Part shown: piece by piece, positions 1 to 34,003 of the stretch
Layout of the letters: each line of letters begins with the position of its first letter
How positions within the stretch are numbered: position 1 is the stretch's first letter
Assembly (NCBI GenBank): GCA_903839675.1
Contig: CAIMDB010000004.1
Location: forward strand, 1-34,003
From: an uncultured Sphingomonadales bacterium
GTDB lineage: Bacteria > Pseudomonadota > Alphaproteobacteria > Sphingomonadales > Sphingomonadaceae
Direction of reading: 5' to 3'
Length of the DNA: 34,003 nucleotides
Translations under genes and position numbers: made by a program
The notes under the pieces: generated by a model
Databases searched by the model: none
What the model saw: the letters and a program-made list of their open reading frames with translations, nothing else
What the model was told of the DNA's origin: nothing

Positions 1-432
1 GAGCAGCGGCGAATCCGACATCGCAAAGTGAACGTTCGTCCACGATGTGCCGTATGCCGTTGGGAAGATCAAACCAGAAGCGCCTGTAAGTGCGTTGGTG
101 ATGCCCTTCCACGACGTACGGCCCGTGCCCGAACCGGTCGAAACATAACGGCCGGTGATGTTCGGCTGAATGGTCGCGGTGGCGCAGTTGAAAGCGCCGT
201 CGGAACCCGTGTAATTGCCTTCAGTGACCGAAGACGACGTACCGTCGTTCTTGCCGACTGCTTCGTTGCCGGAAATGCAGTTCAGTTCCTGCGGCAGGAT
301 AACGGCAATCGACGATGCGCCCATGCCGCGGAGTTCAGCAGCCGGGAAAGCGACCTGCGCCTGAGCGCCGGTGGCAGTCGCTGCGATCACAGCGGTAGCT
401 GCGAGCAGCTGTGTCTTAAAGTGAATAGTCAT
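1..432 (-). CDS. Secreted protein, partial (possibly PstS-like substrate-binding type)
   Basis: The gene starts at an ATG at 432 and runs off the left edge of the window, so only the first 144 residues are visible. The start is supported by AAGGGAT about 6 bases upstream. The N terminus is a clear Sec signal peptide (MTIHFKTQLLAATAVIAATA, then a TGAQAQ cleavage region). The mature part begins with AELRGMGASSIAVILPQEL and has Cys residues near 55 and 84, followed by a Ser/Thr/Gly-rich stretch. The 'G-x-GASSI' opening recalls the first strand and loop of PstS-type phosphate-binding proteins, but too little is present to be sure. It could equally be an unrelated secreted protein. It lies last in the minus-strand TPS locus and shares its leader motif with the Ala-rich gene. 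Presence of the gene is well supported; the family assignment is weak. Confidence 0.6.
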   Translation of the reverse strand, partial: MTIHFKTQLLAATAVIAATATGAQAQVAFPAAELRGMGASSIAVILPQELNCISGNEAVGKNDGTSSSVTEGNYTGSDGAFNCATATIQPNITGRYVSTGSGTGRTSWKGITNALTGASGLIFPTAYGTSWTNVHFAMSDSPLL

Positions 433-444
433 GTTATATCCCTT
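433..444 (-). promoter_or_regulatory. Ribosome binding site with AAGGGATATAAC motif
   Basis: On the minus strand AAGGGATATAAC directly precedes the ATG of the left-edge secreted protein. The identical 12-mer precedes the GTG start of the Ala-rich gene (2053-2064). AAGGGA is the Shine-Dalgarno core; the identity beyond it is unexplained. Confidence 0.7.
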
Positions 445-519
445 ATTTTAACTTCATGTGCAGTTGCGTGGAAGTTGAGAGAACCTTGCGAACTTTCGCT
501 GTTTACTAAGCTAATCAAA

Positions 520-540
520 GCCTTTTCTCAGCGAAAAGGC
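520..540 (-). terminator. Leader hairpin, possible attenuator
   Basis: Perfect 8-bp arms GCCTTTTC (520-527) and GAAAAGGC (533-540) enclose a 5-nt loop. Read on the minus strand the hairpin is followed by TTTGATT and sits about 90 nt upstream of the ATG at 432, within the presumed leader. The short U tract makes it a weak terminator at best; it could instead be an RNA stability element. Confidence 0.35.
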
Positions 541-717
541 GCATGACGCAGGTCACGAAAACACCCGAACCTACGCTTACCGCACCTAAGAAGCAGGGAT
601 GACGGCTTTAAGTTGAATGTTACGCAACTTTGACATGGGGTGGGTGTTAATATCAAAACAGAGCAGTATTTTTGCGCCTAATTGGCGATTAACACTTCAC
701 CATTTTGGATTAATATT

Positions 718-745
718 GCCCTCCACGCCAAGCAGCGTGGAGGGC
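718..745 (-). terminator. Hairpin downstream of ompH-like gene
   Basis: Perfect 11-bp arms GCCCTCCACGC (718-728) and GCGTGGAGGGC (735-745) enclose a 6-nt loop. The hairpin begins 26 nt after the TAA stop of the Skp/OmpH-like gene on the minus strand. The GC-rich stem fits an intrinsic terminator, but the following sequence is AATATTAAT rather than a run of T, so termination strength is uncertain. Confidence 0.55.
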
Positions 746-770
746 CATGGCAATACTCAGAAGAAAGATT

Positions 771-1391
771 TTAGCGGGCTGGCGTCGCCGCCGGTGCTGC
801 AGCAAGAGTTTCCCGCTGGAAATTCATCGTGGTGATCTTGGCGTCCAAACCTTGGACAACCGCGACCGTCAAATCATTCGCCAGGTTGCCGCCAAGGACA
901 TTTGTCCGATCCAGCAGCAAGCCGCAATTGCGATCCTTATAGGCAGTCGCGATGACAGGCTGCGCCTCGCTGGCGATCATTTCCATTACCTTAGCCCGCG
1001 TTTTTTCAATCTCACGCGTGCGAAGTTCAGCTTTCGCCTGAACAGGCGCAAATTTATCCGCCAACGCTTTTTCGCGCGCGCGACGCTGCTGATCAGAAAG
1101 CTTGGCACTTTCCGAACGCAGAGCAAGCACATCAGCCTCTATTGGAGACCGATCACGGTCAATTTCCGCCTGCGATTCGTCGGCGATCTGCTTGAGCCTT
1201 GCCGCGGCTGCAATTCCGACCTTACTGTTGGCGAGCACAGCTTCGCGTGACAGCAGGCAGACACCGGCAATAACAGGTCCACCAAGGCCTGGCTGTTGCT
1301 CGGCCGCCGGCTTTTGAGCCATCCCGCTAGAGACCGTGCCGAGCGTCGTGGCGGCCATTAAAATTGCAGAGGCAAAACGGTTTTTGAACAC
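771..1391 (-). CDS. OmpH/Skp-like periplasmic chaperone
   Basis: This 206-residue protein resembles the OmpH/Skp family, trimeric periplasmic chaperones that hold unfolded outer-membrane proteins on the way to the Bam complex. It starts with GTG at 1391, supported by AAGGACC upstream. A signal peptide ends near MAQ (residue 26). The mature protein opens with a short strand (GPVIAGVCLLSREAVLANSK), then a long charged helical region (residues 60-135, rich in Ala, Glu, Lys, Arg) typical of the Skp tentacles, then a return strand region with CGLLLDRTNVLGG, the counterpart of the family's closing beta segment. The C-terminal Ala/Pro tail is variable. The two Cys sit in the two body segments and could pair. 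Its place behind a giant TPS exoprotein and two outer-membrane beta-barrels suggests a dedicated chaperone for those clients, which is inference. Confidence 0.82.
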   Translation of the reverse strand: MFKNRFASAILMAATTLGTVSSGMAQKPAAEQQPGLGGPVIAGVCLLSREAVLANSKVGIAAAARLKQIADESQAEIDRDRSPIEADVLALRSESAKLSDQQRRAREKALADKFAPVQAKAELRTREIEKTRAKVMEMIASEAQPVIATAYKDRNCGLLLDRTNVLGGNLANDLTVAVVQGLDAKITTMNFQRETLAAAPAATPAR

Positions 1392-1410
1392 TTGAGGTCC
1401 TTTACGAAAG

Positions 1411-1445
1411 AACCGTCGCTTTAGTCTGGATCTAAAGCGACGGTT
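1411..1445 (-). terminator. Perfect 14-bp hairpin just upstream of ompH-like gene
   Basis: Arms AACCGTCGCTTTAG (1411-1424) and CTAAAGCGACGGTT (1432-1445) are perfectly complementary around a 7-nt loop. On the minus strand the hairpin is followed by CTTTCGT and then, within about 10 nt, by the Shine-Dalgarno site of the OmpH-like gene. It could be a (partial) terminator after the Ala-rich gene, an attenuator, or an RNA processing/stability element. There is no room for a separate promoter between it and the gene. Confidence 0.5.
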
Positions 1446-1474
1446 GGTTGTTAAAATTGTAATGATTTTTGTTG

Positions 1475-1498
1475 ACCCCCGACCGGATTTGAACCGGT
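1475..1498 (-). other. tRNA-like T-arm and acceptor fragment
   Basis: Read on the minus strand, ACCGG-TTCAAAT-CCGGT (1498-1482) is a perfect tRNA T-arm (5-bp stem, 7-nt TTCAAAT loop), followed by the 7-nt acceptor-like CGGGGGT (1481-1475). No matching D-arm, anticodon arm or 5' acceptor strand (which should read ACCCCCG) is seen upstream, where the Ala-rich coding sequence ends only about 23 nt away. It is therefore not a functional tRNA. A tRNA 3' fragment left by an integrase (att-site remnant) is one explanation; chance is another. Confidence 0.4.
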
Positions 1499-1520
1499 GC
1501 AGAGGTCCACCAGATATAAA

Positions 1521-2051
1521 TCAGTTGCCGCCCGTTGGCGGAACTGTTGAGCCACCGGTTGATGACCCTGCCGAAGCGGCACGCGCTGCTGCCGCCAAAC
1601 CTGCCGGGGACGCCGCACGAGCTGCGGCACGCACTGTAGCAGCGGTGGCCTTAGCAGCAGCAGCGGCCGATGCCGAACGTGCCAACGCCTGCTTATCAGC
1701 AGCGGCGGCCTTAGCAGCAGCAGCGGCCGATGCCGAACGTGCCAACGCCTGCGCATCCGCAGCGGCGGCCTTAGCAGCAGCAGCGGCCGATGCCGAACGT
1801 GCCAACGCCTGCGCATCCGCAGCGGCGGCCTTAGCAGCAGCAGCGGCCGATGCCGAACGTGCCAACGCCTGCTTATCCGCAGCGGCCGCCTTAGCAGCAG
1901 CAGCGGCTGAATTGGCGCGCGCATCTGTGCGAATAGCCTCTCGTGATGCGGCCGCAATAGCCGCCGGGGAATCCGCACGGACCTGAGCGAGTGCCGGCAT
2001 CGGCAATACGGCAGCAGCGATGATTGCAACTTTATACATGTTCAGTTTCAC
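1521..2051 (-). CDS. Alanine-rich repetitive secreted protein
   Basis: The product has 176 residues, starting with GTG at 2051 (AAGGGAT site about 8 nt upstream). A signal peptide is clear (MKLNMYKVAIIAAAVLPMPA, cut after LAQ). The mature chain is over half alanine and is built from about four near-identical 20-residue units of the pattern ARSASAAAAAKAAAADxQAL, where x is A or K. The spacing of Lys, Asp, Gln and Arg suggests one long, mostly uncharged helix, perhaps a periplasmic spacer or a self-associating coil. The tail is Gly/Ser/Thr/Pro-rich and ends TGGN. I do not recognise a named family. It lies between the giant exoprotein gene and the Skp-like gene, 152 bp after the former, so a role in assembly or cell-envelope bridging of the adhesin is plausible but unproven. 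Confidence 0.72.
   Translation of the reverse strand: MKLNMYKVAIIAAAVLPMPALAQVRADSPAAIAAASREAIRTDARANSAAAAAKAAAADKQALARSASAAAAAKAAAADAQALARSASAAAAAKAAAADAQALARSASAAAAAKAAAADKQALARSASAAAAAKATAATVRAAARAASPAGLAAAARAASAGSSTGGSTVPPTGGN
1641..1906. repeat. 60-bp in-frame tandem repeat (about 4.3 copies)
   Basis: The sequence repeats with an exact 60-base period; for example 1741-1800 and 1801-1860 are identical, and 1681-1740 differs from them at only three positions. The unit codes for 20 residues, so gain or loss of a copy keeps the frame of the Ala-rich protein. Such near-perfect copies indicate recent expansion or ongoing homogenisation. Confidence 0.95.
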
Positions 2052-2052
2052 A

Positions 2053-2064
2053 GTTATATCCCTT
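2053..2064 (-). promoter_or_regulatory. Ribosome binding site with AAGGGATATAAC motif
   Basis: AAGGGATATAAC on the minus strand, one base before the GTG start at 2051. It decides this GTG over the in-frame ATG four codons later, and it matches the 12-mer before the left-edge gene exactly. Confidence 0.65.
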
Positions 2065-2203
2065 CGCGTGATTTTTTCGTGTCCAACAGATCAAAATGCT
2101 GATCCGCTTTTCAAATTTTGAGAACGCTTTGCTGATCTATGGTGCTTTTTTTTCAGTTTTCTTATCAATATTGCGTTCTTGTTATTGCGCTGCGAACTAT
2201 TCC

Positions 2204-5200
2204 TTAATTGGCGCAGGTACCGTCGGCATTCCGACGGTCAGTGCTGCAATTGTCAGCCCCTGCGGCATAACCCAGCACGTCGACGCGGATCAGAGACGGT
2301 CGATCGCTACCATTGCCATTTTGCTGAGAGTTCGCCTGCGCCGCCGCGGCCGTTGTCGCCGCTGCGGCATTTGCCGGCGGCGCCGGTGCGGCGACAGCCG
2401 CCGAGCTCGGCACGCCAACCGAAACGCCGCCAACCTTAAAGTTATCAGAGTTTGCAACGCGCGCCGCGGCCACGAACACATCACCAGAGGCACGGACACC
2501 CGCATCGCCCGCATCGACTGTGCCAACTGGCGCCAACAGCGTGACCCGAGATGGGGCAACATCCAGCGACGGCCGGAACGCGGCGATACCCGCTCCCGCC
2601 ACGCTGCCCGCTGTATCGACTTCAGCAAAAGCATTCGGCGTAAAGCGCAGCGTAACCGGCGGGAAGTTAGAGGCGCTCTTTGGCCCCTGCCCTGCGTTCA
2701 GATCACCATTGGACGACCACATCGTGACGTCGCCGCCACTCAAGGTGAACAAGCGACTTTGGTTAAGGCGGAAATCGCCGTCGGTGAACGAACGAATTGT
2801 GCCACCGCGAAGGCTAAGCACACCTTCATAACCGATCGGAATGGCATCAATACCGACAGCAATAATCTCCAAGGCATTGCCGTTCCGGATATTGAAGATG
2901 CCGTTGTCGTTGTAAGGCGTCGACTTGCGCAGCGCTTGTTCAGATGTGCGGACAACCGAGCCTGCAATGAAATCACCGCCTGGCCCGATCAGATCCACAT
3001 CACCGCCGCGGCTGGACTGAATGGTGGCAAGGCGAAGATCGACATTCCCGGTCAGCTTCCGGACTGCGATTGCAGGCTGTCCATTGACCAGCTTCTTTGT
3101 TGGAACACCCAGCGGATGATCCTTGCTGATGGTCGCAGGGTCAGTTTCGAACGTCGCAAGATTGTCGGTATAACCCGCGCTAGCCGGGAACAGCGTTTGG
3201 ACTGCTCGATAGCCGCGCACATATTGTAGGTAAGAATTGCCATTTGGATCGGCTGGCGCTGCAAGTTCACTAAAATAGACTTCATTCAGCAGGAACTGGC
3301 GCTGCTGCTGCACAGAAACAGCGCTTTCAAACTGAGTATAAAACGCGTCGTACCGATCATAAGACAGCTTCACCAGTTCAACATCGGTCGTGATCTTTGC
3401 ATCCCCGACAGCAGCCGCAAAAGCTGCAGGCGCATTGGCGCGCAGCCAACGGGCAAGCTTGGGCGCGTAGATGGGGCGCGATCGATCCGGAGTCTTGTTC
3501 CCCGCTTTATCGACGAACTGTTCAAATAGTGCTCCATCGAGTTTGTCGAGCTGCTTTGGATTGAGATAAACATCCCGCAATGCGACGTAATCGGCACCAT
3601 TGGCGACGCCAAACAGCGCGAAGATGTCCGCCCCAGATGAAGGCAACCATGGGTTAGCTTCCGCGCCAATCGTGCGGATACCACCCGCATAGCTGACATT
3701 GTCGACCGTGACAGAGTTGAGGAAAGGACCAAGGTCTCGGCCAGCCTGAACAGTGAGGGCGCCGGGACCTCCAAGGATGAAATTGGTGACACCAACATAA
3801 GGACGCCCGCCGAAAATGCCGTCAGCTGGCGGCACGCCGGTTGTCGCCAGAATGTCGCGGCCGGCAACAATGCTGGTCACATCTGAGGCGCGGGTGTTCT
3901 GGCCTTCAAAGTAGAAGTTGATGATATCCTTGCCCGCATTGATGCGGACTGGCTTAGCCAACGAAAGCTGCACATTCTCGATTGAGCCGCCTGCATAGAT
4001 CAAGGCATCTTGGCTATCGGCCAGATGCGTAATGCCGCGATCATGATAGAGACGAAGCATCACATCGTCGGTTGGCATCACGACACTGCCAAAGGTAAAT
4101 CCAAGCCCCCCAAGGCGGTAAAGATCTCCCGCGACACCCTCAAACTTTGCCACCGAGAACGCGCCGGGCAAATCTGAGGGGTTGGCGTCACTCATAGCAA
4201 GCGAGAAAGATGACATATTGCCACCTGCCAACAAAGAAAGCTGGCCATATTGGCTTGGGTAAAGAAGGCGCGGGTTGCTGTTACCGAAGACTAGGTCTGA
4301 TGTAAGAGAGCTGAGCCGCAGAGACGGGGGGAGCACATAGCCGGTTAGGAAAGAAGCGTCCAAGGCCGATGTGTTCTGATCTGCAAAGGCGACGCGCAAC
4401 TCCTTTCGGTTGTCCACAAGTTCTAGTCGGCCAAATGTCTCAATATCGACGCCTGCGGCGGGGCTAAAGAAGCCAGCCGCATTGAGCGATTCTGCAATGT
4501 TAGACACGGCCCGATCAGCGCCAAGCGCCCCTATACCGCCAATATCGACGTCCCCTCGCGCAGTAAGTGTCAAGGTGGCGTCGCTAACACGCAAACGCAA
4601 CAGGCTGCGAAAATCTGGCGAGGGAACGTTATCTTCATATGAGTCCAACGTATAGGTTTCACCCGCCGCTCCTACAGCGCGGCCAACGATCATCTGGCCG
4701 ACGCCCGATGCGAGGTCAATCTGGCCACCCGTCATATCTCGACCAGAATAAACCGCGAGATTACCTGATGCACTCGACAACAGCACCTTGGCTCCGTCAA
4801 GCAAGGTGTCCGTCGTGACCGAGTTGTCGAGAGCAATAGTCAGATCGCTTACATCGCGCCCGGCCTTAATCGAAACGTCTCCCCCCGCGAGCGCGCCAAC
4901 GCCCGAGGAGAAGAGCTGCGGAACGATCGCAATCGAGCTATTTTGGCCAATTTGACCGACGCGCCAGCGCTGACTTGCCGCACCGACATGAGCCGGATTT
5001 AGGGTCGTTGTTCCACTTTCATAACCAGGCATCGTCGTGAAAATTTCGAGACCGGAGCTAAGGAACGCCTCGCTCCAAATATCGCGCCGACCTCGCACAT
5101 CAGCTCCAGCCGTCAGCGAGATCGATCCCCCATTGCCAGCCATAACAGGCGCTGCATCCAGCGCGCCTTGAGGTGAAGGCACATAGTCGAGAGCTTCTGC

Positions 5201-8200
5201 CCCAAAGCCGCCCAGCGCGCTGTCGGGTTTGCCAAATACTGGCAGGCGATTGCCTGCCGTATAGATCGCAGATCCGCCGACTTGGGCATTGTCAAAGTTC
5301 GGGACGAGCGGTTCGCCGAACTCGTCTACGCTTGCGCCATTGACATCGCGATAGACCAACTCACCGCCACCTGAGAGATCAATGTCCCCTCCGGCAGCAA
5401 TCCTGATCGAACCGTTGCCGGTACGCACAAGTGGACGGACGTATGCCGCCGCTTGTGTGAAACTGACCGGCGATTCGGTCTCTAAAGCAATATCTGCGAA
5501 GTTGGCGGCAAACGTTTTGCCAAAATCAGTAGCAAGAAAGGCCTCAACGTCCCCAAGTGAGGCGTAGACGCCGATCGTTTCACCACCCTCGACAATGAAC
5601 CTATTTCCCGAAAAGAAGTTTGCTGCCGCTGCCTTGGCTGCTTCGGCAAGATCGCTGTCTCTGCCCCAATCCAATCGAGTATAAAAATCTCTAGCAAGGT
5701 CTGACGGGATGATGTCAGCTATTGTCTTAGTAAGAAATTCACCGGCGGAGCCATACAGCATTACCCCGGAGCCGTCGTCATAAGCCAGTTGAAGCGGACC
5801 GTCGACAATCGTGTCGCCCTCATTGGCATTTACACTATAGTTTTTCTCACCAGCAATGATCACCGACCCAAGTGAGCTCCGGTTAACTTGTAAGGGATTG
5901 GGTGAAGTGCCGCTGGCACCTGCCACAAGCCGTATATCCGAAGACCGGACTGGTTGGTTGCCGACCAGCGGGAACAGCTCACCTATCCCGATGGCATCAT
6001 TTGTGCCCATCGCCGCAACGCTGTTGGCCGCGGCACTAAACGGGGAATGCACAAAAATATTCGAAAACTGGCCACCTTGGATCGAAGCTCTCAGATCGAT
6101 AGTAACAATCATATCGTCTGAGGGCTGCTCGGCCGCGTCCTTGAGTTCGGAATAAGCAGGCATGTCAAAGCCACACAGGCCGCCATCTGCGCAATTCAAG
6201 TTGACGGCCGGATGATAGCTCCGATTGCCTCCACCAAGCTGGTAGCTGATGTAGTCGGGGTCTGTGCGGTCGTGGAACGCGAAGAAGCCGTCACTGATGC
6301 TGTTGTTGACCTGCAGATCGCCGCCCGCACGGATGACAAATGCGGCAGCCTCGCCACTCACCGAGCCACCAACGCGGAACGTCATGTCGACATAGCGGCC
6401 GAAAAGCTCAGTTTCTTTGCCTTGCACCACCTCATAACGAGGATTGCCGTCAGCGTCCGGGCCAAGCGGTGATATGACCATGAGCCTATCGCGCACAGCG
6501 CCTGCGTAATCAGTTATCGTCCCCGCACCGAGATTAATATTGCTGTCAAGGATCACGCTGCCCGATGATACCAGCTCCACCCCTGGCCGGATGCGATAAC
6601 GGGAACTGTCGCTTCCGTTCTTCAGACCGACATTGAAGGATCGGATGAATTCCGGAACGGAGCCAAGAGTGGTCGTATCAGCAAGGAAGTTTGGGAGATC
6701 GTTGGCCGACGCATCCAAATGTGCTGCGCCATCACCATCTATTGTGACACCAGAAAACGCGCCTTCATCCGCGATCGCATCAAGGTCGAAGCGCTTAAAT
6801 GCTTCAATTTGGAGCGCACGTGCGCCGATAATTTGCCCATCGTTGCGGATGTCAACCAGCCTGCCTTCGCCGACCACCGGAGCACGGAAGTTGACCGTGC
6901 CGCCAAGATCACCAGCAGCGAGGCGATAAACGGTGGTTTCGGTCAGAGTGTCCGGATCCTTGACCTTCAATCCAATTAGGCGGTCAGCTGTGTCGCGGAC
7001 GGAGACATCGATAATCGCACCCGATGCGAGTGAGATATTCGCGCGCTCGTTGCCGATGCCAAGTATGATGTTCCCGGCGCTCGCCTGCCGACTATCACCA
7101 GCATTATAGCCATAGCTCACCGAACGTAGTGTTGCTGTCGACGCTAAGGCAACCCCATCGCTGCCATAAAGGGCAATATCGCCCCCATTGACACGCGCTT
7201 TGGCATAAGCTGGGTCTGACATGGCAAGGCTGGTCACATTGTCGCCAGACGTATCGATTGCGCCTGCAATGACAATCAGGCCATCGTCGGTCGTTAAGTT
7301 TACACTGCGCGCGCGAAGGTTTTGCCCCTGATCAAGGTTGAAATCGCCCGAACCTGCATGAATTTCGATGTCACCTTGGAACTTGGAGCCATTCTCGAGG
7401 ACAAAACTCGCAAAGTCGAACGCTTGGCCCGTCGCATTCAGTAATAAGGTGCCATCAAGGAGCAGCGACGCCGCTCTTTGAGTACCGCCTAAGATATCCG
7501 GGTTAAGCGCGGCACCAAGCTGAACGGTGCCACTTGCGGCCAAAAGGTTGAGGACGCCCGCCGTACCGATTGTATTGTCGACTATAATCCGGGTTGAGCT
7601 TTCACTGATAATGGAGCCGTCGATCGACTTTAAGTTGATCGTACCTCCGCCCGCTGTGGCGATAAGCCCATCGGATGTGGCGCCGATCCGGGTCGAATAG
7701 CCCGGCACGGACAGTGCACTTGTTCCAGATACGCTAATGTCTCCTTCGGCGACGATATCAAGGATCCCGGCCGTCGCACGAAGCTGAGCATCAACAATGG
7801 TCATGCTTGCGATCGGCGCCGCCGCCGAACCAAACGAGATTGTCGTCCCCGGCGACGGACTGCCTGATGCGACTGCGGTGAGCCCGCTGCCGTCGATGAT
7901 GACATCGCCAAACGTTAGAAAACTATATTCGTGGTTGCCCGAGCTGCTGCGCTCAAGTCGGTCGGCCAGCAGTGGGGTTGAAAGTGTTAGCCCAACATAG
8001 GCAGGGTTTTCAGGATCATCGATAACAAGAGCACCCTTACCCTCGACATAAATGCCCTTGGCTGCAGCGAGATCAACACCGCCATCAAATCCGTAGAGAT
8101 AGAACTGACCATCGCGAAGGGCGATTTCGTCGGCTTTGACCGTCAAGGCCGAAGTATCGCCACACACCGCATTAGCGCTCACCGTGCAGCTGCCGAGATC

Positions 8201-11200
8201 AATACCCGAATTGGTGAGCACCAGGTTCTTGGCTTTGATCCGCAGCGGAGATGCCGTTCCGTTCGACGCTAGACCCGGAGCATCGATGGTCAAGTTGTTG
8301 AAGCTGGTGGGCAGTTGGTCGTCCAACGTAATCGCACTGCGCGATTTCAACGTAAGGTTTTGGGCGGCAGCAAGTTGATCGCCGATTGATTGAGCGATAC
8401 CATCGGCATTGAAAGCGATGTTCGCACTACCAAGGCTGATGTTAGCGGCGGCGATGATTGGCGCCTCTCCAAATGAGATGCTTCCGCTTGTATCGAACGC
8501 AATAGCATTGCCCGACAAAGCCGCCTTGGTACGGATCATCAGGGAACCCGTTGCCAGTATCTCTTCATCAAGCGACGGATCACTCTGGCGGCTGAGAACC
8601 CGTTCTGCGCCACTTGAAACGCGCACAAAAGAACCAATACCGGAATTGTCGTAGATGAAATCGTCAGGTGGTGTTTCGAGATAGCGGATCAGGTAATTGC
8701 CGGTCCGTCGATCCGCCAAGTCTCCGGTGGCAGAAATGGTCGCACCGCCGTCAATGCGCAATTCGGATCCTTCGCCTGCAGTCACGAGGAGCAACTCAGG
8801 TAGAAAGAGTGAAACGCCTGAATAAATCCGAGTTTTCTGTGCCAAAATATTGATGGTTGTCGTGCCGTCTGGATTGTCTTCCCGCACGCCGCCGATCAAC
8901 AAGCTGTTCGCGCCCAACTTTTGAAGATCACCCGACGCGAGCGACAATATGCCTTCGACTGGATTCCTTGTCTCGCTGCTACGAACCGCAATATTTGCGG
9001 CGGCAATATCCACCTGCGCGCCACGGCCATTCACCGCGTCGACATTAAAAGTGCCATTCACAAGGAACGAATTGAGCGGACTGATGATAAATCGTGCTGC
9101 ATCCAACGGTGACCGGGGAGCAATCAAGCCATTTTTTTCGGCCAACTTGGCGAAGTTAGCGGCACCGGATGTGCGTTGTATCTTGGAGTATTTGAGAAAC
9201 ACATCAGGTGTCTCGACAGTAAATGCGCGCCGTGTCGATTCTATAAAATTGGTGCCAGCGGTCGCATAGCTACCGCCGACAATGATACCGCCGTCCAATT
9301 TCGTTTGGGCAGTGTTGACGAAGGGGGCTGCCACGTTAGCATTTTCGACGAGCCGCATTGCTCCGGGCAACAGCGCATAATGCGCCGGAAGCAAGAGATA
9401 CTCGCCCGCTGTAATCCCCGGCGCAGAGTCAAGCCAAACAGTCTTGCCGGCGCTCTCCCCGTAAAGGTCGCCTGTCTCGCCTTGATAGTCCGCCGAATAA
9501 AGCGGGTCATAGCTGGCGACCAACCCTGCCTTGCTCACCGGCAGGATAGCGTAAACTTGCCGACCGTCCTCAAATTGTAGCCCATCGTTGCTGCTAAAGC
9601 TATCAGAGTTGAAGCGCGACAATACGTCTCTTGAGCCGCCGGTGCCTGAAACGAACTCATATGCAAAGACGTCGCCACCACCGCGGCCATCAATAACCGC
9701 GTTTGTCTTAACGTCTATATTCCCACCCGCAAGAATGAGTTGGCCGACGGGCGCCGCAGTCAAAGCAGTGTTTACGTTTGGCGAGAAATAATACTCGGTG
9801 AGATCTGTTGTCACCCCGTAAGGCGTGTTTAACCCAAACCCTGTCACGGATGTCACGCTCAAGGGCCCGAAGGTCAAGCTTGTGGTCACAGGAGCAGTGT
9901 TAAGCGAACCGGGTATGCTCTGGTCGATGTTGGAGCCAAGCTCCAAAAGACCGAGTGGAACACGAAGGACGCCATTTTGTTCGATTTTGGAACCCAACAC
10001 CCTGACCCAGCTGCCCGCCGAATAGGGGGAGGCTGGAACAGTTCCGCCATTTGAGGCGAACGAAACCGTGCCATTGCTGTCAAGGGAGGCGATGAGATAG
10101 GGTTGAGCGGAACTCGATTTCCCAGCCCGGCGGTCCTCAATCAATTGCTGAAGGCTGCCCGTGCCTGTTGTCGCATAGACTTGGGCAGCCTTGAAGCGAA
10201 TGTCGCTGGTGGACACGATGGCGCCCGTCAATCCGAGCGGCTGATCACTGGATTTGACGGCTGGCTGAACGCCCGAGATGCGGATATCTCCCGTCGCGTT
10301 GAAATTGACGCTTCCCGTTGCAGTCCCCTCCTCGGTCATGCCCACTGGTGTGGCAAAGCCGAGACCGCCGACGAGATCAATCGTCTTCGCAGAGAAGGTC
10401 AATGTCCCGGTATCTGCATCCGTACTCAGGGCATCGGGTGCCGTCTGAGCAAGGCTCGAAAGCCGAATATAAGGTGCCCTAATGGTCGTGTTACCATTGT
10501 TCAGTGCAGTGACCGCAACCTGATAATCACGCTCCTGCGGCGATGCGCTAGCAGCACTTGCTGAACTGAGAATAAACGCCTTGCCGAGTGTGAGCGAGAT
10601 GTTGCCATCTAACGACAGCCCGCCACGTGCGATCATTGTCGTGAAGCCGTTGGCCATGATTTCGTCTGCAGAAAGGAGGTTATCGACAACGTCGACCGGG
10701 TCTCCAGTTTCCTCAACGCCGTCCACAAGTGTTGTGGCCGCACCATAATTTTGTCGGAGTGTCGGCAACAACCACTCAAGCGTGCCGCCCTGCGCCTTGA
10801 CGCTACCGCCCTGAGCCAAAATAGAGCCGCCACCGAGTGTACCGCCAGCGAGAGCAATCAATTGGCCGCCATTACTCCACTGGGGCGTCAGGGCGTAATT
10901 GCTGGCAGAAATCTGAATGTCGAAGTTTGTCGAAGCGCCACGCAGATCGATGCGTGCCTTGGGACGCACCTCAAACCGCATCCCGAGCGTACCTTGCGCG
11001 TAAGACTGAGAGCTGCCGCCTTTTGGAATGAGGTAACGCGCTGAACTGTAGACCGGATCTGAGAAGAGGGACAACTGAGGATCGAAGAAGGTTGCGCTCG
11101 TCGAAATGGAACCCCCATCATAGAGTCGGCCTGTAATTTGCTGCTTGCCGGTCTTAAGCAAAGGCGCGCGTGGATTAAATATGACACCACCTCTCAAGTC

Positions 11201-14200
11201 AGTCAAACTGCCTTGGTCAAGACGAATTCCGGTGTCCGCATCTAACGCACCCAAGAAGTAGACAGTCATGTCACCGCCGGATGTTGAGAAAAGCTCCCCA
11301 TTTGTAAGAGATATGCCGTTATTTTCTACCAGAGAAACGGATTGCTCGTCATATTGTGGCAGATCTCCAACTAAATTAGCTGGGCCAAAAACATCATCGA
11401 GGCCATTTCCACCATGCTCAACGTCCTTCACACCGATGGCGCTATTGAGCAGTATTTCTGGCAGAGCGCTTTTCTGCAGGATTGACCCGCCCATGATCTG
11501 GATCGTCCCGCTGTTGATCAGCTTGGGTGTGACGACTTGCGCTCCAGCGGCACCGATGATCTTACCGCCCGATTTGACGATAAGTTCGCTAAGTCCGCCT
11601 AATCGCAGTGTCGCAGCGCGTTGATCCCAAGCAGCCGCAGGGATCACTGCCTGCAAAAGGTCGTTCAGATCCGAAGCCGTTGCAAGGGTTGTCAAGATGC
11701 CGGTCGTCTTCTGGTCAAGAATGGACGGCAAAAGAACTTGGTTTAAATTGAGCGTCTCACCATCGGCGATGACGAATTCCGTCGTATCGAGAAACGCAGA
11801 GTTCCCCGTGATCCCATTATTGAAAAGATCAGTGAAAAGTCGCGACCGCCAAGCCGATATGTCGAGCGTGCCGAACCCTGTCTTTTGAAGAAAATCAAGC
11901 CCGATATAGCTGCCGCGATCCGGGCGAACCGTGCCCATAGTCACTTCCGGCGCGACCAAGGTAAATGTGCCGCCGCCGCCAAAGCTGAACGCTTTGATGT
12001 TGCTCGCATCGAAGCGGACTTCGGAGCGCATCACCAGTGGCGCGAGCGCCGAGCGGATTTCCTTGCCGGCATCCTCAACAAAATAAGGCGTAAAGGTGAC
12101 GCTTTGATTTTCCCCCCCGATCGGCAGGTCCGTCGTACTGGTGTTATCGAGGAAAGCATCTGTCCGGGAAAGCGACGCATAAGCCGTCTCGTTGATCAGG
12201 CTCACGCTTCCACCCTTGGCCGTCAGGTCAAGCTTTCCATTTCTCGTGACATAGCCACCGGAAGAAACGTTCAAAATCGCACCGGCGTTAAGAATGATAC
12301 TGCCGCTGAGGTCGGCAGCGTTGGATGCGGTATCCAAGCTCTCACCCAAGCCAACTAGCACCTTGGGGGCAGACGTCAGGCTAATCGATCCACCTGAAGT
12401 CCAAGCCTGACCGGAAGGCAGCGCTCCAAGATCGAGATAATCATTGGCCCAAAGCCCGGCGACATTTAGCGTGCCTTTGACTGTGACGTCGAACGGACGC
12501 GGGAGGAGAATGCCTTCAGCATAGACATTGGCCACATCGTCGGCGGTTGTGAAAGGCGAACCTGTGGCGGCGGTTAGCGAACGCAATACGATCCCATTAA
12601 GTTCATACGTGCGCGCCCTGATGTTGCCCGAAGTCGCAGTGACATCACCATCAAAGGTAATTGAGCGGCCGGAATCGACGGTCAATTGCCCCCCTTTGGC
12701 AAGCAAAAGCTGACTTCCCGACTTAAAGCTCACAGCGCCGCTCGTTTGCAGCGTGAGCGCGGAAAGTCCGGCACTTGATAGCTGCTTGTCGCCGAGGAAG
12801 ATGCTCCCTCTGCCGTCCGACAGGTCTAGCGCTTCCTCACCGTAGATGATGATATCGCCACCTAAAGCAACACCCGATTTGCCGCTGAACGATCCAACCC
12901 GCAGCAATCCTCCGGCGGGCAATTCATAAGCCGAGGATTGAAGTTTGCGCGGATCGCTCGCGACGGACGACGCCTTTGAGCCAATTTTGCCGACGTCGAG
13001 TTGGCGCTGACCAGCAAAACCATCGCCATGAAATTGGCCGGCGAGTTTAGCGGTAGATGCCCGGACAATTAGGCTGCCGGCGTCGCGGCCCTCATCGTAA
13101 CCCGGTTCAATACGACCGCCGACAAGCGAGCGGTTCGCAAAGGTACTTGAGACGCCATATTTATTCTGCTCCTCGGTGTACCCATCGGCGATGCCGACAT
13201 AGATGCCGTTGGGATCTGCTTCGCTGATGTCTACTAAGGAGCCGTCAGCTGCGATCAGCTTGCTCGTTTGCACCCAGCCGCTGCTATAACTGGCCCACCC
13301 GCCGGAGAAGTCGATCGATGCGCTTGGCGCGAGGTGAACCGCAGGAGAGTTTACGGACCCGGTCGGCCCGTCGACGAGCCGAACGCCGAGTGTTACACTA
13401 CCGCCCTTGGTCATGAGCTCTGCTGCGCCAACCCCAATCTGGCTGATCGCGCTGCCGGCCTCAATCAAAGGTGAGCCAACCCAAGCGACACCGTCGGCAC
13501 GCACACCATTAATGCGCGGATCTACATACACGGTTTTGCCATTGAGGGTAAAGCCGCCGTCCGTCCTCACATCGCGGTAATTCGGTGTATCGCGAAGCTC
13601 ATTGCCCTTTAGTGGTGAGATTTTGACGCTATTGCGGGACGCATCTATGCTGACGTCTTTGATGCCGCTCACATCAATTTTTGCACCATCTGAAATTAAG
13701 ATGCTTCCGGTCAATGCCGCATAGCCGTAATTGAGGAAGGTGGTTGGATCATATTCTTGAGACGCACGCCCACCGACCGAAACCGCAGCGCCGGGGGCAA
13801 ATAATAGAGAGTTTTCGCCAAAGGTCACCTTTCCGGGTCCAAGGATGCCGGTCGGGTTGGTCACCAACGACGCCGCAACATACATGGCACCGATGTCGAT
13901 CCGCGAATTCTTGAAACTCGGAGGATCGGCCGGCGTCCCTTGAGGGACAGTCGCCGCACTGGGGTCAGCAAGGATCACGAGCCCCCCGGCATGAGCAGTG
14001 TCAGTGCCGCCGGCCAGAGTGACAGTGCCAGCCGTCAGCGATATCGCGCCATTGCGCGCCACACTCGTGGTTGCACTGATTAGGCCGCTATTAAGGACAT
14101 TGCCGGAGAGATCTGCACCTAGCGATACATATCCCCGGGGAACATCAATCAAACCGGAATTGACAACAGATCCCCCAGTTTGTGTCGTGGAACGGAGGAT

Positions 14201-15352
14201 CAGTCCGCGAATATCTGGGTCGGCGCCATTAATGTCGCCCGAGGAAACCGCATAGCTGATCGCCCTGCCCGCCTGAAGGCTAACTTGGCCTTCTGCAGCG
14301 GATAACTTGCCGTCGTTGGAAATCTTAGGCGCAGTGATGATGAGGAACCCACCATTCGACGCAGTTAGCGACGCACCTCGGTCGACAATCACATCGCCTT
14401 CGACCTGGGTTGAGAAGGCTGCATTGGGATCGTTAATGGAGTAAATGTCATTTCCGACGAGGCTCGATGTCAGCATCGTAGTAAACTTGGTCGCCGTCGC
14501 AGACGGCCCCAACAATCCGTTTTCAAGGAAAGCTGTATTGCGTTCTTTGACCGAGAGCCCTGTGAAGCTGTTGCCGAAATCCGGCGTGTTGATGGACGGA
14601 TCTTTGGCAAAATTGCCAAGTTCCAGGCTGCTGACCAACAACGAATGGAGATTGACTTGGGCACCGTTGCCAAAGATCACGCCACGACGGTTCAAAATCA
14701 GGACGGTCCCATCGGCCTTAATCGACCCAAGAATTGTGCTCGGTGCGATATCTGCGCTCACGACGCGATTGACCACAACCCAATCTGACTGTCCGACACC
14801 GTTCAGCTTTTGATCGAATTGCAACGTGGTCTTGGCGCCAATGTCAAACCGGTTCCACGACAGAAGGGCACGGGGGTCTGTCTGCTTGATCGAGACGAGA
14901 TGATTGCCTTGGCTGTCCACTGACTGCGCCGGCAATTCCGCTCCTTGCCAGGTCGCAAGTCCGGTGACGTCACTCGCGGCTGAGCGAGCGGCAATGACAG
15001 CCGGGTCGAGGCCGTTGATCGAAAGACCATCCGTCGGCCGTGCCCGCGACGCAGCCAAGGCTGCACTTCGAGCTTCGGCGACGATCGACCGCATCGCGTC
15101 AACGGAGCTAAGGTTGGCCTTTTGGCGTGCGAGTGCATCCTGCATAGCAACCGGGCGCGCTCTCGTACGGATAGATGATCCATCGGTCACGACAACAGGT
15201 GGCTCACCGACGGCGCCACGCAAACGCGCCATTTGCGCATTGACAGGCGTGACCGACGCGAAAACGCCCAGAACCATCAGACTAACGCCAGTCAATAAGC
15301 GCTGGCGCCCAGCCCGTGGCTTCGTCGTCAGATTATTAGAATGCCTAGCCAT
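2204..15352 (-). CDS. Giant filamentous haemagglutinin-like TPS exoprotein (TpsA, DUF3739-type)
   Basis: The product is about 4382 residues, a very large two-partner-secretion exoprotein expected to form a long extracellular beta-helix for adhesion or biofilm. I chose the ATG at 15352 (GGGTG 8 nt upstream) over an in-frame TTG two codons earlier. Residues 1-40 are a signal peptide with a long basic n-region, without a recognisable ESPR. After a linker of about 95 residues comes the TPS (haemagglutination activity) domain, about 135-250, with the diagnostic ILNRRGVIFG at 219-228. The body is thousands of residues of Gly/Ser/Ala/Asp-rich short strands (patterns such as GGSISLTAG, IAAGGDIDLSG) typical of beta-helices. 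Residues of about 4250-4365 match my memory of the DUF3739 domain (VTLLAPVGTVDAGDAGVRAS). The chain ends with Cys4369 and Cys4380 (CX10C). No frameshift or stop breaks the 13-kb frame, so the gene is intact. Its transporter is very probably the TpsB encoded at 20204-21973. Confidence 0.93.
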   Translation of the reverse strand: MARHSNNLTTKPRAGRQRLLTGVSLMVLGVFASVTPVNAQMARLRGAVGEPPVVVTDGSSIRTRARPVAMQDALARQKANLSSVDAMRSIVAEARSAALAASRARPTDGLSINGLDPAVIAARSAASDVTGLATWQGAELPAQSVDSQGNHLVSIKQTDPRALLSWNRFDIGAKTTLQFDQKLNGVGQSDWVVVNRVVSADIAPSTILGSIKADGTVLILNRRGVIFGNGAQVNLHSLLVSSLELGNFAKDPSINTPDFGNSFTGLSVKERNTAFLENGLLGPSATATKFTTMLTSSLVGNDIYSINDPNAAFSTQVEGDVIVDRGASLTASNGGFLIITAPKISNDGKLSAAEGQVSLQAGRAISYAVSSGDINGADPDIRGLILRSTTQTGGSVVNSGLIDVPRGYVSLGADLSGNVLNSGLISATTSVARNGAISLTAGTVTLAGGTDTAHAGGLVILADPSAATVPQGTPADPPSFKNSRIDIGAMYVAASLVTNPTGILGPGKVTFGENSLLFAPGAAVSVGGRASQEYDPTTFLNYGYAALTGSILISDGAKIDVSGIKDVSIDASRNSVKISPLKGNELRDTPNYRDVRTDGGFTLNGKTVYVDPRINGVRADGVAWVGSPLIEAGSAISQIGVGAAELMTKGGSVTLGVRLVDGPTGSVNSPAVHLAPSASIDFSGGWASYSSGWVQTSKLIAADGSLVDISEADPNGIYVGIADGYTEEQNKYGVSSTFANRSLVGGRIEPGYDEGRDAGSLIVRASTAKLAGQFHGDGFAGQRQLDVGKIGSKASSVASDPRKLQSSAYELPAGGLLRVGSFSGKSGVALGGDIIIYGEEALDLSDGRGSIFLGDKQLSSAGLSALTLQTSGAVSFKSGSQLLLAKGGQLTVDSGRSITFDGDVTATSGNIRARTYELNGIVLRSLTAATGSPFTTADDVANVYAEGILLPRPFDVTVKGTLNVAGLWANDYLDLGALPSGQAWTSGGSISLTSAPKVLVGLGESLDTASNAADLSGSIILNAGAILNVSSGGYVTRNGKLDLTAKGGSVSLINETAYASLSRTDAFLDNTSTTDLPIGGENQSVTFTPYFVEDAGKEIRSALAPLVMRSEVRFDASNIKAFSFGGGGTFTLVAPEVTMGTVRPDRGSYIGLDFLQKTGFGTLDISAWRSRLFTDLFNNGITGNSAFLDTTEFVIADGETLNLNQVLLPSILDQKTTGILTTLATASDLNDLLQAVIPAAAWDQRAATLRLGGLSELIVKSGGKIIGAAGAQVVTPKLINSGTIQIMGGSILQKSALPEILLNSAIGVKDVEHGGNGLDDVFGPANLVGDLPQYDEQSVSLVENNGISLTNGELFSTSGGDMTVYFLGALDADTGIRLDQGSLTDLRGGVIFNPRAPLLKTGKQQITGRLYDGGSISTSATFFDPQLSLFSDPVYSSARYLIPKGGSSQSYAQGTLGMRFEVRPKARIDLRGASTNFDIQISASNYALTPQWSNGGQLIALAGGTLGGGSILAQGGSVKAQGGTLEWLLPTLRQNYGAATTLVDGVEETGDPVDVVDNLLSADEIMANGFTTMIARGGLSLDGNISLTLGKAFILSSASAASASPQERDYQVAVTALNNGNTTIRAPYIRLSSLAQTAPDALSTDADTGTLTFSAKTIDLVGGLGFATPVGMTEEGTATGSVNFNATGDIRISGVQPAVKSSDQPLGLTGAIVSTSDIRFKAAQVYATTGTGSLQQLIEDRRAGKSSSAQPYLIASLDSNGTVSFASNGGTVPASPYSAGSWVRVLGSKIEQNGVLRVPLGLLELGSNIDQSIPGSLNTAPVTTSLTFGPLSVTSVTGFGLNTPYGVTTDLTEYYFSPNVNTALTAAPVGQLILAGGNIDVKTNAVIDGRGGGDVFAYEFVSGTGGSRDVLSRFNSDSFSSNDGLQFEDGRQVYAILPVSKAGLVASYDPLYSADYQGETGDLYGESAGKTVWLDSAPGITAGEYLLLPAHYALLPGAMRLVENANVAAPFVNTAQTKLDGGIIVGGSYATAGTNFIESTRRAFTVETPDVFLKYSKIQRTSGAANFAKLAEKNGLIAPRSPLDAARFIISPLNSFLVNGTFNVDAVNGRGAQVDIAAANIAVRSSETRNPVEGILSLASGDLQKLGANSLLIGGVREDNPDGTTTINILAQKTRIYSGVSLFLPELLLVTAGEGSELRIDGGATISATGDLADRRTGNYLIRYLETPPDDFIYDNSGIGSFVRVSSGAERVLSRQSDPSLDEEILATGSLMIRTKAALSGNAIAFDTSGSISFGEAPIIAAANISLGSANIAFNADGIAQSIGDQLAAAQNLTLKSRSAITLDDQLPTSFNNLTIDAPGLASNGTASPLRIKAKNLVLTNSGIDLGSCTVSANAVCGDTSALTVKADEIALRDGQFYLYGFDGGVDLAAAKGIYVEGKGALVIDDPENPAYVGLTLSTPLLADRLERSSSGNHEYSFLTFGDVIIDGSGLTAVASGSPSPGTTISFGSAAAPIASMTIVDAQLRATAGILDIVAEGDISVSGTSALSVPGYSTRIGATSDGLIATAGGGTINLKSIDGSIISESSTRIIVDNTIGTAGVLNLLAASGTVQLGAALNPDILGGTQRAASLLLDGTLLLNATGQAFDFASFVLENGSKFQGDIEIHAGSGDFNLDQGQNLRARSVNLTTDDGLIVIAGAIDTSGDNVTSLAMSDPAYAKARVNGGDIALYGSDGVALASTATLRSVSYGYNAGDSRQASAGNIILGIGNERANISLASGAIIDVSVRDTADRLIGLKVKDPDTLTETTVYRLAAGDLGGTVNFRAPVVGEGRLVDIRNDGQIIGARALQIEAFKRFDLDAIADEGAFSGVTIDGDGAAHLDASANDLPNFLADTTTLGSVPEFIRSFNVGLKNGSDSSRYRIRPGVELVSSGSVILDSNINLGAGTITDYAGAVRDRLMVISPLGPDADGNPRYEVVQGKETELFGRYVDMTFRVGGSVSGEAAAFVIRAGGDLQVNNSISDGFFAFHDRTDPDYISYQLGGGNRSYHPAVNLNCADGGLCGFDMPAYSELKDAAEQPSDDMIVTIDLRASIQGGQFSNIFVHSPFSAAANSVAAMGTNDAIGIGELFPLVGNQPVRSSDIRLVAGASGTSPNPLQVNRSSLGSVIIAGEKNYSVNANEGDTIVDGPLQLAYDDGSGVMLYGSAGEFLTKTIADIIPSDLARDFYTRLDWGRDSDLAEAAKAAAANFFSGNRFIVEGGETIGVYASLGDVEAFLATDFGKTFAANFADIALETESPVSFTQAAAYVRPLVRTGNGSIRIAAGGDIDLSGGGELVYRDVNGASVDEFGEPLVPNFDNAQVGGSAIYTAGNRLPVFGKPDSALGGFGAEALDYVPSPQGALDAAPVMAGNGGSISLTAGADVRGRRDIWSEAFLSSGLEIFTTMPGYESGTTTLNPAHVGAASQRWRVGQIGQNSSIAIVPQLFSSGVGALAGGDVSIKAGRDVSDLTIALDNSVTTDTLLDGAKVLLSSASGNLAVYSGRDMTGGQIDLASGVGQMIVGRAVGAAGETYTLDSYEDNVPSPDFRSLLRLRVSDATLTLTARGDVDIGGIGALGADRAVSNIAESLNAAGFFSPAAGVDIETFGRLELVDNRKELRVAFADQNTSALDASFLTGYVLPPSLRLSSLTSDLVFGNSNPRLLYPSQYGQLSLLAGGNMSSFSLAMSDANPSDLPGAFSVAKFEGVAGDLYRLGGLGFTFGSVVMPTDDVMLRLYHDRGITHLADSQDALIYAGGSIENVQLSLAKPVRINAGKDIINFYFEGQNTRASDVTSIVAGRDILATTGVPPADGIFGGRPYVGVTNFILGGPGALTVQAGRDLGPFLNSVTVDNVSYAGGIRTIGAEANPWLPSSGADIFALFGVANGADYVALRDVYLNPKQLDKLDGALFEQFVDKAGNKTPDRSRPIYAPKLARWLRANAPAAFAAAVGDAKITTDVELVKLSYDRYDAFYTQFESAVSVQQQRQFLLNEVYFSELAAPADPNGNSYLQYVRGYRAVQTLFPASAGYTDNLATFETDPATISKDHPLGVPTKKLVNGQPAIAVRKLTGNVDLRLATIQSSRGGDVDLIGPGGDFIAGSVVRTSEQALRKSTPYNDNGIFNIRNGNALEIIAVGIDAIPIGYEGVLSLRGGTIRSFTDGDFRLNQSRLFTLSGGDVTMWSSNGDLNAGQGPKSASNFPPVTLRFTPNAFAEVDTAGSVAGAGIAAFRPSLDVAPSRVTLLAPVGTVDAGDAGVRASGDVFVAAARVANSDNFKVGGVSVGVPSSAAVAAPAPPANAAAATTAAAAQANSQQNGNGSDRPSLIRVDVLGYAAGADNCSTDRRNADGTCAN

Positions 15353-15434
15353 GAACAATACACCCGGTCTGATTTTGTTTGATTTTGGGAATTTGTTTTA
15401 CTGAAGTGCGCTTGATTGGTTTGCTAGTGACTGA

Positions 15435-17234
15435 CTAGAACCGTGCCTTAATGTCGACTTGCAGCACATCGATTGCCAGCGGTTCGCCAGAAATCTCATT
15501 TGCACTTAGCCACCGACCACCAATGTTGAGGCCATCACGAAGGCTGTAACTGCCACCGACAATATATCCTTGGGAGTTTGTGCCACCGAGATGGAAGTCG
15601 CTGTCCGCCAAGCTGTCCAAAACAGCGTCGGATTCTAGATAACGATATTCTGCAAAGACGTTCCAAGTCCCCTGCTTGTCAACGCGATCATGACCGAAGG
15701 TAACCGACCCTAGATACCCTGTGTCACCGCCAACAAAGCTGGTTGGATTGGTCGCGCTGCAGACGTGCCGTTCAGGATTGCCATCGGTGCCGTAATTGTT
15801 GAATGGCTCTCCAACTTGACCAAACCGGCAAATGTCGCTCCGCTGAAAGCCGAGGTTCTTCAGATAATTTCCGGTCAAACGGATCCCAAGATTGTCGGAA
15901 ACTGAAACTCGCGTAGCGAAGTTTGCATCCAGAATATTGTACCCGAATGTAAGGCCGAAGACCTGCGGATAGGCTCCTGAGGCATTGGTTTCGTGGTTAC
16001 GCATGGTGAAGACGGTATTACCCTTGCGCAGGTTCAGCGGTCGAAGGCCATCGGTCGAGCAATCCACCACGAGGTCCATATTACATGGCGCGGAAAGTTC
16101 GCCCTGGACATTCTGGAAGCTATGATAGCCAACACTTGCATTCACTTTGACGCCATTAAAGGGTTCTGCCTTGAGCGCGAGTTCGCCGGAGAACAGATAT
16201 TTCGACGGGTAGTTTAGCTTTTCGATGCTGGCGGCAGGATAATCAGGCGCGCCAAAATCAAGTGGGAACACACCTGCCACTAGGCGCATCATCGTCTTGC
16301 CGCCGATAAAATTGGCCGAATTCAGAGATGCAACTGCACCATCAAAGCGCAGATCATCGTCGAACATCATCTGGCTCGCGCTAAAGGGATTTTCAAAACG
16401 GCCTAAGCTCAAGATTGCCCATTTGGCCGGCTGAAACTTTAGATAGCCGAGGTCGAGCCAGACATTGCGTTTGGCGAGACCACCGCCAAGGGTGGAATTC
16501 GTCGAAATTGGGCTGTTATCTTCCCCCGTTGCAATCGCGAAGCCGGCTGACACGCCGGAAGAAACCGCGGCTTCCATCCCAATACGCGCCCGAAGCATGA
16601 GGCGATTCCAACGATCTTCCCGAGTGTTTAAGAACTGATATGAACTCAGTTGCGCAAGATCGATCGGTCCCGCTTCGTTCATCTTAGCAATGTCGAGCAC
16701 TTCATTGGAATTCGTGCCCGCGTAAAGCGATGATTGGCTGCGCACCCGGATATCGCCAAAGGGACGTATCCGTTTGGTCCATTCTGGTGCCGCCTGATCT
16801 TTGGTAACCCAACCTTCGAGTTGCGCCTGCTTTGCAATGTCGGTTCTAAGTTCGTCGCGGATCTGCTGGCGAACGGTTTCGGGAACGTGGCGGACCCTAA
16901 CGGTACCCGGCGCTGAGACAGGTCCACCGGATGCATCCCGCAGCCGCGCTGCATCGGCGCTTGCCTGCTGAAGTAGCATATTGCCACCCTCAGGTGTCAA
17001 TATCCCCTTTTCTACCAGTGTCTGAATGAGACTGCTGACCGCGGACGGCTGATTGGCCTGATCCTCAGGCTTTGCTCCAGCCTGCACGGGCTTACCGTTG
17101 ACCATGAAAACTTGGTTGGAGATGTCCCATGACGACACCGCCGCCTGTACGGGCGAATGAGCCACCATCGCGGCGACCATAGCTACCAAACTGCAGGCAA
17201 GCTTGCACGAATTGTAGGGCTTTCCCTTAAACAT
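15435..17234 (-). CDS. Porin_5-type putative outer-membrane porin
   Basis: I place the start at the ATG at 17234 because GGAG stands 6 nt upstream and a clean signal peptide follows (MFKGKPYNSCKLACSLVAMV, cut after VQA). Earlier in-frame starts reach 17294 and would overlap the tonB stop. The protein (about 599 residues) has the layout of the 'putative porin' family (Porin_5): a periplasmic region with a short helix (SSLIQTLVEKGILTPEGG, about 67-84) and a charged stretch, then from about residue 150 a beta-barrel opening with RPFGDIRVRSQ and ending in a C-terminal Phe (VDIKARF), the Bam recognition residue. It probably forms a substrate channel in the outer membrane. It sits directly behind tonB, which raises the possibility that it is the TonB-energised partner, though I see no clear TonB box. 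Confidence 0.85.
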   Translation of the reverse strand: MFKGKPYNSCKLACSLVAMVAAMVAHSPVQAAVSSWDISNQVFMVNGKPVQAGAKPEDQANQPSAVSSLIQTLVEKGILTPEGGNMLLQQASADAARLRDASGGPVSAPGTVRVRHVPETVRQQIRDELRTDIAKQAQLEGWVTKDQAAPEWTKRIRPFGDIRVRSQSSLYAGTNSNEVLDIAKMNEAGPIDLAQLSSYQFLNTREDRWNRLMLRARIGMEAAVSSGVSAGFAIATGEDNSPISTNSTLGGGLAKRNVWLDLGYLKFQPAKWAILSLGRFENPFSASQMMFDDDLRFDGAVASLNSANFIGGKTMMRLVAGVFPLDFGAPDYPAASIEKLNYPSKYLFSGELALKAEPFNGVKVNASVGYHSFQNVQGELSAPCNMDLVVDCSTDGLRPLNLRKGNTVFTMRNHETNASGAYPQVFGLTFGYNILDANFATRVSVSDNLGIRLTGNYLKNLGFQRSDICRFGQVGEPFNNYGTDGNPERHVCSATNPTSFVGGDTGYLGSVTFGHDRVDKQGTWNVFAEYRYLESDAVLDSLADSDFHLGGTNSQGYIVGGSYSLRDGLNIGGRWLSANEISGEPLAIDVLQVDIKARF

Positions 17235-17283
17235 CAATGGCTCCATCGATCTAAACTGGTTGGCACGCGCGGCGTGCATCGAT

Positions 17284-17982
17284 TCAAAAGGCACGGCTGC
17301 CTCGGACTGTAATTTTCTGCGGGAAGCGCAGACCTGCCGGTGGAGGGTCTAGTCCACGAACCGACTGCAACACGGCCAGCAGAATTTGGTCGCGCTTAGT
17401 GTTGCCGCTTGAGCGGAGAATTTCGGCACGGTTAAGCTGGCCATTGCCGCCAATCCAAACAGCAAAATCAGCACTGAAAACCTGACGATTGACGCGGTCA
17501 TTATCCTGAATTTTGTCCTGCAACGCGCTGCTCAGATAGCGGCCATAAAAACCCGTCGCGACGCCGCCGCAATTCACCCCGACACAGGATCCTGATGACC
17601 CGCCGCCGCCCATGCCCCCGCCTTTGCCGGAACTTAGACCAAACGCATCGGTGCCCGCTTGCGCAGGCCCATCAATCTTCATTGGCGCTGGCTGATCGGG
17701 TGCCGGGGTGGGTTCTGGCGTTGGCGCTGGATTGTCGACCGGTTCCGGCGGTTTAACGTCGGGTTCAGGCGGTGGTGGTGGTGGTGGAGGCGGTGGTGGT
17801 GGTGGCGGAAGCATATCGACCACTGTTGGCGGTGCTGATTTCACTTCGACGCCGCGAATATCGGTCATCGCGGTATAGATGAAATAGCCCAAAGCGAGGA
17901 CGAACAGCAGCAGGCCCAGCTGCGCGAAGCGGCGGGACAGCGGGACCTTGCTGGATTGCTCGAAATCGAGGGGCTGGTTCAT
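17284..17982 (-). CDS. tonB: TonB-like energy transducer
   Basis: This 232-residue protein has the TonB plan: a short cytoplasmic N terminus, one membrane anchor (about 20-40, LGLLLFVLALGYFIYTAM), a Pro-rich periplasmic spacer with 14 consecutive prolines (59-72) followed by PEP/PTPEP repeats, a Gly-rich hinge (about 115-130), and a C-terminal domain of about 90 residues (YLSSALQDKIQDNDRVNRQ to the end) like the TonB/TolA C-terminal fold. TonB carries energy from ExbB-ExbD to outer-membrane transporters. A Cys pair CVGVNC between hinge and C-terminal domain is unusual. The gene begins 14 nt after exbD and its stop overlaps the longest reading of the porin gene. Location in the TPS operon suggests a dedicated rather than housekeeping TonB (inference). 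Confidence 0.88.
   Translation of the reverse strand: MNQPLDFEQSSKVPLSRRFAQLGLLLFVLALGYFIYTAMTDIRGVEVKSAPPTVVDMLPPPPPPPPPPPPPPEPDVKPPEPVDNPAPTPEPTPAPDQPAPMKIDGPAQAGTDAFGLSSGKGGGMGGGGSSGSCVGVNCGGVATGFYGRYLSSALQDKIQDNDRVNRQVFSADFAVWIGGNGQLNRAEILRSSGNTKRDQILLAVLQSVRGLDPPPAGLRFPQKITVRGSRAF
17767..17808. repeat. Proline-codon microsatellite (GGT/GGC-rich tract)
   Basis: Fourteen consecutive Pro codons on the minus strand, seen on the plus strand as GGT-type triplets with a few GGA/GGC variants. Slippage would change length by whole codons. Such a run normally needs EF-P for efficient translation. Confidence 0.9.
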
Positions 17983-17996
17983 GACTTTGGATTTCG

Positions 17997-18404
17997 TCAG
18001 GAAGCGGTTGGCTTACCGGTCACGAGCCCAACCTTATTGAGATCGATGCGGCGGCAGAGGTCGAGAACCTCCATGATCTTGCCATACTGAGTTACCGTAT
18101 CGCCCTTGAGAACAATAGGCACGTCAGGGTTTGCTGCCTTGGCATTGCGCAAGCGCGTCTCGAGATCTGGCAGAGTGACAGGAAAGGCATCCATGAAGAT
18201 CTGACCCTGATCATTCACGGTAATCGCAACAGTCTTCGGTTGGACGAGGCTTTTCGCCGCACTTGCCTTCGGCAGATCGACCTTGATGCCCTGCACAGAG
18301 GCCGTCGCCATGAGGATGAAGATCACCAGCAGCACGTACGCGAGGTCGAGCATCGGAGTGATGTTAATGTCGTCATAGGCCTTACGGCCGCCACCTACTT
18401 GCAT
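17997..18404 (-). CDS. exbD: ExbD-type proton channel subunit
   Basis: The 135-residue product is of normal length for ExbD/TolR. It has a short cytoplasmic N terminus (MQVGGGRKAYDDINITPM), one membrane helix (about 19-37, LDLAYVLLVIFILMATASV) carrying the conserved ion-path Asp at position 20, and a periplasmic domain with the usual ITVNDQGQIFMD and IVLKGDTVTQYGKIMEVLD segments. With ExbB it makes the proton-driven motor that energises TonB. The start is an ATG with AAGGAA 8 nt upstream; this site overlaps the TAA stop of the upstream exbB-type gene (TAAGGAA), so the two are translationally coupled. Confidence 0.95.
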   Translation of the reverse strand: MQVGGGRKAYDDINITPMLDLAYVLLVIFILMATASVQGIKVDLPKASAAKSLVQPKTVAITVNDQGQIFMDAFPVTLPDLETRLRNAKAANPDVPIVLKGDTVTQYGKIMEVLDLCRRIDLNKVGLVTGKPTAS

Positions 18405-18416
18405 CGCACTGGTTCC

Positions 18417-20204
18417 TTATTCTGCAGCTTCGCGGGCGTAAGCCGCATCGGCCTGCATTTCCGCGAGGCGGGTGATGAGGCGATCAATGAAAACGCGCAT
18501 GGAATCCGCAAGCGCGGAAATGCGTCCATTTAGATAGTTGTAACCAAACAGCGCTGGAATAGCGCAGGCCAGACCCGCGATCGTTGCGAGCAGGGCCGCC
18601 GCGATACCCGGCGCGATTGCGTTCACATTTACGTCGCCCGCCATTGCCACGCCGCCGAACACCGTCATAACCCCGATCACCGTGCCGAGCAGCCCGATGA
18701 AGGGGCCGCCCGAAATCGCGATGGTGAGAATGACCATCATGGAGTCGAGCTTTTGGTTCTCCTCGACATAAACGGCATCGACGGCGGCACGCATGGACTT
18801 AACCGCTTCACCGGAAAGCGGACGGGTGGCGGCTGCTTTGCGGCGCACATCAAGTTCGGCGATGCCCATTTCATAGAGACGCGCAATGGGTGAAGCCTTC
18901 TTGATGAAGGCGGCCTCTTGCGGTTTAATCCCCTCGATCTGGTCCAGCGGCACAAGGTTATCTTGCATCGCGTTGAAGCGATTATAGAACATCGCGTTCC
19001 CCTTGGCCGCAGAGTTAAGATAGCGGATCTTCCGGACCATCAGCGTGACGGCCATTGCCAACAAGATCATACAGACGCCGATAACCCCGGCGTCGATCGG
19101 TTCGAGCTTGCTGACAATGAAAGTGAGCACACCGCCGCCACTGCTCTGCTTTTCCGCCGTCTCAGCAACTAAGACGAGCTTGGTCGAAGGGCCTTCTGCA
19201 TTGGCCACAGCCATCATCATTGCTGCTGGGCGAGCAATCTTGGACAGCCGGACTTCGTCCAGCACGCCGATAAATGGTTTGTCAGTCGCACCACCAAGCA
19301 TGATCGGGCCGTCGATTGCCGGCAGCGATACAGATGCAGCACCTGCTTCCACGCCATTCACGTAAATTTTCAGCGTGGTTCCATCCGCGATGACACCGAC
19401 ATGCGTCCAATCCGCCTGCTTGACTGGGACTGTTGCCGCAGCTCTAGCACCGCCAATCGCCACGAAAGGCAGGCCGCTATTGATGCCGATCACCATTGGT
19501 CCACGCACGAAGATTGCCTGTTCACCCGCGAGTTGGTCAGGCTTCATCCACGCTGAAAACGTGAAGGGACTTCCCGCAGTCATCGCGAGCGAGGGAGTTG
19601 GGTTGATCGTCAGCCCACCTTGGCCAACAAAACGACCACCGCGACCGATTATGGAACCATCATCAACGCTGGCAGGTGCGTTGGTTGCGTTGTTGCCGTT
19701 GGCGGTCTTGTCGGCAGTCGGCTGCCCAGGACCTTCTGAGAAATGATAAACGGCCATGTAGTCTGGATCGAAACTACCCGCGACATCTTCCCCGACTGGC
19801 GCGTTCTTGTTCCCAAAATAGAGCCATATCGACTTCTTCTCACCACCATTCAAGGCCGGCACACTGATCCAGACCGTTGCGACACCGGCCTTTTGATCAT
19901 AGGTTTCAATATGATAGGGGATCGGCGTTTTATCGTCTGCATCCACAAAACGAAGATCGGCGCCGTTCTCCAAAGCTTCAGTAAAGGTGAAGTTGGCGCT
20001 ATGAAGGCGGATGAGGATTGGGGTCCGACCAATAGGGCCGCTTACATTGACGCCGGTCGTAGACGTATCGATCGTCACTTGCTTCCGATATGCCCAGTCC
20101 TTTTGCCACCAAGCGGCGGCTGGCGTCGATAACGCCAGTGACAGAAACAGGGCTAGAATTCCCCTAAACATCTGCTTGCTCCCCAAAAACTTCATTTCCT
20201 GCAT
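18417..20204 (-). CDS. DUF2341-LamG-ExbB fusion (MotA/TolQ/ExbB proton channel)
   Basis: This 595-residue protein joins a large secreted N-terminal part to an ExbB channel. Residues 1-31 form a signal peptide. About 45-140 match DUF2341 (KQVTIDTSTT, TVWISVPALNGGEKKSIWLYFGN split across the domain). About 150-335 look like a LamG/concanavalin-type lectin fold (FTFSAWMKPDQL, DWTHVGVIADGTTLKIYVNG, FIGVLDEVRLSK). A helix at about 365-392 crosses the membrane, then a cytoplasmic loop, then two helices with the ExbB/TolQ signature (GPFIGLLGTVIGVMTVFGG about 500-518; IAAALLATIAGLACAIPALFGY about 534-555). Ordinary ExbB is about 240 residues and lacks the lectin part. The ATG at 20204 overlaps the tpsB stop (TGATG). 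An alternative ATG at 20171 has a better GGGGAG site and leaves a complete signal peptide. It should assemble with the ExbD and TonB encoded next. Confidence 0.9.
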   Translation of the reverse strand: MQEMKFLGSKQMFRGILALFLSLALSTPAAAWWQKDWAYRKQVTIDTSTTGVNVSGPIGRTPILIRLHSANFTFTEALENGADLRFVDADDKTPIPYHIETYDQKAGVATVWISVPALNGGEKKSIWLYFGNKNAPVGEDVAGSFDPDYMAVYHFSEGPGQPTADKTANGNNATNAPASVDDGSIIGRGGRFVGQGGLTINPTPSLAMTAGSPFTFSAWMKPDQLAGEQAIFVRGPMVIGINSGLPFVAIGGARAAATVPVKQADWTHVGVIADGTTLKIYVNGVEAGAASVSLPAIDGPIMLGGATDKPFIGVLDEVRLSKIARPAAMMMAVANAEGPSTKLVLVAETAEKQSSGGGVLTFIVSKLEPIDAGVIGVCMILLAMAVTLMVRKIRYLNSAAKGNAMFYNRFNAMQDNLVPLDQIEGIKPQEAAFIKKASPIARLYEMGIAELDVRRKAAATRPLSGEAVKSMRAAVDAVYVEENQKLDSMMVILTIAISGGPFIGLLGTVIGVMTVFGGVAMAGDVNVNAIAPGIAAALLATIAGLACAIPALFGYNYLNGRISALADSMRVFIDRLITRLAEMQADAAYAREAAE

Positions 20205-21973
20205 CAGAACTCGCCCTTGACTGAAAAATTGACCCGCGGTTTGCCGCGGCGGCTTTCTGGACGGCTGATCAATGGAACACCGACCGTCAGATCGCCCTTG
20301 AGATGCTTGAACAGTTTGATCCGCACCCCGCCGCCTAGACTTGCGAGGCTGAACGACCCTTCCTGCTCGGGAAGCGGATCGATGACGCCCACAATGCCGC
20401 CGTCAAGAAAGGTAAAGGCGCGCAAATCGCCCACAAAACTCGGCAGGTATTGTGCTAACGAAGGACCGACCAGTTCGCTCGTTGCGGCAAAGCCACGGTC
20501 TCCGACAACTTCTGACTGATAGTAGCCACGAACTGTCGAACCGCCACCGATGCCGAACTGCTCATTGGTAACGAGATGGCTGTCCGCGAACTGGCCGGCA
20601 AAGCGCAGCACCGCACTCACATCGTCAAAAAGAATGCGCGAGTAGCTACCGTCGATGCCAATATGAGCAAAATTCTCACGGCTGCTGAAGTCCTTTAACG
20701 TAAACTGGTCTTCAGGCGTGCAGCCGGCTACACTCGCATCGAGACAGTCCAGCCGCTTTATCACCCGCAATCCAAAAGTTGCTGAGATGTTGAAATCGGC
20801 CTCCGCCTGCTCATCGGCACCGGAATATGTGTAGCCAAGTGTCATGGGGATATAGCGGATTGGCGCCTTGCTCGCGAGTTCACTGGCCACGAAGATGTTC
20901 TGGTTGAAGTTTTTAAAATCGACGCCAATCGAAAGCGCCTGATAGTTCTTTTGGCTCGGCAACCGGTACATAGCACGCAGACCAACTTGATAGCCGTCAC
21001 CCAAGACCTGCGTGCCACCTAGAGCGGCAATAGTGCTGTTCGATTTGTATCCGAATGCTACTAAAGTCCAAGGTGTTCCTAGCATTGGTGCATTGTAAGA
21101 TAACGAGATAACCGACGTTTCCTTGGGCGCCTGTGGCGTCATGATGTAAGACGCTGATAAAGTGTGACCAACGCCCCACATGTTGGTGAGGCGGGCAGAC
21201 GCGGCCATGCGCAATGGCGTCGTATTGGGGCTGTTATCGTTGTTGACGTCAAGGCTGGCGTGAAATGGCAGGCTATCTTTAACCTTGAGCTCGACGTCGA
21301 TCGCGCCAGGTTCTTTGCCGGGTTTGAACGACGGCATAACGGCTCGATCAGGGACGCGGTTGGCCTCTGCCAGATCCGATTGAAGAGCTTTCAGGTTGAG
21401 CGGTCTCCCTATCTCGACCGAGGCCAATTGATCTCGAACTGTTCGCGAGGAATGGTGCTTGGCACCGACGACACGTACTTCTCCGACAGGCGCTTCCGCC
21501 ACTCTGATCTGAATGATACCGGCGTCGAATAGAACCTTCTGCTGCGAAGGAATTTCCACTACAACAGCCTCATAACCCTTTCCGTTGTAAGCGTCTTGCA
21601 GCGCCTTTCGTGCCGCTTCGATATCATCAGAAGTCTTACCTGGTCCCGTGAAGGGGTAGACCAATCGCTCGATCTCATTGACATCCAACACTGTCGCCCC
21701 TGCCACCTCGATAACATCGACGTTGAACTGGGGAGGCGGAGCGGAATTAGGTATCGCCGCTGGATCGGAGCCTGCGGGCGCCGAACCAGCGGGATCAATG
21801 GGTGGCGCGGCATCAGTGGCTCCAACCGATGTGTCAGCACCGTTTGAGGGCCCACTTTCCTGGGCAGGCTCGGCCAAACTCTGCGCACCTGCAGGGGACG
21901 CCAACAGCAATAAAATTGCCGTCGACACCAAGCCTTCGACCATACGCCTGTTCGTGGAGAACTTAAAAAACAT
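20204..21973 (-). CDS. TpsB-type outer-membrane transporter (ShlB/FhaC/HecB family)
   Basis: This 589-residue protein is the Omp85-superfamily transporter that exports the TPS exoprotein. A signal peptide ends near residue 30 (SPAGA-QS). An Ala/Pro/Gly/Ser linker of about 50 residues follows, then POTRA1 (about 83-159, FNVDVIEVAGATVLDVNEIE) and POTRA2 (about 162-234, GEVRVVGAKHHSSRTVRDQL), then a 16-strand barrel. The conserved loop-6 motif of the superfamily is present as VRGYYQSE (481-488). The chain ends VNFSVKGEF with a C-terminal Phe. The ATG at 21973 has only a weak ribosome site. It is the first gene of the minus-strand operon and overlaps the next gene by one base. Its natural client is the giant exoprotein five genes downstream. 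Confidence 0.95.
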   Translation of the reverse strand: MFFKFSTNRRMVEGLVSTAILLLLASPAGAQSLAEPAQESGPSNGADTSVGATDAAPPIDPAGSAPAGSDPAAIPNSAPPPQFNVDVIEVAGATVLDVNEIERLVYPFTGPGKTSDDIEAARKALQDAYNGKGYEAVVVEIPSQQKVLFDAGIIQIRVAEAPVGEVRVVGAKHHSSRTVRDQLASVEIGRPLNLKALQSDLAEANRVPDRAVMPSFKPGKEPGAIDVELKVKDSLPFHASLDVNNDNSPNTTPLRMAASARLTNMWGVGHTLSASYIMTPQAPKETSVISLSYNAPMLGTPWTLVAFGYKSNSTIAALGGTQVLGDGYQVGLRAMYRLPSQKNYQALSIGVDFKNFNQNIFVASELASKAPIRYIPMTLGYTYSGADEQAEADFNISATFGLRVIKRLDCLDASVAGCTPEDQFTLKDFSSRENFAHIGIDGSYSRILFDDVSAVLRFAGQFADSHLVTNEQFGIGGGSTVRGYYQSEVVGDRGFAATSELVGPSLAQYLPSFVGDLRAFTFLDGGIVGVIDPLPEQEGSFSLASLGGGVRIKLFKHLKGDLTVGVPLISRPESRRGKPRVNFSVKGEF

Positions 21974-22117
21974 AGCGCATTCTTGATGCCGAGCGGCCCT
22001 GCCTGCATGAGGAGAAGGGACGCCGCTATCTGCGTTCTGTGAAAATTTTACGACTTTTACTTTGGTTCTGTTACATTCGGGAATTAAGGTTCAAAATGGA
22101 AAAATATTAGTCCACCA

Positions 22118-22123
22118 ATTATA
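22118..22123 (-). promoter_or_regulatory. Candidate -10 box (TATAAT) for the TPS operon
   Basis: The minus strand reads TTTATAATTGG here, a perfect -10 hexamer about 145 bases upstream of the tpsB ATG. No TTGACA-like -35 lies 16-18 bases upstream; the place is taken by the TATTGGGA repeats, as in an activator-dependent promoter. Inferred from sequence only. Confidence 0.35.
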
Positions 22124-22128
22124 AATAG

Positions 22129-22158
22129 TATTGGGATCCCTGAGTGATATTGGGACCC
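22129..22158. repeat. Direct repeat TATTGGGAyCC x2 (candidate operator)
   Basis: TATTGGGATCCC (22129-22140) and TATTGGGACCC (22148-22158) lie 19 bases start to start, about two helical turns, each ending in a small GGGA/TCCC-type dyad. Their position just upstream of the TATAAT box suits binding of a tandem regulator. Confidence 0.4.
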
Positions 22159-22372
22159 ATAATGCTTTATTTTACATCCAATATGAAATCGTATTGACGT
22201 GGACAATTTGTTCGGGTCCGATATGTGGCAGCGTAATCAGATTGGGCGCCCCAAAAGAGCAAAGTCTGCATCCGTCTCTAGTGATGATCTGCAATGATGC
22301 CTGCGGGGCATTAACGAGTGCACAAATTGGTGATGTCCGGACCGCTAACTTCCAACCTCAGGGCCTAGGCAG

Positions 22373-24097
22373 ATGTCATCGCCCTCTGCCAAGATTACGA
22401 TTCTGCCCGCGGATCAGAAGGAGTCAGCGACAGGTTTCAGGCGAGAGCCAGACTTAACAGAATTTCTATTGAATCACACGTCCCTCGGAGAAGACGCGCT
22501 TTCGCGCGTACGCCTAATTGAAGGCGAAACTGGGGACGCGCCAGACAAAATTGTAACGCGGCTCGGTCTACTTTCAGAGGATGAAATGGCCCATAGCCTC
22601 GTGACAGCGCTTGGCCTTCAACTAGTCAGCGCCAGCAGCTTCCCGGCAGAACCGCCAACCATCCCCAATTTATCATCAGCCTTTTTACGTGATCGTCGGA
22701 TCGTCCCACTGGCCTTGAGTGGTGGCCGTGTCCAGTTAGCAATGGCCAATCCATTGGATGAATCGGCAGCTGAAGGTATTGCCTTCGTTACAGGCTGCAA
22801 GGTTGACCGGCTCGTGGCACGAGGAGGTGACATAGATGCTGCGATCGAACGACTCTACCGCACAGAGCCCGCAGATAACCTTGATGAGCAGGTCGATGAC
22901 AACGACCTTGAACGCCTGCGAGACTTGGTAAGCGATGCGCCGGTGATCAGGGCAGTCAATAGGCTTATTGCCGACGCGGTCGACGCGCGGGCGTCGGACA
23001 TTCACCTTGAACCCGCAGACGACAAGCTGACTGTCCGCTTTCGTATCGACGGCATGCTGAGAGAAATGCCCGCAAAACCCTCCGCGATGCGGGCGCCCAT
23101 TATCTCTCGCATCAAGGTTATGGCCAACCTCAATATTGCAGAACGCCGCTTGCCACAGGATGGCCGATTGCGACTAACGGTGCGTGGTCATGAAATTGAC
23201 CTGCGCGTCGCGACTGCCCCGTCAATTCATGGTGAGAGTGTGGTGATGCGCATATTGGATCGCGCAAATCTGGCGCTTGACCCTGCATCGCTCGGATTTG
23301 ATGAGGCGCTTGAAGTCGCATTTCTTGCCGCGTTGCAACAGCCTCACGGCATCCTACTCGTGACGGGGCCAACCGGTAGTGGCAAGACCACAACACTTTA
23401 TGCCGCGCTGTCACACCTCAACTCAAACGAACGCAAATTGACGACGATTGAGGACCCTATCGAATATCGGTTACCCGGCGTTATTCAGTGTCAAGTGAAC
23501 CCCGGCATCGGGTTCACATTCAGCAATGCTCTGCGCTCCTTCCTCCGCCAAGATCCAGACGTGATGATGGTCGGAGAAATTCGCGACACCGAAACAGCGC
23601 AAATTGCCGTGCAAGCCGCATTGACCGGGCACCTGATCTTATCGACGCTTCACACCAATACAGCTGCTGGCGCGGTCACGCGTTTGCTCGATATGGCCGT
23701 TGAGCCATTTTTGCTGAGCTCTGTGCTGACAGGCGTGCTGGCACAACGCCTCGTTCGGCGGCTTTGTGTTCACTGCCTTACGCCCTATCGCCCTGATCCC
23801 GAGGCATTGGCGACACTCGACCTTGGGACAGAGATTGAAGACGCAGACGTTTTTTATCGCAGCTCAGGATGCGATCAATGCCGCGGGAGCGGCTATGCTG
23901 GCCGGATCGCCCTCTTTGAGTTCATTCGGATCGACCGCGACATTGCGACGCTCATCATGCAGCGTGCCGATGCGCGCCACATTGCAGATCAGGCCGCGCG
24001 CGCTGGTGCAGGCTCGCTTCGGGAAGATGGTATCCGAAAGGCACGCCTCGGGCTTACGAGCCTTGAGGAAGTCGTTCGAGTGTCGAGCGAGGATTGA
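22373..24097 (+). CDS. gspE: Type II secretion ATPase GspE
   Basis: The 574-residue product is the cytoplasmic ATPase that powers pseudopilus assembly. An N-terminal GspE/PilB N1-type domain spans about 25-160. The ATPase core has Walker A GPTGSGKTT (332-340), the Asp box around EDPIEYRL (360-367), Walker B DVMMVGEIRD (396-405) and the His box TGHLILSTLHTN (418-429). The zinc-binding tetracysteine element of GspE is present as CVHC (465-468) and CDQC (500-503). Length is slightly longer than the usual 500-570. The ATG at 22373 is preceded by AGGGCCTAGG. It is the first gene of the plus-strand operon, whereas in canonical clusters gspC and gspD come first. Confidence 0.97.
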   Translation: MSSPSAKITILPADQKESATGFRREPDLTEFLLNHTSLGEDALSRVRLIEGETGDAPDKIVTRLGLLSEDEMAHSLVTALGLQLVSASSFPAEPPTIPNLSSAFLRDRRIVPLALSGGRVQLAMANPLDESAAEGIAFVTGCKVDRLVARGGDIDAAIERLYRTEPADNLDEQVDDNDLERLRDLVSDAPVIRAVNRLIADAVDARASDIHLEPADDKLTVRFRIDGMLREMPAKPSAMRAPIISRIKVMANLNIAERRLPQDGRLRLTVRGHEIDLRVATAPSIHGESVVMRILDRANLALDPASLGFDEALEVAFLAALQQPHGILLVTGPTGSGKTTTLYAALSHLNSNERKLTTIEDPIEYRLPGVIQCQVNPGIGFTFSNALRSFLRQDPDVMMVGEIRDTETAQIAVQAALTGHLILSTLHTNTAAGAVTRLLDMAVEPFLLSSVLTGVLAQRLVRRLCVHCLTPYRPDPEALATLDLGTEIEDADVFYRSSGCDQCRGSGYAGRIALFEFIRIDRDIATLIMQRADARHIADQAARAGAGSLREDGIRKARLGLTSLEEVVRVSSED

Positions 24098-24102
24098 TCC
24101 CC

Positions 24103-25320
24103 ATGGTGATGTTCCGATATCGCGCACTGACAGGCAATGGCGCTACCGTTGGTGGCCAAATTGATGCTTTGAGCCGCACTGACGCGATCGCCAACCTAAA
24201 AAAATCTGACATGCGGCCGATCATGGTCGAAGAAGAGGCTGTTGTTGCTGGTCGCCGGGACCATCGTGCCGTCGATGGCCGATCACGTCGACTGGTTAAC
24301 AATTTCTTGTCCGAAATTGGTGTGTTACTCCGGTCAGGGCTACCCCTTGATCGCGCCTTGGCAATTGCCGTCGACAATGTCGATCAGCCACAACTGAAAA
24401 CAAGGGTCGGCGAAGTCTTGGCTGCCGTGCGGGAGGGCAAGCCTCTCTCGGCAGCCCTATCGGCGCAAAATGGGCTCTTCCCCGCCTTAGCTCCCGCAAT
24501 GAGCGAAGCAGGCGAGGCCAATGGCCAACTTGGTCAGGCGCTTGAGCGGTTGGCCCAGATGCTCGACCAGACAGAACAGCAGCGGCGGCAAGTCGCATCT
24601 GCGATGCTGTATCCAATTGCGATGTCGATTGTCGCGACCGGTGTGATGTTGCTCATGCTGCTGTTTGTGGTGCCTCAGTTCGAGCCGTTGTTCGCGACGG
24701 CTCCTGCTGGGTCCCTGCCCCCTGCCTCGGTTGCGGTCATGGCAATCAGTCGGTTTATACGGGACCACGGCCTAGTCCTTTTAGGAGGCTTGGCAGCGAT
24801 AGGATTTGCAACCCGACAGGCCCTCGCCCAAGCAGGCACAGCGCAGTGGTTTGACCGCCAAGTGCTCGATGTACCGCAAATCGGCGTGCTTATCCGAAAC
24901 ATCGAAACGGTTAGATTTTCCCGCAGTCTAGGTGCACTTCTCGATGGTGATGTTCCCCTGCCGGTGGCGCTGGAGCTCGCCCGGCGCACCATCTCCAACC
25001 GCCATTTGCAAAAGGCGATTGGCGATGTCACCGATCAGGTCCGCCAAGGCGGCGGATTGACGGCACCACTCGCCCGCACAGGCGCTCTTCCAACAATTGC
25101 GGTCAGCTTCATTCGCACGGGGGAGGAAAGTTCCGAACTTGGGCCAATGCTCGGCCGCCTCGCGACTTTGCTTGATCGGGACATAGAGACCCGGCTCGAG
25201 CGGCTTATTGCCGTCGCCACACCCGCCATCATCGTGACCCTCGGCGTGGCGGTCGCGGGGATGGTCGCATCGATTATGTCAGCAATTCTCGGCTTCAACG
25301 ATTTGGCGGTAACAAGATGA
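24103..25320 (+). CDS. gspF: Type II secretion inner-membrane platform protein GspF
   Basis: The product (405 residues) is the polytopic platform protein that couples GspE to the pseudopilus. The start MVMFRYRAL fits the family's usual opening; an in-frame TTG at 24094 overlapping the gspE stop is possible but less likely, since GAGGA lies 9 nt before the ATG. Two T2SSF repeats span about 66-189 and 267-390, each ending at membrane helices (about 171-191, 223-240, 370-394). Characteristic segments are LLRSGLPLDRAL, SEAGEANGQLGQAL and RTGEESSELGPML. It overlaps gspG by ATGA. Confidence 0.96.
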   Translation: MVMFRYRALTGNGATVGGQIDALSRTDAIANLKKSDMRPIMVEEEAVVAGRRDHRAVDGRSRRLVNNFLSEIGVLLRSGLPLDRALAIAVDNVDQPQLKTRVGEVLAAVREGKPLSAALSAQNGLFPALAPAMSEAGEANGQLGQALERLAQMLDQTEQQRRQVASAMLYPIAMSIVATGVMLLMLLFVVPQFEPLFATAPAGSLPPASVAVMAISRFIRDHGLVLLGGLAAIGFATRQALAQAGTAQWFDRQVLDVPQIGVLIRNIETVRFSRSLGALLDGDVPLPVALELARRTISNRHLQKAIGDVTDQVRQGGGLTAPLARTGALPTIAVSFIRTGEESSELGPMLGRLATLLDRDIETRLERLIAVATPAIIVTLGVAVAGMVASIMSAILGFNDLAVTR

Positions 25321-25748
25321 TTAAGAATAGAAATAGTGGAAACCAAGAAGCTGGTTTTACGCTTTTGGAGTTACTGGTGGTGCTTGCTGTTCTCGGCATG
25401 CTCTATGCAATCGTCGGGCCTCAGGTGATCAAGTATTTGGGCAGTTCGAAGGCCCAAGCGGCATCGGTCCAGGTCAAGAATGTAGATGCGGCTATGAAGC
25501 TCTTCCGCCTTGACGTCGGGCGGTATCCATCAACGAAGGAGGGCCTTAATGCGCTTGTCGCTCAACCCGCTGGGTCCACCACTTGGAACGGCCCATATCT
25601 GCCGAACGCCGCAGCGTTGAACGACCCTTGGGGTCGCTCTTATCAATATGCCAATCCCGGCAAGCATGGCGAAATCGATATCTTTTCGCTTGGCTCGGAC
25701 GGCGTCGAGGGCGGGTCCGGCGAAGCGCAGGACGCGGGTAACTGGTAA
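25317..25748 (+). CDS. gspG: Major pseudopilin GspG
   Basis: This 143-residue protein is the main subunit of the T2SS pseudopilus. It has the class III leader with cleavage after Gly13 (QEAG/FTLLELLVVLAVLGML), Glu at +5, and a hydrophobic helix. The globular part has the major-pseudopilin hallmarks YPSTKEGLNAL, NDPWGRSYQYANPG and IFSLGSDGVEGG, the last being the calcium-binding loop region. The start is the ATG of the ATGA overlap with gspF. Processing needs a GspO/PilD prepilin peptidase, which is not in the window. Confidence 0.97.
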   Translation: MIKNRNSGNQEAGFTLLELLVVLAVLGMLYAIVGPQVIKYLGSSKAQAASVQVKNVDAAMKLFRLDVGRYPSTKEGLNALVAQPAGSTTWNGPYLPNAAALNDPWGRSYQYANPGKHGEIDIFSLGSDGVEGGSGEAQDAGNW

Positions 25749-25755
25749 ACTGACA

Positions 25756-26184
25756 ATGGAACAACATAGCCCCACCCAGGGCTTTACCTTGATCGAGATG
25801 CTGGTCGTTCTTGCCATAGTCGGGCTCACCTCTGCACTTGCCTTTCCAGAAATGGACAGGGTGATGGAGAGCCTCCGCCTTAAGCACGCACGAGCAGACG
25901 TTGTTGCTACGGTCGCGGCAGCGCGTGCCGAGGCGCAGAGTAGTGGCATCCCTTCCTTGATCAAAATTGGATCGGGTGGAACGTCCATCATCCTAGGCGA
26001 CACCGCCCCTCATATGATTGCCCAAGGCATCAATTTAACAGGCAAACCGGACCAAATCCGCTTTTATCCCGATGGCAGCACGACCGGTGGTACGCTTCGC
26101 CTTGCCTCCTCCTTGCGCAGTTCAATCATCACGATCAGCCGAGAAACAGGCGCAGTTCAGGAAGTTGCCAATGAGGGGACCTGA
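25756..26184 (+). CDS. gspH: Minor pseudopilin GspH
   Basis: The true start is the ATG at 25756, giving 142 residues; longer readings run into gspG. A type IV pilin-like leader is cut after Gly9 (SPTQG/FTLIEMLVVLAIVGL) with Glu at +5. The rest (RADVVATVAAARAEAQSSG, ISRETGAVQEV) resembles the GspH/FimT C-terminal domain. It lies 7 nt after gspG and overlaps gspI by 14 bases. Identity as H rather than another minor pseudopilin rests on order and the FimT-like body. Confidence 0.9.
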   Translation: MEQHSPTQGFTLIEMLVVLAIVGLTSALAFPEMDRVMESLRLKHARADVVATVAAARAEAQSSGIPSLIKIGSGGTSIILGDTAPHMIAQGINLTGKPDQIRFYPDGSTTGGTLRLASSLRSSIITISRETGAVQEVANEGT

Positions 26185-26554
26185 CCCAAAACGGCAAAGT
26201 GAAAGCGGCTATGCCATCGCTGAGGCTTTAATCGCGCTCGCCATCATTGCCCTTATGACTGCGCTGGTCTTTCAGGCGATCACGCAACTCGGCTCGACGA
26301 CAATCCAGACCGGCGAGCGCCGCCATGCCTATCTCCTCGCCCGTTCGGTTATGGCGGGTGCGACGGTCTCAACTCAAAGTGCGCCAATGCCGCCAAAGGG
26401 CAGCGACAATGGCTTTACTTGGCGCATCACCTTCGCGCCCTACCGCTCTGAACTGGGAAGCGGCCTTGCGCTGGAGCAAGTCAGTGTGGTGATTGCTGAT
26501 GAAACGACTGGGCGGCCACTAGCCAAGCTCGACAGTCTTAAGATCAAGCCGTGA
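26171..26554 (+). CDS. gspI: Minor pseudopilin GspI
   Basis: The start is the ATG at 26171, within the end of gspH, giving 127 residues, a normal GspI length. The leader is cut after Gly13 (SESG/YAIAEALIALAIIALM) with Glu at +5; Tyr at +1 instead of Phe is unusual but tolerated in the family. The body has FTWRITFAPY, like the W-x-V/I core strand of T2SSI. GspI forms the pseudopilus tip complex with GspJ and GspK. The stop overlaps the gspJ GTG start (GTGA). Confidence 0.92.
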   Translation: MRGPDPKRQSESGYAIAEALIALAIIALMTALVFQAITQLGSTTIQTGERRHAYLLARSVMAGATVSTQSAPMPPKGSDNGFTWRITFAPYRSELGSGLALEQVSVVIADETTGRPLAKLDSLKIKP

Positions 26555-27246
26555 ACCTACGTAACACTCCTGTTGCGTCAAACCGGACGTGCGCTTCAGA
26601 TGCTGGCTTCACACTTGTTGAGACTTTGGTTAGCCTCGCGCTGTTCGGGCTGGTCGCAAGCCTCATTCTCGCGGCCTTGGGCACACAGACAGCAGCGCAA
26701 GCTTCTATTGAACGGCATGACCGCGACGTGGGCGACGTTGTACGTGCACAGGGCTTGCTTCGCGAGCGAATGGAACTCATGCGCCGCGAGATCAACCTCC
26801 TCGGCGGCGGATCGTTACTAACTTATGGAACGTCGAATGCATTTGACTTTGATGCTCCAATATTTGCCAGCGCTGGTCCGCACGCACTTTATCATTTCCG
26901 CATCGCGCTGAACTCAAAGCGCGAGTTAAGGCTGTACAGCACCCCTAATTTAGGGAGCGTGGATACACGTCTCCCAAGCACTGAGGATTGGCAGAGTGTG
27001 GTCCTGTTGACGCAAGTACAGGCGGTGCAGTTCGCCTATTATGGTCAGGATAAGATCACCGGCCGCGATGTTTGGCAGCAGAATTGGTTAGACCGCCCTC
27101 AGCTGCCCAAGCTGATCCGGCTCAAGTTGAGCTTTACCCCCGGCGATCGGCGCATCTGGCCAGTTTTGATGATCCGTCCTTGGTCAGGCTCTGGCGCGTC
27201 TTGCCTCGACCAAGCCAATCAATCCGATTGCGGAGAAGCACTTTGA
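26551..27246 (+). CDS. gspJ: Minor pseudopilin GspJ
   Basis: This 231-residue protein starts with GTG at 26551 in a GTGA overlap. It has a long leader cut after Gly19 (SDAG/FTLVETLVSLALFGLV) with Glu at +5. The body has the J-type features: a long helix with RERMELMRREINLLGG, ELRLYSTP, and the late VQFAYYGQDK and LPKLIRLKLSF segments. It is part of the I-J-K tip complex. The stop overlaps the next start as TTGA. Confidence 0.92.
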   Translation: MNLRNTPVASNRTCASDAGFTLVETLVSLALFGLVASLILAALGTQTAAQASIERHDRDVGDVVRAQGLLRERMELMRREINLLGGGSLLTYGTSNAFDFDAPIFASAGPHALYHFRIALNSKRELRLYSTPNLGSVDTRLPSTEDWQSVVLLTQVQAVQFAYYGQDKITGRDVWQQNWLDRPQLPKLIRLKLSFTPGDRRIWPVLMIRPWSGSGASCLDQANQSDCGEAL

Positions 27247-28244
27247 ACATCGCAGAGCTTTTGAGCGTCGACATGAAGACGGTAATGCGTTGGCTGCGCA
27301 GTGGCTTCCATTGGTGGCTCGATGAGATGGCGGCCATGCTGCCAGCAATGTTTGATCCCCGACGAAAACGGCTTTTGGAGTATAGTCGATACGAAGCCGA
27401 CGGCAAAATTGACGCCGCAAGTGGCAAAGCGGGCGCAACGATTATCATTACCAAAAGCTCCTGCCATTTCCGACACCTGCAGATGCCACGGATGTCCGTG
27501 ACTGACATCCGCTCGATGGTTGAGCTCGATATTGAGCGCATAATGCCACTAACGGCGGACAGCATCGTTTTCGACTTGATCATAGGGAAGCCTCTTGCGG
27601 ACGGAAAGACGCTACCTGTAGACATTGCGGCCCTGCCGCTTTCCCTCGCCCTTGACGTTGCGGCGACCGCCGTCGAATTGGGGCTTACCCCTCGATGCGT
27701 CGGCTTAATGGATGTTGACGAACACCATCTCGAATTTGACTTTGCGCCTGCGATGCGTGCGGCAGGCATCTTGCCGTCGCGGCCGAATGCCACCGGCAGA
27801 TGGTGGACGGCAGTGGCGTTGCTCGTTTTGTGTAACATCGGCACGCTTGTTTTGCATGACCAACAACGTGTAAGCCAGCTTAAAGATCTGGTGGAGGCGC
27901 AGTCCATTGGATTGAATGCCGTTAAGCGGGTCGAAAATCGCCTCCGCGAAAATGCCAATTTACTCACATCGCTGGAAGATCGACGCGAAAGCCAGCAGCC
28001 AGAGCGCCTCTTGAGCACTCTTGGTAAGACCTTGCCAACGCAAGCATGGATCGAACGACTTTCGTGGGGTGGTGGCGAGCTTCGCCTTTCGGGTTATGCA
28101 GCCAAAGAGGTCGACGTCGTTGCCGCCTTTAAAACGGCGCCCGGCCTGACCCGCGTCCGCGCCAGCCAGGCCGAAACAATGGCAGATACTCGAGCTGGCA
28201 AACCTTTTGACATCACTGCCCAAATCAAGGCGAAAGCGCTATGA
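27243..28244 (+). CDS. gspL: Type II secretion protein GspL (compact, PilN-like)
   Basis: I choose the TTG at 27243 (333 residues): GGAG stands 7 nt upstream and TTGA overlaps the gspJ stop, matching the operon's style. The ATG at 27273 is the alternative. The cytoplasmic part (1-185) is shorter than the actin-like domain of classical GspL of about 400 residues, and includes RLLEYSRYEADG and DIRSMVELDIERIMPL. One membrane helix follows (about 187-205), then a coiled coil (206-250) and a C-terminal ferredoxin-like domain (LPTQAWIERLSWGGGELRLS), as in GspL/PilN. GspL links the ATPase to the periplasmic parts. Confidence 0.88.
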   Translation: MNIAELLSVDMKTVMRWLRSGFHWWLDEMAAMLPAMFDPRRKRLLEYSRYEADGKIDAASGKAGATIIITKSSCHFRHLQMPRMSVTDIRSMVELDIERIMPLTADSIVFDLIIGKPLADGKTLPVDIAALPLSLALDVAATAVELGLTPRCVGLMDVDEHHLEFDFAPAMRAAGILPSRPNATGRWWTAVALLVLCNIGTLVLHDQQRVSQLKDLVEAQSIGLNAVKRVENRLRENANLLTSLEDRRESQQPERLLSTLGKTLPTQAWIERLSWGGGELRLSGYAAKEVDVVAAFKTAPGLTRVRASQAETMADTRAGKPFDITAQIKAKAL

Positions 28245-28786
28245 TCATGTTGGCTGAACGAGGGAGCCGCTTCGCAGCAATCGCAATCCTGATCGGGATC
28301 ATCGCCGCAATCATGGGCTTATTCATATATCCGATCACGATGGGTTTTTCTGACCGCGCGGGCCGCTTCACAGAACTGTTGGCAACCTACCAATCAAATA
28401 GCGCACGCATCGATAGCTTGCCTGAACTTAGCCGCGAGGCGGAACGACAGTCTAAACTCCTATCGTCGCTCTTAATCGCCGCTCCTGATCAGGAGCAGGC
28501 TGGAGAGACGCTCCGAGAGCAGATCGAGAATGCGGTCGAAGCCATCAAAGGAGAAGTTCGCGCATCAGAAGTTCTGGCCGGAGAGGGCGGCTGGGCTCGG
28601 GCAGCCGTTGCGTGTCGAATATCCCATTCACAACTGGCCGCCCTCCTGACCGAGCTCCAGCGACAAAGGCCCTTCATCGTCGTCGAAGCAGTGTCGGTCA
28701 CCGCCGAAGGCGCGCTCAACAATTATCAATTGGATGAACTTGATGTCAGAATTGAAACTTCGGCTCCCTTTACCCTGGCCCAATAG
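28241..28786 (+). CDS. gspM: Type II secretion protein GspM
   Basis: The 181-residue product has a short cytoplasmic N terminus, a membrane helix (about 11-30, FAAIAILIGIIAAIMGLFIY), a coiled-coil stretch (about 38-72) and a C-terminal ferredoxin-like domain (ACRISHSQLAALLTELQRQR, LDELDVRIETSAP), the plan of GspM (T2SSM_II type). It pairs with GspL in the inner-membrane platform. The ATG is in an ATGA overlap with gspL, and its end overlaps the next gene by about 44 bases. Confidence 0.9.
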   Translation: MIMLAERGSRFAAIAILIGIIAAIMGLFIYPITMGFSDRAGRFTELLATYQSNSARIDSLPELSREAERQSKLLSSLLIAAPDQEQAGETLREQIENAVEAIKGEVRASEVLAGEGGWARAAVACRISHSQLAALLTELQRQRPFIVVEAVSVTAEGALNNYQLDELDVRIETSAPFTLAQ

Positions 28787-29273
28787 GGAAAACGGGGCTC
28801 TGCTTCCGGCGATCTGCAGCGGCGCATTAGTTTTAGGCATGGGTGTGCAATTGCTAGCACCCCCTGCTCCCGATTTGCCGTTATCGGTTGGAAAACATCG
28901 GGCGACACTAAAGGCACTTCCGCCCGTCACGGTTGCGAGCGGTGCCATGGCGACAGTTGGGCCGTCGCTATTTGCCCCGACCCGGGTCGTTGCCACAGCG
29001 GACGCTGAACAAGCCGTCGCGATGGGCCCACTCGACGGCGCTTATGTGACAGGGGCGGTCCGGGTCGGCGCACAGAACAGGATATTCCTCCAAGACGAGA
29101 ACCGCCGCTTGCTGAAACTTGCGCCGGGCCAATCATATCGAGGCTGGCAGCTGTTGGAGATCAGAGCAGATAGCGCCCGCTTCAGGAAAGACGGTAAGGC
29201 CGCCACCGTCAATTTCGGCTTATCCCCCGCATCAGCCCTCGGGGACCTATCGACGAACGAGGATAACCAGTGA
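28743..29273 (+). CDS. GspC/GspN-like inner-membrane protein with HR-type domain, no PDZ
   Basis: The start at the ATG at 28743 has GGA 8 nt upstream; an ATG at 28734 lacks a site. The product is about 176 residues: one membrane anchor (about 19-39), a Pro/Ala linker, and a small domain (about 95-160, YVTGAVRVGAQNRIFLQDEN, then APGQSYRGWQLLEIRADSARF) resembling the homology region of GspC, which contacts the secretin N0 domain. Classical GspC is longer and has a C-terminal PDZ domain, which is missing here. It may be a short GspC or the GspN of some proteobacteria. Placement directly before gspD (GTGA overlap) supports the secretin-contact role. Confidence 0.75.
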   Translation: MSELKLRLPLPWPNRENGALLPAICSGALVLGMGVQLLAPPAPDLPLSVGKHRATLKALPPVTVASGAMATVGPSLFAPTRVVATADAEQAVAMGPLDGAYVTGAVRVGAQNRIFLQDENRRLLKLAPGQSYRGWQLLEIRADSARFRKDGKAATVNFGLSPASALGDLSTNEDNQ

Positions 29274-31315
29274 AACAAAAGAAATTCATGCTTACCAGCG
29301 CCACGACGCTGTTGTTTGCTTCGGTCAGCAGCTGTGCGCCTAAGGTCGTCCTGCCCATCCAACCGCCTCCAGAGGCGCCGCAAGTTGCGCCTCAGGCAGG
29401 CGATAAAGAGGTGACAAGCGTCCTTGTGGGCGGTGAAACCGCGTTACCCTCTGCACCCAGCGCCAAACGCAAAGCAGACTCAGCCGGAAACATTGAGTTG
29501 AATATTCCCGGGGTTGATGTGCGCACACTTGCTCAGATCGTGCTCCGCGACACACTTAAAATCCCCTATTCTGTTGCCGTCAGTGGCGAAGTCTCTCTAA
29601 GCCTTGCAACAGCTGGCCCAGTCACCCGCACACGATTGCTTGAGCTTTTCGAGGCGACACTCAAGAGTGCCGATCTGGCGATGGTTTGGCAGGGCTCCGG
29701 TTACAGGATCATGCCAGTCAGTGAAGCTGAAGCTTCCGGCACGACCTTCCTTGCCGAAAAAGGCTTCGGCACGGAAATTGTTAGCCTCCAATTTGTGAGT
29801 TCAGAGGAACTTCGCAAATTGCTCGACACGGTCGTTCCGGGCATTGTGCAGTCAACTGACGCTGATCGCAACGTCCTCACTATTGCCGGAACCGCGGGCC
29901 AGCGCAGGAGCGCGAGAGACATCATCGCGCAGTTCGACGTCAACTGGCTGCGCAGCATGTCATTCGCACTCATGGTTCCAAAGAGAACGGACAGTCGCCT
30001 TATCGTTCCTGAACTCGACAAGCTCATCAATGCTGCGGATGCGCCCACACGCGGCCTTGTGCGGTTAATCGCAATGGATCAGTTAAACGGCATTATCGCT
30101 GTGAGTGCGCAACGCCAATATCTTGAAGATGTCCGGCGTTGGGTCGAAATTCTGGATCGCGAAGGCACCAACAATGAAGCCCGCCTGTTCGTCTATCGCG
30201 TCCAAAACAGCCGCGCGTCTGAACTGGTGAAGACAATTAACAGCGCATTTGGCATCAGCGCCAACCGTAATGACAGAGCATCTGAAACCGATGGCAGCCT
30301 CTCGAAAATAGGCAATGAAGCCAGTACCAGCCCGGCGCCTGCGTCTCGCGACAGCACATCAGGTGCAAGCCGAAATGGATCTGGCACTGGCCCGAGCGAC
30401 AAGGGCGACGGCGGCATGCGCGTCCGGGTATCAAGTGATGAGGTTAACAACGCTGTGGTTGTCTTTAGTTCGCCACACGATTATTCAATTGTGGAAGACG
30501 CATTGAGGAAACTTGATGTCGTGCCTATTCAAGTTTTGATCGAAGCTGCCATCACCGAAGTCGCGCTTACAGATGATCTGCGTTATGGAGTTCAATGGAA
30601 TTTCCAAACCGGTGACAGCAACTTTGCGCTAAGCCAAGCCACAGATGGCAGCCCGTCTCGCATTCTGCCTGGCTTTTCCTATTTTTATTCAAATGCCAAG
30701 GACATTAGTGCGACACTTAACGCACTGGAAGAGCGGACAAACATCAAAGTCGTCTCGGCGCCAAAGCTTTTGGTTCTCAACAATCAGACGGCCTCACTTC
30801 AGGTTGGCGATCAGGTCCCCGTATCGACCCAGTCGGCGGTCAGTACACAAGGGGGCAGCGCCCCAATCGTCAATTCCGTCGAATATCGGGACACCGGCGT
30901 CATCCTCAAAATCACACCCCGGGTAAACGCAAGCGGCACTGTATTGCTGGATGTAGCACAGGAAGTCAGCGACGTGGCTCAGACACGAACATCGACTATC
31001 AATTCACCTACAATCTCAACCCGGCGGGTGTCGACCTCAGTAGCGGTACAGGATGGCCAAGTCATCGCACTTGGTGGCCTTTTCCGAGACTCAAATAGCT
31101 TCGGGAAGAATGGGATACCGTTGATTTCGCGCATCCCTATTCTGGGAAGCCTATTATTTGGAAACGGTCTCAGAACTCAAAATCGCACCGAATTAATCGT
31201 GCTGATCAAAGCGCATGTGCTCCGCACACCTAGCGATCTGCACGACGTAACTGAAGAGTTGCGGAGCAAAATCCGAAGCATCGAACCGTTCAAGACCAAA
31301 GGTCGCATGCCATGA
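29270..31315 (+). CDS. gspD: Type II secretion secretin GspD (probable lipoprotein)
   Basis: This 681-residue protein forms the outer-membrane gate. It starts with GTG at 29270 (GAGG 7 nt upstream, GTGA overlap). The signal peptide ends in a lipobox-like VSSC with Cys22, so it may be lipidated. N0 spans about 75-150, N1 about 165-225, N2 about 228-295, N3 about 303-418 with a Ser/Gly/Asp-rich insert at about 332-382. The secretin domain follows (about 420-655) with VPVSTQSAVSTQGG, VEYRDTGVILKITPRV and IPLISRIPILGSLLFG. The C-terminal tail is short and charged. Length is normal for GspD (about 650-700). A lipobox and no visible pilotin gene suggest self-piloting, as in HxcQ-type liposecretins. 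Confidence 0.96.
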   Translation: MKQKKFMLTSATTLLFASVSSCAPKVVLPIQPPPEAPQVAPQAGDKEVTSVLVGGETALPSAPSAKRKADSAGNIELNIPGVDVRTLAQIVLRDTLKIPYSVAVSGEVSLSLATAGPVTRTRLLELFEATLKSADLAMVWQGSGYRIMPVSEAEASGTTFLAEKGFGTEIVSLQFVSSEELRKLLDTVVPGIVQSTDADRNVLTIAGTAGQRRSARDIIAQFDVNWLRSMSFALMVPKRTDSRLIVPELDKLINAADAPTRGLVRLIAMDQLNGIIAVSAQRQYLEDVRRWVEILDREGTNNEARLFVYRVQNSRASELVKTINSAFGISANRNDRASETDGSLSKIGNEASTSPAPASRDSTSGASRNGSGTGPSDKGDGGMRVRVSSDEVNNAVVVFSSPHDYSIVEDALRKLDVVPIQVLIEAAITEVALTDDLRYGVQWNFQTGDSNFALSQATDGSPSRILPGFSYFYSNAKDISATLNALEERTNIKVVSAPKLLVLNNQTASLQVGDQVPVSTQSAVSTQGGSAPIVNSVEYRDTGVILKITPRVNASGTVLLDVAQEVSDVAQTRTSTINSPTISTRRVSTSVAVQDGQVIALGGLFRDSNSFGKNGIPLISRIPILGSLLFGNGLRTQNRTELIVLIKAHVLRTPSDLHDVTEELRSKIRSIEPFKTKGRMP

Positions 31316-32157
31316 GAGAACGACACGGCGAAGACGGCTATGCTATGGTCGCGGCAGTGGCCGGCATTGCGGTTATGGCCATGATCGCAGCGACATTGGT
31401 TCAGTTCACCAACCAGTCTGTCAACACCTTCGCCGCAGAGACGGGACGCACACAGGCATTGGCAGCGACAGATGCGGGCGTGTATATCGCCCTTGGAGGC
31501 ATGTTACGACAAGCTTCAAGGGGGGGACTTATAGGTGGACAAGTTCATCGCTTCCGTTTCGCCACGGCTACCATAGAGATCCGGGTCGAGGATGAGCGCG
31601 GAAAGATTATGCTCAATCGCATCGATGAGGAGAATATCGTCTGGCTACTCGAAGCCCTCGGTGTTCAAGGGGATCGGTTGGCAGTTGCCCGCGATTCCTT
31701 CCTTGACTGGATTGATCAGGATGAAATTGAACGTCCGGATGGCGGTGAATCGGATTACTATGCGCCGCGTGGGATAAAGCCGCGGAATGACGGGCCGCAT
31801 ACCATCGATGAAATGGCAGAAATTCGGGGGTTCACGCCGAGTTTAGTCGACCGGTTCCGCCAACTTTCGACCGTCGATTCCGGCAATTTCGCGTTTGATC
31901 CGCGCTTTGCAGATCCCCTTTCGATCGCTGTGATGACAGATGGTCAGTTTGACTCCCCCGCGATACTGGAGCGTAAGCGCGAGCTGGCCGGTCAGCGCAC
32001 CGCAATCTCGTTAGACAGTGTGAACGACATGACAGGGCGCGTAGTCACTATCGTGGCAACAGCAAAAATCGACAATGGAGGTACAGCAACACGCCGTGTC
32101 ATTGTTGAACTCACCGGATCATCTAGAGCGCCTTATGTAATCCGATCAGCCAGTTGA
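31312..32157 (+). CDS. gspK: Minor pseudopilin GspK
   Basis: The 281-residue protein caps the pseudopilus. The leader is cut after Gly9 (GEDG/YAMVAAVAGIAVMAMI) and position +5 is Ala, not Glu, the known peculiarity of GspK. The large globular part has the typical IEIRVEDERGKIMLNRIDEENI, FLDWIDQDEIERPDG and YYAPRGIKPRNDGP, the latter in the calcium-binding region, plus TIDEMAEIRGF. It begins in an ATGA overlap with gspD and ends the operon; in most clusters gspK comes directly after gspJ, so it has been moved here. Confidence 0.95.
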   Translation: MRERHGEDGYAMVAAVAGIAVMAMIAATLVQFTNQSVNTFAAETGRTQALAATDAGVYIALGGMLRQASRGGLIGGQVHRFRFATATIEIRVEDERGKIMLNRIDEENIVWLLEALGVQGDRLAVARDSFLDWIDQDEIERPDGGESDYYAPRGIKPRNDGPHTIDEMAEIRGFTPSLVDRFRQLSTVDSGNFAFDPRFADPLSIAVMTDGQFDSPAILERKRELAGQRTAISLDSVNDMTGRVVTIVATAKIDNGGTATRRVIVELTGSSRAPYVIRSAS

Positions 32158-32260
32158 ACGGCAGCCCCTAACCTGCTCACAAACAGCCAACGACGGAAGT
32201 TCACGCGCAGATATCCCCTCGCGACGCAGTAACATAGTCAACGAGGAGGCCGCCTCGAGG

Positions 32261-32980
32261 TTATTCGCTAAGGCCAATACCCCATGGCGCAAAAGTTACA
32301 GGTGGACGCGCCGATACTGTGCGTTGCGACGGTGATGCCCTGGCGCTGGGTACCGCTGCTGCCAGAGTCGTCGCATCAAACCCGAGATCCTCCGGGCCTG
32401 ACCGCTGCCGCGCTATCGCGCCTCGGCTATAGCCGGCAAATTGGCTATCCGGCAAACGGTAGAAAATATGCGCGCCGATACGCGTCACACGATATAATTT
32501 CGACGCCCAGCCCGGCATCACATAATTGGCGTGGTAATTTATCGCGCCATCGACATGAGGGGGCAACTCTCCATTAAGCGCCTTTAGTGCAATTTTGCGG
32601 GCATCATCTAGAATTCTGGCCGGTAAACGTCGGCGCATTGCGCCATCACAAGTGAAGGTGAACTGGCAACCGGTTCTGCGCTGAGATCCTTGGAAAACCA
32701 CATCGCACACACTCTTTGGATATGCGGGATGCTGCGTTCGGTTCAACACAACCTCCGCCACGGCTTCTTTCCCTGTCCGGGGTTCATGACCCGCTTCATA
32801 GGCAATAGCGAGCGTCAAACAGCGCACTGCGGCTTCTGTAGACCCCTGCAAGATCGGATCAGCAGCATCGCTTTGGGCCCACGCCGTCGCGCTGATACTC
32901 AGAAATGCCAGCAGACCAGAAACGGAGAGAACGATGCGGCGAATGCGCTGTCCGCCATGCGAGAGAAACTTCATCGTCAT
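32261..32980 (-). CDS. SleB-type cell-wall hydrolase
   Basis: The 239-residue product has a signal peptide (cut near ATAWAQ, residue 36) and one Hydrolase_2/SleB domain (about 52-175). Family motifs are AIAYEAGHEP with the presumed catalytic Glu62, GKEAVAEVVLNR, YPKSVCDVVFQGS, CQFTFTCDG and INYHANYVMPGWA. Such enzymes cleave peptidoglycan glycan strands. In alphaproteobacteria this family is common as a housekeeping wall enzyme. The C-terminal 65 residues are low-complexity and unassigned. ATGs at 32980 and 32974 are both possible starts. It is convergent with gspK; help in opening the wall for the T2SS is conceivable but only an inference from position. Confidence 0.9.
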   Translation of the reverse strand: MTMKFLSHGGQRIRRIVLSVSGLLAFLSISATAWAQSDAADPILQGSTEAAVRCLTLAIAYEAGHEPRTGKEAVAEVVLNRTQHPAYPKSVCDVVFQGSQRRTGCQFTFTCDGAMRRRLPARILDDARKIALKALNGELPPHVDGAINYHANYVMPGWASKLYRVTRIGAHIFYRLPDSQFAGYSRGAIARQRSGPEDLGFDATTLAAAVPSARASPSQRTVSARPPVTFAPWGIGLSE

Positions 32981-33038
32981 ACTATCAGTGCTTTAGACCA
33001 TAAATGCGACAGGTATTAGTCAATATCCACCCTAACTC

Positions 33039-33052
33039 GTGATAATTGTCAC
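33039..33052. promoter_or_regulatory. CRP-like palindrome GTGA-N6-TCAC
   Basis: The sequence CGTGATAATTGTCACA (33038-33053) matches the CRP consensus TGTGA-N6-TCACA at 9 of 10 fixed positions and is a near-perfect 14-bp dyad. It lies between the divergent hydrolase and unknown gene, just before a plus-strand TATAGT (33055-33060), and could regulate either. Confidence 0.5.
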
Positions 33053-33108
33053 ACTATAGTCACCGGCAGATTTTAGCCAAGAATGACTTTGAAAAGATGG
33101 GTCCCTGC

Positions 33109-33657
33109 ATGTTGTTGAACCGACTTCGTTTTGTGCTGATGTCCTCTATCATGTCTACATCGTGCGTACCGACCCTCAACGCGATGGTGGTTTCCGCTCC
33201 CTTAAAAGAGACCGCGCAGTTACCAAACCGCTTGCTTGCGTGCAGGCTTGGCCATGCCACCAATCTTGACCCAAACAAGAACCAGCGCTCTGACGAAGTG
33301 ACGTTTGATAGCTATCATGAATTCAGCCTGCTTTTGCCGGCCGGACCCACACGAACGACGCCGCCGCCAGACGCGACCGAGCCGCCTGAGCCTGTAAATA
33401 GCGCGACACGCGTCGCCCGCGACCCAGATGGATTGACCAAACGGACACAGCCCGGTTTCGAACGTGTTATTGACCTATGGCCAGAGCGCGTCGAAATGAC
33501 CAAGGTCATAAATCAGTCGCTTATCAAACTCATCGTTGTCAGTGATATTGATGTTGCTGCGGGAACGGCCAGAATGTTTATGACTGACGCTAGTGATCTG
33601 ACGACATTTGACTTTGCCTCTACCTATCTTGGTGACTGTACAATCGCGAGTAGCTGA
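33109..33657 (+). CDS. Unknown secreted protein
   Basis: I place the start at the ATG at 33109 (182 residues), which gives a signal-peptide-like N terminus (MLLNRLRFVLMSSIMSTSCV). An ATG at 33097 and a TTG at 33046 are in-frame alternatives. The mature chain has LLACRLGHATNLDPNKNQ, a Pro/Thr-rich middle (PTRTTPPPDATEPPEP), and a C-terminal part with VIDLWPERVEMTKVIN, LIKLIVVSDIDVAAGTARMF and a final GDCTIASS. Two Cys, one near each end of the mature chain, might pair. I do not recognise a family. It is divergent from the SleB-type gene and ends about 115 bases before the transposase start. Confidence 0.65.
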   Translation: MLLNRLRFVLMSSIMSTSCVPTLNAMVVSAPLKETAQLPNRLLACRLGHATNLDPNKNQRSDEVTFDSYHEFSLLLPAGPTRTTPPPDATEPPEPVNSATRVARDPDGLTKRTQPGFERVIDLWPERVEMTKVINQSLIKLIVVSDIDVAAGTARMFMTDASDLTTFDFASTYLGDCTIASS

Positions 33658-33771
33658 GGGGTATTGGAAGTCGGCCGCACGGGGCTATTATATCCGAATA
33701 GCCGCTGAGCGGGTCTTGTCAGACCAAACGCACCGGTTGGGCGAGAGCGCGTAATCGGCTAAGTCTGCGCC
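33658..33771. other. Junction between chromosomal gene and IS element
   Basis: No gene here. A weak hairpin GGCTATT/AATAGCC (33683-33703) follows the unknown gene. From about 33711 the sequence GGGTCTTGTCAGACCAAACG, with an internal GGTCT/AGACC dyad, is a candidate left terminal repeat of the IS6 element. The opposite end lies outside the window, so this cannot be confirmed here. Confidence 0.35.
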
Positions 33772-34003
33772 ATGCCTCGCCCCAGAAAACCAGCCAGCCC
33801 GTTCCGCTATTTCAACTCTTCGCCGGAGGTCATCCGCCTGGTTGTGATGATGTATGTGCGGTTCCCTCTCAGCCTACGGGACGTCGAGGATCTGCTATTC
33901 GAGCGTGGGATCGAGATCTGCCACGAGACCGTGAGGTTTTGGTGGAACCGGTTCGGACCAATGTTTGCGGCCGATATCCCACGGCAGCGGGTGCAAGCGA
34001 TGC
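33711..34003 (+). mobile_element. IS6-family insertion sequence, left part
   Basis: The element is called from its transposase, which begins at 33772 and runs off the window. The left boundary near 33711 is a guess from a terminal-repeat-like dyad about 60 bases before the start codon, a usual distance for IS6 elements. Confidence 0.6.
33772..34003 (+). CDS. IS6-family transposase, partial (N terminus)
   Basis: The ATG at 33772 opens a frame that is still open at the right edge (77 residues seen). The sequence PFRYFNSSPEVIRLVVMMYV, then FPLSLRDVEDLL and ERGIEICHETVRFWWNRFGP, is the helix-turn-helix N terminus of IS6-family DDE transposases (IS26/IS6100-like relatives). The catalytic DDE part is outside the window, so intactness is unknown. 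It marks a potential site of rearrangement next to the T2SS flank. Confidence 0.92.
   Translation, partial: MPRPRKPASPFRYFNSSPEVIRLVVMMYVRFPLSLRDVEDLLFERGIEICHETVRFWWNRFGPMFAADIPRQRVQAM

Follow-up and report, generated by a model that had tools for sequence, protein, structure and literature searches.

A two-partner secretion (TPS) operon carrying its own ExbB–ExbD–TonB-type motor lies in the 34,003-nucleotide stretch of DNA analyzed here (the window), which comes from an uncultured Sphingomonadales bacterium. Comparison with other genomes gives good support to this motor being dedicated to one distinct TPS class, in which the giant exoprotein carries a DUF3739 domain. The explanation that we favor, at about even chances, is that this Ton/Tol-like motor of the Pdt/DUF3739-type class acts on a complex of the TpsB transporter, a Porin_5 protein and the exoprotein.

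Operon layout and known relatives

On the minus strand, tpsB, exbB, exbD, tonB and the Porin_5 gene stand in close succession, with the giant tpsA after them (Table 1), as the initial annotation had described and as ORF coordinates and Pfam matches bear out. The overlapping or nearly touching ends that it reported are found between tpsB and exbB, which share 1 base, and, with gaps of 12 and 14 bases, between exbB and exbD and between exbD and tonB. By contrast, the overlap of tonB with the porin gene may not be real, because the listed porin ORF begins with GTG and its signal peptide points to a later ATG near 17234. The porin gene and tpsA are separated by 76 bases. A TonB-dependent receptor, which the same annotation found missing, is indeed absent from the window according to the ORF list and a Pfam scan; its only ORFs of at least 600 residues encode TpsA, the porin and the secretin of a type II secretion system (T2SS). 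The divergent T2SS operon is context of the TPS operon rather than part of it, with GspE onward adjoining tpsB in five loci (L114–L118) among the best 80 of at least 527 confirmed porin relatives.

Table 1 Features of the TPS operon and its surroundings (positions in the window)
Feature	Position	Strand	Description
TpsA giant exoprotein	2204-15358	-	4384 aa, 13.2-kb gene; TPS domain and DUF3739
TpsA C-terminal motif	2264-2299	-	PSLIRVDVLGYA, then a 19-residue tail containing two Cys
DUF3739 domain of TpsA	2408-2737	-	Residues 4208-4317
Porin_5	15435-17294	-	PF16930, 460.1 bits, profile 3-535 of 535
Conserved flexible periplasmic segment of porin	16869-16907	-	GTVRVRHVPETVR; family GDVRVPYVPExVR
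TonB-like protein	17284-17982	-	Membrane helix, Pro-rich spacer, conserved DG.AQAG.DAFG..G.GGGM stretch, TonB_2 C-terminal domain (alignment of 7)
TonB_2 domain	17308-17547	-	PF13103, 26.1 bits (cut-off 22); residues 146-225
ExbD/TolR-type subunit	17997-18404	-	102.3 bits (Pfam)
ExbB-type motor subunit	18417-20204	-	Periplasmic DUF2341 and LamG-like (Laminin_G_3) domains preceding the membrane core (MotA_ExbB, 88.9 bits)
TpsB	20204-21973	-	ShlB 80.9 bits and POTRA_2 (Pfam)
Divergent type II secretion operon	22373-32157	+	GspE, F, G, J, L-like, D, K (Pfam)

Such a layout was known before as the Pdt arrangement of P. aeruginosa, for which the linkage pdtB-exbB2-exbD2-tonB4-PA0696 has already been published (PMC7035377). 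As described there, the Pdt/PUMA3 locus (sigma-VreI; pdtA, pdtB, exbB2, exbD2, tonB4, PA0696–PA0699, hxc T2SS) resembles the window in gene types, in the order tpsB-exbB-exbD-tonB-porin, and in having a T2SS nearby and a giant TPS exoprotein. The window differs in that it lacks phdA, vreAIR and the PA0697–PA0699 neighbors, that tpsA directly follows the porin gene and that the T2SS operon is divergent. The VreA–VreI–VreR regulators, reported beside the P. aeruginosa locus but not required for the type, are missing here, and the Pfam scan of the window ORFs gave no match to ECF, FecR or STN. Where P. aeruginosa has PA0697–PA0699, a Pseudomonas relative (L149) has coiled-coil, YbjN and PpiC genes. 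The haemopexin system HxuCBA of H. influenzae likewise combines TPS genes with one that is linked to Ton; this gene, however, encodes a haem-taking TonB-dependent receptor (PMC5422565), whereas the window encodes the motor itself and no receptor. In the literature searched, we found no mention of DUF3739, and none of an apparently plugless TpsB class, the exoprotein strand motif, the conserved periplasmic segment of the porin or the likeness of the motor to TolQ/TolR.

Co-inheritance of motor, porin and exoprotein

Among 299 evenly sampled Pseudomonadota genomes, a DUF3739 exoprotein is present in nine, and full-length Porin_5 is restricted to these same nine. DUF2341, carried by ExbB, occurs in eight of them and in no other genome of the sample, the ninth having its ExbB interrupted by a contig end; TpsB is present in 127. 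Three genomes without DUF3739 (G154, G237 and G286) match Porin_5 in part or weakly, at 19 to 108 bits. The order tpsB-exbB-exbD-tonB-porin is complete in 74 of 80 loci, which are the best 80 of the at least 527 porin relatives and hence not a random sample; five of the others are cut by contig ends, and one is split, with the motor retained elsewhere in the genome (G268 C17). Members of this TPS class occur in alpha-, beta- and gammaproteobacteria. ExbD lies within 20 kb of none of the 11 other TpsB places in the nine genomes (by coordinates, some of them near contig ends), and 21 control TPS loci, three of which (L195, L197 and L198) are cut by contig ends, gave no match to models of ExbB, ExbD, the porin or the DUF3739 end. 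Co-occurrence across the 299 genomes and the order kept in 74 of 80 loci exclude chance clustering. The conserved linkage for which the initial annotation had proposed to search thus turned out to be near-absolute in the genomes examined, and it is on this linkage that the dedication of the motor to the DUF3739 TPS class is well supported.

The ratio of exoprotein to motor is not fixed, since one porin and motor accompany three DUF3739 proteins in G200 and two in G284. Within the best 80 loci, a DUF3739-like end was found in 36, and tpsA directly follows the porin gene in 21; otherwise, tpsA would be outside the sequenced stretch examined or elsewhere. Given how many bacteria share this gene set, it is very probable that the giant exoprotein depends on the motor for its export or display. 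Co-inheritance cannot name the contact partner of the motor, because all parts lie in one operon. A mirror-tree analysis of 73 loci, exploratory and unable to separate partners within one operon, singled out no clear partner for TonB, whose highest partial r was 0.21.

Motor subunits

The ion-path residues of TonB systems are conserved: ExbB retains its GLLGTVIG and ALLAT motifs, with the Thr motif present in 77 of 77 ExbBs, and the transmembrane Asp is present in 78 of 78 ExbDs. The window ExbD was also aligned with solved ExbD/TolR chains. At the position of Glu176, reported as essential in E. coli ExbB (PMC8599685), all 40 aligned ExbBs have Ala. The operon has in common with TonB–ExbB–ExbD systems the three-part motor, these Asp and Thr motifs and a Pro-rich TonB, and differs from them in the absence of a receptor, the large DUF2341–LamG part of ExbB, the Ala substitution and the TonB_2-type end.

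By NCBIfam, TolQ and TolR fit the motor better than ExbB and ExbD do, with 117.5 bits for TolQ versus 68.8 for ExbB (both under the equivalog cut-offs) and 91.7 bits for TolR versus at most 71.2 for ExbD. Such scores would suit a motor whose task is not to drive export but to place or cluster the TPS–porin complex in the outer membrane, or to brace the envelope where the exoprotein is anchored, much as TolQRA acts on Pal. The TonB_2 domain, which has weak matches (E near 0.09) to TolA as well as TonB structures, points the same way, as do the porin, whose nearest solved fold is titled an outer membrane attachment porin, and a coiled-coil protein with a signal peptide that comes after the porin in 60 of the 80 loci. 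We nevertheless consider a Tol-like tether unlikely: both subunits miss the Tol–Pal equivalog scores (117.5 of 221 bits for TolQ, 91.7 of 127.3 for TolR), the window ORFs scanned with Pfam include no Pal- or TolB-type gene, and a search of the window genome, run without a positive control, gave no match to the coiled-coil protein.

Porin

The porin matches its Pfam profile over the full length (Table 1), and its model (mean pLDDT 79.2) has periplasmic helices at the N-terminus and a porin-like barrel of 16 strands that contains no plug domain. Foldseek ranked OmpM1 of Veillonella, the attachment porin mentioned above, as the closest solved fold, together with MOMP, chitoporin and AlgE in the top ranks; a search by sequence returned no solved relative, only one chance-level match. 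That the porin might be a disguised TonB-dependent receptor was rejected, given the classical plugless barrel of the model and these four top ranks in Foldseek. Residues 128–160 average 3.25 bits per column, compared with 2.64 for the barrel (47 sequences), whereas the most conserved 12-residue windows are located in the barrel near residue 565. The GDVRVPYVPExVR segment is a candidate docking site.

A motor energizing this porin for the uptake of a phosphate-containing or other solute, with the TPS genes adjoining only through shared regulation by phosphate starvation, would agree with reports that the P. aeruginosa locus belongs to the sigma-VreI/PhoB regulon beside a phosphatase-secreting T2SS (PMC7035377, PMC4971064) and that PA0696 protein rises under phosphate limitation (PMC9769906). 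A T2SS flanks the window operon, too. However, open porins need no TonB, and the modeled barrel is a classical porin barrel without a plug. Moreover, no genome of the 299 that lacks a DUF3739 exoprotein has full-length Porin_5, a confinement not explained by shared regulation alone; nutrient uptake thus seems to us distinctly unlikely.

TpsB transporter

In keeping with the type Vb systems FhaB/FhaC and CdiA/CdiB, the window TpsB has two POTRA domains (residues 83–233) and a 16-strand ShlB/FhaC barrel (237–589) by Pfam, model and structure comparison, and the exoprotein has a TPS secretion domain (TIGR01901, 55.2 bits, cut-off 29.1). Unlike those systems, the one in the window has a linked motor and porin, DUF3739, a C-terminal motif on the exoprotein, and no apparent plug helix H1. 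H1 and its linker, seen in FhaC and CdiB, are typical of TpsB proteins but not strictly defining.

Sequence comparison suggests that H1 is absent from this TpsB class. The window protein has an Ala/Pro/Ser-rich stretch of about 47 residues before POTRA1, modeled without a helix but at low confidence. Among the family TpsBs, 75 of 76 give a median of 18 residues before POTRA1 (the one excluded, L131, is truncated at the start of its contig and has no clear signal core), versus 54 in 21 controls (minimum 46), lengths that carry an offset in both sets because POTRA1 starts were set from one model position (the window protein reads 30, against about 47 by eye). A charged helix-like 14-mer is present in one of 76 family TpsBs versus 13 of 21 controls. 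The other eight controls comprise L213 and seven sphingomonad proteins (L095, L194, L195, L196, L201, L202 and L203) with N-termini as long as those of the remaining controls; as the charged stretch is frequently absent from sphingomonad controls as well, the argument for a lost plug is weaker within the window's own family. Three family TpsBs with long Ala/Pro/Gln-rich N-termini reach the control range (L125, 72; L180, 54; L183, 47). TpsB alignments starting at model residue 21–22, in a very-low-confidence stretch, were not counted for or against H1.

A strict version of the energized TPS put forward in the initial annotation, with the motor directly opening or cycling TpsB to power translocation, could draw on the apparent lack of a plug helix, on the place of tpsB as first gene of the conserved order, on the L137 locus, in which TpsB and porin are still together where the motor is unlinked, and on the strongest partial correlation outside ExbB–ExbD in the exploratory mirror-tree analysis, that of porin barrel and TpsB POTRA (0.61). 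We judge it improbable, as a plugless pore should need less, not more, opening force, and inspection by eye revealed no conserved TonB-box-like segment in TpsB, whose residues before POTRA1 form a short stretch with much Ala and Pro.

TonB-like protein

The gene annotated as tonB does encode a TonB_2 domain, but not the canonical TonB_C: PF03544 has no match at this gene and matches at three other places of the genome, and TIGR01352 reaches 25.4 bits, below its cut-off of 27.1. In L085 and L126, VreA-like proteins (STN plus TonB_2) have FecR or ECF genes as neighbors, and with the L126 protein as query the best match in the window genome is the TonB_2 domain of the operon (30% identity, E = 5.4e-4); besides one weak short match, this draft genome (96% complete) yielded no separate VreA. 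That ExbB–ExbD–TonB is a sensor rather than a motor, informing the cell of the export state of TpsA alongside these VreA-like proteins and their related C-terminal domain, is highly improbable, given that the window genome keeps the motor without a separate VreA match and that the ion-path residues are conserved.

Exoprotein C-terminus and proposed mechanism

The strict strand-like C-terminal motif is present in 42 of 46 distinct DUF3739 C-termini. The remaining four are two near matches (L007 and L015), L011, which belongs to a divergent second system of G155 and has no clear motif, and one L157 entry, a wrong-frame ORF still counted among the 46. None of 28 long ORFs from the 21 control loci has the motif, seven of these ORFs being without a stop within the stretch. 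An HMW1/CdrA-like cysteine hook was considered for the two Cys at the end of the window TpsA and dropped, since Cys is found there in few of the C-termini listed.

In the favored explanation, a dedicated motor acting on the TpsB–porin–exoprotein complex, ExbB–ExbD would draw energy from the inner-membrane proton gradient, and TonB would pass it over the periplasm to the outer membrane, where the Porin_5 protein and a TpsB lacking the customary plug would form an export complex, with an effect on export, gating or surface retention of the exoprotein. The most likely point of attack would be the addition of a strand by the TonB C-terminal domain onto a conserved flexible strand, either the exoprotein C-terminal motif while still periplasmic or the GDVRVPYVPE segment of the porin; such docking would hold, pull or release the last part of TpsA. 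Observed are the gene content and order, the co-inheritance, the motor residues, the short N-terminus of TpsB and the conserved motifs; we infer the physical target, the direction of the force and the step affected. Counted against this explanation are the accepted energy-free nature of TPS, the Ala at the Glu176 position, the varying ratio of DUF3739 proteins to motor, the weakness of the lost-plug argument among sphingomonads and the lack of a clear mirror-tree partner for TonB. An insertion mutant of P. aeruginosa tonB4 (PA0695) was reported without a zebrafish virulence phenotype, which does not decide the matter, because the same was reported for tpsA and tpsB mutants (PMC2729926).

A more specific and quite doubtful proposal is a motor-operated TPS in which TpsB is plugless and TonB grips a TonB-box-like C-terminal strand of the exoprotein, PSIxxVxVLGFG, in the periplasm. 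In this proton-driven machine the strand would sit on a flexible C-terminal tether, by which the ~0.4-MDa exoprotein would be held, pulled or released through the TpsB–porin complex; VreA-type sensors, whose C-terminal domain resembles that of TonB in kind, may recognize this strand as well and so report the export state. If true, this would be, to our knowledge, the first case of a cell's own secreted protein bearing a substrate tag for TonB.

The driving force of TPS export is still in question, the accepted view being that translocation, which works in reconstituted liposomes, needs no energy source (PMC5422565). In the class described here, TPS genes nearly always come together with those for an inner-membrane motor and a porin in the genomes examined, and the plug of the transporter has seemingly been lost. 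The exoprotein tail and the porin stalk segment offer direct targets for binding and deletion work. Should export or release prove to be the step on which the motor acts, this class would be an energized type V system, and the Ton/Tol family would have a new job.

Operon organization and genomic co-occurrence

ORF calls and Pfam matches place tpsB, exbB, exbD, tonB and the Porin_5 gene on the minus strand of the window, which is the entire contig C4 (34,003 b) of a 2.9-Mb genome with 96% completeness. The first four genes share one base at tpsB/exbB and are then spaced by 12 and 14 bases, the tonB/porin junction possibly overlaps, and a 13.2-kb tpsA lies 3′ of the porin gene on the same strand. 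The initial annotation thus correctly described a packed operon with a giant TpsA gene, and its statement that no TonB-dependent receptor is encoded was borne out within the window. The motor core of ExbB is preceded by DUF2341 and a LamG-like domain (Pfam). Among the matches listed, the closest relatives of the porin are from Novosphingobium and other Sphingomonadales, which points to a sphingomonad as the probable host.

Features of the window and of compared neighborhoods
Feature	Locus	Coordinates	Strand	Observation
ORF	window (1-2100)	28-546	+	no Pfam family match
ORF	window (1-2100)	747-1250	+	no Pfam family match
ORF	window (1-2100)	1444-1986	+	no Pfam family match
exbB	window	18417-20204	-	Ala at E. 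coli Glu176 position
Type II secretion (T2SS) operon, gspE onward	window	22373-32157	+	divergent, upstream of tpsB; Pfam
Hydrolase_2 cell wall hydrolase gene	window	32261-32980	-	beyond T2SS; a relative sits upstream of tpsB in L121
Coiled-coil-like protein	L149	11816-12463		directly after porin; signal peptide, no Pfam family, conserved
VreA-like protein, STN + TonB_2	L085	3714-4565		Pfam; FecR or ECF gene adjoining
VreA-like protein, STN + TonB_2	L126	2855-3715		Pfam; FecR or ECF gene adjoining
VreA-like protein, STN + TonB-like end	L101	18582-19295		by eye and TonB match

Across 299 evenly drawn Pseudomonadota genomes, the DUF3739 exoprotein family was found in nine, spread over six families, and full-length Porin_5 in the same nine and no other (three additional genomes have partial or weak matches). 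DUF2341 occurs in eight genomes, all within these nine and always on the operon ExbB; in the ninth, G284, ExbB is interrupted by a contig end. Because TpsB of whatever kind is present in 127 of the 299, the DUF3739/Porin_5/DUF2341-ExbB set represents a special class and not a general TPS feature. The nine genomes hold ten porin clusters (two in G155); a TonB gene adjoins ExbD in all ten, and ExbD adjoins the porin in nine. The exception, G268, carries TpsB, porin and TpsA on one contig (C29; neighborhoods L092 and L104) and ExbB–ExbD–TonB on another (C17; L097), the motor genes being retained despite the broken operon. By eye, the C17 motor adjoins a protein resembling a secreted beta-helix, and the split offers a natural test case. 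In G019, tpsA is inserted between tpsB and exbB; the porin contig of G284 is too short for tpsB to be visible; and a single porin is accompanied by three DUF3739 proteins in G200 and two in G284. The second, more divergent operon copy in the sphingomonad G155 (L094, contig C5) lacks a clear exoprotein-end motif.

These nine genomes contain 11 further TpsB sites, some close to contig ends, and none of them has ExbD within 20 kb. Models of ExbB, ExbD, the porin and the DUF3739 end gave no match at E 1e-5 in 21 control TPS loci (20 retrieved for comparison plus L095). The co-occurrence of motor, porin, TpsB and DUF3739 exoprotein exceeds what chance would give.

Gene order and the pdt locus

A scan of species genomes with the porin alignment returned at least 527 relatives, and the 80 best of these were carried forward. 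Models derived from the ten initial clusters located TpsB, ExbB, ExbD, TonB and porin in this order on the same strand in 74 of these best 80; in five others (L148, L152, L156, L159 and L186) a contig end interrupts the operon, the remainder being consistent with the order, and L137 (the G268 case) is the sole split operon. Hosts of the best 80 include Sphingomonadales, Caulobacter, Burkholderiales, Pseudomonas, Stenotrophomonas and Luteibacter; a full copy in a record labeled Bacillus subtilis (L190) is probably contamination. Within the same best 80 of at least 527, a coiled-coil-like protein lies 3′ of the porin in 60, a YbjN-like gene in 55 and TpsA immediately, as in the window, in 21, and GspE onward adjoins tpsB in five (L114–L118). 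GspD-type matches were found in three further loci (L170, L175 and L178). The Pseudomonas L149 series reads porin, coiled coil, YbjN, PpiC, LysR, with the coiled-coil-like protein PA0697-like by position.

The window operon is of the pdt locus type, and its layout is already published. A table for P. aeruginosa lists pdtA, phdA, pdtB, exbB2, exbD2, tonB4 and PA0696–PA0699 near the hxc T2SS, with PA0696 as a putative outer membrane porin, PA0697 with structural homology to colicins, PA0698 as YbjN and PA0699 as PpiC (PMC7035377); a T2SS likewise neighbors the window operon. One report places phdA, pdtB, exbB2D2, tonB4 and PA0696–PA0701 under a single promoter (PMC4971064), and another associates PUMA3 with TPS, exbBD and PA0696 homologues in six more genomes (PMC2729926). 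The short, apparently plug-less TpsB N terminus, the exoprotein tail motif and the genome-level co-occurrence of the class with Porin_5 and DUF2341-ExbB were not found in the literature searched.

Motor, porin, exoprotein and transporter

The ExbD Asp is kept in 78/78 sequences and the ExbB GLxGTV motif in 77/77. The position of Glu176, described as essential in E. coli ExbB (PMC8599685), is Ala in the window ExbB and in 40/40 aligned relatives, hinting at a different motor cycle; a 2025 study counts DUF2341 as one of the unexplained appendages that motor subunits of this kind carry (PMC12505986). By curated models, the motor core scores closer to TolQ/TolR than to ExbB/ExbD, with neither cut-off attained, which speaks for a Tol-like tether, an explanation that we consider unlikely.

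In the porin model, a helical hairpin leads into a segment that is flexible yet conserved (GDVRVPYVPExVR); a further helix and the 16-strand barrel follow. Residues 128–160 average 3.25 bits per column versus 2.64 in the barrel (47 sequences), the topmost conserved windows lying within the barrel around residue 565. Its top solved match is OmpM1, an outer membrane attachment porin; that the operon serves nutrient uptake through the porin is doubtful.

TpsA ends with DUF3739, an Ala-rich linker, a short motif, in most [PA]-S-[IV]-[IFV]-x-V-[QERD]-V-[LI]-[GS]-[FYL]-G, and a final stretch of 1 to 65 residues. Of 46 distinct DUF3739 C termini, 42 matched the pattern used for searching, the others being two near matches, one wrong-frame ORF and one without the motif; none of 28 long ORFs in the control loci (21 stop-closed, exoproteins only in part) matched it. 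The window TpsA end (2204-2263) has two Cys after the motif, a feature shared by few of the C termini listed.

The model of the window TpsB shows the standard fold, a 16-strand barrel preceded by a pair of POTRA domains. Its nearest matches are CdiB and FhaC, in both of which an N-terminal helix, H1, is reported to plug the barrel (PMC7644211; PMC5422565). In class TpsBs (75 of 76), the median distance from signal-peptide core to POTRA1 is 18 residues, which leaves little space for H1, versus 54 (minimum 46) in the 21 controls; POTRA1 nearly abuts the signal peptide in members from Stenotrophomonas and in several from Pseudomonas. A charged, Pro- and Gly-free 14-mer precedes POTRA1 in 1/76 class members versus 13/21 controls, and since seven of the eight controls without it belong to the window's own family, the contrast within that family is of length only. 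TpsB of the DUF3739 class has a short N terminus and apparently no plug. Direct driving of TpsB by the motor seems improbable to us.

With the L126 VreA-like protein as query, the top match in the window genome was the operon TonB end domain, a relative of the VreA-like end domain, and no VreA match was seen; a role of ExbB–ExbD–TonB as sensor is very improbable.

Working model

The initial interpretation of the operon as an energized TPS variant is supported in part. A TonB of such a system would most likely dock on the exoprotein tail or the periplasmic porin segment; both show conservation, apparent flexibility and a strand-like character. A grip of TonB on the tail is conjecture from this pattern, and a long shot. 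Our favored reading, at about an even chance, is that a dedicated motor acts on the outer-membrane export complex. Co-inheritance indicates that motor, porin, class TpsB and DUF3739 exoprotein work together.
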